Of a DNA stretch of 64,000 nt, positions 1 to 64,000 are shown piece by piece; position 1 is the stretch's first letter, and each line of letters starts with the position of its first letter. The DNA comes from Bifidobacterium sp. 7101 (GTDB lineage Bacteria; Actinomycetota; Actinomycetes; Actinomycetales; Bifidobacteriaceae): NCBI RefSeq assembly GCF_000499285.1, contig NZ_AWUN01000007.1:62001-126000 (forward strand), in the 5' to 3' direction. A program made the translations under genes and the position numbers. The notes under the pieces were generated by a model. It did no database searches. It was given only the letters and a program-made list of their open reading frames with translations, and had not been told where the DNA came from.

Positions 1-1911
1 CATGTCCTCGAAGATGGCCCGATCCCAGGCAGGACCACGACCCGGCGTACCCCGGCCGTCGGCAGTCAGGACCAGGAAGCCCTGATCAGCCCACCACTGG
101 GACTCCCAGTAGTAGGACTGGTTGAAGACCACCTGCTGGGCACCTGGCCCGCCGTAAGGCTTGAGCAGGACGGGCAGGCTGTCGGCGCTGGCGTAGGGGC
201 TGGATTCTGACGGCCTGACGATGGCTGCGAACAGCTCGTGCTGACCCATGCGCACGAAGTCCACGTTGGGGGTGAACCCGGGATCGCTGCTGGTGTCGGC
301 CAGGACGGCACTCATAGCCCCCTGGCTATTGATATGACCAGCATCCACGGCCCGGCGATCAGGGCGATCCTGATGCTCCGGCCGCACAGACTCGCCAGTC
401 TGTCTAGCGTTGCTGTCGGGGCGGGCTTCACCCACCAGGCCCAGCCCTTCAGCGCCCAGGCGGTCCAGATCCCCGTCAGCCCCCAGGTAGCAGTGGCGCA
501 CCTGTCCCTGCGCCGAGGCCATGGTCCGGCCGCTGACCACGATGCCATGGCCGGCTCGCGAGGCGGTCCACACTCCAGGCAGACGGTTGAGCACATGGAT
601 GGAGCCGTCATAGCTCAGACGCATCAGGTCGAAGCTGCGGGGGTCGGTGGAGACCACCGCCAGCACATCGCGGTCCCCCACGGACAGCACCTGCCGAATC
701 TGGCAGCCAGCCGGGGAGAATACCCTCCCGTCCAAACGTAGCCGCGTGGTGTCGGCTTCAGTATCGATGAAGGTGTCCACCAACCCACCCTGGGGCCGGT
801 AGGCCGGCAACCCGGGCACCAGGTCGATCCACTGATCGTTGTCATGCGTCTGCAGCACCCTGGTGGCCACCTTGGGCGCCGCCTCGGGATCAAGCAGGGT
901 CATATTCTGTCCCGGCTCCAAGCCCTGACGGGTATCCGGCACCTGCACATCCAGGATCCTATCCTCGGTCTGCCGACGGTTCTGAACCAGCAGCAGGGGC
1001 CGATGCCCGTCCTGCCAACGGACCACAGCCAGGTACTCGAAGGCCTGATGGTCCCAGTCCACCTCGCCCACCCAGGGGTCGGCGTCATCCTGGCCCAGGA
1101 GGACCAGGCTCAGTCCGACGCGGGCGTTGGCGGTCAGAGCCTGGGGATACCGCCGGGCGCACGGCCCGACCTGGGGATTGGCCGGATCGCTGATGTACCA
1201 GATCGGCTCATCAGAGGAATCAGTGTGCTCGACCAGCAGCGCCTTGGAATCCGGCGACCACCAGAATCCCTGGTAGCGGTCCATCTCCTCGCCGGCCACG
1301 AACTCGGCCAGCCCCAGCCGCATTCGATCATCGGTGCCTGGGCGCAGGGCCAGGACAGCCCGTTCACGGTCCTGCTCGGCACCCTGCCCGATAGTGACCA
1401 CCATCAACCGGTCGCCAGTGGTATAGGCCACCATAGTGCCGTCCGGGCTGATGGCGGGATTGAGCACAGCAGAATCGCTATCTTCCAAGCTCAGAGCCCG
1501 CGTGGAGGCGGTGAGACCATCGGGGGCTATCAGCGAGAGCCAGAGCCGACCGCCCAAGGCAAAGACCACCCGATCCCCGGCAGCATCCACGCTGTAATCG
1601 ACAATGCCCTCGCCGCCCTCCCGCGAGCGCTCCCTGCGAGCCAGCTCGGCGGCCGGCACCCGTTCCTGGTCCGCATCCTCCAGCAGGGCCCTGGGGTCGG
1701 CCAGGAGCACCTCATGGTGGCGGCCATCCTGGCCAAAGGCAGACAGCCAGAGCCCGGTCACCAGGTCTTCAGGTCCGTCGGAGCGCAGGAATACGGCCCG
1801 TGAGCCATCCCCCACCGCCAGGGCCGACCGTGGCGCACCCAACGTAAACCGCAGGGTCCGGGCCTTGGCCCGCGGATATGCCTCCATCGCCCGATCCACC
1901 TCTTCGGCCAT
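1..1911 (-). CDS. S9 family peptidase (dipeptidyl-peptidase IV / prolyl oligopeptidase type), 3' end outside window
   Basis: The frame is open from an ATG at 1911 (GAGGAG about six bases upstream) to the left edge, giving 637 visible residues. The N-terminal part reads as the beta-propeller of S9B/S9C peptidases, with repeated blade motifs such as NPAISPDGTMVAYTT. The last visible residues carry DGRGTPGRG, the motif that precedes the alpha/beta-hydrolase core in DPP-IV-like enzymes. The catalytic Ser, Asp and His would lie beyond the edge, so activity cannot be judged. No signal peptide is visible, so a cytoplasmic enzyme that trims peptides, often at proline, is likely. Several long plus-strand frames in this stretch are shadows of the GC-rich codons. 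The gene is divergent from the LAKTG protein at 2251. Confidence 0.85.
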   Translation of the reverse strand, partial: MAEEVDRAMEAYPRAKARTLRFTLGAPRSALAVGDGSRAVFLRSDGPEDLVTGLWLSAFGQDGRHHEVLLADPRALLEDADQERVPAAELARRERSREGGEGIVDYSVDAAGDRVVFALGGRLWLSLIAPDGLTASTRALSLEDSDSAVLNPAISPDGTMVAYTTGDRLMVVTIGQGAEQDRERAVLALRPGTDDRMRLGLAEFVAGEEMDRYQGFWWSPDSKALLVEHTDSSDEPIWYISDPANPQVGPCARRYPQALTANARVGLSLVLLGQDDADPWVGEVDWDHQAFEYLAVVRWQDGHRPLLLVQNRRQTEDRILDVQVPDTRQGLEPGQNMTLLDPEAAPKVATRVLQTHDNDQWIDLVPGLPAYRPQGGLVDTFIDTEADTTRLRLDGRVFSPAGCQIRQVLSVGDRDVLAVVSTDPRSFDLMRLSYDGSIHVLNRLPGVWTASRAGHGIVVSGRTMASAQGQVRHCYLGADGDLDRLGAEGLGLVGEARPDSNARQTGESVRPEHQDRPDRRAVDAGHINSQGAMSAVLADTSSDPGFTPNVDFVRMGQHELFAAIVRPSESSPYASADSLPVLLKPYGGPGAQQVVFNQSYYWESQWWADQGFLVLTADGRGTPGRGPAWDRAIFEDM

Positions 1912-2250
1912 GCTCGCTCCTCGACTATCTCTGACATGATCCCCATGATCATGCGTCTGCCACGATGATAAGCGCCCAGGTGCCAAAGGGGAATTCCAAT
2001 AGCTCAACTGCGAGGCGCCACCCTGCCTTCAGCAGACGTTAATCGTTCTACATGAGAAACTTTTATCTTCAAATAAGACATATTTTCGAACCACGACCAG
2101 CCGATGACCATTCCGTGCGCTAGAATTGTAGCGTGTTGTCGCCAAAGATTGGTCGATGATGCCTGTTTCCCAGGGGTAGGAGTGTCAAGGCAGGACACCC
2201 CATGAATGTATCTGGGGAGCAACCGACAATAGAGAAAATAGAGGTAACCA
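1912..2250. other. Intergenic region between divergent genes
   Basis: These 339 bases separate the S9 peptidase and the surface protein and must hold both promoters. It is more AT-rich than its surroundings. A TAGAAT hexamer at 2121-2126 could be a -10 element for the rightward gene, but no good -35 stands at the right distance. A small inverted repeat, GTGTC-7-GACAC, lies near 2188-2200 in the putative leader. No gene is supported here. Confidence 0.4.
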
Positions 2251-3129
2251 ATGAATATCATGGTTCGTTTCAAACGCGCATGCGCAGTACTCGCTGCCGG
2301 CGCCACCCTGGCTGGCGGCTTAGCACTGCTGCCCACCGTGGCCCAGGCTGTGGAGAGCAAGAATGTCCAGACCAAGGCCGCTAGCTACAAAATCACATTC
2401 CACGACCCCTATGGTCCTCGGGGGGATAAGGGGCAGGAGAAGACAACCACTCTGAACACCGACGACAGCGGCAAGCTGGATCCCAGCACGATTCCAGAGC
2501 CTATAGTGCCCGATCAGAATACGAAAGCTGATGGCTGGTCTATCAATGGATCTGGTGGCCCAGCTGATGACCCAAATTCACAAAAAATCGACTTCAACAC
2601 CCATGTTTTCACCCAAGACGAGGATCTCTATCCTAACTTCGCCCAGATAAACCCCATCACTTACAACATCACTTTCGTCACTATGAATCCGGAAGATATC
2701 GAAGAATCCACCGCGGACGTGATGCAAACCAATAGTGAGGGAAAGCTATCTGAGGAACCCACGGTTCACAACTTCGATGGTTACACCTTCGACGGTTGGT
2801 TTAACGAAAATGGCGGGTCCCGTTACGTCCCCGGTGGCACCTACAACGCAGACACTACTTTCATGGCCAAGTACACCAAGGTGACCACTCCCAACGAGCC
2901 TAACAAGCCTGGTCAGACCGCTCCGGTTGACAACAACACCAAGCAGCCTGCCAAGGACAACAACAAGGCTCCAGCCAAGGATCCGGCTAAGAAGGACGCC
3001 AAGAACAACAAGAACAACAACAATCTGGCCAAGACCGGCGCCGACGCCACGGCTCCTCTGGCCATCGCCGCTGGCCTCTGCCTGGCTGCCGGCATCACCC
3101 TGGGTCTGCGTCGCAAGCTGGCTCTGTGA
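2251..3129 (+). CDS. Small cell-wall-anchored protein with two InlB/Flg_new-type repeats and a LAKTG sorting signal
   Basis: A 292-residue protein beginning with a clear Sec signal peptide (residues 1-34, basic start, Ala/Leu core, AQA cleavage site). Two repeats follow, about residues 42-130 and 132-210, each starting Y-x-I-T-F and ending with D-G-W and a K/A-x-Y/F strand; this is the Listeria-Bacteroides (InlB B) repeat pattern. A Pro/Asn/Lys-rich wall-spanning linker (about 211-258) leads to LAKTG at 259-263, a hydrophobic segment and a basic tail. LAxTG is the motif favoured by class E sortases, and one is encoded at 12756-13871. The start is supported by AGAGG seven bases upstream. The function, adhesion or wall structure, is not shown by the sequence. 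Confidence 0.85.
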   Translation: MNIMVRFKRACAVLAAGATLAGGLALLPTVAQAVESKNVQTKAASYKITFHDPYGPRGDKGQEKTTTLNTDDSGKLDPSTIPEPIVPDQNTKADGWSINGSGGPADDPNSQKIDFNTHVFTQDEDLYPNFAQINPITYNITFVTMNPEDIEESTADVMQTNSEGKLSEEPTVHNFDGYTFDGWFNENGGSRYVPGGTYNADTTFMAKYTKVTTPNEPNKPGQTAPVDNNTKQPAKDNNKAPAKDPAKKDAKNNKNNNNLAKTGADATAPLAIAAGLCLAAGITLGLRRKLAL

Positions 3130-3169
3130 GTCCGCAGGCTTCGGCCTGACCTATGATGATTGAAGTTCA

Positions 3170-3202
3170 AAGGCCCCTGGTCCATTGTGGCCATGGGGCC
3201 TT
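3170..3202 (+). terminator. Probable terminator or hairpin after the LAKTG protein gene
   Basis: AAGGCCCC at 3170-3177 pairs with GGGGCCTT at 3195-3202, extended by TGG/CCA inside. There is only a short T tract, so termination would rest mainly on the stem. Confidence 0.55.
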
Positions 3203-3327
3203 ATCCATACCCGGCAGTCGCGGTCGTTCGAACCTGTTCATTGAAGAAATTGCAAGCATCCGACCGCCCATTACCCCCTTCCGGCAGGGTCACGTACTAT
3301 GAAAGGGTTATATGGAAAGGGATGACT

Positions 3328-4032
3328 ATGAGCGTTCTCGATCGTTTCGAGAAGAGCGTGGAAGGCGCCGTTAACGGTGTCTTCTCGAAGTTCGGCTCCA
3401 AGGACCTACAGCCCGTCGACCTGTCGAGCGCCCTCGAGCGTGAGATAGACTCACAGGCCATGCCCGTCGGTCGCGACCGTACCGTGGCGCCCAACGAGTA
3501 TCGATTCAGACTATCCACCCCAGACTTCGACCGCATTGAGCAGTGGGGTTCGGAGGCTCTGGCCAACGAGCTGGCAGACAACCTGACCAAGTACGCCGAA
3601 AGCCAGCACTATGCCTTCGTCGGCCCGGTCGTGGTCATCTTCGAGGAGGACCTCAACCTGAACAAGGGCGACTTCCACCTGTCTGCCGAGTCGGTCCAGG
3701 GCAACGCGGCACCCGTGACCACACCCGAAGAGTCCAAGGACTGCCCGGTGTTGGAGATCAACGGTCGCCAGTACCTGCTGACCGCCCCCATCACCACCAT
3801 CGGCCGTGGATCCTCCTGTGACATCGTCATCGACGACGCAGGCATCTCCCGCCGACACCTGCAGATCGAGATCACCGACAAGGGCGTGGTAGCCCGCGAT
3901 CTGGGGTCCACCAACGGCACCTATGTAGAGGGGCATCAGGTACCCGCAGCCACCCTGCTGGACGGCAATACCATCACCATCGGCCGTACCCGCATCCTCT
4001 ACTGGGCATCGTCGCAGGAACAGGATTCGTAA
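3328..4032 (+). CDS. fhaA: FhaA: DUF3662 plus FHA domain protein
   Basis: A 234-residue protein. Residues 1 to about 115 match the DUF3662 domain of actinobacterial FhaA (starts MSVLDRFEKSVEGAV; acidic MxVGRDRTVAPNEYR stretch), and the C-terminal third is a forkhead-associated domain with GRGSSCDI, SRRHLQI and DLGSTNGT, the phosphothreonine-binding loops. In mycobacteria FhaA binds phosphorylated MviN/FtsW-type partners and tunes peptidoglycan synthesis; the same role is inferred here from synteny. The ATG at 3328 has GGAAAGGG 7-14 bases upstream; the ATG at 3322 is a possible alternative. It opens the cluster ending with pknB. Confidence 0.93.
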   Translation: MSVLDRFEKSVEGAVNGVFSKFGSKDLQPVDLSSALEREIDSQAMPVGRDRTVAPNEYRFRLSTPDFDRIEQWGSEALANELADNLTKYAESQHYAFVGPVVVIFEEDLNLNKGDFHLSAESVQGNAAPVTTPEESKDCPVLEINGRQYLLTAPITTIGRGSSCDIVIDDAGISRRHLQIEITDKGVVARDLGSTNGTYVEGHQVPAATLLDGNTITIGRTRILYWASSQEQDS

Positions 4033-4065
4033 GTCGCCCAGACCTTGAAGTAAGGTCGAATCATT

Positions 4066-4584
4066 ATGCTGACTGAACTGACATTCGCCATCCTCAAATA
4101 CGGATTCCTGGCTCTGTTATGGGTATTCGTATGGCTGGCCATCCGTTCACTCCGCAAAGACATCGAAACCTTCAGCCCCAAGACTTCTCATACCCGCCGA
4201 CGCAGTGAACGCGCAGCCCAGCGCAAGCTGCCGGCGGCCGCCAGATCCGTGCCTATCGCCCCGGTCAGCAAGACAGAGCCTGCAAGCGATGAACCCTCCC
4301 TGCTGGTGGTTATCGACGGACCTCTGGCCGGCTCCTCCACGCCGCTGTCCGGACGACCCATCACCCTGGGCCGCTCCTCCTCGAACACCCTGGTGCTGGA
4401 CGACGAGTTCGTCTCCGGCCATCATGCGCGGGTCTACCAGGATCCTGCATCGGGCCGATGGGCCATCGAGGATCTGGGGTCCACCAACGGCACCGTCGTC
4501 TCGGGACAGAAAATCACGGCGCCGACAATCCTACCGGCGGAGGTTCCCGTGCGCATCGGAGCCACCACCTTCGAGTTGAGGTAG
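4066..4584 (+). CDS. fhaB: FhaB (FipA-like): membrane-anchored FHA protein
   Basis: 172 residues: one N-terminal membrane segment (about 8-27), a short basic linker, and a C-terminal FHA domain (about 78-172) with LGRSSSNTLVL, SGHHARV and DLGSTNGT, so the phosphothreonine-binding residues are intact. In relatives this protein (FipA) is phosphorylated by PknB/PknA and bridges FtsZ and FtsQ during division under stress; that role is inferred. It lies 33 bp after fhaA and 6 bp before pstP, consistent with one transcript. Confidence 0.92.
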   Translation: MLTELTFAILKYGFLALLWVFVWLAIRSLRKDIETFSPKTSHTRRRSERAAQRKLPAAARSVPIAPVSKTEPASDEPSLLVVIDGPLAGSSTPLSGRPITLGRSSSNTLVLDDEFVSGHHARVYQDPASGRWAIEDLGSTNGTVVSGQKITAPTILPAEVPVRIGATTFELR

Positions 4585-4590
4585 CCGCCC

Positions 4591-6159
4591 ATGACCAGGA
4601 ACGATGCGAGCCAAAAGCTGTTCCTCTATTCCACGGCGGTTTCAGACGTGGGGTACGTGCGCAGCAACAACCAGGATTCCGCCTTCGCCGGTGAGCGCCT
4701 TGTGGCCATGTGCGACGGCATGGGCGGCCACGCAGGCGGGGATACGGCCTCGACCATAGCCATCCGATCCCTGGCCCACATCGAACGCGACGACCGGGAG
4801 CAGGACGTGCAGTCCCTGGCCCGGATGATGGAGACCTCGGTCATCGCGGCCCATGACGCCATCGTGGGCAAGGCCAAGCGCGAACATCGCCTGTCAGGCA
4901 TGGGCACCACGGTCACGGCCCTGGCTCTGGCCGACGACTCCTGGGTATTGGCCCATATCGGCGACTCCCGGGCCTACCTGCTGCGGGAGGGCAAGCTGAT
5001 CCGGATGACCCAGGACCACTCCTACGTGCAGCATCTGATCGACACCGGCCGCATCTCCCCGACCGAAGCCCGCAACCACCCTCAGCGCAACGTGGTCATG
5101 CGGGTCCTGGGGGACTTCGACATCGACCCCCGCCCGGACATCTCCATCTCCAAGGCCCTGCCCGCAGACCGCTGGATGATCTGCTCGGACGGCCTCTGCG
5201 GCGTTCTGGAGGACTCGACCATCGCCGAGGTGCTGTCCTCGGTCTCGGACCAGGCGGAGTGCGCCCAGCAACTGGTCACCTTCGCCCTGAAGGCCGGCAG
5301 CACCGACAACGTGACCGTGGTCATCGCCGATGCCACACTGGCCCTGGACGCCGATGCATTCGACCTGCCCCATCAGACCCCTCTGGTCGGCGGGGCGGCC
5401 AGCTCCAACCTGGAGGCCCTGGCCGACATCCTGGATGAGCCCGTAGCGGCCGCACCGCGCCTGCGCGACGAGTCCCGGGAGTCCCCCGCCAAGCGGGCCG
5501 CCGACCTGACACAGGACCGGGATGCCGACAAACAGGAGGACGAGGATGGCGAAGGCCGCACCGCCCAACCCTCGGCTGCCCGCGAGGAGAGCGGCGAACG
5601 GCATGTGCCCGATACCAGCGAAATCCCCATCGTTCACAAGAAGGACGGCTCGGACTCAGCCGACCCCTACGACCCGGACGTGGCCGACGCCATCCACAAG
5701 GAGCACCTGGAGCAGCGCAAGCGCCAGCGCTCACGGCACCGGCGGATTCGGCTGATTCTGGCCGGCATCATCACCCTGGTGATCCTGGTCCTGGCCGGAG
5801 GCACGGCGGCTGCCTACCACTGGAGCCAGGAACAGTACTACCTGGGCACGGACCAGGGCCGAGTGGCCATCTACCAGGGCGTGCCCACCAAGGCCTTCGC
5901 CCTCTCGCTGTCCCACCCGGTGCAGACCACGGACATCGCCGTCAAGGGACTGCCCCAGTCCTGGCGTGACCAGTTGGAAGAGGGCATCACCGTCTCCAGC
6001 ATGGACGACGCCAAGGAGCATGCCCGTCTGATCCGCAAGGAGGCCGGCGACCTCAAACGCGAGCAAACCAAGGAGGCCAAGGACGAGTCCGACCAGGCAT
6101 CGACTTCTCCCTCAGCCTCGCCCTCACCGTCGGAAACCGACCAGAGCGGGCGGCAATAG
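4591..6159 (+). CDS. pstP: PstP: PP2C-family Ser/Thr protein phosphatase with one membrane segment
   Basis: 522 residues. The PP2C domain (about 10-255) shows SNNQD, the metal-binding CDGMGGHAGGD (Asp42, Asp51), GMGTT, HIGDSRAY, QDHSY, SDGL and TDNVTVV. A long acidic, Ala/Glu/Asp-rich linker (about 285-370) leads to one membrane helix near 385-408 and an extracellular tail rich in Ser and Pro. The enzyme would remove phosphates from PknA/PknB and their targets. It lies between fhaB and rodA with spacings of 6 bp and 2 bp. The extracytoplasmic tail (about 110 residues) has no domain I recognise. Confidence 0.93.
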   Translation: MTRNDASQKLFLYSTAVSDVGYVRSNNQDSAFAGERLVAMCDGMGGHAGGDTASTIAIRSLAHIERDDREQDVQSLARMMETSVIAAHDAIVGKAKREHRLSGMGTTVTALALADDSWVLAHIGDSRAYLLREGKLIRMTQDHSYVQHLIDTGRISPTEARNHPQRNVVMRVLGDFDIDPRPDISISKALPADRWMICSDGLCGVLEDSTIAEVLSSVSDQAECAQQLVTFALKAGSTDNVTVVIADATLALDADAFDLPHQTPLVGGAASSNLEALADILDEPVAAAPRLRDESRESPAKRAADLTQDRDADKQEDEDGEGRTAQPSAAREESGERHVPDTSEIPIVHKKDGSDSADPYDPDVADAIHKEHLEQRKRQRSRHRRIRLILAGIITLVILVLAGGTAAAYHWSQEQYYLGTDQGRVAIYQGVPTKAFALSLSHPVQTTDIAVKGLPQSWRDQLEEGITVSSMDDAKEHARLIRKEAGDLKREQTKEAKDESDQASTSPSASPSPSETDQSGRQ

Positions 6160-6161
6160 TC

Positions 6162-7703
6162 ATGATCATCACCCGTCTGCGCCGCATAGGCCTTCTGCTC
6201 TTCTCCCTGCTGGTGGGATTCATCGGCTTCTTCCAGATGTTCGCCCGTGCGGCGGGCCGCTTCCCCGGGGATTACGCCGCCCTGCTGGTAGTCACCGCCG
6301 CCCTCTTCATCGCCCTCTGGGTCCTGTTGGAGATTTTCCAGCCCTATGGCAGCCAGGCCATCCTGCCCAGCATCGTCATCCTGAGTTCCCTGGGCATCAC
6401 CCTGATCACTCGCATAGATCTGCGCAACGCCCGGATCGGCCAGCCCACACGGGTGGGCTTCACCCAGCTGATCTGGCTGTGTCTGGCCCTGGTCCTGTGT
6501 GGGCTGCTGGTGGTGCTGCTCCGGGACTACAGGCTGCTGCGTCGCTTCTCCTATGTGAGCATGGTGGTGGGTCTGGTCCTGCTCCTGTCGCCCATGCTGC
6601 CCGGCATCGGCCGCGAAATCGGCGGCGCCCGCATCTGGATAGGCGTGGGGTCGCACACCCTGCAGCCCGGCGAATTCGCCAAGCTCTTCCTGGCCTTCTT
6701 CTTCGCCGCCTACCTGTTCGACCACCGGGACCAGCTGGCCGTGGGCGGCAAGAAGTTCCTGGGCATGCGGATGCCCCGGATCAAGGACTTTGGCCCCATT
6801 ATCATCGTCTGGCTTATTTCGCTGGCCGTCCTGGTCATCCAGCACGATCTGGGCACCTCGCTGATGTACTTCGCCATGTTCGTCTCCATGCTCTATGTGG
6901 CCACCGGCCGCACCAGCTGGATCGCCATAGGTTCGGTCTTCTTCGTCATCGGAGCCGTGGCCGCATCCATGATCTTCGCCCATGTGGGCGCCCGTGTGGA
7001 CGCCTGGCTGCACCCCTTCAGCGACGCTGAGTTCGGCAAGGCCTTCGGCGGGTCCGGCCAGCTGGTGCGCGGCATCTTCGGCCTGGCCGCCGGCGGGCTG
7101 ACAGGCACCGGCCTGGGCCAGGGACGCCCCTGGATCACCCCCCTGGCCAACTCCGACTTCATCTACACGTCGGTGGGTGAGGAGCTGGGGCTGAGCGGTC
7201 TGCTGGTGGTTCTGGCCCTCTACCTGGTCATCGTGGCCTCGGGCATGATCACGGCCATGAAGATCAAGGACGGTTTCGGCAAGCTCCTGGCCTCCGGTCT
7301 GGTCTTCACCATGGCCTTCCAGGTCTTCACCGTGGTGGGCGGCATCACCCTGGTCATCCCCCTGACCGGCCTGACCATGCCCTACATGGCGGCGGGCGGC
7401 TCCAGCCTGGTGGCCAACTGCATCCTGGCCGTCCTGCTCATCATCATCTCCAACGCGGCCAACAAGCCAGCACCGGAGGTCAGCTCGGACACCTTCAAGT
7501 ACGAGGCCCTGGCCGTGCTGCGTCAGCAGGAGACCAGCAAGCGCAGCGGACAGGACGACTCGGACTCCGACTCAGGCTCTGACGACCAGGAATCCCACGG
7601 TCGTCATGCCGGGCCGACCGAGCCGACCGACCAGGATGAGGAGACCGACCTGCCAGCCACCGGCCGCATCCCCGCCCGCCAGGTACGAGGAGGTGGACAG
7701 TGA
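6162..7703 (+). CDS. rodA: RodA/FtsW-family SEDS peptidoglycan polymerase
   Basis: 513 residues with about ten membrane helices, GxARxWIGVG and LQPGEFAK motifs in the middle, and the SEDS signature NSDFIYTSVGEELG plus LTGLTMPYMAAGGSS near the end. The enzyme joins lipid II into glycan strands and works with a class B PBP; the partner, pbpA, follows with a GTGA overlap. The C-terminal 55 residues are a hydrophilic Asp/Ser-rich tail ending RQVRGGGQ. Actinobacterial clusters call this gene rodA, although the sequence alone does not separate RodA from FtsW. Confidence 0.92.
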   Translation: MIITRLRRIGLLLFSLLVGFIGFFQMFARAAGRFPGDYAALLVVTAALFIALWVLLEIFQPYGSQAILPSIVILSSLGITLITRIDLRNARIGQPTRVGFTQLIWLCLALVLCGLLVVLLRDYRLLRRFSYVSMVVGLVLLLSPMLPGIGREIGGARIWIGVGSHTLQPGEFAKLFLAFFFAAYLFDHRDQLAVGGKKFLGMRMPRIKDFGPIIIVWLISLAVLVIQHDLGTSLMYFAMFVSMLYVATGRTSWIAIGSVFFVIGAVAASMIFAHVGARVDAWLHPFSDAEFGKAFGGSGQLVRGIFGLAAGGLTGTGLGQGRPWITPLANSDFIYTSVGEELGLSGLLVVLALYLVIVASGMITAMKIKDGFGKLLASGLVFTMAFQVFTVVGGITLVIPLTGLTMPYMAAGGSSLVANCILAVLLIIISNAANKPAPEVSSDTFKYEALAVLRQQETSKRSGQDDSDSDSGSDDQESHGRHAGPTEPTDQDEETDLPATGRIPARQVRGGGQ

Positions 7704-9163
7704 ACAAGGCCCTGCGTCAACTCTTCAATGCCGTCATCGTCCTCTTCGTCATCCTGGGGCTTTCCAGCTCCATCATCATGGTGATCCGGGCGGGCAGCCT
7801 TAACTCGGACCCCCGCAATCTGCGTGCCCTCTACCACGAGTACGCGGCACCCAGAGGGGCCATCCTGACCTCGGACGGCGCCGTCATGGCCCAGTCCGAC
7901 CCCATCAACGACTCCTTCCAGTACCAGCGGCACTACCACAAGGGTGCCGTCTACTCGCCCATCACCGGCTACTACTCCATCACCAGCCCGGCGGACCGGG
8001 GAATCGAGGCCTCGCGCGACCGCCTGCTGAGCGGCCAATCGGACAGCCTGTGGATGGACCGGCTCAAGTCCCTCTTCACCGGCACCCAGAACAAGGGCGC
8101 CTCCATCGAGACCTCCATCAATCCCAAGATGCAGGAGGCCGCCTACGCCATGCTGGGCAACTTGTCCGGTTCGGTGGTGGCCATCGAGCCCTCTACAGGC
8201 CGCATCCTGACCATGGTCAGCACGCCGAGCTACAACCCCGAAGACCTGACCGCCCACGACAGCGGCGACGCCTCCCAGGCCTACCAGAAGCTGGCCTCCC
8301 GTTCCGACAACCCCATGCTCAACCGGGCCACCTCGCAGCTGTATCCGCCCGGGTCCACCTTCAAGGTGGTTGTGGCCGCCGCCGCCCTGGAGTCCGGCCA
8401 GTATCACCCCGACAGCCAACTGCCGGCCGGGGCCTCATACACCCTGCCCGGCACCAACTACAATCTGACCAACTCCACTTCAGCTGCCAACGGGTCCAAC
8501 GGCAAGATCAGCCTGGAGAACGCCCTGGCCTACTCATCCAACACGGCCTTCTCCCAGCTGGGGGTCGCCTTGGGCGACAAGACGCTGGCAGCACAGGCCC
8601 GCAAGTTCGGCTACGGCTCCACCATCACCCTGGACGGGACCAACTCCACAGGACGGCCCATGAAGGCCGTGGCCTCCAAGTTCCCCGAGGACCAGTCCCA
8701 GGACCGGCTGGCCCTGGCCTCCATCGGCCAGGGGGACACCCTGTCCACACCGCTACAGGCTGCCATGACGGCCGCTGCCGTGGCCAACGGCGGCAAGCTC
8801 ATGCAGCCGACCCTGGTGGACCGGGTACGCTCCAGCGACCTGAGCGTCATCAGTGAGACAACGCCCTCGGTCTACTCACAGGCCTTCTCATCGGACACCG
8901 CCAAGGCCCTGACCACCATGATGGAGGCAGTGACCACCAAGAGCTATCCGAATCTGGCCATCCCCGGCATGCAGGTGGCCGCCAAGTCCGGCACGGCTCA
9001 GATCGGTGCGGGCAATACGGCAAATGACGGGTGGATGATAGGATTCGCTCCGGCCGACAAACCCAAGGTAGCCGTAGCCGTTGTGGTGCATGGAATCTCC
9101 TCCTACGGCATAGATGCCGCCGGGCCGATCATGAAACGCGTCATGCAGGAGGCTGCCAAGTGA
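7700..9163 (+). CDS. pbpA: PbpA: class B penicillin-binding protein (transpeptidase)
   Basis: 487 residues from a GTG that overlaps the rodA stop by four bases. One N-terminal membrane anchor (about 8-31) is followed by a dimerisation region starting RGAILTSDG. The transpeptidase domain has all three active-site motifs: S219-TFK, S279-SN and K429-SGT. It crosslinks peptidoglycan on the outer face of the membrane as partner of the SEDS protein upstream. The length and motif spacing match mycobacterial PbpA. The stop overlaps the pknA start (GTGA), so translation of the two is probably coupled. Confidence 0.94.
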   Translation: MNKALRQLFNAVIVLFVILGLSSSIIMVIRAGSLNSDPRNLRALYHEYAAPRGAILTSDGAVMAQSDPINDSFQYQRHYHKGAVYSPITGYYSITSPADRGIEASRDRLLSGQSDSLWMDRLKSLFTGTQNKGASIETSINPKMQEAAYAMLGNLSGSVVAIEPSTGRILTMVSTPSYNPEDLTAHDSGDASQAYQKLASRSDNPMLNRATSQLYPPGSTFKVVVAAAALESGQYHPDSQLPAGASYTLPGTNYNLTNSTSAANGSNGKISLENALAYSSNTAFSQLGVALGDKTLAAQARKFGYGSTITLDGTNSTGRPMKAVASKFPEDQSQDRLALASIGQGDTLSTPLQAAMTAAAVANGGKLMQPTLVDRVRSSDLSVISETTPSVYSQAFSSDTAKALTTMMEAVTTKSYPNLAIPGMQVAAKSGTAQIGAGNTANDGWMIGFAPADKPKVAVAVVVHGISSYGIDAAGPIMKRVMQEAAK

Positions 9164-10152
9164 AACTGATACAAGGACAGCTCATTCATCGACGGTACCG
9201 TCTGGACCGCCGCCTGGCCCAGGGGGGCATGGGCGAAGTCTGGAAGGGCTACGACATAGAACTGGGCCGCGTGGTGGCCATCAAGGCCCTGCGCGAGGAT
9301 CTGACCAACGAGGAGTCCAAGCTGCTGCGGCTGCGGGCCGAGGCGCACAATTCCGCCAACCTGGCCCACCCCAACATCGCCGCCCTCTTCGAGTACTACG
9401 AGCACGACGGCATCGGCTTCCTGATCATGGAGTACGTCCCCAGCCAATCCCTGGCAGACATCTACCGGGACCGGGGTGCCCTGGACCCCATCGAGCTGCT
9501 GCCCATCCTGATACAGACGGCCCGGGGGCTCTACGTGGCACACTCGCACGGGGTCATCCACCGGGACGTCAAGCCGGCCAACATCATGGTCTCCGACACC
9601 GGTGAGGTCAAGATCACGGATTTCGGCGTCTCATACTCCACCAACCAGGGGCAGATCACCCAGGACGGCATGGTGGTGGGCACGGCCCAGTACATCTCTC
9701 CCGAGCAGGCCCAGGGCCTCCAGGCCACGCCCCAGTCCGACATCTACTCCCTGGGTGTGGTGGCCTATGAGGGACTCTGCGGGCACCGACCTTTCACTGG
9801 CGCCACCCCGGTGGACATCGCCGCAGCACACGTCAACGACCCTGTGCCACCGCTGCCTAACTCGGTGGACAACCAACTCATGAACTTCGTCATGTCCATG
9901 CTGGCCAAGGACCCGCGAGACCGCCCGGCGAATGCCTTGGTGGTCTCGCACACACTGGCCAGGATCGAGCAACGGCTGCTGGACCAGCAGCTGGGCGAGA
10001 CGGAGGTCATCGACCCGCGCGCACCCATGCCTAGACGCATTATGAGCAGGCCACACGCGGCAAAAGACATCTTCAGGCCCTTCTGGGGGCACTATGGAGA
10101 AGGAAGCGCACAGCGCGGCCTTGAAGCGACGAACGGAGGGGATACCCTATGA
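9160..10152 (+). CDS. pknA: PknA-like Ser/Thr protein kinase without a membrane segment
   Basis: 330 residues from the GTG at 9160, which overlaps the pbpA stop. Hanks-type motifs are present: glycine loop GGMGEVW, Lys42 in VAIK, HRDVKPAN with Asp136, DFG at 154-156, then GTAQYISPEQ. The kinase domain ends near residue 275. The remaining ~55 residues are basic and Pro/Arg-rich with no membrane helix, so unlike mycobacterial PknA this kinase appears soluble or held by partners. An upstream in-frame ATG at 9031 lies inside pbpA and is unlikely. It overlaps pknB by four bases (ATGA). Confidence 0.9.
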   Translation: MKLIQGQLIHRRYRLDRRLAQGGMGEVWKGYDIELGRVVAIKALREDLTNEESKLLRLRAEAHNSANLAHPNIAALFEYYEHDGIGFLIMEYVPSQSLADIYRDRGALDPIELLPILIQTARGLYVAHSHGVIHRDVKPANIMVSDTGEVKITDFGVSYSTNQGQITQDGMVVGTAQYISPEQAQGLQATPQSDIYSLGVVAYEGLCGHRPFTGATPVDIAAAHVNDPVPPLPNSVDNQLMNFVMSMLAKDPRDRPANALVVSHTLARIEQRLLDQQLGETEVIDPRAPMPRRIMSRPHAAKDIFRPFWGHYGEGSAQRGLEATNGGDTL

Positions 10153-12311
10153 GCATCACACTGCCGCCGTCCCTAGCGGACGGACGCTACCGTCTGGGAC
10201 AGCTGATCGGACGCGGTGGCATGGCCGAGGTCCACAAGGCTGTGGACACGCGTCTGGGAAGGACGGTCGCGGTCAAGATCATGCGGTCCGATCTGGCCAA
10301 CGACGAGGTCTTCCTATCGCGGTTCCGGCGGGAGGCCCACTCGGTCGCGCTGCTCAACAACCCCAACATCGTCTCCATCTACGACTCGGGCGAGGAGATA
10401 CTGACCGACGACCAGGGCAACCATGAGCGGGTGCCCTACCTGGTCATGGAGTACGTCAAGGGCCAGACCCTGCGCTCCATCCTCAAGGAGAACGGGGCCC
10501 TGAGCCAGCGCGACAGCGAGCAGGTCATGCTGGGCATGCTCAGCGCCCTGGACTACTCCCACCACATGGGCGTCATCCACCGGGACATCAAGCCCGGCAA
10601 CATCATGATCTCGGAACAGGGCATCGTCAAGGTCATGGACTTCGGCATCGCCCGGGCCATGGACGATTCGGCCGCCACGATGACCCAGTCCCAGGGTGTG
10701 GTGGGCACGGCCCAGTACCTGAGCCCTGAGCAGGCCCGTGGCGAGAGCGTGGACATGCGCTCCGACCTCTACTCGGCCGGCTGCGTCCTCTACGAGATGC
10801 TGACCGGACGGCCGCCCTTCAACGGGGATTCGGCCGTGGCCATCGCCTACCAGCACGTCACCGAGGTGGCCACCCCGCCCAGCACCATCGTGCCCGGCCT
10901 GCCGAAGATGTGGGATTCCATCTGCGCCAAGGCCATGGCCAAGGACCGCCAGAACCGTTACGCCACGGCCGCCGCCTTCAAGAGCGACATCCTGGCCTTC
11001 ATGAACGGCGGGACCCCGGTGGCTGCCGCCTTCAACCCGCTGACCGACCTGGCCAATGTCAAGGCCCGCAAGGACGCCGAGCAGGGCACCGAAACGGCCA
11101 CCATGCCACTGACCGAAGAGGAGACGGCCGCCACCCAGGCCTTCAACCCTGTTCAGGACCCGCTCAACCCGGCCGCTGCCACCGATGTTGCCACAGCGGA
11201 GCGCACGGCCACCAAGGCGGCCCAGAAGAAGTCCAAACGGCGCAAGAAGATCATCATCGGCGCCATCGTGGCGGCTTTGGTCCTGGTGCTCGTCGGACTG
11301 GGCGCGTGGAACGTCCTGGGCCGAAACCGCCATCCGATGGCCGAGGTGCCTACCATCAACGCGCAGATGTCGCGAATCCTCGCCCGTGAGAAGGTCACTG
11401 CCGCAGGCTTCCACTACCAGGAGAAGGAAGACAACGACTCGGCCGAGCCCAAGGGAACCTTCACCAAGCAGAGCCCCAAGGGCGGGAGCATGGCTCCCAA
11501 GGGCTCCACAGTGACCGTCTGGTTCTCCTCCGGGCCCAAGGACACGGCCATCCCCGACGTCAAGGGCATGACCCAGCAGGAGGCCCGCAGCGCCCTGGAG
11601 AAGGCCGGATTCAAGGTCTCCCCCGCCGCCTCCGTGGAAGACAGCCAGGACGTTCCCAAGGACCATGTGACCCGCACGGACCCCGCTGCAGGCCAGAGCG
11701 TGGCCAAGGGAACCAGCATCCTGATCTACATCTCCTCGGGCATGACCAAGGTGCCCGATCTGTCTGGCAAGACCAAGGACGACGCGACCAATATCCTGCA
11801 GAGTCTGCACTTCAACATCACCATCCGCGAGCAAGCCTCCAACACCGTGGCCAAGGACATGGTGATCAGCACCGATCCGGCCGCCGGGTCCTCCATCCAG
11901 CAGGGAGCCATGATCACGGTCACCGTCAGCAACGGCATGCAGCTGGGCAATTATGTCGGCATGACCCTGGGCGAGGCTAAACGCAACCTGGGCCAGGGTG
12001 TCAACATAACAGTCAATGGTCCCAACAATGACAACGCCGTGGTCACCGGCCAGGATCCCGCATCAGGTTCCTCCTTCGACAAGTCCAAGGACACCATCAC
12101 CCTGACCACGGCCATCAGCGTCCCGCCCTTCTCCCAGGGCGAGACCTTGGGCAGCTATCGGCAGAAGCTGACCAACAGCGGCGTCAGCGCCGACAGGATC
12201 ACTTCCGTCGGCAAGGACACGGACAAGGTGACCGCTGTAAGTCCCGGAGCCGGCAGCAAGGTGGACGACAACACCCCCATCACGGTGACCACCGTCAGCT
12301 CCACCAACTGA
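10149..12311 (+). CDS. pknB: PknB: transmembrane Ser/Thr kinase with extracellular PASTA domains
   Basis: 720 residues. Kinase domain about 14-280: GRGGMAEVH, Lys43, HRDIKPGN with Asp146, DFG at 164-166, GTAQYLSPEQ. A juxtamembrane stretch rich in Thr/Ala/Pro leads to a Lys/Arg cluster and one membrane helix at about 370-392. The outside part holds five PASTA-like units, starting near VPTIN, IPDVKG, VPDLSG, LGNYVG and VPPFSQ. PASTA domains sense muropeptides or lipid II, so this kinase is the likely receptor that controls the pathway encoded upstream. Units 1, 4 and 5 are more divergent. It ends the operon; a strong terminator follows. Confidence 0.95.
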   Translation: MSITLPPSLADGRYRLGQLIGRGGMAEVHKAVDTRLGRTVAVKIMRSDLANDEVFLSRFRREAHSVALLNNPNIVSIYDSGEEILTDDQGNHERVPYLVMEYVKGQTLRSILKENGALSQRDSEQVMLGMLSALDYSHHMGVIHRDIKPGNIMISEQGIVKVMDFGIARAMDDSAATMTQSQGVVGTAQYLSPEQARGESVDMRSDLYSAGCVLYEMLTGRPPFNGDSAVAIAYQHVTEVATPPSTIVPGLPKMWDSICAKAMAKDRQNRYATAAAFKSDILAFMNGGTPVAAAFNPLTDLANVKARKDAEQGTETATMPLTEEETAATQAFNPVQDPLNPAAATDVATAERTATKAAQKKSKRRKKIIIGAIVAALVLVLVGLGAWNVLGRNRHPMAEVPTINAQMSRILAREKVTAAGFHYQEKEDNDSAEPKGTFTKQSPKGGSMAPKGSTVTVWFSSGPKDTAIPDVKGMTQQEARSALEKAGFKVSPAASVEDSQDVPKDHVTRTDPAAGQSVAKGTSILIYISSGMTKVPDLSGKTKDDATNILQSLHFNITIREQASNTVAKDMVISTDPAAGSSIQQGAMITVTVSNGMQLGNYVGMTLGEAKRNLGQGVNITVNGPNNDNAVVTGQDPASGSSFDKSKDTITLTTAISVPPFSQGETLGSYRQKLTNSGVSADRITSVGKDTDKVTAVSPGAGSKVDDNTPITVTTVSSTN

Positions 12312-12315
12312 CTCC

Positions 12316-12352
12316 TATGGCCCGGCGACCACAGTCTTGCCGCCGGGCCATA
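12316..12352 (+). terminator. Strong terminator after pknB
   Basis: A perfect 12-bp inverted repeat (TATGGCCCGGCG at 12316-12327 and its complement at 12341-12352) with a 13-base loop begins four bases after the pknB stop. A short TCGTTCT follows. Confidence 0.8.
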
Positions 12353-12693
12353 TCGTTCTAGGCAGAGCGAATGCGGTCTGGGACGGAGTAATGGCTATCA
12401 GGCCACGCCATTAGGCTGCGAATCGCGACTTCGCGTCCACAAATCCCGGTCATGACTTCGGCCAAGCTAAGCGTCAGGGTCCAGCGACCGGTTCATAACG
12501 ACCAATGCACAACTTCCAGACTGGACCTTGCCAAGTCGCACCGCCATATCGCGACGAATCCGCCTCGGCCGCCAGACTGGCGTCATCTGTACTGCGACCG
12601 AAAATTCATGGCTATCAAACCATGGCCACAGAGGCGTCTTAGATAGACCTTGGACAGTCGCTTCTGGCAGTCGGCGAAGTTGTGGCATCAACA
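12353..12693. other. Gene-free spacer between pknB and sortase
   Basis: About 340 bases between two terminators of converging genes. The short frames seen here lack ribosome sites and recognisable protein patterns. ATGGCTATCA occurs twice, near 12391 and 12608. I see no RNA gene; possibly remnant DNA. Confidence 0.35.
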
Positions 12694-12739
12694 AGCGGCG
12701 GGGCCGCAGAATCACATTGAATCCTGCGGCCCCGCCGCT
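12694..12739 (-). terminator. Terminator of the sortase operon
   Basis: A perfect 16-bp stem: AGCGGCGGGGCCGCAG at 12694-12709 pairs with 12724-12739 around a 14-base loop, just past the sortase stop. The T tract on the minus strand is weak. Confidence 0.75.
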
Positions 12740-12755
12740 CTTCTACACCCCTAGG

Positions 12756-13871
12756 TCAGAAGGTGGAGTAGTTGGACATCTGTCTGAGCATGGGCACGTT
12801 GCTGGCCAGCCAGGGGAAGCCCCATTCCATCAGGGCGCAGGCCAGAGCCAGCAGGAGCAGAATCAGCAGAAGCCATCGAATCGGAGCTATTCCGGACTGG
12901 TGCCGCAGCAGCCAGCCGTAGAGGCTGATCATGGGCTGAGGCTTCTCGCCCTTGCGAATCTGCCGCAGCAGGGGGTAACGCCAGGCAGCCAGGGCCGCCA
13001 GGTAGATGATCAGATAGGCTGCTGCCAAAACCAGGAAGACCGGCTGCAGAGAACCCAGCCTGGCCATGACCGAGCCCTTGTCATCTGCAAAGGCCACATC
13101 GCTGCCGCGGTCACCCAGCAGTTCCTTGGGCACTCCGTCGGACACTTTGGCCCAATAGTCGAATTCGCCCCAGCTGATCCAGCGGTGGGTGGCCGTGGTG
13201 TACTTGGGCTCACAGGTGGTCAGCGTGATCATGCGCCGATCAGGAGCCTCTTTGGGCGAATAAGGGTTGGGAGCGATAACACTGACCTCGTCGGCAGCGA
13301 CGATCTTATAGCGGGTGTAGTGGTAGACGTACCAGTAATCCTTGGTGCGCAGGACGATGGCATCGCCCACTCGCAGCTCGTCCACATGGCCCAGCGGCTC
13401 ACCATAACCTGCGCGGTGTCCTGCAATGGCCACGTTGCCCATCTCGCCCGGCATCTGCGTATTGGGGTAATGGCCTAGTCCCGCGTAGGCCAGCTCTCGG
13501 GGCGACGTGCCCTGAACCACGTTGCGCTCCCAATGCTGTCCGAAACGAGGAATGTAGGCCTGGGCTATCAGTTCACCCTCGGAGGCCTGCTTGGGCTGCA
13601 CCGGGGGCGCCCCTTTCTGAGGCTTGGCCACCTTGCGGGTGTCGCCCGATCCCGGGTTGCTCCAGGAGGTCGAGGCCCGGGCCTCCAACTGCTGATGCTC
13701 GGACTGCACACCGGTCCACCAGAGCTGCCAGACCACGTAGAGTGCGCAGACGACGGCCAGCGTGATCAGCAGCTCCCCCACGATTTCTGCAATGCCCACC
13801 AGCCAGGTTCGCCGCTTATCCGCCGGTTTATCGACCGGCGTTGTGTCATTCTCCGAGTCCTCTGTCGTCAT
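12756..13871 (-). CDS. Class E sortase (LAxTG-type transpeptidase)
   Basis: 371 residues. After a hydrophilic start, a membrane helix lies near 33-55. The sortase domain (about 100-260) contains AIAGHRAGYG (catalytic His) and ITLTTCEPKY (catalytic Cys), with the partner Arg expected in the segment after it (THRW). Unusually for a sortase, two more hydrophobic segments follow near the C-terminus (about 277-300 and 335-360). Class E enzymes in actinobacteria attach proteins bearing LAxTG; the LAKTG protein at 2251 is a plausible client. The ATG at 13871 directly abuts the stop of the DUF881 gene upstream, so they are one transcript. Confidence 0.88.
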   Translation of the reverse strand: MTTEDSENDTTPVDKPADKRRTWLVGIAEIVGELLITLAVVCALYVVWQLWWTGVQSEHQQLEARASTSWSNPGSGDTRKVAKPQKGAPPVQPKQASEGELIAQAYIPRFGQHWERNVVQGTSPRELAYAGLGHYPNTQMPGEMGNVAIAGHRAGYGEPLGHVDELRVGDAIVLRTKDYWYVYHYTRYKIVAADEVSVIAPNPYSPKEAPDRRMITLTTCEPKYTTATHRWISWGEFDYWAKVSDGVPKELLGDRGSDVAFADDKGSVMARLGSLQPVFLVLAAAYLIIYLAALAAWRYPLLRQIRKGEKPQPMISLYGWLLRHQSGIAPIRWLLLILLLLALACALMEWGFPWLASNVPMLRQMSNYSTF

Positions 13872-14630
13872 TTACCGTGCCTTCTCATCTACCGATGCGT
13901 ACTGGAGTGGCTGTAGGACAGCCGTCGTCTCAGGGAATCTCAGATTATCCGAAGATTCGACATTCCAAGCCAGACCTACCGTATTCACATACTCCTTGTA
14001 AATCCGGATGGATGGCGAAGTATTCAGGGACTTGGTCATCCTGTCGACTGGTCCTATGGCTGAAATCTTATATGGCGGCGAGTACTTTCGGCCATGCAGC
14101 AGCAACACATTGCCCACGCATCGCACGGCTGTAGTGGGCAGAACCCTCTGATCCTGGATCCGCATGGACTCGGCCCCACCGGCCCAGAGCGCATTGACCA
14201 CACTCTCCACATCCTGCTGGTGGATGACGTAATCGTTGATGTTGGCCGTCGACCCGTCGGAACCCACCTTCTGCTGCCAGAGCGGGGAATCATTGAGCGT
14301 CACCGTCAGTCCAGGCCCCTGGACGGCCTTGAGCACCGTGCCCGAGCCGGGGTCCTCGCGGGCCTGGTCCGAGCTGCCCTTGTCATCGGTCAGGGTCTTC
14401 AGCGCGTTGATCTGCGAGCTCATGTCATTGATGTCCTTGCGCAACTCACCAGCCTTGTTCTCGCGCTCCTCCACCAATCCGGCCGTGTCCGAGGTGACCG
14501 TGACCGTCCTGTTGACACGGATGTTGGTGGTCAGCATGTACCCGACCAAGGCCAGCACCACAGCCACGGACACTGTGCCGACCAGGGACCTGTGCGCACC
14601 GTGCCGTCCCGTCCGTCTGGTCATAGGCAT
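13872..14630 (-). CDS. DUF881 membrane protein of the division/cell-wall cluster
   Basis: 252 residues: basic N-terminus, one membrane helix (about 16-34), a heptad-like region (about 50-85) and a DUF881 domain with GPGLTVTLNDSP, NDYVIHQQDVESVVNALWAGGAE and the terminal IKVY-like IRIYKEY. DUF881 proteins sit beside crgA and pknB in many actinobacteria and are thought to act at the division site; the biochemical role is unknown. It shares a divergent promoter region with crgA and a transcript with the sortase. Confidence 0.85.
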   Translation of the reverse strand: MPMTRRTGRHGAHRSLVGTVSVAVVLALVGYMLTTNIRVNRTVTVTSDTAGLVEERENKAGELRKDINDMSSQINALKTLTDDKGSSDQAREDPGSGTVLKAVQGPGLTVTLNDSPLWQQKVGSDGSTANINDYVIHQQDVESVVNALWAGGAESMRIQDQRVLPTTAVRCVGNVLLLHGRKYSPPYKISAIGPVDRMTKSLNTSPSIRIYKEYVNTVGLAWNVESSDNLRFPETTAVLQPLQYASVDEKAR

Positions 14631-14674
14631 ACCCTCATCCTCGTCTGCGATAGTATTACGTTCGAGTCTAACCG

Positions 14675-14691
14675 CTACTATGTCTTAGTAG
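14675..14691. promoter_or_regulatory. Inverted repeat between DUF881 and crgA
   Basis: CTACTA, five-base loop, TAGTAG, followed at once by ATCTACTG, lies in the 84-bp divergent intergenic space. TACTAT at 14676-14681 could also be a -10 for crgA. An operator or a short leader hairpin is possible. Confidence 0.35.
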
Positions 14692-14714
14692 ATCTACTGA
14701 AGGAGAATAACCTC

Positions 14715-15134
14715 ATGGCAGAGCATCAACTCCATGATGACGAGGACCAGGCGGTGGACAGGAGCAAGACCGCCGACACTGGCGAGGATGCCGAGGACGA
14801 GGAGTACGGCCTGTCCATGGACAAGGTGGAGGCAGTGCTCAACCAGAGCGTTGACAAAAAGCACATGACACCGCAGATGCGCCGCATCGTGCAGCGTCAG
14901 GAAGAGAACACCCGCCGCGTGGAGGACACCATCAAGAACACCAAGGCTAATCCGCGCTGGTTTGTGCCCCTCTTCGTCACGCTGATGCTGGTGGGCCTGA
15001 TCTGGATCGTGGTTTACTACATCTCCTCCACCATGGGCAAAGTCTTCCCCATCCCTGGCATCGGCAACTGGAACTTGGCAGTGGGCTTTGGCATTCTGTT
15101 GGTCGGCTTCCTCATGACCATGTGGTGGCACTGA
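14715..15134 (+). CDS. crgA: CrgA: septation inhibitor / divisome membrane protein
   Basis: 139 residues; the first 75 are hydrophilic and very acidic, longer than in mycobacterial CrgA (about 93 residues), and the C-terminal half is the CrgA domain with NPRWFVPLF, a helix near 83-103, IPGIGNWN, and a second helix ending MTMWWH. CrgA binds FtsQ, FtsI and other division proteins and helps place septal synthesis. The start is set by AAGGAGAA at 14699-14706. A much longer upstream frame is only the shadow of the DUF881 gene. Confidence 0.92.
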   Translation: MAEHQLHDDEDQAVDRSKTADTGEDAEDEEYGLSMDKVEAVLNQSVDKKHMTPQMRRIVQRQEENTRRVEDTIKNTKANPRWFVPLFVTLMLVGLIWIVVYYISSTMGKVFPIPGIGNWNLAVGFGILLVGFLMTMWWH

Positions 15135-15154
15135 CCCAGCCGTATCACTCTTTC

Positions 15155-15194
15155 AGAACCCCGCAACCGCGCAGGCACGGCTGTGGGGTTCTTT
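15155..15194 (+). terminator. Terminator after crgA
   Basis: AGAACCCC at 15155-15162 pairs with GGGGTTCT at 15185-15192; a short T run follows. Confidence 0.75.
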
Positions 15195-15527
15195 GCATAT
15201 CCGTCCACACCCTTACGTCAGGCATGTGGGGATTCATCCACTGTTTCGAGACTCGAGCCAAAGTTATCCACAATCGCCCGGATTCCACGTGGATGACCTA
15301 ATGCACTCATCCACAACCCTACTGCTGATTGGGTTCTTCCTTCACTTATCCACTTTTTACTGGTATATATGCACCAGTTCTGAATACTTATTCCCAGGTT
15401 ATCCACACGATTGTCAACAAATGTGGATAGATGACATCCATGTCATTTATCAATTACCAGACCCGAACCGGGGACGAAATAGTTCGCAATCGACAGCAGG
15501 CGGTCAGCAACAGGTAGACGCTGATTT
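15195..15527. other. DnaA-box cluster: candidate replication origin or DnaA-binding locus
   Basis: This space lies between converging genes (crgA rightward, rhomboid leftward), so it needs no promoter, yet it is AT-rich and full of DnaA boxes. Perfect TTATCCACA: 15264-15272 and 15399-15407. One mismatch: TCATCCACA 15307-15315, TTATCCACT 15346-15354, CTATCCACA on the minus strand at 15422-15430. TTGTCAACA at 15411-15419 is one off the actinobacterial form TTGTCCACA. Weaker boxes: 15234-15242 and, minus, 15288-15296. An AT-rich stretch at about 15350-15395 could be an unwinding element. dnaA and dnaN are not in the window, so oriC versus a DnaA-titration site is undecided. Confidence 0.7.
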
Positions 15528-16289
15528 TCAGCGCATGGGGTTGAACATGTTGCAGCCCAGAGCCAGCAGGACCAGGGCCGCCAGGAAGATCAACGTGGGT
15601 AGCAGCCAGGAGAGCAGACCATGCACCCGCGAGCCGGGCCGGCCCATGTGCAACAGGGCCAGCATGAAGAGGCCGCCGACTATGAACCCACCAACGTGGT
15701 CCTGCCAGGCAATGCCGGGCACGAACAGGGGCATACAGAAGTTGATGCCCATCCAGACCACCAAGGAAAGGATGTCAATCCCCAGACGGCGGTAGACCAC
15801 CAGAATGGCTGCGAAGAGCCCGAAGAGCGCGCCCGAGGCCCCTATGGCCGACGTGCCCCAGCCATTGGGCGCCAGGACCGCATAGACCATCAGCCCCAGG
15901 TCTCCGCCCAGCCCGCTGATCATGTAGAGGGCCAGGAAACGTCCATGCCCTATCAGATTTTCCAGGACCGGCCCCACAACCCAGAGGGTGATCATGTTGA
16001 AGAGGATGTGCGAGACATTGGTGGCGTGCAGAAATATGTTGGTCACAAACATCCAGGGCTCATGAATGGCCGTAATCGGCACGAAGGCCCAGTAGCCAAG
16101 CAAAAGCCGTTGATAACGAAGTGGGGCCAGCAGGTACAGGGCCATCTGGATGACCCAGGCCACTATGCAGATCAGAGTGATGGCTATGGTCACCACCGGA
16201 GCATGGTCACCCCAGTACCGCCGGATCCATCCCAGCGGCCCCCGACCATTTCCTCCGCCTGTGAAACTGGTGCCCGTGCCATTGACCAT
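15528..16289 (-). CDS. Rhomboid-family intramembrane serine protease
   Basis: 253 residues from the ATG at 16289, which has AAGGTAAGG just upstream; a GTG at 16361 would add 24 residues and is less likely. About seven membrane helices. The rhomboid signature is complete: HATNVSHILFNM (His/Asn oxyanion region), GASGALFG with the catalytic Ser, and the catalytic His in WQDHVGGF. It cuts membrane proteins inside the bilayer; its substrate is unknown. It converges on crgA across the DnaA-box region. Confidence 0.9.
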   Translation of the reverse strand: MVNGTGTSFTGGGNGRGPLGWIRRYWGDHAPVVTIAITLICIVAWVIQMALYLLAPLRYQRLLLGYWAFVPITAIHEPWMFVTNIFLHATNVSHILFNMITLWVVGPVLENLIGHGRFLALYMISGLGGDLGLMVYAVLAPNGWGTSAIGASGALFGLFAAILVVYRRLGIDILSLVVWMGINFCMPLFVPGIAWQDHVGGFIVGGLFMLALLHMGRPGSRVHGLLSWLLPTLIFLAALVLLALGCNMFNPMR

Positions 16290-16442
16290 GAACCTTACCT
16301 TACCTGACCGTCCGGCCGGGGTGTGCGGTTTCCGTGCCGCAATGGCACCGATGCGCCCCACAGTTCGCCGCTTTCTACTAGGATGATGACTAGGTCGGTC
16401 GAAGTGGGCAGGACCGACGAAAGTCGTCGAAAGGAGCCAAAC

Positions 16443-16673
16443 ATGGAGAATTCATCTTCAAACGGCTGGAAGTTCTTTGCACTGCTCTTCGGCACGCTGC
16501 TGGCCGGCGTTGTCGCTCTGTTCGTATACAAGCAGCAGAACCCGGATTATGATCCCTGGGAGGAGCCCTGGGAGAACAGCTCATCGCCAGTCGACCTGGG
16601 CCTGGCCAAGGACGAGGAGGACAAGGGGTCTGAGGATCCCGAGACCCCTCTGCAAGCGGGCGCACAGGCCTGA
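16443..16673 (+). CDS. Small single-pass membrane protein, unknown function
   Basis: 76 residues: a short polar start, one membrane helix at about 9-28, then an acidic tail rich in Glu, Asp, Pro and Trp-Glu-Glu pairs. The ATG has AAAGGAG six bases upstream, and a strong terminator follows, so it is a real gene. I do not recognise a family. It is divergent from the rhomboid gene. Confidence 0.7.
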   Translation: MENSSSNGWKFFALLFGTLLAGVVALFVYKQQNPDYDPWEEPWENSSSPVDLGLAKDEEDKGSEDPETPLQAGAQA

Positions 16674-16687
16674 CCGTTCCGGTCGGG

Positions 16688-16737
16688 AAGGAATCCGACC
16701 CAGCGTCAAGGACGTGAGGGCAACGGATTCCTTTTTT
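16688..16737 (+). terminator. Rho-independent terminator after the small membrane protein
   Basis: AAGGAATCCG at 16688-16697 pairs with CGGATTCCTT at 16724-16733, followed by a run of T to 16737. Confidence 0.85.
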
Positions 16738-16806
16738 CATGCCTGAATTTGACTTGACCGCAACCTGCTGGACACGCCTGTTGGGGCGACGCGTCACAAT
16801 GGAGCC

Positions 16807-17226
16807 ATGAGTGCCATACGGGAAGCAGACATGGAAGAAGGCCGCCGGGATTTCCTGGCCTGGCGGGATGCGGCCAAGGAGGCTGCAAATAATCTGGGCC
16901 CGGAGGGTGACCGCCTGTCAGTGGCCCCACAAACAGCTAGGCGCAGCAAAGCCATGGCTGTCCGCTATTCCCTGCACATGCTGGAAATCAAGGCCCCCGG
17001 CCCCGGCGTGGAGGTCAGGGTGGCCCCTTGGGGAGCCGTCAAGATTCTGGATGGGCCGGCATCCGACCCGCATAACCTGACCCCGCCCGACGTAATCGAA
17101 CTGGACCCGGATGTCTGGCTACGATTGGCCGCCGGCATCACCAGCTGGAGCGAAGAAACCGCCGCCGGGCATATCAGCGCTGTGGGCGAGCGCGACGACC
17201 TGCACGAGCTGTTGCCGCTGGTATGA
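16807..17226 (+). CDS. Bacterial SCP-like (sterol carrier family) protein
   Basis: 139 residues. The C-terminal two-thirds match the actinobacterial sterol-carrier-like family (SCP_3): VRYSLHML, VEVRVAPWGAVKILDGP, PPDVIELDPDVWLRLAAG, then WSEETAAGHISAVGERDDL and a terminal LPLV. The fold is expected to bind a hydrophobic ligand, but no ligand is known for the bacterial members. GGAG lies very close to the first ATG; an ATG at 16831 with GGAAG five bases upstream is an equal alternative. It converges on the DUF3073 gene with 6 bp between them. Confidence 0.75.
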   Translation: MSAIREADMEEGRRDFLAWRDAAKEAANNLGPEGDRLSVAPQTARRSKAMAVRYSLHMLEIKAPGPGVEVRVAPWGAVKILDGPASDPHNLTPPDVIELDPDVWLRLAAGITSWSEETAAGHISAVGERDDLHELLPLV

Positions 17227-17232
17227 GGCCGG

Positions 17233-17616
17233 CTACTTGCTCGACGACCCCTTGGCTGCGCTCTTCTGATCCTTGTGATGTTTGAGCGCGCTGGGCACGG
17301 GAATGGGTATGCGCTTGTGCGGTTTGGGCGTGGCTGGCATCTCCCCAGAGGTGGCCTTGGCAGCAGCCTCGGCGGCCCACCGGGCGTAATCGTCCAGATC
17401 ATCGTCCGTGGAGTCCTCGGGGTCCTGGCCCCCCGATTTGCGAGAATCCGGCTTGGAGTATTCCTCTTCAACCATTTTGAAGGGATCTTTGCCCCTGGTT
17501 CCGGGTTCCTTGCTGCTGAGCTCTTTGGCCAGCTCGTCGTAATCCGTGTCCGTTGTCAGATATTTGAGCTTCCGGGCTATTTTCGTCTGCTTAGCCTTCT
17601 GACGTCCGCGGCCCAT
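17233..17616 (-). CDS. DUF3073 family protein
   Basis: 127 residues starting MGRGRQKAKQTKIARKLKY, the invariant opening of actinobacterial DUF3073 proteins, then DTDYDELAKEL. The rest is low-complexity and charged. AAGGGGG five bases upstream supports the ATG at 17616 rather than one further out at 17652. The basic start suggests nucleic-acid binding, but the function is unknown. Confidence 0.88.
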   Translation of the reverse strand: MGRGRQKAKQTKIARKLKYLTTDTDYDELAKELSSKEPGTRGKDPFKMVEEEYSKPDSRKSGGQDPEDSTDDDLDDYARWAAEAAAKATSGEMPATPKPHKRIPIPVPSALKHHKDQKSAAKGSSSK

Positions 17617-17769
17617 CCGACCCCCTTCGCCAGGTAACGTGCACTTAGGCAACTTGAATGTGAATTTGCATCATTTATGAGAGTACCACCTACGCATCTT
17701 GTCGGCTCGGACTTTTACCATAAAAGCAATTCCCAGAAGGACATTCGGCACGACGACGAGGGTGGGACC

Positions 17770-18855
17770 ATGCAGGAAGAAGTCACAGCGGCAGGCAACG
17801 AGATCAGCGACAGCTTCAGAGCCGCCAAGCATCGGTCCGACCAGGTGCTGGCCGAGCTGGACAAGAATCCCAGCGGCTACACCATGCTGACCGGCGACCG
17901 CCCGACCGGCAGGCTCCACCTGGGTCATTACTTCGGCTCCATCCGCGAGCGCGTCCAGATGCAGAATCGCGGCGTGCACACCAACATCGTCATCGCCGAC
18001 TACCAGGTCATCACCGACCGGGACACCACCGAGCACATCCGCGACAACGTGCTCAACCTGGTGCTGGACTATCTGGCTGCGGGCATCGACCCCAAGAAGA
18101 CCATGATCTTCACCCATTCGTCCACCCCCGCAGAGAATCAGCTGCTGCTGCCCTTCCTCTCCCTGGTGACCGAGGCCGAGCTTCACCGCAACCCCACCGT
18201 CAAGTCCGAGATGGAGGCCAGCGGCCACGCCCTGACCGGCCTGCTGCTGACCTACCCGGTCCACCAGGCCTGCGACATACTCTTCTGCAAGGCCAACGTG
18301 GTTCCCATCGGCAAGGACAACCTGCCGCATGTGGAGCTGACCCGGACAATCGCCCGCCGCTTCGACGAGCGCTACCCCGGCCAAGCCCCGGTCTTCCCCG
18401 AACCTGATGCCATCCTGTCTGACACCCCTGAGATTCCGGGTCTGGACGGACGCAAGATGAGCAAGTCCTACGGCAACTCCATCATGCTGGGCGCCACTGC
18501 GGAGGAGACGGCCAAGCTGATTCGCAAGTCCCCCACCGACTCCGAGCGCAGGATCACCTTCGACCCTGTGAACCGCCCCCAGGTCTCGGCCCTGCTGACC
18601 ACAGCCGGCCTGGTGACCGACCGGAAGCCCGAGGACATCGCCGAGGAGATCGGCAATGCCGGCTCGGGCGCCCTCAAGGCCTATGTGACCAAGTCGGTCA
18701 ACGAGTTCCTGGCACCTCACCGTGAGCGCCGGGCCGAGCTGGCCAAGGACATGGACACCGTGCGTGACATCCTGGTCGAGGGCAACAAGCGTGCCAACCA
18801 GATAGCCGAGGAGACCCTTGACCAGGTCCGCTCGGCCATGGGGATGCGCTACTAG
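17770..18855 (+). CDS. trpS: Tryptophanyl-tRNA synthetase
   Basis: 361 residues, class I aminoacyl-tRNA synthetase. The ATP-binding motifs are GDRPTGRLHLGHYFGS (HIGH-type, HLGH) near residue 50 and KMSKS at about 228-232, with QACDILFC in the Trp pocket. It charges tRNA-Trp in the cytoplasm. The chosen ATG follows GAGGGTGGG; an in-frame ATG at 17677 would add 31 unrelated residues. The stop overlaps the stop of the convergent thrE gene by several bases and no terminator lies between them. Confidence 0.93.
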   Translation: MQEEVTAAGNEISDSFRAAKHRSDQVLAELDKNPSGYTMLTGDRPTGRLHLGHYFGSIRERVQMQNRGVHTNIVIADYQVITDRDTTEHIRDNVLNLVLDYLAAGIDPKKTMIFTHSSTPAENQLLLPFLSLVTEAELHRNPTVKSEMEASGHALTGLLLTYPVHQACDILFCKANVVPIGKDNLPHVELTRTIARRFDERYPGQAPVFPEPDAILSDTPEIPGLDGRKMSKSYGNSIMLGATAEETAKLIRKSPTDSERRITFDPVNRPQVSALLTTAGLVTDRKPEDIAEEIGNAGSGALKAYVTKSVNEFLAPHRERRAELAKDMDTVRDILVEGNKRANQIAEETLDQVRSAMGMRY

Positions 18856-20720
18856 ACGTCGTACCGCCAGGAGCGGTCGGTCAACACCCGGGCCGTGACC
18901 AGGCCGATGGGCAGGCAGATGATGACCATGAAGGCCCGGAAGGCCCAGTCCAGGGCGTTGAGCGTATTGAACTGCCCCAGGTAGAACATGGCCCGGTACA
19001 TATACAAGCCAGGCACCATGATGACGATGGAGGGCACGGTCAGGCTGATCCTTGGGTAGCCCAGGTGGGGCGGCAGCAGGCCGTGACGGACCGAGGAGCG
19101 CCAGACCGTGGCCAGCATGCCGGCCAGGAAGGCACCCAGAAAAGCAGCCATCTCCGGAGGGACATGAAGCAGGTCCTGCATCTCCAGGCGCATGGTGTCG
19201 GTCAGGGCGCCGATGACAGCGGCTACCAGGGCCATGCGCTGGGGTGAGTTGAAGAGGACCGAGAAGCCCCAGACCCCACAGAAGGCCGCAATCATACGAA
19301 GTCCGGCCATCAGCCAGGGACTCAGGTTCATCGGTTCAAAACCCTGCGGGTTGAGCATGACCATCCGCGCCACGGCCCAGCCACCCAGTGTGGCCACCAG
19401 GATGATCGAGAAGGCGTAGGTGATGCGCTGCACCCCCGAGGGGAAGTCCAACTTGGCGATGTCGAGGCCGCCGGTGACCAGGGGGAAGCCAGGAATGACG
19501 AAGAGGATGGCACCGATGTAAGCCGTGTCGTGCTTCAGGGCCACCGGGTCGAAGATGCCCACCAGTCTCAGCGTGCCGACGCAGGCCAGGGCGGCGATGA
19601 TGACTGCAACCCCGGTGGCGAAGAACTGGTTGATCCGTCTGCCCAGCATCTGACGACGTATCCACTGGCCTATGCCAGCGCCGACGAAAGCTCCGGCCAT
19701 GTCGTAGGGGCCGCCGCCCAGCAGGAAGACGAAGGCTGCGCAGGCCACGGCCGAGGCGAAGCCCGAGAAGAGGGGCGAGTAGAGGGGTTTGCGTCGCTCG
19801 ATCAAGTCCAGGCGTTCATGCGCCTGCCGGACTGTGATGCCACCCGTTGCCTGCGGCTCTGGTGACGCGGACTTATCAGAGGAGGTAGGCCGCCCAGTCG
19901 CAGAGTCGGGCTCTTGGTTGGTTGCAGAAGATTCAGTGGTTGCAGAACCAGCGGCACTCGAATCCGAATTCTCAACCGCGGCGACAGCAGAAGCTGAAGC
20001 AACCCCGGAATCGTTGGAATCATCCAGCCGAGGCGTGGAGCCTACGGTGCCCAAGCCGGCGGCCGTCCTGGTGTCTATGGCTGCCGCATCGATCCGGCTC
20101 TGGCTGATCTCGTCCTCGTTGTGCACAGCGGTGGCCACCGCATCCTTGAGCGCCTTGGCCGCCTCCTGATCCTGGGCCAGCACCTCCTTGACCGCCTTAC
20201 GGGCCGCCGCGTAGACGTTCGGCTCGTCCAGGTTGTCCACCAGCTCCCGGGAGACCACCGTCATGGTGTGGTAGGTCCCCGCCTGCCCACACTTGACGCT
20301 GAGCCAGTCCGCAAAGTGCTCCAGGAGCCAGATCCGCTCGGTGTTGACCCCGGTGGTGGGCAGGTCCACCACCTCGGTGATCCGAGACACGCCATCCGTG
20401 CAAGTGGCCTCGATGTCGGTCAGGTTCACGTCAGCCCGTACATGCACGCCCATGGGGTAGGCGATCCTGTGCATCATCTCGCGCACGCGGAAGCTTCCCG
20501 TACCGGCCCCCAGCTCCAGCATGCCCACCCGCACGATCAGGCTGGTCTTGGCCGCGATGCAGGCCTCGACGATGGGCTTGTCATAATCGCGTTCAATATC
20601 CTCCATGTCCAACGGAATGGAGTGGGTGTGGTACTTGCTGACCCGTTTGACCTCGGCTGCGGTCCTGCCGCGATAGCCGTCCTTGGAACTCCTGCTCTTG
20701 AATTTCACACCCACATTCAT
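18852..20720 (-). CDS. thrE: ThrE-family threonine/serine exporter (DUF1212 plus DUF3815)
   Basis: 622 residues. An N-terminal ThrE domain, about 45-205, has the hydrolase-like SFRVREMMHRIA and HVRADVNLTDIEATC segments. After a low-complexity Ser/Ala/Glu linker (about 230-295) come about ten membrane helices (about 320-615) with GAGIGQWIRR and FPLVTGGLDIAKLDF, typical of ThrE. It would export threonine or serine. The linker is longer and more repetitive than in the Corynebacterium protein. The start follows no strong ribosome site; MNVGVKF is the first Met in frame. It faces ppc across a 192-bp divergent region. Confidence 0.88.
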   Translation of the reverse strand: MNVGVKFKSRSSKDGYRGRTAAEVKRVSKYHTHSIPLDMEDIERDYDKPIVEACIAAKTSLIVRVGMLELGAGTGSFRVREMMHRIAYPMGVHVRADVNLTDIEATCTDGVSRITEVVDLPTTGVNTERIWLLEHFADWLSVKCGQAGTYHTMTVVSRELVDNLDEPNVYAAARKAVKEVLAQDQEAAKALKDAVATAVHNEDEISQSRIDAAAIDTRTAAGLGTVGSTPRLDDSNDSGVASASAVAAVENSDSSAAGSATTESSATNQEPDSATGRPTSSDKSASPEPQATGGITVRQAHERLDLIERRKPLYSPLFSGFASAVACAAFVFLLGGGPYDMAGAFVGAGIGQWIRRQMLGRRINQFFATGVAVIIAALACVGTLRLVGIFDPVALKHDTAYIGAILFVIPGFPLVTGGLDIAKLDFPSGVQRITYAFSIILVATLGGWAVARMVMLNPQGFEPMNLSPWLMAGLRMIAAFCGVWGFSVLFNSPQRMALVAAVIGALTDTMRLEMQDLLHVPPEMAAFLGAFLAGMLATVWRSSVRHGLLPPHLGYPRISLTVPSIVIMVPGLYMYRAMFYLGQFNTLNALDWAFRAFMVIICLPIGLVTARVLTDRSWRYDV

Positions 20721-20912
20721 ACTCCACCCGGGTCACGTACCCTTGCACCGCCGCATAGGGCCATGAAACGTATTCGACCCGAAAGCGTCCTAGAATGGGC
20801 CGCGAGCCATCGAACCGAAGGCTGTGGGCCTGCAACGCCGACCACCAATAACCGCGGAGGAGCCGTGGAATGGTCGAAGACCGGGCAACCTGCGATTCGA
20901 CAAGGAGGACTG

Positions 20913-23672
20913 ATGACAGATAGTAATCAGCAAATCACGGCTGCCGATGCGACCCTGGTCACATCCGGCACCGGGACCAAGGGGCCGGAGGAACGCAAGC
21001 TACCTCAATCGTTGGATGAGGACATGGCCTTGTGCCTGCGGCTGCTCAGGGATGTGTTGGGGGAATTCGATCAACAGCTGCTCAAACGCTTCGACTCCCT
21101 GCGCGAGGACGTGATGACGGCCAGCGCCGAGCACTTCAACCGCCACCCCTCGGACCCCGTGCCTGACGAGGACGGCCTGTCCAAGGCCGTGGCCCTGATC
21201 GACGACACCTCGGTCAAGGATTCCCAGCTGCTGGCCCGCGCCCTGACCACCTACTTCCACCTGGCCAACCTCTGCGAGGAGAACTACCGGGTGAAGGTCC
21301 TGCATGAGCGCGAGGGCAAGGTGGACCTGAAGGTCAAGGGCACCGACCCCATCAACGAGATGACCAGCGCCTACAGCCAGCTCCTTCAGGAGATGGGCCC
21401 GGCCAAGGCCTCGGAACTGCTGGAGAAGCTGGAGTTCCACCCCGTCTTCACCGCCCACCCCACCGAGGCGCGGCGCAAGGCCGTGGAGGGCAAAATCCGG
21501 CGCATCGCCAACCTGCTGGCCGTTCGCCGCGGTCTGGGCGGTTCCGAGCTGGAGGAGAACGAGCGTCTGCTGCACAACGAGATCGACGCCCTCTTCCGCA
21601 CTTCGCCCATCGCAGCCAAGAAGCCGACGCCCGTCGAAGAGGCCAACACCATTCTGGACATCTTCGACGCCACACTCTTCGAGACCATTCCCAAGGTCTA
21701 CCGCCGCTTCGACGACTGGATGCTGGGCAAGAAGGCCGGCATGGTCAAACCTGCCTGCCCCGCCTTCTTCCACCCGGGCAGCTGGATCGGCTCCGACCGT
21801 GACGGCAACCCCAACGTGACCGCCAAGGTCTCGCGCAAGGTGGCCCGCAAGTTCTCCGACCACATGCTCGAGGCACTGGTCAAGGCCACCACCACCGTGG
21901 GCCGCAACATGACCATGGAGGTGACCACCACGCCCCCAAGCCCCGAGCTGAGGAGCCTGTGGAGCCACCAGAAGGAGATGAGCGAGCGCCTGACCGACCG
22001 GGCCACCACCATCTCGCACAACGAGCTGCACCGGGCCGTGGTCCTGGTCATCGCCGACCGTCTGCAGGCCACCATCCAGCGTGATGCCGACCTCATGTAT
22101 GCCGACTGCGACGACTTCATCGCCGACCTGCGCGTGGTCCAGGACTCCCTGGCCAAGGCGGGCGCAGTCCGTCAGGCCTACGGCCCCCTACAGGATCTGA
22201 TCTGGCAGGCCCAGACCTTCGGCTTCCACATGGTGGAGATGGAGTTCCGCCAGCACTCCCTGGTCCACGCCCGCGCCCTGGAGGACATCCGCGAGCACGG
22301 CCTGCACGGCGAGCGCGGCGAGCTGCAGCCCATGACCCACGAGGTGCTCGACACCTTCCGGGCCCTGGGAGCCATCCAGAAGCGCAACGGCCAGAAGGCC
22401 GCCCGCCGCTACATCATCTCCTTCACCAAGTCAGCGCAGAACGTCAAGGACGTCTACGAGCTCAACCGGCTGGCCTTCGAGCATGCCGAGGACGTGCCGG
22501 TCATCGACGTGATCCCCCTGTTCGAACAGCTGGAGGACCTGCAGAACTCGGTGGACGTGCTGGAAGAGATCATCAAGATCCCCGAGGTCCAGGCCCGGCT
22601 CAAGGAGACCGGCAACAAGATGGAGGTCATGCTGGGCTACTCCGACTCCTCCAAGGATGCCGGCCCCGTCTCAGCGACCCTGGCCCTGCACTCCGCCCAG
22701 GAGCGCATCGCCAAGTGGGCCGAGAGCCATGACATCGACCTGACCCTCTTCCATGGACGCGGCGGCGCCGTAGGCCGTGGCGGCGGCCCTGCCAACCGTG
22801 CCGTGCTGGCCCAGCCTGTGGGCTCGGTCAACTGCCGGTTCAAGCTGACCGAACAGGGCGAGGTCATCTTCGCCCGCTACGGCAACCCGGTCCTGGCCAT
22901 CCGCCACATCGAGTCCGTGGCTGCAGCCACCCTGCTTCAGTCCGCGCCCAGCGTGGAGGAGCGCAACACCACCATGACCGAGAAGTACGCGGACATGGCC
23001 GACAAGTTGGACCAGGCCGCCCACGAGCGCTTCCTGGACCTGCTCCACACGCCGGACTTCGCCCCCTGGTTCTCCATCGTGACGCCCCTGAACGAGATCG
23101 GCCTGCTGCCCATCGGCTCCCGACCGGCCAAGCGCGGTCTGGGCGCCAAGTCCTTGGACGACCTGCGGACCATACCCTGGGTCTTCTCCTGGGCGCAGGC
23201 CCGAATCAACCTGGCAGCCTGGTACGGCCTGGGCACCGCCTGCGAGAAGTTCGGCGACCTGGAGACCCTGCGTCAGGCCTACGAGGAGTGGCCGCTCTTC
23301 AGCACCTTCATCGACAACATCGAGATGAGCCTGGCCAAGACCGACGAGCGAATCGCCAAGATGTACCTCTCCCTGGGAGACCGGGATGACCTGAGCCAGA
23401 AGGTTCTCTCGGAGATGGAACTGACCCGCAAGTGGGTTCTGCAGATCGTGGGCGACGAATGGCCCCTGCAGCACCGCCACGTGCTGGGCCAGGCCATCCG
23501 GATCCGCTCTCCATATGTGGACGCCCTATCGGTGACCCAGGTGCGCGCCCTGCGTGCCCTGCGTCGTCGCAACGACAAGGAGGAGCTCAGCAAGAGCCAA
23601 CAGGCCGACTTCATCTACCTGATCCTCTGCACCGTTTCAGGAGTCGCCGCCGGCCTGCAGAACACCGGCTGA
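20913..23672 (+). CDS. ppc: Phosphoenolpyruvate carboxylase
   Basis: 919 residues, a normal length. Conserved motifs: FTAHPTEARRKA with catalytic His182, GSDRDGNPNVT, GYSDSSKDAG near 574 and FHGRGGAVGRGGGP near 610, with a terminal NTG. It makes oxaloacetate from PEP and bicarbonate, the anaplerotic entry to aspartate and related amino acids in bifidobacteria. AAGGAGG just upstream fixes the ATG at 20913; a frame reaching back to 20121 is an artefact of the opposite-strand thrE codons. Confidence 0.96.
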   Translation: MTDSNQQITAADATLVTSGTGTKGPEERKLPQSLDEDMALCLRLLRDVLGEFDQQLLKRFDSLREDVMTASAEHFNRHPSDPVPDEDGLSKAVALIDDTSVKDSQLLARALTTYFHLANLCEENYRVKVLHEREGKVDLKVKGTDPINEMTSAYSQLLQEMGPAKASELLEKLEFHPVFTAHPTEARRKAVEGKIRRIANLLAVRRGLGGSELEENERLLHNEIDALFRTSPIAAKKPTPVEEANTILDIFDATLFETIPKVYRRFDDWMLGKKAGMVKPACPAFFHPGSWIGSDRDGNPNVTAKVSRKVARKFSDHMLEALVKATTTVGRNMTMEVTTTPPSPELRSLWSHQKEMSERLTDRATTISHNELHRAVVLVIADRLQATIQRDADLMYADCDDFIADLRVVQDSLAKAGAVRQAYGPLQDLIWQAQTFGFHMVEMEFRQHSLVHARALEDIREHGLHGERGELQPMTHEVLDTFRALGAIQKRNGQKAARRYIISFTKSAQNVKDVYELNRLAFEHAEDVPVIDVIPLFEQLEDLQNSVDVLEEIIKIPEVQARLKETGNKMEVMLGYSDSSKDAGPVSATLALHSAQERIAKWAESHDIDLTLFHGRGGAVGRGGGPANRAVLAQPVGSVNCRFKLTEQGEVIFARYGNPVLAIRHIESVAAATLLQSAPSVEERNTTMTEKYADMADKLDQAAHERFLDLLHTPDFAPWFSIVTPLNEIGLLPIGSRPAKRGLGAKSLDDLRTIPWVFSWAQARINLAAWYGLGTACEKFGDLETLRQAYEEWPLFSTFIDNIEMSLAKTDERIAKMYLSLGDRDDLSQKVLSEMELTRKWVLQIVGDEWPLQHRHVLGQAIRIRSPYVDALSVTQVRALRALRRRNDKEELSKSQQADFIYLILCTVSGVAAGLQNTG

Positions 23673-23977
23673 TCTCCGCTTAGTAGTTTAAGAATGCGGC
23701 CCCGTTCTCTTGCAGATAGCAGGAGGCGGGGCCTCATTACATCCAGTCGTCTCTTGACACGAGTTTTGCGTTTTTTCGAGTAAAATGTTGAGTGTAGTGG
23801 TGTTGGGGAGTTGGCTGGGTTTCGATATGGCTTGTACGGCTGGCGCTGGGGCGGCTTGAGGACTGGGGAACTGGACGGCTTCCTGACGGATGGAACGTTG
23901 TAAGCAGGGATTCATCGGCACGCTTAGAGGGATGGTGGAAGCGGCTGTGTCCGGTATGGGCGAAAGGTTGTCGGCTT
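23673..23977 (+). other. Leader region of the RCC1 surface-protein gene
   Basis: GGCCCCG at 23698-23704 can pair with CGGGGCC at 23727-23733 and may end ppc transcripts. TTGACA at 23754-23759 and TAAAAT at 23781-23786 look like promoter boxes, but their spacing is 21 bp, too long for a standard promoter. Both lie 190-220 bases before the start codon, implying a long leader. No other gene is visible. Confidence 0.4.
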
Positions 23978-26900
23978 ATGCATCTGGGTACCCGTCTGCG
24001 TCGTGTCTTACCGGCGACGATCCTCCTGCTGGGCCTGCTGGCAGGCCTGGGCGCCGCGTCCGCCCAGGCGGACGCTCCCCCATCCATCGAGGGGGGCCGC
24101 CGGACCCCCCACACAGCTGAGCACACCCCCGGCAGCGCAGCCGGCACACCGCTGCCCTCGCCCTCGCCGCTGGAAACCGCCCCGCCCCTGAACCCCCAGG
24201 CATCAAACCCCGGCACCCCGTTAACGCCGAAGGACACCACCAACGGCGCAGACCCCTCTCCGGCCAAGCCATCCGACAAGACGGACGAGCAGGCCGCGCA
24301 CACGGTGCGCTTCGACCCGGCCGACGGCAGCAAGCCAACACAGGCGAGCGTGAAGACCGGCACCCTCGCCACTCCCCCGCAAGAAAACCCGCAACGTCCC
24401 GGATTCCGGTTCGACGGGTGGACGCTCGACGGCCGGCCCTATGACTTCCGGACCCCCGTCCTGAAGGACACCACCCTGAAAGCCCAATGGTCGAGGATCA
24501 CGGACTGGACGCTGAGCCCGGAGCACGGGCCCGCCACCGGCACCCGGCTGACCATCAGCCCGCCCGACAGGCAGGAACCCTGTTACACGAGCATCCAAGC
24601 CGCAGGAGACCAGATTGTGGGCCTGACCGGGGACGGCCGCATCCACACCTGGACACAGGACCACACACCCGTGCAGGTGCCCTCCCCCACGCAGGCATCC
24701 GACGGGTTCCACTACCTGCAGGCCGCGGCAGGCGACCAATGGCAGGCGGCACTCGGATCCGACCAGCACATCTATACCTGGGACAGCCAACAATCAACGC
24801 CCACCATCCTCGACACCGGACAGGACACCCGGTTCACCAGCATCAGCCTGAACGGAGACCGGCTCCTGGCCGTGGACCGTAAAGGACAGGTCCACGCCTT
24901 CCAAGACAGCCAGAAAGACAGCCGGGACCCGAATCCGAAACTCCTGGAGCAGGCCACGACCATCCTGCCCGGGAAGGCGCAGGCCGTCACCGCCTCCGCC
25001 TCCGCCAGCCGGACCCTCATCGTGGACTCTGACGGGCAGGCCTGGACCTGGGAGACGAGCAGCCCCGGCGATGTCAAGCCCGAACCCGTCAGGCAGGACC
25101 CGGGCACGCGCACCGTCCAGGCGCAGGCCCTCAACCAGGGGTTCCTCCTCCTGGACGCGGACGGGCAGGCCTGGTACCTGGCCGACAGCACAACCAACCC
25201 GACAGCCGTCAGCCTGCCGGAGGGCATGAAAGCAAGCAGGATCACGGCAGACAAGAACCAGGCCATCATCACCGACTGGGAGGGCCACGTCTGGGCATGG
25301 AAGCCCGGCGAAACACCCATGCGCGCCGACAACGGGAACCAGCCATACACGCAGGCCGTCCTTGCAGACGGCAGGATCACCGCCATCAGCAGGCAGGACG
25401 GCCTCCACCAGTGGAGCCTGGACGGGCAGGGCCGGCCCGGCCAGCCGGCAAGACCCGACACCACCACAACGCCCACCCTGGAAACAGCCAGCATGGACGG
25501 CCAGCCACTGACACCCGACAAGAGCAACGACGCCTGGCAGACGGACATACCAGCCCACACGCCAGGACCAGCCACCATCACCATCACCGGCAGTCAGGAC
25601 GGCCAGCCCTTCACCAGAAGCCTCAACTACACCGTCGACCAGCCGCTGACCAGAGACATCCGACAAGGCTCCACCCACACGGTCAGCTTCGACACAAACG
25701 GAGGAAGCCAGGCGCCCCAACCCCAACAGGTCCCCTACCCGTACGGGCGAGTGCAACGGCCCACCCCCGACCCAGTGCGCGAAGGCCACCAGTTCGACGG
25801 ATGGTTCATTAGCGACATCGCCTACGACTTCAGCAAGCCCGTCACCGACAACCTCACCCTCACCGCCAAATGGACACCAAGCACATGGACCATCAACCCC
25901 GACAAGGGCAGCCAGTTCGGCAACGAAACCACCACCATCACCCCACCCCCTGGCCAAGGCATCAAATTCAACCAGATCAGCGGCTCAAGAGATTTCGGAG
26001 ACAGAGGGTTTACTTTGGCGGTCGGCAGTGACGGAAACGCTTACGCATGGGGAAGAAACAACTACGGCCAGCTCGGCGACGGGACACTCACACAGCGAAA
26101 CAAACCCGTCATAGTGAAAAAGCCTGCAGGCGCGTCGGCGGATTTCACCTACGTGCAGGTCAGCGCTGGGGATGAGCAGTCGTTGGCAGTGGGCAGCGAC
26201 GGATACGTGTACGCATGGGGGAATAACGAATCGGGTCAGCTCGGCAACGGCAGTAGCGGCGGCTATTCGACCGTTCCCTTGCGCGTGATTGACCCTAACG
26301 ATCCCCGCAGTGGGCTGACAGCTGTACAGGTGAGCGCCGGATACTATCATTCCTTGGCGCTTGATGCGAGAGGGAACATCTGGGCATGGGGATTCAACCA
26401 GTTTGGCGAGCTCGGCAACGGCAACAACATCAACTCAGCAATCCCCACGCTAGCGCAATACCCCAGGGATGCAGGCACAGTGACAGCCATACAAGTCAGC
26501 GGAGGATTTCACCATACGGCGGCAATAGACACGAAGGGGAACACCTGGTCATGGGGATGGAACTGGTTCGGCCAGCTCGGCAACGGCAACAACATCGACT
26601 CAGCAATCCCTGTGCCAGTGCAATACCCCAGGGATGCAGGCACAGTGACAGCCATACAGGTGAGTGCCGGAGCCGATCATTCGTTGATAATAGACACAAA
26701 AGGAAACACCTGGGCATGGGGATGGAACCAACTGGGTGAGCTCGGCAACGGTTCCAGCAGCGCTGATGCGAATCCTGTTCCAGGAATGGTGAAATATCCC
26801 GAGAACGCGGGCACAGTGACAGCCATACAGGTGAGTGCCGGCGGCTATCACTCGCTGGCGATCGACAAGAACGGTAACGCCTGGGCGTGGGGAGGCAACG

Positions 26901-27460
26901 ATAGCGGTGAGCTTGGTATCGGCACTACTAGCAAATCGGAGATTCCCGCGCTGGTACAGTACCCCAAGAATGCAGGCGCGGTGACAACCGTACAAGTGAG
27001 CGCTGGCGGCTATCACTCGCTGGGAATCGATAAAGAGGGAAAAACCTGGGCATGGGGATACAACCAGTTTGGTCAGCTCGGCAACGGCACTATCAGCAAC
27101 TCATCGATTCCCACTCCGGTGGCGTTCAGCCTGTCCCCGGTGATCAGCAGCGTTACGTTCGACACCAGCCCTGCCACGAATCTGAACTATATAAACGACA
27201 GCAGTGTCACGGTCTTGACACCTGAACACCTGCCGGGCCCGGTCACGGTCAGCGTGGGCTACACGCTGGGCGGCGAGGGAAGCACCCTGATTAACAAGTC
27301 CCTCACCTACACGTACCTGCCTGCAGGCGTGCTTCCCCGGGCTGGAGGGGAAGGCATCCTCCTCGCCTTCGCTACGGGCATGACCGGCATGGGCGGGGTT
27401 CTGGCTTCACGCCGCCACAGGAGGGAAGCACACCAACTGTTGCACGCTTCGCACGAGTAA
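23978..27460 (+). CDS. Large surface protein: duplicated InlB-repeat / RCC1-propeller modules with a sorting-like C-terminus
   Basis: 1160 residues. Signal peptide about 1-32 (AQA), then a Pro/Thr-rich spacer. Module A: InlB-type repeat (about 107-172, HTVRFDP...FDGW), a TIG-like piece (WTLSPEHGPATG) and about six degenerate RCC1-type strands (DGRIHTW, DQHIYTW, DGQAWTW, GHVWAW). Module B repeats the order from about 568: InlB repeat, WTINPDKGSQFGN, then seven regular RCC1 repeats (about 675-1050) with AWGxNxxGQLGNG and VSAGxxHSLA. The C-terminus has LPRAGG at 1119, a hydrophobic stretch and a basic tail, resembling a variant LPxTG signal. A role in surface binding is inferred. Ribosome site AAAGG is about ten bases upstream. 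Confidence 0.85.
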   Translation: MHLGTRLRRVLPATILLLGLLAGLGAASAQADAPPSIEGGRRTPHTAEHTPGSAAGTPLPSPSPLETAPPLNPQASNPGTPLTPKDTTNGADPSPAKPSDKTDEQAAHTVRFDPADGSKPTQASVKTGTLATPPQENPQRPGFRFDGWTLDGRPYDFRTPVLKDTTLKAQWSRITDWTLSPEHGPATGTRLTISPPDRQEPCYTSIQAAGDQIVGLTGDGRIHTWTQDHTPVQVPSPTQASDGFHYLQAAAGDQWQAALGSDQHIYTWDSQQSTPTILDTGQDTRFTSISLNGDRLLAVDRKGQVHAFQDSQKDSRDPNPKLLEQATTILPGKAQAVTASASASRTLIVDSDGQAWTWETSSPGDVKPEPVRQDPGTRTVQAQALNQGFLLLDADGQAWYLADSTTNPTAVSLPEGMKASRITADKNQAIITDWEGHVWAWKPGETPMRADNGNQPYTQAVLADGRITAISRQDGLHQWSLDGQGRPGQPARPDTTTTPTLETASMDGQPLTPDKSNDAWQTDIPAHTPGPATITITGSQDGQPFTRSLNYTVDQPLTRDIRQGSTHTVSFDTNGGSQAPQPQQVPYPYGRVQRPTPDPVREGHQFDGWFISDIAYDFSKPVTDNLTLTAKWTPSTWTINPDKGSQFGNETTTITPPPGQGIKFNQISGSRDFGDRGFTLAVGSDGNAYAWGRNNYGQLGDGTLTQRNKPVIVKKPAGASADFTYVQVSAGDEQSLAVGSDGYVYAWGNNESGQLGNGSSGGYSTVPLRVIDPNDPRSGLTAVQVSAGYYHSLALDARGNIWAWGFNQFGELGNGNNINSAIPTLAQYPRDAGTVTAIQVSGGFHHTAAIDTKGNTWSWGWNWFGQLGNGNNIDSAIPVPVQYPRDAGTVTAIQVSAGADHSLIIDTKGNTWAWGWNQLGELGNGSSSADANPVPGMVKYPENAGTVTAIQVSAGGYHSLAIDKNGNAWAWGGNDSGELGIGTTSKSEIPALVQYPKNAGAVTTVQVSAGGYHSLGIDKEGKTWAWGYNQFGQLGNGTISNSSIPTPVAFSLSPVISSVTFDTSPATNLNYINDSSVTVLTPEHLPGPVTVSVGYTLGGEGSTLINKSLTYTYLPAGVLPRAGGEGILLAFATGMTGMGGVLASRRHRREAHQLLHASHE
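26371..27100 (+). repeat. Tandem RCC1-coding repeats, period 165 bp
   Basis: Inside the surface-protein gene, units of 165 bp (55 residues) are almost identical over long runs; for example the stretch starting CAATACCCCAGGGATGC is the same at 26456 and 26621 for nearly 40 bases. The similarity at DNA level implies recent duplication or conversion and makes copy-number change likely. Confidence 0.8.
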
Positions 27461-27764
27461 GACAGGCCTGGGACGGATCAATCCCCCCGCCCGCGCCTGG
27501 AGGAGGCGGAAACACGGCCGGAACGGCCACGGGCATACAACCACAGCCAGCCCGGCCGCTGTTTACTCATTCCGTCAGCCATGAGTTCCGCCGACACTGG
27601 ATCTGGCTGTCATAGTCATTGCGCGATGATAGGGTTGTATCACTGTACAAAGATGCAGAAGCGAATGACATGCACCGTCTGTTGGGGAGACAGTCGGCAG
27701 AGTTCTTGGGAGGCTCTGTAAATGGCATTATCGAATATTCCCCACTGTACTTCGCACGAGTAAG
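27447..27764 (+). repeat. 15-bp direct repeat ending in the RCC1 gene stop codon
   Basis: CTTCGCACGAGTAAG, which encodes the last residues and stop of the surface protein at 27447-27461, recurs at 27750-27764, each copy preceded by ACTGT and followed by GGCC/GG. The second copy looks like the 3' end of another such gene whose body is gone. Confidence 0.6.
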
Positions 27765-27839
27765 GCCGGGTTCCCATCACTGCAATCCGGCGAACTGGCG
27801 GCTGTGCCCATCCCAACCGAGCACGGTCGCCATCTACTT

Positions 27840-28191
27840 TTAAACGGCGGAAAGATACCCGTCGTGCGCTCGGGCATGTCCGCGAACTCCAGGCCAGCCG
27901 GCTGATACCAGGAGTATCGGCGGATGCCGCTGTCGTCAGTCCAGATCTCAGGGCAGGCATTGACCAGCCAGTCCGACGGAGTAGCATGGGTGCCCCCGGT
28001 TGAGGCCAGGGCCTGCCTGAACTGGTTTTTCTAGTCGGCGGTCAGGCTCCGGTTGTAGAAGTGCCAGCCGTCCGGGCTGGGCGATGTCCTGGCGGATGTA
28101 GTCCAGGGCCTGCGAGCGCCGTCTCCCTGTCGGTATCAATGGTCAGCGTAATCCAGTCCGGCTCTCCCAGGCTAAGGCTGGTTGGGTTCAT
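27840..28191 (-). pseudogene. Decayed gene, unknown family
   Basis: An ATG at 28191 with AAGGAG nine bases upstream starts MNPTSLSLGEPDWITLTIDTD, then coding jumps frame twice: LDYIRQDIAQPG in one frame, then FYNRSLTAD-stop-KNQFRQALASTGG and DWLVNACPEIWTDDSGIRRYSWYQPAG in another. High third-position GC continues across the breaks, so this was one protein of about 115 residues. I do not recognise the family. Confidence 0.6.
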
Positions 28192-28236
28192 GATTCAGTG
28201 CTCCTTCATCCCTGCGGTATGACTGATGGCGGCGGG

Positions 28237-28489
28237 TCAGACCCGGACCAGGTCAATCAGGCAGATGGTATCGGGCTGGCAGCGAGGTATGCGGATGCCC
28301 ACGCGCTCCAGATAGGTGGCGGTGACCTCGACGGTGCCCAGCGGATCCGTCGGATCCAATTGCTCCAGCGATGCCCTGGGCTTGGCTGGGCCGATCCAGA
28401 CCGGGAATACGTAGATAAACACCACGATTATGCAGGGATTCGTCCAACTGGACGTGGACCAGGATGGCACGGCTGCGGCCGGGGGCCAT
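28237..28489 (-). pseudogene. Decayed gene upstream of the previous remnant
   Basis: Coding sense starts at about 28489 (MAPGRSRAILVHVQLDESL) and continues in another frame as ASLEQLDPTDPLGTVEVTATYLERVGIRIPRCQ to a stop at 28237, so at least one frameshift is present. Its end lies 45 bp before the next remnant, suggesting a former two-gene operon. The family is not recognised. Confidence 0.5.
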
Positions 28490-28688
28490 TACGCCATGAG
28501 CCAGGACCGAAAGGAGTGGTCTGGGTCGGAGGATTGGTCAGGATGTAGCAGGATAAAGCGTAATCATCCCATACTGTCAAGCCGATCATGATGACAACGG
28601 TCACCGCTTGCGCTATGAAGGCGGCGGACCGTGTAGACCGTGGATAGCATCAGCAATTTTCCATCAACGTAATTCAGAGGCTTACACC

Positions 28689-28735
28689 AAAAAAGGCGCT
28701 GGCATCATCGCCACAAAGGCATTGACACCAGCGCC
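28689..28735 (-). terminator. Rho-independent terminator after the TrxB-like gene
   Basis: On the minus strand GGCGCTGG (28735-28728) pairs with CCAGCGCC (28702-28695), followed by six T (28694-28689). Placed 33 bp after the stop. Confidence 0.9.
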
Positions 28736-28767
28736 CTTTCAGACTCTGTTCAGGCTCGGACCCGAGG

Positions 28768-30519
28768 TCAGGCTCCGATCAGATCCAGCATTTCAGGAAC
28801 GGACTTCTTGCCGAACTCCACGGTCTCCTGGCCATCCTTGCGGATCACGATGCAGGGGACGCTCATGACCTGGTACTGGTCCTTGAGCTCGGGGAAGTGG
28901 GCCAGGTCGTAAGCCTCGGCGCGCACCTTGCCGTTCTGGGCCGCCACCCGCTGTGCGGACAGAACCGTGGTCGGACACATGGTGCAGGTCAGGGAGACCA
29001 GCATCATCACGTCCACCTGGTCCTTGATGGCATCGATCCGGTCCGAGGTGGGCTGATCCACCTGCTGGCCGGGGCCCGCCGCATTGTAGAGGGCCAGGAC
29101 GAAGGAGTTGAACTCGTGGCCGCTGGGCACGCCATGGAAGGCCAACCCGGTCGGCTGGGAGACGCCCTGGTCATCCACGCGGCAGATGCGCACGCTGGGG
29201 CGGGCATCGGGCAGGTCGCCAGCGGGATCGTAATCCTTGCCGTCCTCATCCGTGCGGGAGTCCACCCTGGAGGTCAGCTTGCCGTCGGAGAGCCCGACCA
29301 ACTCGCCCACGAAGGCCTCCAACTCCTTGGAGACCTGGCTGCCGTCCAGATCCAGGGCCAGCTCCAGCTTTCCGGTCATCTTGCCGAAGACCATGTCCAG
29401 CTGCTTGCGGATGTCCGGCCCGAAGAAGCCGGAGGTCTTGGCCGGGGCCTGGTCGTGCTCCTGGGCCACAGGCGCGGGCGAGGTGCCCGAGGCCAGTGCG
29501 GAGTTCTCGGCCTGCCGCTCGGAGCGGGCGTAGGGGGAATCCTCGGGACGCGGCGGCACCAGGCCGGTCTTGTCCGACATATTGGAGGCGTAGCGCTCCA
29601 GCTCCACGGCGGCCACAGCACCATCGGAGGTGGCGGTGATGACCTGGCGCAGGTTCTTGACCCGCAGATCCCCGGCGGCGTAGATGCCGGGCACCGAGGT
29701 CTCCAGGTAGCCGTGGGTCAGCACATAGCCGTGGTCGTCCAGATCCACCACGCCCTTGAGCATGCCGGTCTGGGGCACGTAGCCGGCGAAGACGAAGACG
29801 CCGAAGGTGCCGCCGTCCTGGGGCTTCCAGGTGGTGGTCTGTCCGCTCTTGCGGTCCAAAATGGTGGCCTCGACCAGCCCGCCGGGGCCAGCGGAGACCC
29901 CCTTGAGCTCGGTGGAGTAGTGAATCTCGATCTTGTCGTTGTCACGGGCCTCGTCAGCCACGGCGGCATCGCAGGTGAAGTCCTCCTCGCGCACCAGCAG
30001 GGTCACCTTGGTGGCGTACTTGGTCAGGAAGACCGACTCTTCGGCGGCTGCGAACCCGCCGCCGACCACCAGGACCTCACGCCCGGTGAAGAACTCGCCA
30101 TCGCAGGTGGCGCAGTAGGCCACACCGCGGCCCGCGTACTCCTGCTCGCCCTGGAAGCCTATCTTGCGGGGGCTGGCGCCGGTGGCGATCAGGATGCCGA
30201 AGGTGCGCAGGTCGCCCCGGGAGGTGTGGACCACCTTGATGTCGCCCTGGGCCTCGATGCCAGTGGCCTTGGCGCTCATGAACTCGGCTCCGAAGTTCTG
30301 GGCCTGCTGGCGCATGGTCTCGGTCAGCTTGCGGCCGTCGGTGCTGGCCACGCCCGGGTAGTTGACCACGTCGGCCGTGATGGTGATCTGGCCGCCGAAG
30401 TCGTCCTTCTCCAGGATCAATGTGCGATACCTCGCCCGGGCCAGATAGAGTCCTGCGCTCAGGCCTGCAGGGCCGCCGCCGATGACGACCACGTCATAGA
30501 GATTCTTGTCTTCCGTCAT
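28768..30519 (-). CDS. trxB: Thioredoxin-reductase-like flavoprotein fused to a C-terminal thioredoxin-fold module (AhpF-like, domains swapped)
   Basis: 583 residues. Residues 1-315 are a thioredoxin reductase: FAD motif GGGPAG at 14-19, redox pair CATC (Cys136, Cys139), NADPH-binding GGGFAAAE, and the second FAD motif PGIYAAGD. A linker (about 325-370) follows. The C-terminal about 200 residues resemble the two-thioredoxin-fold part of AhpF, with a CTMC redox motif at 512-515 and a VPC cis-proline loop. In classic AhpF that module is N-terminal, so the order here is permuted. With ahpC beside it, the protein most probably reduces AhpC with NAD(P)H. Confidence 0.85.
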   Translation of the reverse strand: MTEDKNLYDVVVIGGGPAGLSAGLYLARARYRTLILEKDDFGGQITITADVVNYPGVASTDGRKLTETMRQQAQNFGAEFMSAKATGIEAQGDIKVVHTSRGDLRTFGILIATGASPRKIGFQGEQEYAGRGVAYCATCDGEFFTGREVLVVGGGFAAAEESVFLTKYATKVTLLVREEDFTCDAAVADEARDNDKIEIHYSTELKGVSAGPGGLVEATILDRKSGQTTTWKPQDGGTFGVFVFAGYVPQTGMLKGVVDLDDHGYVLTHGYLETSVPGIYAAGDLRVKNLRQVITATSDGAVAAVELERYASNMSDKTGLVPPRPEDSPYARSERQAENSALASGTSPAPVAQEHDQAPAKTSGFFGPDIRKQLDMVFGKMTGKLELALDLDGSQVSKELEAFVGELVGLSDGKLTSRVDSRTDEDGKDYDPAGDLPDARPSVRICRVDDQGVSQPTGLAFHGVPSGHEFNSFVLALYNAAGPGQQVDQPTSDRIDAIKDQVDVMMLVSLTCTMCPTTVLSAQRVAAQNGKVRAEAYDLAHFPELKDQYQVMSVPCIVIRKDGQETVEFGKKSVPEMLDLIGA

Positions 30520-30577
30520 GAATGCCTCTTCCGAAGGAATGCACGGATGTGCTGTTTTGGATGCTGGTCGTGAATAC

Positions 30578-30621
30578 AGAAAAGGGAACCCGCCCTGGTC
30601 GCTTCCGATCGGCGAGTTCCC
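30578..30621 (-). terminator. Terminator/attenuator between ahpC and the reductase gene
   Basis: On the minus strand an 11-bp stem (30621-30611 with 30594-30584, one mismatch) is followed by TTTTCTG. It would make ahpC transcripts more abundant than the downstream reductase. Confidence 0.7.
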
Positions 30622-30639
30622 GATGTTGGCAGCTGCGGA

Positions 30640-31203
30640 TCAGAGCTGGCCGACCAGATCCAGGCTGGGCTCGATGGTGTCCTCGCCGGGCTCCCACTTG
30701 GCAGGGCAGACCTGATCGCCGTGCTCGTAGACGAACTGGGAGGCCTGGACGCGACGCAGCAGCTCGTCGGCGTTGCGGCCCACGTTGGAGGAGATGACCT
30801 CGTAGGCCACGACCTTGCCCTCAGGGGTCAGAATGAAGTCGCCGCGCTCGGCCTTGCCCTCGGCCTCGTTGTAGGTCTGCAGGTCCTTGGCCAGGGTTGC
30901 GGTCGGATCGGCCAGCATGGGGTACTGGACCTTGGCGATCTTCTCATTGGCCTCGTGCCAGGCCTTGTGGACGAACTCGGTGTCGCAGGAGACGGAGTAG
31001 ATCTCGCAGCCGATCTTCTTGAAGTCCTCGTACTTGCTGGCCAGATCCTCCAGCTCGGTGGGGCAGACGAAGCTGAAGTCCGCAGGGTAGAAGAAGAGCA
31101 GGGACCAGTGGCCCAGCAGATCCTTCTTGGAGACCGGGAAGGTCTTGTTGTCCTGGTAGGCCTGCGTGGTGAACTCAGTCAATTCGTGCTGAAGCTGTGA
31201 CAT
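30640..31203 (-). CDS. ahpC: AhpC: typical 2-Cys peroxiredoxin
   Basis: 187 residues. Peroxidatic Cys47 in FSFVCPTE and resolving Cys166 in QVCPAKW, both in place, with the AhpC terminal lysine replaced by SLDLVGQL. It reduces hydrogen peroxide and alkyl hydroperoxides in the cytoplasm and would be recharged by the adjacent reductase. AAAGGA eight bases upstream sets the ATG at 31203, not an earlier Met at 31266. Confidence 0.95.
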   Translation of the reverse strand: MSQLQHELTEFTTQAYQDNKTFPVSKKDLLGHWSLLFFYPADFSFVCPTELEDLASKYEDFKKIGCEIYSVSCDTEFVHKAWHEANEKIAKVQYPMLADPTATLAKDLQTYNEAEGKAERGDFILTPEGKVVAYEVISSNVGRNADELLRRVQASQFVYEHGDQVCPAKWEPGEDTIEPSLDLVGQL

Positions 31204-31359
31204 GAAAAATCCTTTCGGGAGCGTTGGGAATGTCGGCTTGAAGCCGAACCTGCTTCCGTGTTTCATGCTAGTCAGGTAGCGCTATATGGGGAAGACGGAG
31301 GTTCACCGCTGGGGTGTGACATAGGGCACATGGGACGTCCATACCCTAGCATTGAAGGC

Positions 31360-32745
31360 ATGGCATTATGGCTGAACATCCTGCTCATTCTCTTCTTCCT
31401 CCTGCTCGGTTCCGTCTTCTCGGGGACTGAACTGGCGCTGGTCTCCTTGCGAGGCTCGCAGCTGGAGCAGATGGAGCAGCAGGACGCGCGCGGCGCCCGG
31501 GTGGCCCGCATCGCCCGCGACCCCAACACTTTTCTTTCCGCCGTGCAGATCGGCGTGACGCTGACGGGCTTCCTCTCGGCCTCCTTCGGCGCATCATCCA
31601 TCGCCCCCTACGTGGTGCCCGTCCTGACCGGGTGGGGCGTGCACGAGGGTCTGGCCGGCACTCTGACCACGGTGATTCTGACTCTGATCATCTCCTACTG
31701 CTCCATCGTCATCTCCGAGCTGGTGCCCAAGCGGATCGCCATGCAGCGCACCGAGGCCATCGCCAGGGCCGTCGTTCCGGCCATCGACGTCTTCACCACC
31801 CTGTGCAGGCCGCTGATCTGGCTGATCGGCAAGAACACCGACCTCATCGTGCGCATCCTGGGCTTCGACCCCCAGCAGACCGACACCGAGGTCAGCGACG
31901 ACGAGCTGCGGATGCTGGTCTCATCCAACACCAACCTGAGCAAGGACGAGCGGATGATCCTGGGAGACGTCTTCGATGCCTCCGAGACCAGCGTGGCCGA
32001 GGTCATGCGTCCCAGGGCCGACGTGGTCTTCATCGCCGGGGACATGCCGCTGCAGGAGGCGGTCGAATTCGTGCACGACGAACCCTACTCCCGCTACCCG
32101 GTGACCGGACGCGACTTCGACGACGTGCTGGGCTTCGTCCACGTGCGCGACCTGATGGACGTGCGCAACCCCCATGCCAAGACCGTGGCCGACGTGACCA
32201 GGCCCGGCATCGCCCTGCCCGGCACCTCCAGGCTTCTGCCCAGCCTGGAGAAACTGCGCAAGAAGGGCATCCACCTGGCCGTGGTCATCGACGAGTACGG
32301 GGGCACCGACGGTATCGTCACCCTGGAGGACATGACCGAGGAGCTGGTGGGCGACATCCGCGACGAGTACGACCTGCCAGAGGAGCAGAACCCGGCCCAT
32401 CCCCAGGCGACCGCCTTCGTCAACGGGGTTGCCACGGTCGACGGCGGCATGACCATCGAGGACTTCGCCGACCTGACCGGGATCGAGCTGGAGGACGGCC
32501 CCTACGAGACCCTGGCCGGCTACTTCCTGGCCCAGACCGGACGGATGGGGCAGGTCGGCGACGTGGTCCACTCCGACGACGGATATGACATGGTGGTGAC
32601 CAAGGTGGACGGGCGGCGCATCGAGACCATCGAGGTCAGGCGGCGCCAGGAGGCTGAGGACCAGGCTGGCGATGATGACGAAGGCGGCGAAGACAGGAAA
32701 GATGAAGACAGGTCGAATTCCAAAGCGGGAGCAGACCGAAGATAA
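31360..32745 (+). CDS. CNNM/HlyC-CorC family membrane protein (DUF21, CBS pair, CorC domain)
   Basis: 461 residues. DUF21 with about four membrane segments (about 1-185; FSGTELALVSL, SELVPKRIAMQR), a CBS pair (about 205-325; VMRPRADVVFI, SRYPVTG, LAVVIDEYGGTDGIVTLED) and a C-terminal CorC/HlyC domain, then a charged tail. Family members help move magnesium or cobalt, but substrates are uncertain; the hemolysin name is historical. The start is unclear: ATG 31360 has GAAGG too near, ATG 31330 would add ten residues, and a leaderless transcript is possible. It is divergent from ahpC. Confidence 0.85.
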   Translation: MALWLNILLILFFLLLGSVFSGTELALVSLRGSQLEQMEQQDARGARVARIARDPNTFLSAVQIGVTLTGFLSASFGASSIAPYVVPVLTGWGVHEGLAGTLTTVILTLIISYCSIVISELVPKRIAMQRTEAIARAVVPAIDVFTTLCRPLIWLIGKNTDLIVRILGFDPQQTDTEVSDDELRMLVSSNTNLSKDERMILGDVFDASETSVAEVMRPRADVVFIAGDMPLQEAVEFVHDEPYSRYPVTGRDFDDVLGFVHVRDLMDVRNPHAKTVADVTRPGIALPGTSRLLPSLEKLRKKGIHLAVVIDEYGGTDGIVTLEDMTEELVGDIRDEYDLPEEQNPAHPQATAFVNGVATVDGGMTIEDFADLTGIELEDGPYETLAGYFLAQTGRMGQVGDVVHSDDGYDMVVTKVDGRRIETIEVRRRQEAEDQAGDDDEGGEDRKDEDRSNSKAGADRR

Positions 32746-32928
32746 CCGGACCGGGTCCAATCTGACCGAGTCGACGCTACGACCGGAGCCTAGCTATGGT
32801 CCAACCGAATCCCAGCTGGCAGTCAGCCGGGGACCGTCCCACGCCGGTCAAGAAAAAATGACTATCAGCGTAGCAGATGGTCCGTGAATGATTTCACTGG
32901 TTGATTCCCGCAAAATCCAAGCGTTTCC

Positions 32929-32958
32929 TTGCTTTTTCCTCTAGTCTGGAGATACAAG
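32929..32958 (+). promoter_or_regulatory. Possible dps promoter
   Basis: TTGCTT (32929-32934) and TACAAG (32953-32958) with an 18-bp spacer stand 49 bases before the dps start. Both hexamers are imperfect. Confidence 0.3.
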
Positions 32959-33006
32959 GTCGGGCTGACCCGACCGCAGGCATAATTTCATATTTAAGGA
33001 GCGATT

Positions 33007-33486
33007 ATGGCATTGAACTTCACTGTACCGGGACTCGACGAAGCGACCAGTGAAAAGGTCATCGCCATCCTGCAGAGCCGTCTGAGCCAGGAACAGGAGA
33101 CTGCCCTGATCCTCAAGCACGCCCATTGGAACATGAAGGGCAAGGAATTCATCGGCATTCATGAGATGATGGACCCCGAGGTTGATTCGGTGCTGAACAT
33201 GGCCGACGAGACCGCTGAACGCATCGCCACCCTGGGCGGCTCCCCCGCCGGACGGCCCGACGACATCATGAAGAACCGCGACTGGGATGGCATCACCATG
33301 ACCGGCCGCCAAGATGCTCTGGACTACCTGAAGGCCCTGGACACCTACTACACCACCTTCATCAAGCGCGACCGCGAGGCCATCAAGGAGCTGGACGACC
33401 TGGACATCGTCAGCTCCAACATTCTGCAGGACCACGTGCAGGAGCTGGAGCACTTCCAGTGGTTCATGCGCAGCCACCTGTTCTGA
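33007..33486 (+). CDS. dps: Dps: ferritin-like DNA-protection protein
   Basis: 159 residues, the usual length for Dps. The ferroxidase motif is recognisable: LKHAHWNMKGKEFIGIHEMMDPEVDSVLNMADETAERI, with the His and Asp/Glu residues that form the intersubunit iron site (written here for its positions 37-74 only in part). C-terminal HVQELEHFQWFMRSHL is typical. It stores iron using peroxide and shields DNA; grouping with ahpC and the reductase fits a peroxide response. AAGGAG six bases upstream; own terminator downstream. Confidence 0.94.
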   Translation: MALNFTVPGLDEATSEKVIAILQSRLSQEQETALILKHAHWNMKGKEFIGIHEMMDPEVDSVLNMADETAERIATLGGSPAGRPDDIMKNRDWDGITMTGRQDALDYLKALDTYYTTFIKRDREAIKELDDLDIVSSNILQDHVQELEHFQWFMRSHLF

Positions 33487-33537
33487 GTTTATTGAGTTGC
33501 TGAGTTCTGAGAGCTCGTCACAGCTCCGATAAGCGAT

Positions 33538-33585
33538 ATGCCAGCGGCCCTGCATCGTGAAAGGTGCAGGGCCGCCGGCATTTTC
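33538..33585 (+). terminator. Rho-independent terminator after dps
   Basis: GCGGCCCTGCA (33544-33554) pairs with 33565-33575; the stem extends with ATGCC/GGCAT outside a mismatch, then TTTTCTC. Confidence 0.9.
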
Positions 33586-33713
33586 TCTAACCGAGATAGA
33601 CTGCTGGGCTTCAGGATAGAATTGACACTTGGGAGACGGCCGGGCGCCGCCTCACGCCGGGAAGACTGGTCGGCCATGGAAGACCGAACCCTACCCGCCC
33701 GACCAGGAGCATC

Positions 33714-35360
33714 ATGCCGCCCACGCCTACATTCCCAGCATTCTCTGTCAATCCACGTCGTCAGGATTACGACGATTCGAATCCACAACAGAATCTCAAA
33801 CCTTTCAATCCCGGGCAGTCGGATTCCCGACCATCAGACACCCAACCGAATTCCGAACCGTCGGATTCCAAGTCATCGAATGCCCGACCATCAAATCCAC
33901 AGCGTGGGCAGGGTGGATCTGACAGGGACCGACACAACCGACTCCATCCTTCAAACTTCTTCGCCGCTCTGTCATCCTTGGCTGAAAATGATCGGATCAC
34001 CGGGCTATTCATGATGGTCTGCGCCCTGGCCGGGCTGATCCTGGCCAATCTGCCAGAGACCGGGCCGGGGCTGAACGCTCTTGTCACTTGGATTCCTCTG
34101 GATCTGCCCGGTGGACTGAACCTGTCTCTCAAGGACTGGATACAGGATGGGCTGCTGACCATATTCTTCCTGACCATGGGTCTTGACCTGCGCCAGGAGG
34201 CTGCCACGGGCACTCTGCGCGACCACAGGCAGGTCCTGCTGCCCATGCTGGCCGCTCTGGGTGGTGTGGCCGTTCCGATCCTGATCTACTGCCTGTTCAA
34301 CCTGGGCTCCCCTGCCGGGTTGCGTGGCTGGGCTGTCCCAACGGCCACCGATGTAGCTTTCTCCCTGGCGGCTCTGCAACTGCTCCTGCCCAAGGCCGGA
34401 CCCGCCCTGCAGGCGTTTTTGATGACCCTGGCCATCTTCGACGATCTGATCGGCGTCCTGCTGATCGCACTTGGCTACTCCAGCTTGGGACAACCGGGCT
34501 GGCTGCTTGTCTGCTTGGTCGGTCTTGTGGTCTGGGCCCTGCTGGTCCGAGCGGTGAGCCGTTCCGCCCTGCTCTGGCGACCCTTGGTATTTCTCTGCTT
34601 GTTGGGCGCTCTCGCAGGCGGTCTGCTGGCCTGGTACAGCCTCTTCAAGGCTGGAATCCATCCGGTGCTGGCGGGAGTTGCAATGGGGCTATTGGCTCCT
34701 GTCGCCAGGTCGAAGGCGACTGAAGCGGAAGCAGCAGAAGCGGAAGAGTCTTCGGCCAGTACCGCGCCGAATTTAACTGAGCCGACCGAGCATAGGCCAA
34801 CCGATACAGAACCGTCCGGTGCCGAGCCGACCGAGACCCATCCACCAGTGACCAGTCAAGCTAATACCAAACCAGCTGGGTTTGAACCAACTGGGATTAA
34901 GCCAAACCGCAACCCGACGTCATCACCGGCTGAACGGCTGGACCACTTCCTGACCCCTTTGAGCGCCCTGGTGGTCCTGCCCGTGTTCGCCTTTTTCTCG
35001 CTGTCCATCTCCCTGGATCAGCTGGGACCCGGACTGCTGACGGACCGGGTCTTTTGGGGCGCCACGCTGGGACTGGCCTTGGGCAAGCCCTTGGGGATCC
35101 TGACCATGCTGGTCCTGGCAGGTCATCTGGGACTGCGGCGACCTGCCGGCTCCACGACCGGAAACATGATCGGCCTCTGCCAGCTCTGCGGAATCGGCTT
35201 CACCATGTCTTTCCTGATCGCCAACCTGGCCTTCGCCGGATCCCCGCACCTGGAATCAGCCCTGCTGGGCGTGCTGGCAGGTTCGGTCCTGTCCGTACTC
35301 ATCGTGGCCGTCGGCACAATTCCCGGTCGGTTACGGTCCACCAAGCGCGTCTCATCTTGA
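33714..35360 (+). CDS. nhaA: NhaA-type Na+/H+ antiporter with low-complexity tail and loop
   Basis: 548 residues against about 390-430 for most NhaA. The core is clear: FLTMGLDLRQE, PTATDVAFSLAAL and LAIFDDLIGVLLIA, with the paired aspartates that bind the ion, and GIGFTMSFLIANLAF near the end. It exchanges sodium for protons. The extra length comes from a hydrophilic Ser/Asn/Pro N-terminal tail (about 1-78) and an insertion of about 70 residues rich in Glu, Thr and Pro (about 325-400) in a loop. AGGAG precedes the ATG. Confidence 0.92.
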   Translation: MPPTPTFPAFSVNPRRQDYDDSNPQQNLKPFNPGQSDSRPSDTQPNSEPSDSKSSNARPSNPQRGQGGSDRDRHNRLHPSNFFAALSSLAENDRITGLFMMVCALAGLILANLPETGPGLNALVTWIPLDLPGGLNLSLKDWIQDGLLTIFFLTMGLDLRQEAATGTLRDHRQVLLPMLAALGGVAVPILIYCLFNLGSPAGLRGWAVPTATDVAFSLAALQLLLPKAGPALQAFLMTLAIFDDLIGVLLIALGYSSLGQPGWLLVCLVGLVVWALLVRAVSRSALLWRPLVFLCLLGALAGGLLAWYSLFKAGIHPVLAGVAMGLLAPVARSKATEAEAAEAEESSASTAPNLTEPTEHRPTDTEPSGAEPTETHPPVTSQANTKPAGFEPTGIKPNRNPTSSPAERLDHFLTPLSALVVLPVFAFFSLSISLDQLGPGLLTDRVFWGATLGLALGKPLGILTMLVLAGHLGLRRPAGSTTGNMIGLCQLCGIGFTMSFLIANLAFAGSPHLESALLGVLAGSVLSVLIVAVGTIPGRLRSTKRVSS

Positions 35361-35393
35361 CTGCATGCCTCAGCCACAGCCAGGCTCTTCCCC

Positions 35394-35425
35394 TGCCAGA
35401 ATCATCCCTCTGCCAGAATCATCCC
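35394..35425 (+). repeat. Short tandem repeat (17-bp period) after nhaA
   Basis: TGCCAGAATCATCCC occurs at 35394-35408 and 35411-35425, with a partial third unit. It sits between the converging nhaA and SDR genes; no terminator is evident. Confidence 0.6.
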
Positions 35426-35467
35426 ATGCCAGTCTCCGTTTCCTACGGAATCGGCCCCCAACCATAC

Positions 35468-36235
35468 TCAGCTGCGGCGGTAGAGCTTGGTGTAGGAGCC
35501 CTCGGCCCGGGGACGGACCACAATCTGGTCGATGTCCACAGTGTCGGGCTGCTCCAGGGCCCAGGTGACGCATCCGGCGATGTCGTCGGCGGTCAGGGGG
35601 TCGGGCACCCCGGCATAGACCGCATCGGCCCGGTCGCTGTCCCCGCCGAACCGCTTCAGGGAGAACTCGTCGGTGTGGACCAGACCCGGAGCGATGTCGA
35701 CCACGCGCACCGGCTGGCCAATCAGCTCCAGCCGCAGAATGCGGGCCATGACCCGTTCCGCCGCCTTGGAAGCGCAGTATCCGCCGCCGCCCTCGTAGGG
35801 CTCGATGCCTGCCGTCGAAGAGATGACCAGGACCGTGCCCTCCGACTCTTTCAGGGCCGGGAGCAGCTTCTGTATGACCCTCAGGGTGCCGATAACGTTC
35901 AGCTCGTACATGCCGCGCCAGTCCTCCAGGCTGGAGGTAGCCACCGGGTCCTTGCCGAAGGCCGCGCCGGCGCAGTTGACCAGAGCCTTGACCGGCCCGC
36001 CCTTGAGCACGGCATCGACGGCCGCCTGAGTGGAGTCCTCGTCGGTCACATCGCAGACCTCATAGGTGAAGTTCTGACCCAGCTGGTCAGCCAAAGCCTT
36101 GAGATTGTCCTCGCGCCGGGCCAGGCCAACCACCTTCCAGCCCTTGTCCACCAAGGCCCGCGCACTGGCCTGCCCGATGCCACTGGAGGCGCCGGTCACC
36201 ACAGCACGCTTGATTGTCTTCTTGGATTCCGTCAT
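35468..36235 (-). CDS. Short-chain dehydrogenase/reductase (YdfG-like)
   Basis: 255 residues, classical SDR. NADP-binding TGASSGIG near 15-22 with Arg-Arg after strand 2, NCAGAA, catalytic Ser in ISSTAG and YCASK (Tyr and Lys). The remainder fits the NADP-dependent 3-hydroxy acid dehydrogenase group (YdfG), but the substrate is a guess. AAGGAG eight bases before the ATG. It is the last GC-rich gene before the restriction-modification island. Confidence 0.88.
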   Translation of the reverse strand: MTESKKTIKRAVVTGASSGIGQASARALVDKGWKVVGLARREDNLKALADQLGQNFTYEVCDVTDEDSTQAAVDAVLKGGPVKALVNCAGAAFGKDPVATSSLEDWRGMYELNVIGTLRVIQKLLPALKESEGTVLVISSTAGIEPYEGGGGYCASKAAERVMARILRLELIGQPVRVVDIAPGLVHTDEFSLKRFGGDSDRADAVYAGVPDPLTADDIAGCVTWALEQPDTVDIDQIVVRPRAEGSYTKLYRRS

Positions 36236-36354
36236 TTCAACTGCTCCTTATGCTCATATTTAGTTTTGCCTTAACGCGATTGAATATGTGCATATGAAAG
36301 TGAATACTTATAGTCTATTGGCCTATCAACCGCCAATCGGGAGAGGTGAGAAAT

Positions 36355-38223
36355 TTATTGTTTATCGAGCGACACTGTATCGTCAGATAAATAATAAAAA
36401 TCTTTTGATTTTGGCAACTTTATATTTGGAATCCATACAGGGTTTCCGTCCCAACCTTGCTCTTTCTTCCCGTCTACTTGATACATGGTTAGCACAAATT
36501 GGGTTGCATACTGATTGGTAGCCTTCCAGTCATTTTCAGAAAGCAATGCGCCTGAGTTCTTCGTAATGTTGCGATGCCTTCTCACTAAGAGCATGCCCTG
36601 CGTTAAAGGATTTTCGTTTTGAGCAGATTCAAGCATTTTCGCATAAGCGTCGATATTCATATCATCTGCCGAAACATGTTTGAGTATTTCAATCATCAAC
36701 TTTAGATTGATAGGTGTTGGAGGTTCAGAGCCGCTGTAATCAGTTAACAAATCACAGATATCTTTATAAGAATTATTCCGCGGAGAAGATGGGAACCGAT
36801 TAGCGCCGCCGGGAATAATATTAAGTAAGGACATATCTAAAACTCCTTTTCTTGTAGGACTCAATCCTTCGGGATAAGAAATAACGGCGTTATGATTACT
36901 TGTGATCTGAGCAATAATTGAATTATTGGTCTCGTTAATCTCGGAAAAGAGTTTATACAATTCGTGGCTTATGAACATAGAAATAAGCCCGGGATCTCGA
37001 TCATATCCAAACATTCTAGAATGTTGCCACATAGTGTCAGCTTGTGGTCTTTTACTTGTTCTCGTATAGTAAAAGGTGTTAAGCTGGTCAAACGTTACTC
37101 CGCGGCCAAGAGATAGGCCTCCGACTATAAAATTACAACCCGAAGCATATTCATCACTGCCATCAGACGACCTACCATTTAAGGTCACAATGTTGTACTC
37201 CTGATTTTCCAGCATTTCTTTGACTTTAGCTAGTATATCGCCCATTGACCTTTTCGGTGTTTTGACAGGGTGAATGCTGTCATATTCCTTAGCTACAGCA
37301 CGTTCAAGATCTCCACCGTGATTCCATGTCCACCATGCAAGACCCTTTTCTATCTCTCTTTTGTATTCTTTATGGGCAATTTGTTTTACTCCCGGATGCA
37401 CCAAACAATTAGATACTTGATCTCCAGAAAGAAGAACCTGAGCAGACACAACCAAGTGTCTGATCACCACCCTCTTTGCTACTTCAATTGGATCTTCATT
37501 ATCCACAAAGTTGACAAAGGACGGTGTGTTATAAGGGGGAAAGAAGAAATCACCACCCAGATAACCTTCACCGGGTTTAAAGTAATAAGTAAACTCAGGC
37601 TTTGACCCAGAAGATTCTGACTGCAGGAACAATGCCTGTGGAGTTCCTGTGACTTGCAAGTAAATGGAGGAAGAGGCATCATTTTTAATGTCCGAGAGAG
37701 TCCCATTAATCGAGGATACGTCATCTTCATTCACTTTAGTATTCAATGAGGCAGCATCGCTCTCGTCATCGATGATAAATAATGGGTTACCTCTCAACCT
37801 ATTCGAATTCTTTAGTATATTGCGCCAGTTTTGCAACACTCTTACATTCTTTTTTAGGACGACAAGCACTGGGCGGTCCCTACATTTTTTAAATTTTTCC
37901 TCTTCGGATTCATCACATACCACGAATCCGGGCAGATCCCTAACTGCTCTTTCATAAGTTTGCTGTTGCAATAATTTATTATCCGTTGTGACTAATAGGA
38001 AATACGGAAATCCTTTATCGGCGGCGGCAGCAGCTACTCCAAACATTTGGCTGGTCTTTCCAGACTGAATGTTCCCAAATAGAAGTATGACTAAATTAGA
38101 GCGATAATCAAATTTGTCAAAATAATTATCAACAAACCTGTTAGCTGTATCAGTTACAGATTGTGCCAGCGCGCCCTTTCCTTGCTCCACATATTGCCTT
38201 GTGTATTCATCCAGATATTTCAT
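36355..38223 (-). CDS. Z1-domain ATPase of the restriction-modification island
   Basis: 622 residues. Walker A-like GNIQSGKT at 50-57, a Walker B-like FIIDDESD near 148, and the Z1 core with IVGGLSLGRGVTFDQL and WQHSRMFGYDR. Z1 proteins are superfamily-2-like ATPases found next to methyltransferases and nucleases of type II and type IIS-like systems, where they may act as a helicase or translocase. Base composition is far more AT-rich than the chromosome around it. AAGGGG precedes the ATG; the endonuclease gene ends 9 bp upstream, so both share a transcript. Confidence 0.85.
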   Translation of the reverse strand: MKYLDEYTRQYVEQGKGALAQSVTDTANRFVDNYFDKFDYRSNLVILLFGNIQSGKTSQMFGVAAAAADKGFPYFLLVTTDNKLLQQQTYERAVRDLPGFVVCDESEEEKFKKCRDRPVLVVLKKNVRVLQNWRNILKNSNRLRGNPLFIIDDESDAASLNTKVNEDDVSSINGTLSDIKNDASSSIYLQVTGTPQALFLQSESSGSKPEFTYYFKPGEGYLGGDFFFPPYNTPSFVNFVDNEDPIEVAKRVVIRHLVVSAQVLLSGDQVSNCLVHPGVKQIAHKEYKREIEKGLAWWTWNHGGDLERAVAKEYDSIHPVKTPKRSMGDILAKVKEMLENQEYNIVTLNGRSSDGSDEYASGCNFIVGGLSLGRGVTFDQLNTFYYTRTSKRPQADTMWQHSRMFGYDRDPGLISMFISHELYKLFSEINETNNSIIAQITSNHNAVISYPEGLSPTRKGVLDMSLLNIIPGGANRFPSSPRNNSYKDICDLLTDYSGSEPPTPINLKLMIEILKHVSADDMNIDAYAKMLESAQNENPLTQGMLLVRRHRNITKNSGALLSENDWKATNQYATQFVLTMYQVDGKKEQGWDGNPVWIPNIKLPKSKDFYYLSDDTVSLDKQ

Positions 38224-38232
38224 CTATTCCCC

Positions 38233-39459
38233 TTAATTTGTGAATTCTGCTGTCCATACATCAAGTAATCCAAGCTCATCCGAAGTTGTCTGTTTCTGCG
38301 GAACATTCCAGTTACGTTCAACGAGCCGCCCGGTTTCTTGAAGGCTTGTTTTTGTAAGGACTAAATTACGCATTCCTGCGTTTTCCAACATTTCAGTTGT
38401 AATCACTCCTTCCCGGTCAGTATCATCATTGACTTTATCTACCGGTTTTACATAACCCGCCGTCGCTAAGCGACCTTTTATCCAACGCCCAAATACCCTA
38501 TCGTTATTCTCACTGACAAAGGCTGTTAGCTGCTTATTGTGCGCTGCAGTCGTGTGAGCTTCGAATTTATACCCATCATCAGTAATTATCCAGAAGGGCC
38601 GGTCGACAGGATATCCTGGTTGTTCTGTAATTCTTCGAGACACCGTTATCTGGACTTCATACCAGCTACGCGGTGTATATCCACCTGCTGGATTTAGACG
38701 ACCAGCACCATAACAAACGTTGATATTTGACCTTGCGAAGTCTGATCTATTAATAGAAAACCGGTGTTCATATGCAGGTGCTTTTATGGGAATTGTAAAA
38801 TGCACAGAAGCTTTTTGTCGCTTATAGAAATTGACTTGATCCTGAGAAATTGCAAAGACATCCGTAATTCCATTCAGAGATTTGATTTGCTCCGATACAA
38901 TTCTCAGCTTTTGCAAGTGTTCATCATCATCGACTTTCACACAACACTTTTCCTTAAGTTCATTCACATGTTCTACGAGTTGTTGAAGAGCTGTGGCATT
39001 ATCAACTGTTGTGCCAAGTTCATACTGTCCTCTTTGTGTATTTTCAAGTATGCTGAGGTTAGCGGAGCCGATGACAGCCTTATATGGTTTGGCCTTATCT
39101 ACATCTGGTCCGTTCTGGAATAAATAGAGTTTTCCGTGATACTGCATACTGGTAACAAACCAAACAGAGCCTATTTGTCTTGATTCCCACTCTTTTTGTA
39201 ACTGGCGCACTTTGGTGTTTATGCTTTTGGGGATACCTGCATAGTAGTACATACCTATTATCAAATTGATTTTCCGAAGATTAGCATTTGCCTGAACAAG
39301 CTTCTTGAGCTCATCTAATCCTTCAACAGACACATATCCAACGGCAATATCAACTACAGATGCTTCAGAAAGAAGATGCTTAATAGTAGCTGGTAACGAA
39401 ACAGTCGTTTCATCATCAGACAATGGAGGAATGACTGATGTTAAGACACAGTTGACCAC
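38233..39459 (-). CDS. NgoFVII/BfiI-type restriction endonuclease (PLD fold)
   Basis: 408 residues. The N-terminal half has one phospholipase-D-type active site: YHGKLYLF (His108, Lys110) and GSANLS (Asn134), as in metal-independent nucleases such as BfiI and the NgoFVII family. The C-terminal half, with VHFTIPIKA, RSWYEVQITV and FWIITDDGYKFEAHTT, resembles the B3-like DNA-recognition domain of these enzymes. The recognition sequence cannot be read from the protein. The start is a GTG with GAGG six bases upstream. AT-rich like its neighbours; divergent from the methyltransferase. Confidence 0.85.
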   Translation of the reverse strand: MVNCVLTSVIPPLSDDETTVSLPATIKHLLSEASVVDIAVGYVSVEGLDELKKLVQANANLRKINLIIGMYYYAGIPKSINTKVRQLQKEWESRQIGSVWFVTSMQYHGKLYLFQNGPDVDKAKPYKAVIGSANLSILENTQRGQYELGTTVDNATALQQLVEHVNELKEKCCVKVDDDEHLQKLRIVSEQIKSLNGITDVFAISQDQVNFYKRQKASVHFTIPIKAPAYEHRFSINRSDFARSNINVCYGAGRLNPAGGYTPRSWYEVQITVSRRITEQPGYPVDRPFWIITDDGYKFEAHTTAAHNKQLTAFVSENNDRVFGRWIKGRLATAGYVKPVDKVNDDTDREGVITTEMLENAGMRNLVLTKTSLQETGRLVERNWNVPQKQTTSDELGLLDVWTAEFTN

Positions 39460-39566
39460 ATTGACCTCACTCAGCTAGAGACATACTCATTCGCTTTTAT
39501 CATATTAAGCATAAAAGAACAGCGATCCACAAAAACATGAGGGATAGAATCAACTTCTAGGTTTAG

Positions 39567-39580
39567 GCATATGCATATGC
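39567..39580. promoter_or_regulatory. 14-bp palindrome in the divergent R/M promoter region
   Basis: GCATATGCATATGC is self-complementary and sits midway between the endonuclease start and the methyltransferase start. No controller gene is present, so a site bound by the methyltransferase or a host regulator is possible. Confidence 0.4.
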
Positions 39581-39625
39581 TTAACCAAGGTAGTTAAGTC
39601 TCCTCGATTTGAAAGGTAACCACCG

Positions 39626-40768
39626 ATGCTATTAAAAACAGCAGAACTATTCGCCGGTCCCGGCGGAGGGGCTTATGCTGCCAAAACAACTAAAGTCATG
39701 GACAATTCTGGCAATGTTTGGGGCTTTAAACACGCCTGGGCTAATGACATTGACCCTGACACAGTCGCAACATACAAAGAAAATATTCTTGGAGATCCTT
39801 ATGCTGACACTGTGTTCTGCGAAGATGTGCGTCGCTTTGATTTATCAAACCATAGGTTACTGGGCGATATAGATGCCTTGATATTTGGTTTTCCGTGCAA
39901 CGATTTTTCTGTCGTTGGAAAGCAAAAGGGTCTTTCAGGCTCATTCGGTCCTCTTTACACGTATGGCATAAAAGCTTTAAAAGAATTCCAGCCAAGTGTT
40001 TTTATTGCTGAAAACGTCGGTGGGTTATCTTCTGCAAATGAAGGCGAGGCCTTTATGCAAGTTATAAGTGCTATGATTCATGCGGGTTATACCGTTACTC
40101 CACATTTTTTTAAATTCGAACAATATGGCGTCCCCCAAACACGACATCGTATTATCATCGTCGGTATTCGAAACGACCTCCATAAAAAAGGCTATATATA
40201 TCGTGTACCGGCACCAACGACACCAAATCCAGAAGAGTATGTTACAGCAGAAGAAGCACTGACTAAACCACCTATTCCTAAAAATGCTTTTAATAATGAA
40301 CCGACTAAACACAATCAAAAAACGACAAAAATGCTGTCATACATCCCTGAAGGTGGTAATGCTTGGTCATTGTCGATACCACCCCAATATCGGCTAAAAG
40401 TTAAAGGAGCCAAGTTATCTAATATTTACAAAAGATTAGATAGACACAAGCCCTCTTACACCGTTACTGGCTCAGGAGGAGGCGGGACGCACATGTACCA
40501 CTGGAGCGAAAACCGCGCGTTGACCAACCGAGAACGTGCCCGCCTGCAAACTTTCCCAGATTCTTTCTACTTTCTAGGGGGAAAAGAATCTGTAAGGAAA
40601 CAAATTGGCATGGCCATCCCCCCAAAAGGTATGCACTACATACTAAAGGCCGTTCTGAATACCCTGGCTGGAATTAAGTATCCTTATGTCTGTCCTACAG
40701 CTAAACTTCAGCCTGATGCATTGAGCAAAATCAGCGGCTCTGAAATCGCCAGCTTAGTGAAGCTATAA
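39626..40768 (+). CDS. DNA (cytosine-5) methyltransferase
   Basis: 380 residues. Motif I ELFAGPGGGA, motif IV GFPCNDFS with catalytic Cys91, motif VI ENVGG, motif VIII QTRHRIIIVG, motif IX RARLQTFPD and motif X IGMAIPPK (usually GNAVPP). The target-recognition region is about 215-305. It methylates the site that the partner endonuclease cuts. GAAAGG lies nine bases before the ATG. Strongly AT-rich codons mark it as part of the acquired island. Confidence 0.93.
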   Translation: MLLKTAELFAGPGGGAYAAKTTKVMDNSGNVWGFKHAWANDIDPDTVATYKENILGDPYADTVFCEDVRRFDLSNHRLLGDIDALIFGFPCNDFSVVGKQKGLSGSFGPLYTYGIKALKEFQPSVFIAENVGGLSSANEGEAFMQVISAMIHAGYTVTPHFFKFEQYGVPQTRHRIIIVGIRNDLHKKGYIYRVPAPTTPNPEEYVTAEEALTKPPIPKNAFNNEPTKHNQKTTKMLSYIPEGGNAWSLSIPPQYRLKVKGAKLSNIYKRLDRHKPSYTVTGSGGGGTHMYHWSENRALTNRERARLQTFPDSFYFLGGKESVRKQIGMAIPPKGMHYILKAVLNTLAGIKYPYVCPTAKLQPDALSKISGSEIASLVKL

Positions 40769-40820
40769 TCCTCAGCCGTCATAGAAGAAATGGACGTAGG
40801 TAAGGCAGTCACCATATGAG

Positions 40821-41429
40821 TCACAAAGCCAGATAGCTGTTGAGTCGACGACGGCGCTCGGTCCAGTCAGGCATATAGCAATCCATCCGCGCGCGGAAGC
40901 CGGGGCCGTGGCCATGCTCGTAGAGGTGGGTCAGCTCGTGAACCAGCACATACTCCAGCAGGTCAGGATCCAGCCAGGCCAAGTCGGTGTTGAGCCGGAT
41001 GCTGGCAGTGGCGGGGGTGCAGGACCCCCAGCGGGTTTTCATCTTCCGCAGACTGATGCGCTCAGGCCGGCGACCTACCACAGGGACCCACCGATCCAGC
41101 AGAGTCGGCAGCCTCTCCTGGAGAATTCTCTTGGCTTCGGCCTCGGACCGGTCCGGCGACAGCTGACCATCGGCTCCGGGTTGGGCGTAGACATCGCACG
41201 AGCGGGCCAGACGTTCTCTAGTGGTTGCGATCCAGCGGCGCTTGCCGTCGATAAAGGCACGAATCCGGTCGTCGCTCAGGGCCAGAGGCGCCGTCACTTC
41301 CAGATGGCCGTCAGGCGGCTTGACCCGCAGATAGACGTTGGCGATCCGCTTCCTGATGACCAGAACCGTCTCACCACCGACCTCCAGCTGCTCCGACCTG
41401 ACTGGTTCCGCACGCCGTTTCCGCCTCAT
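40821..41429 (-). CDS. YgjP/DUF45-family zinc metallopeptidase-like protein
   Basis: 202 residues from the ATG at 41429 (a GTG at 41489 would add 20). The DUF45 signature is present: KTRWGSC, then VHELTHLYEHGHG with the HExxH zinc site and a third His, followed by FRARMDCYMPDW. The substrate is unknown; relatives often lie beside restriction systems, but this gene is GC-rich like the host chromosome. A tRNA promoter overlaps its upstream region in the opposite direction. Confidence 0.85.
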   Translation of the reverse strand: MRRKRRAEPVRSEQLEVGGETVLVIRKRIANVYLRVKPPDGHLEVTAPLALSDDRIRAFIDGKRRWIATTRERLARSCDVYAQPGADGQLSPDRSEAEAKRILQERLPTLLDRWVPVVGRRPERISLRKMKTRWGSCTPATASIRLNTDLAWLDPDLLEYVLVHELTHLYEHGHGPGFRARMDCYMPDWTERRRRLNSYLAL

Positions 41430-41472
41430 GGCCACTATTCTTCCGCCAAGACGCGACGCGACGCCGCCGAGA

Positions 41473-41500
41473 TTGACTTGAGAGGACACTATGGTAAGCT
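41473..41500 (+). promoter_or_regulatory. Probable promoter of the tRNA pair
   Basis: TTGACT (41473-41478), 16-bp spacer, TAAGCT (41495-41500), about 34 bases before tRNA-Ile. Confidence 0.45.
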
Positions 41501-41533
41501 ATCCATTTGTGTGATTCTTCGGTCACACGGCAT

Positions 41534-41607
41534 GGGCCTGTAGCTCAGCTGGTTAGAGCGCATCCCTGATAAGGATGAGGTCGGAGGTTCAAGTCCTCCC
41601 AGGCCCA
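41534..41607 (+). tRNA. tRNA-Ile (anticodon GAT)
   Basis: 74 bases. Acceptor GGGCCTG pairs with CAGGCCC; the D arm contains AGCTCAGCTGGTTAGAGC; the anticodon stem ATCCC/GGGAT-like encloses CTGATAA with GAT; the T loop has GTTCAAGTC. CCA is not encoded. Confidence 0.95.
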
Positions 41608-41644
41608 CGCATTCTTGCGCGGTTGAAGTTCTTTTCACATTCAC

Positions 41645-41717
41645 GGGGCTATGGCGCAGCTGGTAGCGCATCTGCTTTGCAAGCAGAGGGTCGCCGGTTC
41701 GAATCCGGCTAGCTCCA
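41645..41717 (+). tRNA. tRNA-Ala (anticodon TGC)
   Basis: 73 bases. Acceptor GGGGCTA pairs with TAGCTCC (one G-U pair); anticodon stem CTGCT/AGCAG with loop TTTGCAA giving TGC; T arm GCCGGTTCGAATCCGGC. It lies 37 bases after tRNA-Ile, likely co-transcribed. CCA is not encoded. Confidence 0.95.
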
Positions 41718-42110
41718 CAGGTAGGGATTTCCGAGGTTCTTCAAGACTCCTTGTACTTCATCTCTTTGGCAAATTGACTATCTAACTGTACCTAGGATAT
41801 GGCTGAAAACGATGCCATGGGTGTGGACACTCTAAGGAATGAAGCTCATAGAGCGAAATGCATCTTCTCTGTCATCTTTACAACACTAAATATATGCCAA
41901 CCTTCACCTAACAAGGATCAATTCCCCGGATAGTACCTGGGCTGAGGCCTCTCACGCTTCACCAACTGGAAGCTTGAACGTGGAGAACCAAGCCCCGGCA
42001 CCCCGCCAGTCCCAGACTGCACAACATCTTCGCCGTCGACTAAGCGCTCGCTATCATGTGGCTGGCTACCTTGAGCTATGGGATCCGGGCTGAACGTCGC
42101 GCCTACAACT
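41718..42110. other. Gene-free region after the tRNAs
   Basis: 393 bases of mixed composition with no convincing frame, no repeat of the tRNA 3' ends (so no attachment-site duplication nearby) and no clear terminator. Confidence 0.4.
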
Positions 42111-42407
42111 CTATCGTGCGCGTAGATCCGGCCAGTCGGTTGGAATGATCTCGTCCAGCGTGCAGTCAAGCACCTCAGCGATCGCTATCAGGCTCTTCAA
42201 CGTCGGATTCGAAGCCTTTGGGCTTGGGGAACTATGCCCCCATTCCAAGCGCTGGTACTGTAATCGCGACAGGCCGGCACCATAGGCCACCTGCTCCTGA
42301 CTCAGGCCGCGCGCATTTCGTATCCTCTGCAGGCTCTGACCAAGCTCTCTGACGTAATCGGCCCAGTCTCGGGCTGTCTTGATATGCGTTCCCACGGTTT
42401 CCAGCAA
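42111..42407 (-). CDS. Xre-type helix-turn-helix regulator
   Basis: 98 residues. The HTH of the Cro/CI family covers about 20-85: LGQSLQRIRNARGLSQEQVAYGAGLSRLQYQRLEWG, then TLKSLIAIAEVLDCTLDEII, typical of short Xre regulators (positions about 22-92; quoted here only as landmarks in part). The farthest start is a TTG at 42407; a GTG at 42395 is also possible. Two perfect palindromes lie directly upstream, so it probably represses itself. The next genes to the right start 300 bp away on the other strand and may be its other targets. Confidence 0.85.
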   Translation of the reverse strand: MLETVGTHIKTARDWADYVRELGQSLQRIRNARGLSQEQVAYGAGLSRLQYQRLEWGHSSPSPKASNPTLKSLIAIAEVLDCTLDEIIPTDWPDLRAR

Positions 42408-42415
42408 AACGAATT

Positions 42416-42445
42416 GCTACATTCATGTAGCTACATAGATGTAGC
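42416..42445. promoter_or_regulatory. Double-palindrome operator upstream of the Xre gene
   Basis: GCTACATTCATGTAGC (42416-42431) and GCTACATAGATGTAGC (42430-42445) are each perfect 7-2-7 inverted repeats and share two bases, so two dimers could bind side by side on nearly the same face. The rest of the gap to 42720 holds no other gene I can support. Confidence 0.75.
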
Positions 42446-42720
42446 ATAATTTCAGCTTTGGCGATTTTAGGGAAGGTCTGACAGCAGTCCGGGCCGAGGA
42501 CAGAAAATGCCACGCACCGTAGTTGGGATCACGCCGAGGAGGGCCTATGGGAGCAACACCACGCTCGTGGCACGGCTGGCTTCAGAAAAGGATGAACCCT
42601 CCACAACCATCGGCACCGTATGCCAGATCACGCACTCCATGAAGCCAACTACGGCACCTAACAGACCCAAAAACAATCGCCATCAATTCCATCCACCCAG
42701 AAGAAAGAGAAAGAATACCC

Positions 42721-43458
42721 ATGGCCAGCATCGACGAATGGAAGGACTACTTCCAGATGGTCAACGGACGCGACCCCAGTTCTGACGACCTCCAGCACGC
42801 CATAGAAAATGGCGATGTCCAACTCAACGACCCCAACAACGGCAACTCCCAAAACACTGTCCAGGCACCGACGGGAGTCCCTACTCAAGCCGCACAGTAC
42901 CCACAGCCGCCGGCAGGCCAACAACAGGCAACAATGCAGCCTCAAAGCATGCCGATCCAGCAGCCAGCGTATGCGTATCAACCACAGACCGGCATGATGA
43001 TGCCTTCAGCCCCGGTGAGCACGGCCAAGAAACCACACACAGTCAGAAATATCATCATCACCATTATTGCGGTCATAGCCATTATTTTCGGGGCGCTGGT
43101 CGCTTACAGCTATCACCTCAAAACCACATCACTGGCCTCATGTCAAGCAAACCAGCAAACGGCTCAGAATAATCTCAAGATCCTCAAAGAGGATTTGCAA
43201 ACCATCGACGAGGATACCGATGATTACAACTTAGCGAATACAGGACACGAAACCTTGACCCAAAGCATGTTGAACGATTATCAGTCCGCTGAAAAGATTG
43301 CTAACACGAAAAACCCAATCACTTCATGCGCGTCAGACGATTACGAAGAGCTCGACAAGGCCAGCGAATCGAACAAGGAATTTGCCAACACTGCATATGA
43401 CGCGATTCAAATGTTGCGCAAGGAGTTCCCTGCCGCATTCCCCTCAAGCAACAACTGA
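42721..43458 (+). CDS. Single-pass membrane protein with N-terminal NGRxP module
   Basis: 245 residues. The first 35 residues (IDEWKDYFQMVNGRDPSSDD then AIENGDVQ) match the start of the PrsW protein encoded next. A Gln/Pro-rich stretch (about 45-100) leads to a membrane helix near 112-132 and an outer domain of about 110 residues, rich in Asp/Asn/Gln with two cysteines (SCQANQQ and TSCASDD) that could form a disulfide. No known domain is recognised. The ribosome site is weak (GAAAGAG). Its stop is 35 bp before the protease gene. Confidence 0.7.
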   Translation: MASIDEWKDYFQMVNGRDPSSDDLQHAIENGDVQLNDPNNGNSQNTVQAPTGVPTQAAQYPQPPAGQQQATMQPQSMPIQQPAYAYQPQTGMMMPSAPVSTAKKPHTVRNIIITIIAVIAIIFGALVAYSYHLKTTSLASCQANQQTAQNNLKILKEDLQTIDEDTDDYNLANTGHETLTQSMLNDYQSAEKIANTKNPITSCASDDYEELDKASESNKEFANTAYDAIQMLRKEFPAAFPSSNN

Positions 43459-43493
43459 AACCACAATCCGTCACACCCAAAGGAGAACAGGCA

Positions 43494-44942
43494 ATGATGA
43501 CACCACAACAGTGGCATCAAGGTTTCATCACCACCAACGGCAGGGAACCTACCATGGAGGAATACCAGTCGGCACTAAGAAACGGCGAATTCCAAAAGAG
43601 CACGGCCCCAGACCATGTGCAAACTCCGGCTGATACCCAGCAACCGATCGCGCCCCCGCAGTCGGCGTCTGCAATAGGACAGGAAACGCGACCCAGCCAG
43701 TTCACAGCACCGCAACCACCCCAACCGCAACAATTTCCACCATCACCATCCACTCCCTACATGGCAGCTCCACAGCAGAATACCGCCTATCAGCAGCCCT
43801 ACCAATACTCGCAGCAGCCTCTAACGCCTCCCGGAGGGCCTGCAACGCAGCCGACCCAGAAGGCAAGCTTCAACGTCACGGCAGCGATCAATCGGCTTGC
43901 TGGAGGTGAAGGAGCAGTAGATATCAACCTCAAGGACACTTTCTCCAACGTGTTCAAGAAGCACTCACGAAAGGAAGCCGAAAGAATTTTCATCGGTGGT
44001 ACCACCTTCACCACTCCCCGGGAAGGCGACATCGCAGCCACCTGGCCCAGACCCTGGCTGTTTTCGCGCATCCTCGTATTTTTCATTGCCACCTATGTGC
44101 TCCTCTACTTCCTACAATCCGTAAACGAAATAGTCCCTTCTTACGTTGGCTTGATTTTCATTGGGGCCTTGGCGGTACCGTTCTCCACGCTTATTTTCTT
44201 CTTCGAATGCAACGCGCCACGAAACATCAGTTTCTGGTCCGTGCTCCAGATGCTATTCATTGGCGGCGTGCTCTCACTCATTGCGACCATGTTCCTGGAT
44301 CGGTTTACGGCAGCCGTCAGTGTGGGCTGGTTTTTACCGCTGATGACTGGCATTGTAGAAGAACTGGCAAAACTGGCAGCATTAGCAGTATTCGTCAAGA
44401 TTCTCAAACCCCGGTACATTCTCAACGGGTTGCTCATCGGTGGTGCGATCGGAGCTGGATTTGCCGTCTTTGAAACTGCCGGATACGGATTCGATCAATT
44501 AACTAACGTGAAAGCAATTGTACAAAATTCAAATTGCACCCCACAAATGACTCTTGATGAGATCATTCAAACATGCGGATTCCCCGCCATGAACAGTATT
44601 TTGATTCTGCGTGGGTGGATGTCGATCGGCGGCCACGTCGCCTGGGCAGCCATCACCGGCGCAGCACTGCTCATCGCTATGAACGGGGACAAGCTACAAA
44701 CCAGGCACTTTCTGGACAGGAGATTCCTCTCCCTTTTCTGGATCCCTATCGTTCTGCACACCGCCTGGGACCTGGGCCTCATTCCCCAGCTCCGATACAA
44801 TGCTGTTATCAACTCCAACCTGTACCGTTTAATTCTTATCGTGCTCGCTTGGACAGTACTCTTCGTAATCATCAACTCAGGTCTGCAACAAATCAGCCGA
44901 TTGCAAACCATACCGGGCAACACTGCTCAACCCCAGCAGTAA
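43494..44942 (+). CDS. PrsW-family glutamic intramembrane protease with N-terminal NGRxP module
   Basis: 482 residues. The N-terminus (QQWHQGFITTNGREPTMEEY then ALRNGEFQ) repeats the module of the preceding protein. A Gln/Pro-rich linker (about 45-130) follows, then about eight membrane helices. PrsW motifs are present: GIVEELAK (Glu289, Glu290, Lys293), FAVFETAGY (Glu327), GGHVAW (His381) and LHTAWD (His422), the proposed active-site residues. In Bacillus, PrsW cuts the anti-sigma factor RsiW; no sigma/anti-sigma pair is nearby, so the substrate is open. AAGGAG eight bases upstream. Confidence 0.85.
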   Translation: MMTPQQWHQGFITTNGREPTMEEYQSALRNGEFQKSTAPDHVQTPADTQQPIAPPQSASAIGQETRPSQFTAPQPPQPQQFPPSPSTPYMAAPQQNTAYQQPYQYSQQPLTPPGGPATQPTQKASFNVTAAINRLAGGEGAVDINLKDTFSNVFKKHSRKEAERIFIGGTTFTTPREGDIAATWPRPWLFSRILVFFIATYVLLYFLQSVNEIVPSYVGLIFIGALAVPFSTLIFFFECNAPRNISFWSVLQMLFIGGVLSLIATMFLDRFTAAVSVGWFLPLMTGIVEELAKLAALAVFVKILKPRYILNGLLIGGAIGAGFAVFETAGYGFDQLTNVKAIVQNSNCTPQMTLDEIIQTCGFPAMNSILILRGWMSIGGHVAWAAITGAALLIAMNGDKLQTRHFLDRRFLSLFWIPIVLHTAWDLGLIPQLRYNAVINSNLYRLILIVLAWTVLFVIINSGLQQISRLQTIPGNTAQPQQ

Positions 44943-45032
44943 ACCATTCAACAGTCACCACATGTAACTGGCCCATAAGCGTGCAAGGGATATGAAAATA
45001 ATTGAATCGCGGAGAACGGCTCACGAGAATAA

Positions 45033-46567
45033 CCTCGAATTGCACGTTAAGCACTAATCATCGTGACAGTCCTTGTCGTTCCAATGACTATCGTCAACAC
45101 CGAACCGACCGCTAAGGTTCTGGGACAGGCACGTGAGCTTCGAAAAGCGCCACAACACGATTTGCCCGGTTGCAGCGCTGATTAGCTATAGCAGGGGAAA
45201 TTACTCTATGCTTCCTTCTCCTTGTCCAGCTCGGCGAGCATGGTCTTCTGCTCATCCGGCGTCAGCTTGCGGATGCCGATTCCGGTATACCCCCAGATGG
45301 TGGCGAAGATCACGCCAGTCCAGCAGAGGGTTGCCCAAGGCATGTAGGAAAGAGTGGGTACGCCCAATGTGGCCGCCATATAGGCACCAGCAGCGGTCCA
45401 AGGTAGGATCGGCTCGAATATGGTACCGGAATCCTCTATGCTTCGGCCCAGATTGCAGGGATGCAGACCTCGGCGAATGTATGCAGGCCTCAGCAGCTCG
45501 CCAGGCAGCAGGAGGGAGACCTGACCGTTGCAGGTAGTGGATATGGTCAGGATGCCGGTCAGCAGGGTGACGACAATCAATGAGCCGGTGCTCTTGCTGA
45601 TCTTGAGCAGGGATTCCACGATCTTGTTCAAAGCTCCGAAGGCCGAAAGCACCCCTGCGAAGGACAGGGTACAGAACGCAATCAGGAGGGTCATCATGCT
45701 CTCCATGCCTCCCCTGTTCAGCAGACTGGTGACACCCTTGGCTGCGGGACCCAAGTTGAAACCCTTGGGGAGCACAGGGATGTCGAATTTGTTGACGATG
45801 GCGTTGAATGCGTTGGCGAAGGAGAAATGCTGGATGACGACGGTATTGAACATGGCCACCACCGATGAAAGCGGCATGACCGGAATAGTCGGCTTCTTCC
45901 ACGCTGACCTGATCAGGATGATCAGGAGAGGTATAAAAGCAGCATGGGCACGTTCCAAGTGAAGGCCTGTGAAAGCGTGTTATTCGTCTCAGCGACCTTA
46001 TCAAAGCCGCTGCCAACTGTGGACTGGACACCACGGCCCGCCACGAACATTGCTATCGCTGCCACCAACAAGGAGAGGAAGGTGATCCACAACAGGTGCG
46101 TCATATGCGTAAACACATTCACATGGGTAATGACCGCGGCCAAGTTGGCGTCTCCGGACAAAGGAATAACTTGTCCTCGAAATAGGCGCCGTTGTTCAAA
46201 GCTAACATTCACCTATTTATAGTGAAGTGAATCAGTAAAGCGATAACTTTACTTATGCACTAAAAGACCTCGACTTTATCAAACGGAATCGTCCGCCTTT
46301 CAGCTGTTCTAAGACAGCTAAGCTCCGTGAACCTCACTTATGCGGAACCTTGTCGGAATACCACCACCCCTAATGAGAGCAGACTCCTATTTGGCTGAAC
46401 CACTTTTCTCAGAACTGACTCCAATCGGGCTTCCCATTTGCATAGTCAGTAGACGGAATCGCTGCCGGAATCACCCGTTGAAATGGACCAGCGCCGGATC
46501 AAATTACGTCGGTAACACTGCCAGCAGCAATTCGAAGCGACACCATAAATTGCACCTCGAATTGCAC
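45033..46567 (+). repeat. 13-bp direct repeats around the nhaC remnant
   Basis: CCTCGAATTGCAC occurs at 45033-45045 and 46555-46567, bracketing the broken nhaC. At the right copy the unit ATTGCACCTCGA is also tandemly doubled. Confidence 0.4.
45206..46215 (-). pseudogene. Broken nhaC-family Na+/H+ antiporter gene
   Basis: The C-terminal two-thirds of an NhaC-type antiporter. It begins abruptly near 46215 with NNGAYFEDK (normally preceded by about 150 residues), then shifts frame near 46170 to IPLSGDANLAAVITHVNVFTHMTHLLW, and shifts again in a T run near 45937 where WNVPMLL should join PLLIILI. The rest, to the stop at 45206, is intact. Truncation plus two single-base frameshifts makes a functional product very unlikely. 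nhaA at 33714 is intact. Confidence 0.8.
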
Positions 46568-46586
46568 CTCGTTCTTTATGAAACGT
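46216..46586. other. Gene-free region
   Basis: 371 bases of moderate AT content between the nhaC remnant and the ABC transporter pair. No coding frame or RNA gene is supported; only the short ATTGCACCTCGA tandem near 46550 stands out. Confidence 0.35.
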
Positions 46587-48350
46587 TCAGGCGGGGATAA
46601 GTCTGCCATCCTGCAGCGTCAGCAACCTGTCTACCCGGGCTAGGACCGAGGAACGATGGGAGACAATCAGACAGGTACGGTCGCCCTTCTGCTCGATCAG
46701 CCTGGTCAAGACCCGGCCCTCCAAGAGAGCGTCCATGTTGCTGGTTGGCTCATCCAGGAGCATGAAAGGCGCTGAGCTCAGGAAGGCACGAGCCAAGGCC
46801 ACCCGCTGCCGCTGCCCCTCGGACAGGTCCGAGCCATTATCAGCAAGCAGATGATCCAGGCCGTCGGGCAGCTGGTCAATCAAATCGTCCAGGCAGGCAT
46901 CATGGGCCGCCTGCTCGATATCCGCCCTGCTGGCTTCGGGCCGAGCCAAGGCGATGTTGTCAGCCAAGGTGAGACTGAATATGTAGGTGTCCTGGCTCAC
47001 CAGAGTCTGCTGAGCACGCAGATCGGCGGTGCGGATGGTCTCGATAGGCAGGCCAGAGACGGCCAGATCTCCGCCGCTACGCTCCTGGAACCGCATTAGC
47101 AGGTCGATCAGAGTGGACTTGCCGACCCCGTTGGCCCCCTGGATGCCAATCAGTTCGCCAGGCTTGATGGAAAGATCCAGGCCATCCAAAATCGAAGTCC
47201 GGCCGCCATGTTCACCCGAGTCATTCTTGCTTGGATCGTCCTTACCCGTGTAAGTCTTGCCGGCGTAGGAGAAAGAAACTGCCTTGGCCTCCTCTCCAGT
47301 GAACTCCGCCAGAGGATTCCCATGATCGGATTCCACCTCACACACAGGCGGCTCCTTGCCCAAAAGCGCGAAGACCCGCCGAGCAGCAGCCAGTGTAGGC
47401 TGCAGGCCAGCCCCTAGCCGAGCCACAGGTATCAAGGGAGCAAAGGAAGAGAGGAAACCGACCAGTCCGATCATTCCCCGAGCAGGATCCACCAACCCTG
47501 CCGAACCTAGATGGCAGGCCATCAACGTGAAGGCTCCAGCACAGATCAGAGTGACCACGTTGGTGACCATATCGTTGGCGATGGTCCGCCCAGAGGTGCG
47601 CCCGCGGGCATCCAGCATCTGGTCCGTAACGGCTCCCACCCGGCGACGAGTATTTCCCAGAGCCCCAAGCCCCGCCAGTTCGGTGCGGCCCTGCAGGGTC
47701 TCCAGAAGGAGGGAGTGCAGGCTGGCCTGGGCCGTCCGCTCCTGCATGGCCACCTTGAAAGTGGGCCTGGCGCTCAGGATGGGGATGAGTAGACCGACGA
47801 TCAGGTAGGATACCACGGCGACAAGTCCCATCCAGGGTGAGAGCCAGGTGAGCAGGGCCAAATTGGCCAAGGAGGTCACCAGGGCGATGGCGATGGGCGA
47901 AAGCGTATGGGCGTAGAAAATCTCCAGTAGCTCGATGTCGTTGGTGATCACCGTCACCATGTCCCCGCGCGCCTGGTCGCGCAGGCCGGCCGGGGCCAGG
48001 GACCGCATCTTGTCGAAGACCGTCGTGCGAATGTCACGGAGCATGCTGAAGGCCATATCGTGGTTGTAGTACTGCTCCCCATAAGCCATGACCCCACGGC
48101 TGAGAGCAGTCAGGACCGCCACCAGGGCCCAGACGACCCACTGGCCATTCAACGGGGACCAGTCTGTAACCAGGCCAATCAGGGCCGCTGCGGCTGCCAT
48201 CATGCTCCAGACCGCGAAGAGGTGGCCCAGGCTGCCGCAGAGGATGGCCTTGCCCTCCGTACCGGCCAGAGGCTTCATCAGCCGTGCCATGCGGCGCATC
48301 ATCGCCAGGTTGCCAGTCGTCTGCTGCACGTCGTCACTCCCCGTCCTCAT
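46587..48350 (-). CDS. ABC exporter half-transporter, CydC-like
   Basis: 587 residues from the ATG at 48350 (a GTG at 48329 with GGGGAG is an alternative). Six membrane helices in the first 310 residues, then the ATPase: Walker A GANGVGKST, Q-loop, signature LSEGQRQR, Walker B FMLLDEPTS, switch His in IVSHRSS. It overlaps the upstream gene by 17 bases. The pair resembles CydDC, which exports thiols for cytochrome bd assembly, but no cytochrome genes are in the window, so a general heterodimeric exporter cannot be excluded. Confidence 0.75.
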   Translation of the reverse strand: MRTGSDDVQQTTGNLAMMRRMARLMKPLAGTEGKAILCGSLGHLFAVWSMMAAAAALIGLVTDWSPLNGQWVVWALVAVLTALSRGVMAYGEQYYNHDMAFSMLRDIRTTVFDKMRSLAPAGLRDQARGDMVTVITNDIELLEIFYAHTLSPIAIALVTSLANLALLTWLSPWMGLVAVVSYLIVGLLIPILSARPTFKVAMQERTAQASLHSLLLETLQGRTELAGLGALGNTRRRVGAVTDQMLDARGRTSGRTIANDMVTNVVTLICAGAFTLMACHLGSAGLVDPARGMIGLVGFLSSFAPLIPVARLGAGLQPTLAAARRVFALLGKEPPVCEVESDHGNPLAEFTGEEAKAVSFSYAGKTYTGKDDPSKNDSGEHGGRTSILDGLDLSIKPGELIGIQGANGVGKSTLIDLLMRFQERSGGDLAVSGLPIETIRTADLRAQQTLVSQDTYIFSLTLADNIALARPEASRADIEQAAHDACLDDLIDQLPDGLDHLLADNGSDLSEGQRQRVALARAFLSSAPFMLLDEPTSNMDALLEGRVLTRLIEQKGDRTCLIVSHRSSVLARVDRLLTLQDGRLIPA

Positions 48351-50397
48351 ACTGGGCCTGCTCCTTCCACTGGGCGGCAAATCCGCCCCCGGCATCCATC
48401 AGTTCATGGAAGCCACCGCACTCCGCCAAACGGCCTCCCTGCAGGAAGAGAATGGCATCGGCATTACGAACCCCGGCCAGGCGGTGGGTGATGGTCAGGA
48501 CAAGGGACTCCTTGCCCAGCGCGTCCATCAAGGCGGCCAGAGTGGCGTCATGTTCACGGTCCACGGCACTGGTAGCCTCGTCGAAGATGTAGACGGGGGA
48601 ACGTCGCAGGAGTCCGCGGGCAATGGACAGGCGCTGGCGCTGCCCTCCGGAGAGATTGCCTCCCTCAGGATCAATGGGAGCATTCAGCCCGCCCTTGCTC
48701 TGGACAAGACCGGTCAGGCCGACCTGGTCCAGCGCATCCTGCAGCTCCCAATCCGAGTAGCCCAGTCCGGCCGGGTCCAGATTGGACCTGATGGTTCCGG
48801 TGAAGAGGTGATCGGTTCCCCGAACCACAGTCTGCAGGCCGACCAGATCCTCGCGCGACAGGTCGCTGATTTGGCGCCCGCCAATGGTCAGCTCTCCGGC
48901 ATACCCCTGAAGGCGCCCGGACAGCAGGCCCGCCAGGGTGCTCTTGCCGGAGCCCGAAGCGCCGACCAGACCCACATGTCCCTTGGCCGGGAGATTGAAG
49001 TTCAAATCGGTCAGAGCCTGGAAGCCGTCAGGATAGGTGTAGGTCAGAGCGCGAGCGCGGATGCCCAACGAATCGTCGTCAGACATATCCGCCTGATCTG
49101 CATGATCCGAGCCCGATTGCACCGAACCAGCATTCTGTCTCATCACATCGGTAGAACGCGTTGCAGGCATTCCGACAGCACTCAGAGCAGGCTTCGAGGC
49201 GGATCCCGGCACAGAAATCCGAACAGCATCCAATGCAGATTTCGAAGCAGGTTCAGAGGCGGATTCCGATTCAGACTCCCGAGCTGCTTCCTCAGATGCT
49301 TCAAGACTCGCTTCCGGAACCACTTCCTCGGAGGCTTCCGGAATCGTTGCCGGAACCTCTTCCGGCGCCACTTTCTTGCGTGACTCAGGAGCCGTCCCCA
49401 GAGCCGCTGACTCCCCGTCGCTCCCCTGCCGAGCTTGGAGAATATCGTCGATGGCCTTGCCCTGCTTGATGGCGACCATGCCAGAATGCATCATGTAGAC
49501 CAGCTGCCGCTCAGGGGCGAAGAGCCGGACCCCAGCCAGGGCAACAACCAGGCAGGACAGCACTCGAGCGGGCCCGCCCTGCCCGATCAGGACCGTCGCT
49601 GCAACCGCCAGAATAAGGCTGGTGTAGATGACCACGTCGGCCTTGATCAGCGAGCGCAGCTGCCCGCCCAGGACCCCCATGGTTATCCGGCGAAACCCCT
49701 CGGACTCCTCGGCCAGGTCATCAGCCTGCCGCTGGTCTGCCCCGAAGATCTTCAAAGTGTTGAGCCCCCTCAGGGCATGCTCGAAGTGGACGCCGACCTT
49801 GTCATACTTGCGCAACTGGCCCAGCTGCACCTTGATGTTCTCGCCCATGGTGGGCTTGGAGGCCAGGGGCAGGGCCACCATGCCGATCACGACGATCACC
49901 GCAGCCAGCGGACTGACAGGCAGGAGGACAGCCAGCGCCACGACCAGCATCAGGGCGGTCTGGACCAGGGCCGGAATGTAGGCCGTGAAGTAGGAGACGA
50001 CCGACTTGACCCCCTCGGTCGAAAGCCTGGCCAGGGTCTGCGCCGGAACGCCCAGGTCGTCCTCCTGCCTATTGGGGTCAAACACGGACAGGTAGAGGGC
50101 CTGGGAGAGCGCCTTGCCCATCCCATCAGCCAGCCGGGCGCTGACGGACCTGGCGACCGCCTGGGCCAGGAGCCGAACCAGGATCAGCCCGCCTATCAGC
50201 GCCGCCAAGGGTCCGGGCCGACCAGGCACCCAGGCAAGGGCATGAGGGACAGGCAGGCCAAGGGAACGGCCCACGGCCGCGATGGCCACCGGCAGGAGGA
50301 GGACCTCCGCCAACGCGCCGATCGTCTGCAGGAGGGCCAGCAGGAGGCTGGCGCCCATCCTGGCTCCCGGTAGATGAAGTAGTCGCTTGCTGATCAT
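48334..50397 (-). CDS. ABC exporter half-transporter, CydD-like, with low-complexity insert
   Basis: 687 residues. Membrane domain about 1-315; ATPase about 465-687 with Walker A GASGSGKST, signature LSGGQRQR, Walker B IFDEATS and switch His in ITHRLAG. Between them lies an unusual insert of about 130 residues (about 325-455) made of Ser/Glu/Ala/Pro repeats such as PEASEEV and SESESAS, absent from typical CydD. The partner follows with an overlap. GGAG eight bases before the ATG. Confidence 0.78.
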   Translation of the reverse strand: MISKRLLHLPGARMGASLLLALLQTIGALAEVLLLPVAIAAVGRSLGLPVPHALAWVPGRPGPLAALIGGLILVRLLAQAVARSVSARLADGMGKALSQALYLSVFDPNRQEDDLGVPAQTLARLSTEGVKSVVSYFTAYIPALVQTALMLVVALAVLLPVSPLAAVIVVIGMVALPLASKPTMGENIKVQLGQLRKYDKVGVHFEHALRGLNTLKIFGADQRQADDLAEESEGFRRITMGVLGGQLRSLIKADVVIYTSLILAVAATVLIGQGGPARVLSCLVVALAGVRLFAPERQLVYMMHSGMVAIKQGKAIDDILQARQGSDGESAALGTAPESRKKVAPEEVPATIPEASEEVVPEASLEASEEAARESESESASEPASKSALDAVRISVPGSASKPALSAVGMPATRSTDVMRQNAGSVQSGSDHADQADMSDDDSLGIRARALTYTYPDGFQALTDLNFNLPAKGHVGLVGASGSGKSTLAGLLSGRLQGYAGELTIGGRQISDLSREDLVGLQTVVRGTDHLFTGTIRSNLDPAGLGYSDWELQDALDQVGLTGLVQSKGGLNAPIDPEGGNLSGGQRQRLSIARGLLRRSPVYIFDEATSAVDREHDATLAALMDALGKESLVLTITHRLAGVRNADAILFLQGGRLAECGGFHELMDAGGGFAAQWKEQAQYEDGE

Positions 50398-50563
50398 GCC
50401 TGTTCTCCGTGCCGCCTTTCTGATACGCCCCTCTCAGTGGACACTAACAAAATCCTCGCGCGCCAGGCAATACCCTGATTGTGAAGCACTGGCAAGAGAC
50501 ATAAAAAAATATCATTTACTTTCCCTCCCGGCCCTCCTAAACTTGACGGCACAACCTGAAATC

Positions 50564-50594
50564 GGCGGATATGGCCTAGGGCCGAGCGACCGCC
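50564..50594 (+). promoter_or_regulatory. Hairpin in the leader of the ECF transporter genes
   Basis: GGCGG (50564-50568) can pair with CCGCC (50590-50594) around an inner GGCC-TAG-GGCC stem, ending 23 bases before the start. I do not recognise a riboswitch class. Confidence 0.3.
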
Positions 50595-50616
50595 ACCCAG
50601 ATGGGAGCGATCCTTT

Positions 50617-51225
50617 ATGAAAGCACTGAAGACAAAAGACCTGGTCAACGTCGGCATTTTCACGGCCCTCTACTTCGTCAGCATGGCGGTGGGCAACTTC
50701 ATCACCGTCTTCCTGGCTGGCCTGGTCATGCCCGGTCTGTCCTCCCTCTTCATCCCCGCTGTGGTGGGGCTGGTCTCCGGCCCGGTCTACATGTTGATGA
50801 TCCGCCGGGTGCCCAGGTTCGGGGCCATCACCATCGTCGGCGTCATCATGGGCCTCTTCCTGCTGGTTTTCGGCCACTTCGCCCTCTCCTTCATCCCCTA
50901 CGCCTTCTGCGGCCTGCTGGCTGACCTGGTTCAGTCCTCGCTCGGGGAGAGCTGTCCCAACCTGGCCCGCTACCTGAGCTATGTCATCCTCACCTTCGGC
51001 TGCACCGGCCCAGTTCTGCCCCTCTGGTTCATGAAGGACGCCTATGTGGCCAGCCTGGTCCGCCGCGGCAAGAGCCAGGAGTACATCGACGGGGTCTTCG
51101 CGCCCATCACCGGAGCCACCTTCCTAGTCTGCATTCTGGCCACCCTGGTCGGCGCCCTGCTTGGGGCATGGATAGGCGCCCGGATCGTCGACCGGCATTT
51201 CAACCGGATACCCGCCAAGCAATGA
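50617..51225 (+). CDS. ECF transporter substrate-binding S component (Trep_Strep/MptD-like)
   Basis: 202 residues, five to six membrane helices, starting MKALKTKDLVNVGIFTALYF, the pattern of the Trep_Strep family of energy-coupling-factor S components. The substrate of this family is not established. GGGAG nine bases before the ATG; the stop overlaps the next start (ATGA). With the following T and double A genes it forms a complete dedicated ECF importer. Confidence 0.85.
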   Translation: MKALKTKDLVNVGIFTALYFVSMAVGNFITVFLAGLVMPGLSSLFIPAVVGLVSGPVYMLMIRRVPRFGAITIVGVIMGLFLLVFGHFALSFIPYAFCGLLADLVQSSLGESCPNLARYLSYVILTFGCTGPVLPLWFMKDAYVASLVRRGKSQEYIDGVFAPITGATFLVCILATLVGALLGAWIGARIVDRHFNRIPAKQ

Positions 51226-51920
51226 GGCCCATCTCCATCTACACCAGATTCCTGCTGGTCATCTTCGCCAACGCCCTGATCTTCGTCACCCTCCCCACTC
51301 CGCTGGTCCTGGCCATCAACATCTACTTCTGCAGCTTCCAGGTCATCGTGGGCAGGGTCAGGAAGGGCCAGGCCTGGCTTCTGGTCTGTCTGGTCTTCGC
51401 CCTGGGCGCCTCCCTGGCCATGGTCTTTCCCGAGAACCTGCCGGGGCATTACCTGCTCTTCCTCTTCGTCGGCGTGGGCAGGGTCCTCCCCCTGGTGCTG
51501 GTTGCGGCCTTCATGATGGGCACCACCAAGGTCTCGGAGCTGGTCTACCTGCTGCGCAAGATCCACGCTCCCCAGTGGCTGGTCATCCCCGTCAGCGTCC
51601 TCTTCCGCTTCTTCCCGACCGTCAGGCACGACTATGCCCAGATCAGACGGGCCATGAAATTCAGGGGGATCGCGGTCACCACCGGGGACATGGTACGGCA
51701 TCCGATGCGAACCATGGAGTACATCTACGTTCCCCTGCTCAACAACGCCACCAATGTGGCCTCCGACCTGACCTCGGCCGCCCTGACCAGGGGGATCGGC
51801 GACCCCGGACCCAAGACCTCCATCCAACGGATTGCCTTCACCGGACTGGATGCGCTCATGTGCGCCTTGGGCCTGGTCCTTATGGGATGTGGAGCCTATG
51901 TTGCAATGTTCCAGGCTTAG
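51222..51920 (+). CDS. ECF transporter T component (EcfT/CbiQ family)
   Basis: 232 residues. Membrane helices in the N-terminal half, then the cytoplasmic coupling helices with FRFFPTVRHDYAQIRRAMKFRG and SAALTRGIG, the two Arg-Gly motifs that contact the ATPases. It overlaps the S gene by four bases and the ATPase gene by 23 bases, so translation is tightly coupled. Confidence 0.88.
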   Translation: MRPISIYTRFLLVIFANALIFVTLPTPLVLAINIYFCSFQVIVGRVRKGQAWLLVCLVFALGASLAMVFPENLPGHYLLFLFVGVGRVLPLVLVAAFMMGTTKVSELVYLLRKIHAPQWLVIPVSVLFRFFPTVRHDYAQIRRAMKFRGIAVTTGDMVRHPMRTMEYIYVPLLNNATNVASDLTSAALTRGIGDPGPKTSIQRIAFTGLDALMCALGLVLMGCGAYVAMFQA

Positions 51921-53349
51921 CTTCACCTACGAGGGCGCCAGCCAGCCTTCCCTCCAGGAGGTCTCCTGCCGGATGGGCCAGGGACGGCTTACCGTGGTCA
52001 CCGGGCCGAGCGGTTGCGGCAAGACCACCCTGTCCAGGGTCATCAACGGCCTGATTCCCGAACTCTACGAGGGCAAGCTGGAGGGGGAGTGCCTGATCGG
52101 GGGCGAACCCACCACGGCCCGGCCCATCTACCGGCTTTCGGAGCAGGTGGGGTCGGTCTTCCAGAATCCCAAGACCCAGTTCTTCACCACCGACGTCCGC
52201 AGCGAGCTGGCCTTCCCCCTGGAGAACACCGGGGTCCAGCCGGAGGCCATCCGGGAGCGTATAGACCAGGTGGCCGACCTCTTCGGCATAGCTCCGCTCA
52301 TGGACCGGGACATCTTCTCCCTGTCCGGGGGCGAGAAGCAGATGATCGCCATCGCCTCCTCCTGCATGATGGACCCGGAGATCCTGGTCCTGGACGAGCC
52401 CTCCGGCAATCTGGACGTGGAAGCGGTGGCCAGCCTGGCGCAGATTCTGGGCCGCTTGAAGGACCGGGGCCTGACCATGGTCCTGATCGAGCACCGCCTC
52501 TACTACCTGGACGGCCTGGCCGACGACTTCCTGGTCATGGAGGACGGCAGGCTGGCGGAGCACCTGACCCCGGCCGCCATGAGGGGGCTGGATGCCCCGA
52601 GTCGCCAGGCCATGGGGCTGCGGGCCCTGAATCTGGACGCGACCGAGAATGCGAGCGCCCCAGCCAGGGTCACTACCGAGAAGACCCCCGACCTCTTGCG
52701 GGTCAGGAACCTAACCTATGCCTACCACCACGACCAGGATCCTGCCCTGGATGTGGACGACCTGACCCTGTCCAGCGACGACATCACCGGCATCATCGGC
52801 CGCAACGGTGCCGGCAAGAGCACCTTCGCCTCGGTCCTGACCGGACTGCTCAAACCTGGCGACAGGTCGGAAATCAGCCTGAATGGGACCAAGCAGACCG
52901 CCAGGGAGCGTGTCGAGGACTCCTACATGGTCTTTCAGGATGTCAACTACCAGCTCTTCAGCGAGACCGTGGAGGGCGAGATGCTCCTTGGAGCCAAGCG
53001 GACCGACCTCTTTGAGGAGGTGGCGCGAAAGCTGGACCTGGAGCGGCTCCTGGGCCGACACCCCAACACCCTCTCCGGCGGGGAAAAGCAACGGGTGGCC
53101 ATCGCGGCCGCCATACTGTCGGGCAAGCGCCTGGTGGTTCTGGACGAGCCCACCAGCGGCCTGGACCTGCTCCACATGAACCAGGTGACCGGGATGATCC
53201 GCTACATGCGCTCCCTGGGGGTCATGGTGATCGTCATCTCGCACGACCAGGAGTTCCTGGCCCAGACCTGCCAGCGGTTCATCACCTTCCGCCAGGGCAG
53301 ACCGGTCAGGGACAGCCGCAAACTGGGCAACCTCCTGCAAGCCCTCTGA
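51898..53349 (+). CDS. Fused double ECF ATPase (EcfA1-EcfA2 type)
   Basis: 483 residues holding two ATP-binding cassettes. First: GPSGCGKTT, signature LSGGEKQM, LVLDEPSGNLD, His in IEHRLYY. Second: GRNGAGKST, signature LSGGEKQR, VVLDEPTSGLD, His in ISHDQEF. Together they energise the S/T pair upstream. GGAG precedes the ATG at 51898; a further upstream Met lies inside the T gene. Confidence 0.9.
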   Translation: MLQCSRLSFTYEGASQPSLQEVSCRMGQGRLTVVTGPSGCGKTTLSRVINGLIPELYEGKLEGECLIGGEPTTARPIYRLSEQVGSVFQNPKTQFFTTDVRSELAFPLENTGVQPEAIRERIDQVADLFGIAPLMDRDIFSLSGGEKQMIAIASSCMMDPEILVLDEPSGNLDVEAVASLAQILGRLKDRGLTMVLIEHRLYYLDGLADDFLVMEDGRLAEHLTPAAMRGLDAPSRQAMGLRALNLDATENASAPARVTTEKTPDLLRVRNLTYAYHHDQDPALDVDDLTLSSDDITGIIGRNGAGKSTFASVLTGLLKPGDRSEISLNGTKQTARERVEDSYMVFQDVNYQLFSETVEGEMLLGAKRTDLFEEVARKLDLERLLGRHPNTLSGGEKQRVAIAAAILSGKRLVVLDEPTSGLDLLHMNQVTGMIRYMRSLGVMVIVISHDQEFLAQTCQRFITFRQGRPVRDSRKLGNLLQAL

Positions 53350-53509
53350 ATCTCCGAGCCCTGGCAGGGTCGGTGAACATGACGCCTCCCGGCAGGCGGT
53401 TCCCCTGTGCTCCGGACCCCGCGAACGTATACAGTAGTGGGGAAAAGAGCATCAGGGGGCGTCCCTCGCGTCGGACGGCCCCGCCGCACAGCCAGGGTTA
53501 CGAGAGGGC

Positions 53510-54214
53510 ATGATGGGCTATATCGACGTCATCGGAGAGACGAAACGGTATGTGACCGGCGAGACGACCATCGTGGCCAACAATGAGGTCACCTTCTCCA
53601 TCGAGAAGGGCGAGCTGGTGGTCATCCTCGGCGCATCGGGGGCTGGCAAATCGACCGTGCTGAACATTTTGGGCGGCATGGACACCTGCAACGAGGGCCA
53701 GGTGATCGTGGACGGAAAGGACATCGCCGGCTACGACGCCCGACAGCTGACCACCTACCGCCGCTACGACGTGGGCTTCGTCTTCCAGTTCTACAATCTG
53801 GTGGCCAACCTGACCGCCAGGGAGAACGTGGAGCTGGCCTCGGAGATCGTGGACGACGCTGCTGACCCGGTCCAGACCCTGGTCGACGTGGGCCTGGGCG
53901 ACCGGATCGACAACTTCCCCGCCCAGCTTTCCGGCGGCGAGCAGCAGCGGGTGGCCATCGCCCGGGCTGTGGCCAAGAACCCCAAGATCCTGCTCTGCGA
54001 CGAACCCACCGGAGCCTTGGACTACCGGACCGGCAAACAGGTGCTGCGCATCCTGCAGGACCAGTGCCGCAAGAAGGGCGCCACCGTGGTCATCGTCACC
54101 CACAACGCGGCCATCGCCCCCATCGCCGACAGGGTCATCCGCATGCACGACGCCCGGGTCCAGGCCGTGCAGACCAATGACAACCCCGAAGACATCGAAA
54201 ACGTGGAGTGGTGA
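53510..54214 (+). CDS. MacB/LolD-type ABC ATPase
   Basis: 234 residues. Walker [10 protein letters not shown] at about 41-49, Q-loop in FVFQFYNL, signature LSGGEQQRV, Walker [12 protein letters not shown], His in VTHNAAI. It serves the FtsX-type permease starting two bases after its stop. A second ATG at 53513 is better spaced from GAGAGGG. A TATACA at 53428-53433 may be its -10. The usual roles are export or resistance to peptides and lipid handling. Confidence 0.9.
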
Positions 54215-54216
54215 GG

Positions 54217-57200
54217 ATGCAACCCGTCAGGAAGGTGCTCTGGCACGACATCCGGGTCTCCCTGCGCAAGTCCCTGGGACGGTTCATCTCCATCGTCTGC
54301 CTGGTGGCGCTGGGCTCCTTCGCCCTGGTCGGGCTGAGCGTGACCGGGCCGGACATGCGGCAGGCCGGCAACGCCTACTTGTCCGACCACCATCTGGCCG
54401 ACCTGATGGTCATCAGCAGCTACGGACTCGACCAGGAGGATCGGGATGCCATCGATACCGCCCCCGGCAACTCGGGAATCGAATACGGGTATCTGAAGGA
54501 TGTGGTGCTCAAGGGCACCGACAAGAGCCTGCGCATCTACTCCGCCCCCGACCGGATCTCCACCTATGAGCTGGTCGACGGGGCCATGCCGACCAGGTCG
54601 GACCAGATAGCGGTCGACACGGCCCTGGGTGAGAGCCACCCCATCGGCAGCAACATCCAGGTGGACGAGAAGGCCGACCAGCTGGGCAGGAAGGTCTTAA
54701 GGCACCACAAGCTGCGCGTAGTGGGCACGGTCAGGTCGACCGAGATCCTGAGCAAGGTCAACATGGGCCCCTCCACAGCCGGATCCGGGTCCCTGGACTC
54801 CTACGCCGTAACCACGCCCAAGGCCTTCGACTCGGACGAGTACATGATCGCCCGCCTGACCTTCAAGGACCTGGACCGGATCAGGGACCACTATTCCGAC
54901 CAGTACATCCAGGCCCTGCAGACCCACAAGGACGACCTGAACAGGATCCTGTCGGGGCGCCCCACAGCGAGGCTGAACGCCATCAAGGCTCCACTGCAGA
55001 AGCAGCTGGACCAGGGACAGGACCAGGTGGACCAGTCCAGAGATGAACTCGAAGGGAACCGGCAGCAGCTGGACCAGGCCAGGAAGGATCTGGACCAGGG
55101 CGCCCAGAGCATCCAGTCCGCCAAGAACCAACTGGCCGCGAAGACGGTACAGGCCCAGGCGGCCATCGACCAGGGACAGCAGGAGGTGGACCTGAGCTCG
55201 GCCGAACTGGCTCGAAAGCAGAAGCAGTACCAGTCCTCAGCCAGCCAGGTGGCCCAGGGCAGGCAGCAGGCCGATCAGGGTCAGCTGGCCATCGACCAGG
55301 GACAGGCCAAGCTTGATGGTTCCCGCCAGCAGCTGGAGGGCGGCAAGGCCCAGGCCGACCATGCTGTAGCCCAGGCCCAGGAAGCACAGAAGCAATGCAG
55401 ACAGGGCATCGCACAGGTCACCGGCCTCATTCAGACCATCGACGCCCAGCTGGCCGCCCCCGGGCTGACCCCCCAGCAGCAGGAGGAGCTCAACCGCCGA
55501 AAGACCGGGCTCCAGGCCCAACTGGCCGAGCTCAACCGGCAGTCGCCGCAGATTGATGCCCTGGCGGCCAAGGCCAAGGCGGGCCGCGATGCCTTCATGA
55601 CCAACCAATACACCCCCGGCATGGCCCAGGTGGCAGCCAACCAGCAGACCCTGGACGCAAAGCGCCGGGAGCTGACCCAGGCAAGAGCCAAGGTGAACGA
55701 AGGCGAGCGCCAACTGGCCCAGGGTAAGGCCCAGCTTGACCAGGCCTCCGCACAGCTGGACCAGGGCAGGACCAAACTGGCCCAGGCCCGGCGGCAGCTG
55801 GCCGGCAGCCGTGCCTCGGCCCAGGGGCAGATCGACCAGGCCCAGGCCACCCTGGACCAGAAAACCGCGGAATACCGGACCAAACTGGACAAGTTCAAGA
55901 GGGAGAGCCCGGACGCCCAGAAGAGGATCGACGACTCCCAGAAGAAGCTGAACAAGGCGGCTGACCAGCTGAGCCGACTGGAAAAGCCTGTCTACGCCCT
56001 GGACTCGCGCCGTGAAGCACCCGGCTCGGAGGGCTACAAGGTCTACGCCTCCGTCTCCTTCATCGTGGACTCGCTGGCCAAGGTCTTCCCCTACTTCATG
56101 TATCTGGTGGCCGCCCTGGTCACCTTCACCACCATGACGCGCTTTGTGGACGAGGAGCGGATCAACGCCGGAACACTCAAAGCCCTGGGCTACAGGGATC
56201 AGGATGTCATGGCCAAGTTCCTGGTCTACGGCGGAGCAGCTTCCGCCCTGGGCGCGCTCCTGGGCATCATCGCCGGCCACACCCTCCTGCCCTGGATCGT
56301 CTACCAGGCCTATGTCCACGCCTTTGACATGCCGCCCATCCACTACGGCTTCCACCTGCCCATCACCTTCCTGGCCTGCCTGCTGGCCTTCCTGAGCGCC
56401 GTGGTTCCGGCCTTCCTGAGCGCCTGGCGGGAGCTGCGCGAGAAGCCGTCGGCCCTGCTCCTGCCCAAGCCGCCCAGCGCCGGATCGAAGATCTTCCTGG
56501 AGCGCATACCCCTGATCTGGAACCGGCTCAGCTTCACGCACAAGGTCACCGCCCGGAACATCTTCCGCTACAAGCAGCGGATGCTGATGACCATCTTCGG
56601 GGTCTGCGGATCGGTGGCCCTCCTGATGGCCGGATTCGGCGTGCAGGGGTCCATCTCCGCCATCAACGAGCACCAGTTCGGCCAGGTGATCCGCTACGAC
56701 CTGATCGCCGCCGAGAACAGCCAGGCCACATCCGACCAACGCCAATCCATCAAAAAACGGCTGGAAAAGCCCGATGTGAGCCGTTCCCTGAACGTGCGTT
56801 ACGAGGAGATGAGCAAGACGGCCGGCCACAACGCCGACAAACAGTCCATCACCATGATCGCGCCGGCCAGCGCCGAGCACCTGGACGACTTCATCCGCAT
56901 GGACACCCGGTCCGGGCACAAGCCCCTGAGTCTCAAGGGCGATGGCGTGATCCTCTCCGAACGGATCGCCCAGCTGACGGGGACCAAGACCGGCGACAGG
57001 ATCACCCTGCAGGATTCAGGCGGCAGGGACAGGACCATGCGGGTGGACGGCATCTGCGAGATGTACCTGGGGCACTTCGTCTTCATGAGCCCGTCGGCCT
57101 ACAGGACCGTCTTCCATCAGGACTTCTCGCCCAACGCCCACCTGGTCACCTTCAAGGACTCCAGCGCGGAGAACACCAGAAGGCAGGCCGCCTCCTTCAT

Positions 57201-57675
57201 ACGTATCGACGGGATCCAGGGAGTGGTGCAGAACACAACCCTGATGAGCCAGATCGACACCGTGGTCAAATCCTTGAACATGATCATGCAGGTGCTGATC
57301 ATCGTGGCCACCCTGCTGGCCCTGGTCATCCTCTACAACCTGACCAACCTGAACGTTGAGGAGCGCATCCGTGAACTGAGCACCATCAAGGTGCTGGGCT
57401 TCTACGACCGCGAGGTGACCATGTACATCTACCGGGAAACCATCCTCCTATCGGCCATCGGCGTCCTGGCCGGGTATGGGTTCGGGGCCTGGCTGCACCA
57501 CTACATCATCACCACCGTTCCACCGGACAACGTCCTCTTTGACCCCTCCATCAGCTGGGTGGCCTTCGTCGTGCCCCTGGTCATGATCACGGTCATCACG
57601 GCCGGCCTGGGCTGGATGGTCAACAACAAGCTCAAGCATGTGGACATGCTGGAGGCCCTCAAGTCGGTGGACTAG
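54217..57675 (+). CDS. FtsX-type ABC permease with very long coiled-coil extracellular domain
   Basis: 1152 residues. One N-terminal membrane helix (about 20-42), an outer domain, then about 330 residues (about 265-595) of Gln/Asp/Ala-rich heptads (QLDQARKDLDQG-type), a predicted coiled coil that could reach far into the wall. Two FtsX cores follow, around residues 620-745 and 1025-1145, each with three helices. The start is the ATG at 54217, with GGAG from the end of the ATPase gene. Proteins of this design occur in Gram-positives near peptide-resistance systems; the substrate is unknown. Confidence 0.85.
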   Translation: MQPVRKVLWHDIRVSLRKSLGRFISIVCLVALGSFALVGLSVTGPDMRQAGNAYLSDHHLADLMVISSYGLDQEDRDAIDTAPGNSGIEYGYLKDVVLKGTDKSLRIYSAPDRISTYELVDGAMPTRSDQIAVDTALGESHPIGSNIQVDEKADQLGRKVLRHHKLRVVGTVRSTEILSKVNMGPSTAGSGSLDSYAVTTPKAFDSDEYMIARLTFKDLDRIRDHYSDQYIQALQTHKDDLNRILSGRPTARLNAIKAPLQKQLDQGQDQVDQSRDELEGNRQQLDQARKDLDQGAQSIQSAKNQLAAKTVQAQAAIDQGQQEVDLSSAELARKQKQYQSSASQVAQGRQQADQGQLAIDQGQAKLDGSRQQLEGGKAQADHAVAQAQEAQKQCRQGIAQVTGLIQTIDAQLAAPGLTPQQQEELNRRKTGLQAQLAELNRQSPQIDALAAKAKAGRDAFMTNQYTPGMAQVAANQQTLDAKRRELTQARAKVNEGERQLAQGKAQLDQASAQLDQGRTKLAQARRQLAGSRASAQGQIDQAQATLDQKTAEYRTKLDKFKRESPDAQKRIDDSQKKLNKAADQLSRLEKPVYALDSRREAPGSEGYKVYASVSFIVDSLAKVFPYFMYLVAALVTFTTMTRFVDEERINAGTLKALGYRDQDVMAKFLVYGGAASALGALLGIIAGHTLLPWIVYQAYVHAFDMPPIHYGFHLPITFLACLLAFLSAVVPAFLSAWRELREKPSALLLPKPPSAGSKIFLERIPLIWNRLSFTHKVTARNIFRYKQRMLMTIFGVCGSVALLMAGFGVQGSISAINEHQFGQVIRYDLIAAENSQATSDQRQSIKKRLEKPDVSRSLNVRYEEMSKTAGHNADKQSITMIAPASAEHLDDFIRMDTRSGHKPLSLKGDGVILSERIAQLTGTKTGDRITLQDSGGRDRTMRVDGICEMYLGHFVFMSPSAYRTVFHQDFSPNAHLVTFKDSSAENTRRQAASFIRIDGIQGVVQNTTLMSQIDTVVKSLNMIMQVLIIVATLLALVILYNLTNLNVEERIRELSTIKVLGFYDREVTMYIYRETILLSAIGVLAGYGFGAWLHHYIITTVPPDNVLFDPSISWVAFVVPLVMITVITAGLGWMVNNKLKHVDMLEALKSVD

Positions 57676-57770
57676 GCCATATCGGCATTTACCCATTCCG
57701 ATGGCGTAAGCTGGCACTCCAAGAGTCCATAAGTCCATGCCATTGAGAATCCAGAAAGCTGAGGACGACG

Positions 57771-60596
57771 GTGCTGCAGATCGAACACATCTCCAAACAA
57801 TACAAAACAGGGGACTTCGTCCAGCAGGCCTTGAATGATGTCAGCGTCAACCTGCGCGACAACGAGTTCGTGGCCATCCTGGGCCCCTCCGGGTCCGGCA
57901 AGACCACCCTGCTCAACATCATCGGCGGGTTGGACCGCTATGACCAGGGCGACCTGATCATCAACGGCACCTCCACCAAAAAGTACAAGGACAGGGACTG
58001 GGACTCCTACCGCAACCACACCGTGGGCTTCGTCTTCCAGAGCTACAACCTGATTCCCCACCAGAGCATCCTGTCCAACGTGGAGCTGGCTCTGACCATC
58101 TCGGGCGTGCACCGGCAGGAGCGGCGGGAGCGTGCCAGGCAGGCCCTGGAGCAGGTGGGACTGGGTCAGCACGTGAACAAGCGGCCCAACCAGCTCTCGG
58201 GCGGGCAGATGCAGCGGGTGGCCATCGCCAGGGCACTGGTCAACAACCCCCGCATCCTCCTGGCCGACGAGCCCACCGGAGCACTGGATTCCGAGACCTC
58301 CATCCAGATCATGGACCTGCTCAAGGAGGTGGCCCAGGACCGGCTGGTGGTCATGGTCACCCACAACCCGGAGCTGGCCCACCAGTACGCCACCAGGATT
58401 GTGGAGCTGCACGACGGATCGGTCATCAGCGACTCCGACCCCCTGCCCGACGACCAGGTGCCCATCCGCCGGGCCCGCCACCGCACCTTCGGCAAGGCCT
58501 CCATGGGACTGCTGACTTCACTGTCGCTGAGCTTCAACAATCTTCGGACCAAGAAGGCCCGGACAGCCCTGACCTCCTTCGCCGGGTCCATCGGCATCAT
58601 CGGCATCGCCCTGATCCTGTCGGTATCCACCGGGGTCAACCGCTACATCGACAGGGTGCAGCGGGAGACCATGACCTCCTACCCCATCACCATTCAGGAG
58701 CAGTCCTTCGACCTGAACAAGATAGTGGACTCCGCCCAGGAATCGCAGAAGGAGGCCAAGGCCCACAAGGATCTCAAGGCCATCCAGCCGGACGACTCCA
58801 GCATCAAGGGGGCCTCCAGCCTGACCAGCAGCATCACCCAGAACAATCTGACAGACTTCAAAAAATACTTGGATAATCCCAAGAGCGAGATCCACCAGTA
58901 TGTGGGGTCCGTGGGCATCCAGTACTCCTACGCCACCAAGTTCGCGGTCTTCGGACACGACCCGGACGGTAAGCTGGTCTCTGCGGACAAGGTGACCATG
59001 AGCGGGCAGGACGACGCCAGCTCCACCGCCAGCCAGATGGCCACGGCCAACACCGACAGCGACATGGGCGACATCCAGTCCATGCAGATGTCCTACCTGA
59101 CCGGCAAGACCGAGAAGAACAAGGCTCCGGAGATCTTCGGCGAGATCATGCCGGGGGCCGATGCCAAGACCACCATCAGCAAGGTGGTGACCGACAACTA
59201 CCAGGTGGTGAACGGCACCTGGCCCAAGGCCAAGGATCAGGTGGTCCTGGTGCTGGACAAGAACAACCAGATGCCCGTCACCAGCCTCTACAAGCTGGGT
59301 ATCCTCCCCTCCAGCCAGTACACCGACATGATGAACAAGCTCAACAGCGGCCAGGAGGTCAAGGCCGACACCAAGCCCATCGAGTATGCCAAGGCCATGG
59401 ACCAGAAGCTCTCCCTGGTGCCCGCTGCTGACCAGTACGCCAAGGGGACCGACGGCCACTACCACTACATCGGCGACAGCACCGACCAGATGACCAAGGC
59501 CGCCGACCAAGGCCTGCAGCTGCACATCGTCGGCATCGTCCGTCCCAACCAAGGAGCCAAGGCAACACCACTCAAGGTGGGCGTTGGATATACCCGCCAG
59601 CTGACCGATTATCTGATTGACCAGGCCAAGACCAGCCCTATCGTCACCGACCAGGAGGCCGACCAAGGCCACAGCGTCCTCAACGGGATGGCCTTCGCCC
59701 CTGCCGACGATGCCGCCAAGGCCAACGACGCCAAGGCCTACATCGCATCCCTGGGTGTCAGCCAGAAGGCCAGCATGGCCCAGGAGATCATGAAGGGCTC
59801 GGCAGCCATGGCCGGCCAGGAGACCCAGGGCCGGGCCGGGGCCGCTGCAAGAGCCCAAGGTTCTGCGGGCATCCCCACGGGGGCCTCAGCCGAACAGCAG
59901 ACGGCCCAGGCCTTCGACCAGTACATCGCCACCGCCCCACAGGACGCCCTGGTCGCCATCTACAACCAGTACGTCTCCACCGGCACCTACGCCGACAACC
60001 TGAGCGACTTCGGCCTGATCTCCCGGGATGCCCCCTCCCGCATCAGCATCTACACGGACAGCTTCGAGAACAAGAATTCCGTGGGCGATGCCATCAAGCA
60101 CTACAACGACAAGGCCGCAGAGAAGAACAGGATCGTCTATACCGACTATGTCGGCCTGATGATGAATTCGGTCACCACCATCATCAACGTCATCACCTAT
60201 GTGCTGATAGCCTTCGTCGGGGTCTCGCTGGTGGTTTCCTCCATCATGATCGGCATCATTACCTATATCTCGGTGCTGGAGCGGACCAAGGAGATCGGCA
60301 TCCTGCGTGCCATGGGCGCTTCCAAGCGGAACGTCTCCAACGTCTTCAACGCCGAGACCGGCCTCATCGGACTTCTGGCGGGCCTGCTGGGGGTGGGCAT
60401 CACCCTGCTGCTGATCATTCCGGCCAACAGCATCATGCACCACTTCATGGGCACCACGGAGGTGAATGCAGCTCTGCCTGCCTCAGGTGGCGTGGCTCTG
60501 GTCATTCTGAGCGTGATCCTGACCCTGATCGGCGGCCTGATCCCCTCACGGAAGGCAGCCAAGCAGGATCCTGCCACTGCCTTGCGCACCGAGTGA
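57771..60596 (+). CDS. MacB-like ABC transporter with ATPase and FtsX permease in one chain
   Basis: 941 residues from a GTG (GAGG six bases upstream). Residues 1-225 are the ATPase ([28 protein letters not shown], His in VTHNPEL). A membrane helix near 262-283 leads to an outer domain of about 500 residues, with a Gln/Ala-rich stretch near 680-715. Three helices at about 805-935 contain the FtsX signature [15 protein letters not shown]. MacB-type proteins carry out mechanical export without moving the substrate through the membrane. It starts 95 bp after the previous permease and is probably part of the same transcript. Confidence 0.9.
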
Positions 60597-60613
60597 CACT
60601 GGCAAAGAAGTGA

Positions 60614-60661
60614 ATTCCCGCACAGTCGGGCCCTAAGAGCGGTCTCTCTTTACTCGGGAAT
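60614..60661 (+). promoter_or_regulatory. Competing hairpins upstream of the formate/nitrite-type channel
   Basis: ATTCCCG (60614-60620) pairs with CGGGAAT (60655-60661), ending six bases before the start codon; the same CCCG can instead pair with CGGG at 60627-60630. No Shine-Dalgarno is evident near the ATG. Confidence 0.35.
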
Positions 60662-60667
60662 GCCATA

Positions 60668-61540
60668 ATGAACCCCGTGAATGAGCAATCCAATCAGATG
60701 ACAGATCCACAGAACAGACAGCCCCTCTTCCCCGGACGGGCCTTCATCAGCACCGTCCTGGATGTGGTCGAGAGCAAGAAGACCATGAGCGGCGCCCTGA
60801 CCGGCAAGTACATGCAGCGAGCCACCATGGCCGGCCTCTTTGTGGGTATCTTCTTCACGGCCTTCTTCGTCATCATGGGCCAGGCCGGCCAGAACCCCGC
60901 CGACCACGGCCTGATCCTGGCAGGCCGGGTCCTGGCGGCGACCACCTTCGGCTGGGCCCTGGTCCTGATCTACTACACCAACTCAGAACTGCTGACCTCC
61001 AACATGATGGTGGTCACCATAGGCGCCTATCACAAGCGCCTGGGCTGGCTGGCCTCCCTGCGGATCCTGGTCCTCTGCCTTCTGGGCAACCTGGCCGGGG
61101 CCCTGATCGTGGCCGTCATCCTGCGCTTTTCTTCCATCGTCAGCGGTCCCACCCTGGACCAGATGCTGGCGGCCGCAGCGACCAAAACCGGCTACGTCTC
61201 CGGCGGCCCCATGGGCTTCGCCGACCTGTTCGTGCGCGGCATCCTGTGTAACTTCTGCATCAACATCGCCATGCTCATGGTCTACAACGGCAAACTTTCC
61301 AACGACTTCACCAAGTGCATCATCATGGTCGTGGCCGTCTTCGTCTTCGCCTTCTGCGGGTTCGAGCACTCGATAGCGGATTCGGCCCTCTTCCTCATTC
61401 TGGGCGTCTTCGGGCGGGTCAACGCCTGGAAGGCAATCCTGGTGGTCCTGGTGGCCATGCTGGGCAATTACATAGGCGGCGGCATCCTGATCGGCCTGAA
61501 TTTCGCCACCATGAACGACGAGCGACACTTCAAGGCCTGA
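60668..61540 (+). CDS. Formate/nitrite transporter (FNT) family channel
   Basis: 290 residues, six membrane helices. The FNT pattern is visible: a re-entrant region with GNLAGALIV, LCNFCINIAML, and the central CGFEHSIADSALF, followed by LGNYIGGGILIGLN. Such channels move formate, nitrite or other small monovalent acids; bifidobacteria make formate as a fermentation product. The start is unsupported by a ribosome site, and a Met at residue 11 is also possible. Confidence 0.87.
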   Translation: MNPVNEQSNQMTDPQNRQPLFPGRAFISTVLDVVESKKTMSGALTGKYMQRATMAGLFVGIFFTAFFVIMGQAGQNPADHGLILAGRVLAATTFGWALVLIYYTNSELLTSNMMVVTIGAYHKRLGWLASLRILVLCLLGNLAGALIVAVILRFSSIVSGPTLDQMLAAAATKTGYVSGGPMGFADLFVRGILCNFCINIAMLMVYNGKLSNDFTKCIIMVVAVFVFAFCGFEHSIADSALFLILGVFGRVNAWKAILVVLVAMLGNYIGGGILIGLNFATMNDERHFKA

Positions 61541-61664
61541 TAGCCTTCCCATAAGCCCACCATCCACCTGCTCACCTTGGTCTCATACGCGCTCATGGGC
61601 CTGAGGAAAAACACCCATCATGAGAAAACTCGAAAGCCTGCGTACTGGCAGAAGGCGAAGGTTC

Positions 61665-61784
61665 ATGATGAGCGTGAGTCAGACAGCAGCCGACAAGTCC
61701 CTGGTGCAGGAGTTCTACGACCAGGTCTTCACTCGGGGAGATGCCAGCAGCCGCTCCAGGACAGGGATGTCTCTTTCAAACTGA
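61665..61784 (+). pseudogene. N-terminal scrap of a SnoaL-like gene
   Basis: GAAGG precedes ATG at 61665. The 39-residue product reads ADKSLVQEFYDQVFTRGDAS, the standard opening of SnoaL-like/NTF2-fold proteins, then turns to unrelated residues and a stop at 61784. The full fold needs about 110 more residues, so this is a truncated remnant. Confidence 0.5.
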
Positions 61785-62108
61785 GTCCAAAATCCTCCTT
61801 GATCATCCAGTCACCTGCAGCGTCGATATGGTCAGTCAAGATGGATTCGGCTGTTCCCATGTCGTTTTGCTGACCATATAATCGCGGTCTGCTCGGCAAT
61901 CCGTCTGTGCGAAAGAAACCCGCGCCCGCATTCATGGCCGTCTCCAAATGGCCCGGGCCTCCCAGTCGTCTGGCGATCAACATTGACCGACCAGAGCCGC
62001 ACGGGAGCCCCGGAATCATTACCGTCCCAGACTTATGTATGCACGATGCCCCCTTACAATTGGCACTCAAGCCCGATCACCTGCCCGCACCTATTCGGTC
62101 TTGTCCGA
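61785..62108. other. Intergenic region after the SnoaL-like remnant
   Basis: 324 bases. A 113-codon minus-strand frame (61729-62070) crosses it but has no ribosome site or recognisable pattern, so I do not call it a gene. Confidence 0.35.
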
Positions 62109-62861
62109 TTACTCAAGCAGGTTGCTGCGCAGGGCCTCCACCTGGTCGGGTCCGAACCCTAGAGCCTGACGTGCATAGGCGAAGACATCACCATAGGCGT
62201 CGATCATGAGCTGGCGGGCGTAGATCAGATATTCCTGCTTGACATAAAGTGCAACCGCCAGTGCGTCCAGTGAATCCTGGTCGAAGCCCTTGGCGCGGAA
62301 TTGGTCCAGCAGCTGATTGTTGGCCGCGACCCTCTCCTGGTTGGTCTTCAGGTAGTCCGCGAATATCTGGTCGTCGTCCACCTCCAGCAGCCAGAGCACC
62401 AGGGCCGCGGCGAACCCGGTCCTGTCCTTGCCGGCAAAGCAGTGGAAGAGCGTGGCCCCCTGGGTGTTGCCCACGACGATGCGCAGGAAGCGCCCAAAAC
62501 CTTTCTGAGCGCCTGGATTCAGGACCATGTCGTGGTAGGTACCCAACATATGGTCGTTGACCCGATCGACCGAACCTATCGAGGCGAAGTCGTCCAAGCT
62601 GGTATTGCGGGCACCGATCATACCCAGCAGATCGATGTTGGTAAAAGTGATGCCTTCGATAGAGTCGTCAGGACTCTCCTGTATCTCGAAGGGTCGGCGG
62701 AAGTCCACGACCTGCGTGACTTGGTAGCGTTCGACCAGATCCCTTCTGGTCTCCTCATCCAGGCCGACCAGCTGCCCGGACCGGATGAACTTGTGCTGGC
62801 GGACCCGGCGGCCGTGGATGGTCCGCATGCCACCCAGATCCCGGAAATTGGTGATGTTCAT
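62109..62861 (-). CDS. Tyrosine-type protein/small-molecule phosphatase
   Basis: 250 residues. It opens NITNFRDLGG, and the active-site loop is HCFAGKDRTG with nucleophile Cys141 and Arg147. This matches the Y_phosphatase3 family (LipA / PtpB-like), which includes enzymes acting on phosphotyrosine, phosphoserine or phosphoinositides. The ATG overlaps the stop of the upstream transporter gene (ATGA), so the two work together; a phosphatase acting on an imported phosphate ester is a reasonable guess, not a demonstrated role. Confidence 0.88.
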   Translation of the reverse strand: MNITNFRDLGGMRTIHGRRVRQHKFIRSGQLVGLDEETRRDLVERYQVTQVVDFRRPFEIQESPDDSIEGITFTNIDLLGMIGARNTSLDDFASIGSVDRVNDHMLGTYHDMVLNPGAQKGFGRFLRIVVGNTQGATLFHCFAGKDRTGFAAALVLWLLEVDDDQIFADYLKTNQERVAANNQLLDQFRAKGFDQDSLDALAVALYVKQEYLIYARQLMIDAYGDVFAYARQALGFGPDQVEALRSNLLE

Positions 62862-64000
62862 CGACGACCTCCTCTAATACGTTTCTCTTCCATCAAGGCC
62901 ACCAGGCCCAAAAGTACGACCGCACAGACAATGGCGATATACAGCACAATAAAAGTGTCGTTCCAACCATGCAGCACATGCCCCAGCACGGTCAGCCCAT
63001 CGGACGAGGAATCCGCGATCTTGGCCAGCAGGACCTTGGCGGTGGAATCACCGAACAGGTAGGCGAATGCGCCGACCATGCCGCCGGACAGCACATTTGC
63101 CCGCTTGGGAATTTGATTGAGCATGGAAATATTGATCAGCATCTGGGGTCCGAAAATGAACATGCCCAAGAAGAAGAGCGAGATGTAAATGACCACAGGG
63201 GTGCGGCCCAGCTGGTAGCCTGCCATTCCGAGCGGCAGGCAGATGGCGCAAAGCGCGGACACGAGGGCGGGCCTGCCACCCAGGAAGTCAGACACCACTC
63301 CCCAGAGAAGGCATCCAATCAGAGCACCCATCTCGAAATAGAAGATGGTCCGCGCGCCTACCTGATTGCTGAAATGCAGCTGCTCAGTCACACGCAGAGG
63401 CGCCCAGTTGTCGATGCCGATGCGGATCAGATAGACGAAAACGTTGCTGACGCAAAGCACCCAAACCCAAGGGTTGGAAAGCAGGTACCGGCGGAAAATC
63501 TGCCAAGTCGTATCATCATGCGACTCCTCGTCTTCCTGCTTGACAGGCTCATTGAAGATCGTCTCCGAGGGTTCCCATCCTAGATCCTCGGGACGGTTCT
63601 TGCCGACCAGGAAGCACATAATTGCCACCAGAAGTGCCACTACACCCGGGACTATAAACATCCCGGCCACCTTTCCTCCAAAGAAGGTCTGGGCACACCA
63701 GATGGCGAATACTCCAGCCAAGCCGCCGCCGATATTGTGGGAAGCATTCCAAACACCCAAATATCGGCCATACGTCGTCTTCGTTGTCCAGTTGGAAATC
63801 ACCGTGGCGCAGCTTGGGCCTCCGGCGCACTGAAAGACCCCATTCAGGGCCCATAGAACGATCAACCAACCCATAGGCACGTGGCTTAAGGTGAACAGGA
63901 AACCGATGCAGATGACCACGATAGACGAGCAGAAAAGCATAATCGATGCAATCTTCTTGTTGTCTTTGCCTGTGACCAGATATCCCACAACGATTTTTCC
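62858..64000 (-). CDS. MFS transporter, organophosphate:phosphate antiporter type (5' end outside window)
   Basis: 381 visible residues; the frame is open to the right edge, so the start lies outside. About ten membrane helices remain. GKIVVGYLVTGKDNKK, RYLGVWNASHNIGGG and NRPEDLGWEPSE are typical of the GlpT/UhpT (OPA) group, whose members exchange glycerol-3-phosphate or hexose phosphates for inorganic phosphate. The substrate cannot be set from this part. It overlaps the phosphatase gene by four bases. Confidence 0.85.
   Translation of the reverse strand, partial: GKIVVGYLVTGKDNKKIASIMLFCSSIVVICIGFLFTLSHVPMGWLIVLWALNGVFQCAGGPSCATVISNWTTKTTYGRYLGVWNASHNIGGGLAGVFAIWCAQTFFGGKVAGMFIVPGVVALLVAIMCFLVGKNRPEDLGWEPSETIFNEPVKQEDEESHDDTTWQIFRRYLLSNPWVWVLCVSNVFVYLIRIGIDNWAPLRVTEQLHFSNQVGARTIFYFEMGALIGCLLWGVVSDFLGGRPALVSALCAICLPLGMAGYQLGRTPVVIYISLFFLGMFIFGPQMLINISMLNQIPKRANVLSGGMVGAFAYLFGDSTAKVLLAKIADSSSDGLTVLGHVLHGWNDTFIVLYIAIVCAVVLLGLVALMEEKRIRGGRR

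What the first reader, a model, noticed from the sequence alone, without database searches (positions are those of the whole stretch)
15225..15430. Dense DnaA-box cluster between converging genes: candidate oriC or DnaA-binding locus
Two perfect TTATCCACA boxes and four within one mismatch of TTATCCACA or TTGTCCACA lie inside 167 bp, in both orientations, with an AT-rich stretch among them. The genes on both sides converge and end in or near this space, so promoters do not explain it. In other actinobacteria crgA and the pknAB cluster lie near the origin. That dnaA is not adjacent makes it unusual: either the origin is detached from dnaA here, or this is a titration or secondary site.
Basis: partly seen in the sequence, partly recalled or inferred. 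Interest (0 to 1): 0.8.

Follow-up and report, generated by a model that had tools for sequence, protein, structure and literature searches.

The report
Ancient DnaA control site beside crgA
Next to the cell-division gene crgA lies a compact docking site for DnaA, the protein that starts chromosome copying; it is not the copying origin, but a similar site sits beside crgA in most of the actinobacterial genomes sampled here, so it is probably an old control point for DnaA.

Summary
The boxes are real: two perfect TTATCCACA and four one-mismatch boxes lie within 167 bp between convergent crgA and rhomboid genes. The site is not oriC. dnaA lies on another contig with six perfect boxes around it. 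In a closed relative the cumulative-skew minimum of 264 kb sampled is at the end of the 10-kb bin holding dnaA, about 80 kb from the cluster.

The site is an old, conserved element. In 59 evenly drawn class genomes (30 families, own genome included), 54 have at least one box (up to one mismatch) and 47 at least two within 250 bp downstream of crgA. Its core is rigid: two tandem boxes and one inverted, first to third 23 bp. Of 192 geometries, 13/10 bp occurs in 33 of 59 loci, 12/11 in 6, others in at most 3. The window has 12/11 (15399-15430).

Published work (PMC7738170) shows DnaA binding the corresponding crgA-side site in mycobacteria, where variants lengthen cells. Best reading: a non-origin DnaA control site, DARS-like in layout but with other spacing. 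Whether it reactivates, inactivates or sequesters DnaA is untested.

The parts
14715..15134 (+). crgA (septation regulator CrgA, 139 aa); the gene the site is linked to
   Evidence: PF06781 E 4.5e-27; ATG read
15156..15194 (+). GAACCCC...GGGGTTC inverted repeat followed by TTT: likely crgA terminator, separate from the boxes
   Evidence: seen in the sequence; the scan reports a terminator-like stem at 15170-15185 (1 found, 0.4 expected)
15264..15272 (+). DnaA box TTATCCACA (perfect)
   Evidence: 9 of 9 columns invariant in 12 loci
15307..15315 (+). DnaA box TCATCCACA (1 mismatch), poorly conserved
   Evidence: 1 of 9 columns invariant
15346..15354 (+). DnaA box TTATCCACT (1 mismatch)
   Evidence: 8 of 9 columns invariant
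15355..15398 (.). AT-rich stretch (36% GC) between boxes
15388..15396 (+). weak DnaA box TTATTCCCA (2 mismatches)
   Evidence: 7 of 9 columns invariant
15399..15430 (+). three-box core: A> 12 bp B> 11 bp C< (A to C start-to-start 23 bp)
15399..15407 (+). core box A TTATCCACA (perfect)
   Evidence: 9 of 9 invariant
15411..15419 (+). core box B TTGTCAACA (1 mismatch)
   Evidence: 8 of 9 invariant
15422..15430 (-). core box C CTATCCACA (1 mismatch), head-to-head with B
   Evidence: 9 of 9 invariant
15431..15446 (.). dyad ATGACAT-CC-ATGTCAT directly after the core; possible partner-protein site (inference)
   Evidence: alignment A1
15528..16361 (-). convergent rhomboid-family gene
   Evidence: PF01694 E 4.7e-23

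Best explanation
The cluster is a non-origin DnaA control site, conserved in actinobacteria and linked to crgA. Its working core is a rigid three-box module: two tandem DnaA boxes and a third that meets the second head to head. Several DnaA molecules assemble on it and the assembly changes DnaA's activity, and so the cell size or timing at which oriC fires. Shown here: the boxes, their class-wide linkage to crgA, the rigid geometry, and that it is not oriC. Shown in print for mycobacteria (PMC7738170): DnaA binds the corresponding intergenic site in vitro (M. tuberculosis DnaA) and in cells (M. smegmatis), and variants in a palindrome of two box-like sequences lengthen cells as dnaA variants do. 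Inferred: homology of the mycobacterial and bifidobacterial sites (same place beside crgA; no named mycobacterial genome was read here), and DnaA binding in Bifidobacterium. Inferred and least certain: the assembly promotes DnaA activity (DARS-like ADP release) rather than only withdrawing DnaA. I lean to promotion because the palindrome variants give longer cells, like dnaA variants that the authors compare to hypomorphs. My split on the sign: promotion about 0.4, sink or datA-like inactivation about 0.35. The confidence below is for the statement as a whole; the sink rival shares its first part.
For: Even sample of 59 class genomes, own genome included: at least one box with up to one mismatch within 250 bp of the crgA stop in 54, at least two in 47, perfect TTRTCCACA in 34; background 0.0075 perfect and 0.24 one-mismatch sites per kb over 133 kb of the same loci. 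In the 70-locus set the reversed motif hits 0 loci and shuffled motifs at most 4, against 48 for the real motif. Geometry: 13/10 in 33 and 12/11 in 6 of 59 loci (38 together, 20 of 30 families), every other of 192 geometries at most 3. A strict triad pattern hits 25 of 393 genomes, once each, with 0 for the reversed pattern; 24 of the 25 hits are beside crgA, but 22 of the 25 genomes are of one family (f12). The boxes stay with crgA although the next gene differs: a convergent gene of the window's rhomboid BLAST cluster in 65 of 129 loci, a co-oriented small gene in 21 of 129, all in families f12/f43 (bPH_6 in the one member tested). In 51 Bifidobacteriaceae loci, 42 have one dense cluster starting 13-3319 bp after crgA and no other 400-bp window in any of these loci scores above 3. 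Box columns are 51 of 63 invariant against 38 of 212 non-box columns. Published binding and phenotype: PMC7738170, sections 7, 9 and 12 and passages.
Against: No binding data for Bifidobacterium were found. The triad is missing in 17 of 59 class loci, and 5 of 59 have no box; in family f30 all 3 loci of the even sample have none. Nine of 51 Bifidobacteriaceae loci lack a cluster, two of them cut by contig ends, so the site is dispensable in some lineages. E. coli DARS spacing (12/14) was found in 0 of 59. A mostly weaker triad with the same spacing also lies beside dnaA in 25 of 26 bifidobacterial dnaA loci, so the module may be a general DnaA assembly unit. The strict pattern does not match the window's own core. 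I saw no statement that the mycobacterial variants weaken binding. Position near dnaA (32 of 34 measured same-contig class pairs within 60 kb) suits a sink as well as a reactivator. In E. coli adding a base at a 3-bp tandem pair cuts DnaA binding (PMC11317965 passage), yet the commonest tandem gap here is 4 bp.
Confidence: 0.6

Rival explanations
1. A DnaA sink or datA-like site near the origin: duplicated soon after initiation, it withdraws or inactivates DnaA and prevents re-initiation.
For: Close to dnaA: median 23 kb in 34 class genomes and 80 kb in 18 of 27 genus genomes (same-contig pairs). Up to 20 boxes in 400 bp in some bifidobacteria. A review passage says DnaA-box clusters in B. subtilis and S. 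coelicolor analogous to datA repress untimely initiation (PMC5742627).
Against: A rigid head-to-head geometry is not needed for mere titration (inference). In mycobacteria palindrome variants lengthen cells like dnaA variants, whereas loss of a sink should raise free DnaA (PMC7738170; inference, and weakened binding is assumed).
Confidence: 0.35
2. A transcription-control site: DnaA bound here regulates crgA or the downstream gene, coupling replication to septation.
For: The boxes are linked to crgA in 54 of 59 class genomes; in families f12/f43 they precede a co-oriented gene.
Against: In at least 65 of 129 loci the next supported gene converges, so the space is 3'-to-3'. No sigma-70-like promoter was found in the window spacer, but only 0.6 were expected by chance, so this says little. 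The paper states that neither Rv0010c nor Rv0011c expression is altered in its dnaA mutants (PMC7738170).
Confidence: 0.12
3. The chromosomal origin (oriC) or a second active origin.
For: Box density, both orientations and an AT-rich stretch.
Against: dnaA has its own box clusters; the skew minimum of the sampled stretch is at dnaA and not at the cluster; skew is negative on both sides in the window.
Confidence: 0.03
4. A chance or composition-driven cluster, or a terminator hairpin that resembles boxes.
For: The spacer is AT-richer than its flanks, and facing boxes form an inverted repeat.
Against: 0 of 3000 composition-matched sequences reach six boxes; class-wide conservation; tandem boxes are not explained by a hairpin, and a separate terminator-like repeat lies at 15156-15194.
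Confidence: 0.01

Closest known systems
Rv0010c-Rv0011c DnaA interaction site of mycobacteria (PMC7738170)
   Same: DnaA boxes in the intergenic space beside crgA (that Rv0011c is crgA is recalled); a palindrome of two box-like sequences, which I take to be the head-to-head B/C pair of the triad (inference)
   Different: The two genes there are co-oriented (both 'c' genes) rather than convergent; [quoted passage not shown]
E. coli DARS1 and DARS2 core
   Same: Three boxes, one opposite to the other two, tandem pair 12 bp start-to-start (read from MG1655; description in PMC5742627)
   Different: The inverted box is 14 bp from its neighbour in DARS (26 bp in all) against 10 or 11 (23 bp in all) here; DARS geometry in 0 of 59 loci; DARS1 and DARS2 lie at uvrB and mutH
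E. coli datA and datA-like clusters (B. subtilis, S. coelicolor)
   Same: Non-origin DnaA-box cluster with influence on initiation
   Different: datA depends on an IHF site between its boxes (PMC4585315 and PMC5742627 passages); no such layout was tested here. The S. coelicolor cluster paper was not held, so whether it is this locus is unknown
oriC of Bifidobacterium (dnaA flanks)
   Same: A mostly weaker triad of the same spacing lies beside dnaA in 25 of 26 genus dnaA loci
   Different: Separate locus; skew minimum of the sampled stretch at dnaA

Membership tests
oriC | lies at the cumulative GC-skew minimum | tested here: not met
   In G018 the minimum of 264 kb sampled around dnaA is at the end of the 10-kb bin with dnaA; no minimum of that depth at 90.8 kb where the cluster lies. 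Whole chromosome not computed
oriC | adjacent to dnaA | tested here: not met
   dnaA at C2:499004, cluster on C7; 27-96 kb apart in the 18 of 27 genus genomes with both on one contig
oriC | supports autonomous replication | not testable with these tools
   needs a minichromosome assay
DARS | three boxes, one inverted relative to the other two | tested here: met
   window core 15399-15430; 38 of 59 class loci
DARS | same box spacing as DARS1 and DARS2 | tested here: not met
   12/14 in 0 of 59; 13/10 or 12/11 in 38 of 59
DARS | prefers ADP-DnaA and releases its ADP | not testable with these tools
   needs biochemistry
datA | IHF-dependent stimulation of DnaA-ATP hydrolysis | not testable with these tools
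   needs biochemistry
mycobacterial crgA-side DnaA site | box cluster in the intergenic space directly downstream of crgA | tested here: met
mycobacterial crgA-side DnaA site | head-to-head pair of boxes (palindrome) | tested here: met
   window boxes B and C, 2 bp apart
mycobacterial crgA-side DnaA site | bound by DnaA | not testable with these tools
   published for mycobacteria only (PMC7738170)
DnaA-regulated promoter | boxes over or upstream of a promoter | tested here: inconclusive
   both flanking genes end here; 0 promoter-like sites, but 0.6 expected by chance and only sigma-70-like promoters are scanned
datA-like Streptomyces cluster | same locus as the published S. coelicolor cluster | not tested
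   paper not held; two searches listed nothing on it

The most novel reading that the evidence does not exclude
Actinobacteria possess a phylum-wide DnaA-reactivating site, a counterpart of E. coli DARS with its own geometry (tandem pair plus head-to-head box, 23 bp from first to third), fixed beside crgA since early in the phylum; the isoniazid-tolerance variants at the mycobacterial site act by weakening this switch.
Probability: 0.3. Interest if true: 0.9.

Novelty: new variant of a known kind. Interest (0 to 1): 0.75.

Why it matters
How actinobacteria control DnaA activity is, to my knowledge, largely open. The mycobacterial paper found a DnaA site beside crgA that is repeatedly mutated in clinical strains and saw no obvious counterpart in other species. 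If the homology holds, that site belongs to a class-wide, perhaps phylum-wide element with fixed geometry. Its function can then be studied in harmless models such as Corynebacterium glutamicum, Streptomyces or Bifidobacterium, and the geometry predicts which spacings matter.

Tried and rejected
oriC: rejected by dnaA's own clusters and by skew. Chance, composition or terminator: rejected. Promoter control: weakened, not excluded (and the paper).

My first DARS2 core assignment (note entries 3 and 4: 12/17) was wrong. states that DARS1 and DARS2 share one spacing, and the output shows a matching site (12/14, third box read by eye at the same offset).

The idea that the Streptomyces cluster (recalled as D78/H24) is this locus could not be tested: paper not held, nothing on it among the rows listed.

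Triad as unique to crgA: rejected. A mostly weaker one lies beside dnaA in 25 of 26 bifidobacterial loci and in 4 of 30 class dnaA loci, and the one strict-pattern hit away from crgA (G405) lies 31 bp upstream of a dnaA frame.

The 70 loci were the 30 best-scoring and 40 that I picked from the listed places for diversity; 7 of the 70 have no box in 250 bp (L114, L115, L119, L129, L152, L154, L158). The even sample of 59 was made to remove that bias; the two sets overlap. In one search one same-contig genome (G047) was left out because its contig length was not shown, and four distances assume that a single contig is circular.

Full report
Observation. The spacer between crgA (14715-15134, +) and a rhomboid gene (15528-16361, -) holds two perfect TTATCCACA boxes and four with one mismatch in 167 bp. 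Against first-order Markov sequence made from the spacer itself, 0 of 3000 reach six. The boxes are under selection: in an alignment of the window and 11 relatives (Bifidobacterium asteroides, B. indicum and near species), 51 of 63 box columns are invariant (counting the weak box at 15388) against 38 of 212 non-box columns. One box (15307) is poorly conserved, with 1 of 9 columns invariant.

Not the origin. The window lies on contig C7 of a 16-contig draft and dnaA on C2. Six perfect boxes flank dnaA, two upstream and four after it. Of 24 perfect TTATCCACA in the genome (7 for the reversed pattern), only dnaA's two flanks and this spacer have two or more within 300 bp. With TTRTCCACA a small group upstream of a parA-like gene also counts; TTGTCCACA was not searched genome-wide. 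In single-contig relative G018, 264 kb around dnaA were read in 10-kb bins. Cumulative skew reaches its lowest value at the end of the bin 1-10000, which holds dnaA, and then rises, with one slightly negative bin at 70-80 kb. The crgA boxes lie at 90.8-90.9 kb among positive bins. In the window, skew is negative on both sides of the cluster, -0.082 and -0.054. In the own genome's 40 kb around dnaA the skew is weak and the minimum lies about 15 kb past dnaA. Whole-chromosome skew was not computed.

Conservation. CrgA was found in 389 of 393 class genomes. To avoid choosing good cases, I took an even draw of 59 class genomes (30 families, own genome included), all with CrgA, and read every crgA locus. 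Within 250 bp downstream of the stop, 54 of 59 have at least one box with up to one mismatch, 47 at least two and 34 a perfect TTRTCCACA; one locus was truncated. The five without any are L114 (f2), L255, L257 and L269 (all three f30 loci of the sample) and L285 (f31). Background in the same loci is 0.0075 perfect and 0.24 one-mismatch sites per kb (133 kb). In an overlapping, partly hand-picked set of 70 loci, density is 5.1 and 3.3 perfect boxes per kb in the first and second 100 bp, 0.2-0.7 from 200 to 600 bp, and 0-0.14 upstream of the stop and beyond 600 bp. There 48 loci have a perfect box within 250 bp, against 0 for the reversed motif and at most 4 for shuffled motifs.

Geometry. In the 70 loci box pairs are mostly tandem at 12-13 bp (50 of 97 tandem pairs) or convergent at 23 bp (35 of 89); divergent pairs are rarer (17). 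In the even sample, scanning 192 geometries for two tandem boxes plus one inverted within 300 bp, 13/10 occurs in 33 of 59 loci, 12/11 in 6, 12/12 in 3 and all others in at most 1; 38 loci in 20 of 30 families have 13/10 or 12/11. With looser box quality (up to 5 mismatches in all, 450 bp) 42 of 59 have the triad. Over 129 loci (window, 58 loci, 70 class loci) it is 68, against 18 in 1.33 Mb of control sequence from the same loci. A strict pattern drawn from family f12 loci hits 25 of 393 genomes once each (22 of them f12, four genera in all; not the own genome), with none for the reversed pattern. Of these 25 hits, 22 lie beside a listed crgA, two more beside a crgA found by HMM, and one lies just upstream of dnaA.

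Anchoring. The nearest supported gene downstream is a convergent one of the window's rhomboid BLAST cluster in 65 of 129 loci, and a small co-oriented gene in 21 of 129, all in families f12 and f43. By Pfam only one member of each was tested: rhomboid in the window, bPH_6 in L104. In 51 Bifidobacteriaceae loci, 42 have a dense cluster starting 13-3319 bp after crgA, in some beyond an inserted gene (for example L018, L030). Nine have none: L016 and L025 (cut by contig ends), L021, L024, L032-L035 and L053. In a phylum draw, CrgA was found in 69 of 149 genomes, 56 of them outside the class. In the 17 outside loci provided, the best-scoring ones, 13 have at least one box, 6 a perfect one and 6 a triad, two of these triads more than 350 bp away. 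That suggests phylum depth but is not an even sample.

Known binding. PMC7738170 (abstract, sections 7, 9 and 12 and passages read; [quoted passage not shown] Homologs of the same five were found by ChIP-seq in M. smegmatis. Nearly all recurrent clinical variant sites there fall in a palindrome of two box-like sequences, and three rebuilt variants lengthened cells and gave an advantage at the same isoniazid range as dnaA variants. dnaA variants showed no difference in initiation rate, and neither neighbouring gene's expression changed in them. [quoted passage not shown] That Rv0011c is crgA and that Rv0010c is a PH-domain gene are recalled; no named mycobacterial genome was read here. The bifidobacterial genome also has boxes upstream of dnaB and on both sides of dnaA, so four of the five mycobacterial regions have a box-bearing counterpart here; the fifth was not examined.

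Mechanism. The E. coli DARS core has three boxes, one opposite, and the head-to-head pair is called its prominent feature (PMC5742627 passages). From MG1655 both cores have 12/14 spacing. The actinobacterial module has the same topology but 13/10 or 12/11. So it may work like a DARS but is not filed as one. E. coli DnaA prefers tandem pairs 2-3 bp apart, and adding one base at a 3-bp pair cuts binding (PMC11317965 passages). The commonest tandem gap here is 4 bp, so either actinobacterial DnaA differs or the head-to-head pair dominates (inference). Longer cells at unchanged initiation rate resemble raised initiation mass, as after loss of a DARS (about 20% per site, PMC5835720 passage). This favours promotion over a sink, but weakened binding by the variants is an assumption. 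Closeness to dnaA (32 of 34 measured class pairs within 60 kb, two at about 130 kb) fits a sink too.

Literature limits. Ten searches were made in an open-licence library. Among the rows listed, which for the larger result sets were only the top 10-25, I saw no class-wide description of this site. Three later papers listed that mention both Rv0010c and dnaA (PMC12584712, PMC8613195, PMC9579286) were not opened. Most subscription papers are missing, including the Streptomyces cluster paper. Novelty is claimed only against that.

Checking.

Noticed in passing
G000 C2:491914-492079 (L061 about 6914-7079): Second small DnaA-box group (two perfect TTRTCCACA, two one-mismatch) just upstream of a parA-like gene followed by parB.
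   Followed up: partly
L288 2028-2078 (G000 C2, upstream of dnaB): A perfect and a one-mismatch DnaA box upstream of dnaB, matching a region reported as DnaA-bound in mycobacteria.
   Followed up: partly
window 15431-15446: Conserved dyad right after the core; in L012 the sequence differs but is still a dyad, as if symmetry rather than sequence were kept.
   Followed up: no
L037, L039, L019, L029: Some Bifidobacterium loci have 15-20 boxes in 400 bp at this place, while other Bifidobacterium species have none.
   Followed up: partly
L030:10540-11895: A gene with PG_1098 ferredoxin-like and THUMP-like domains stands between crgA and the box cluster; BLAST relatives of it occur after crgA in seven other loci.
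   Followed up: no
window 36001-41000: AT-rich island (41-47% GC per kb, most of the window being about 60%) with a perfect box at 37499; possibly acquired DNA.
   Followed up: no
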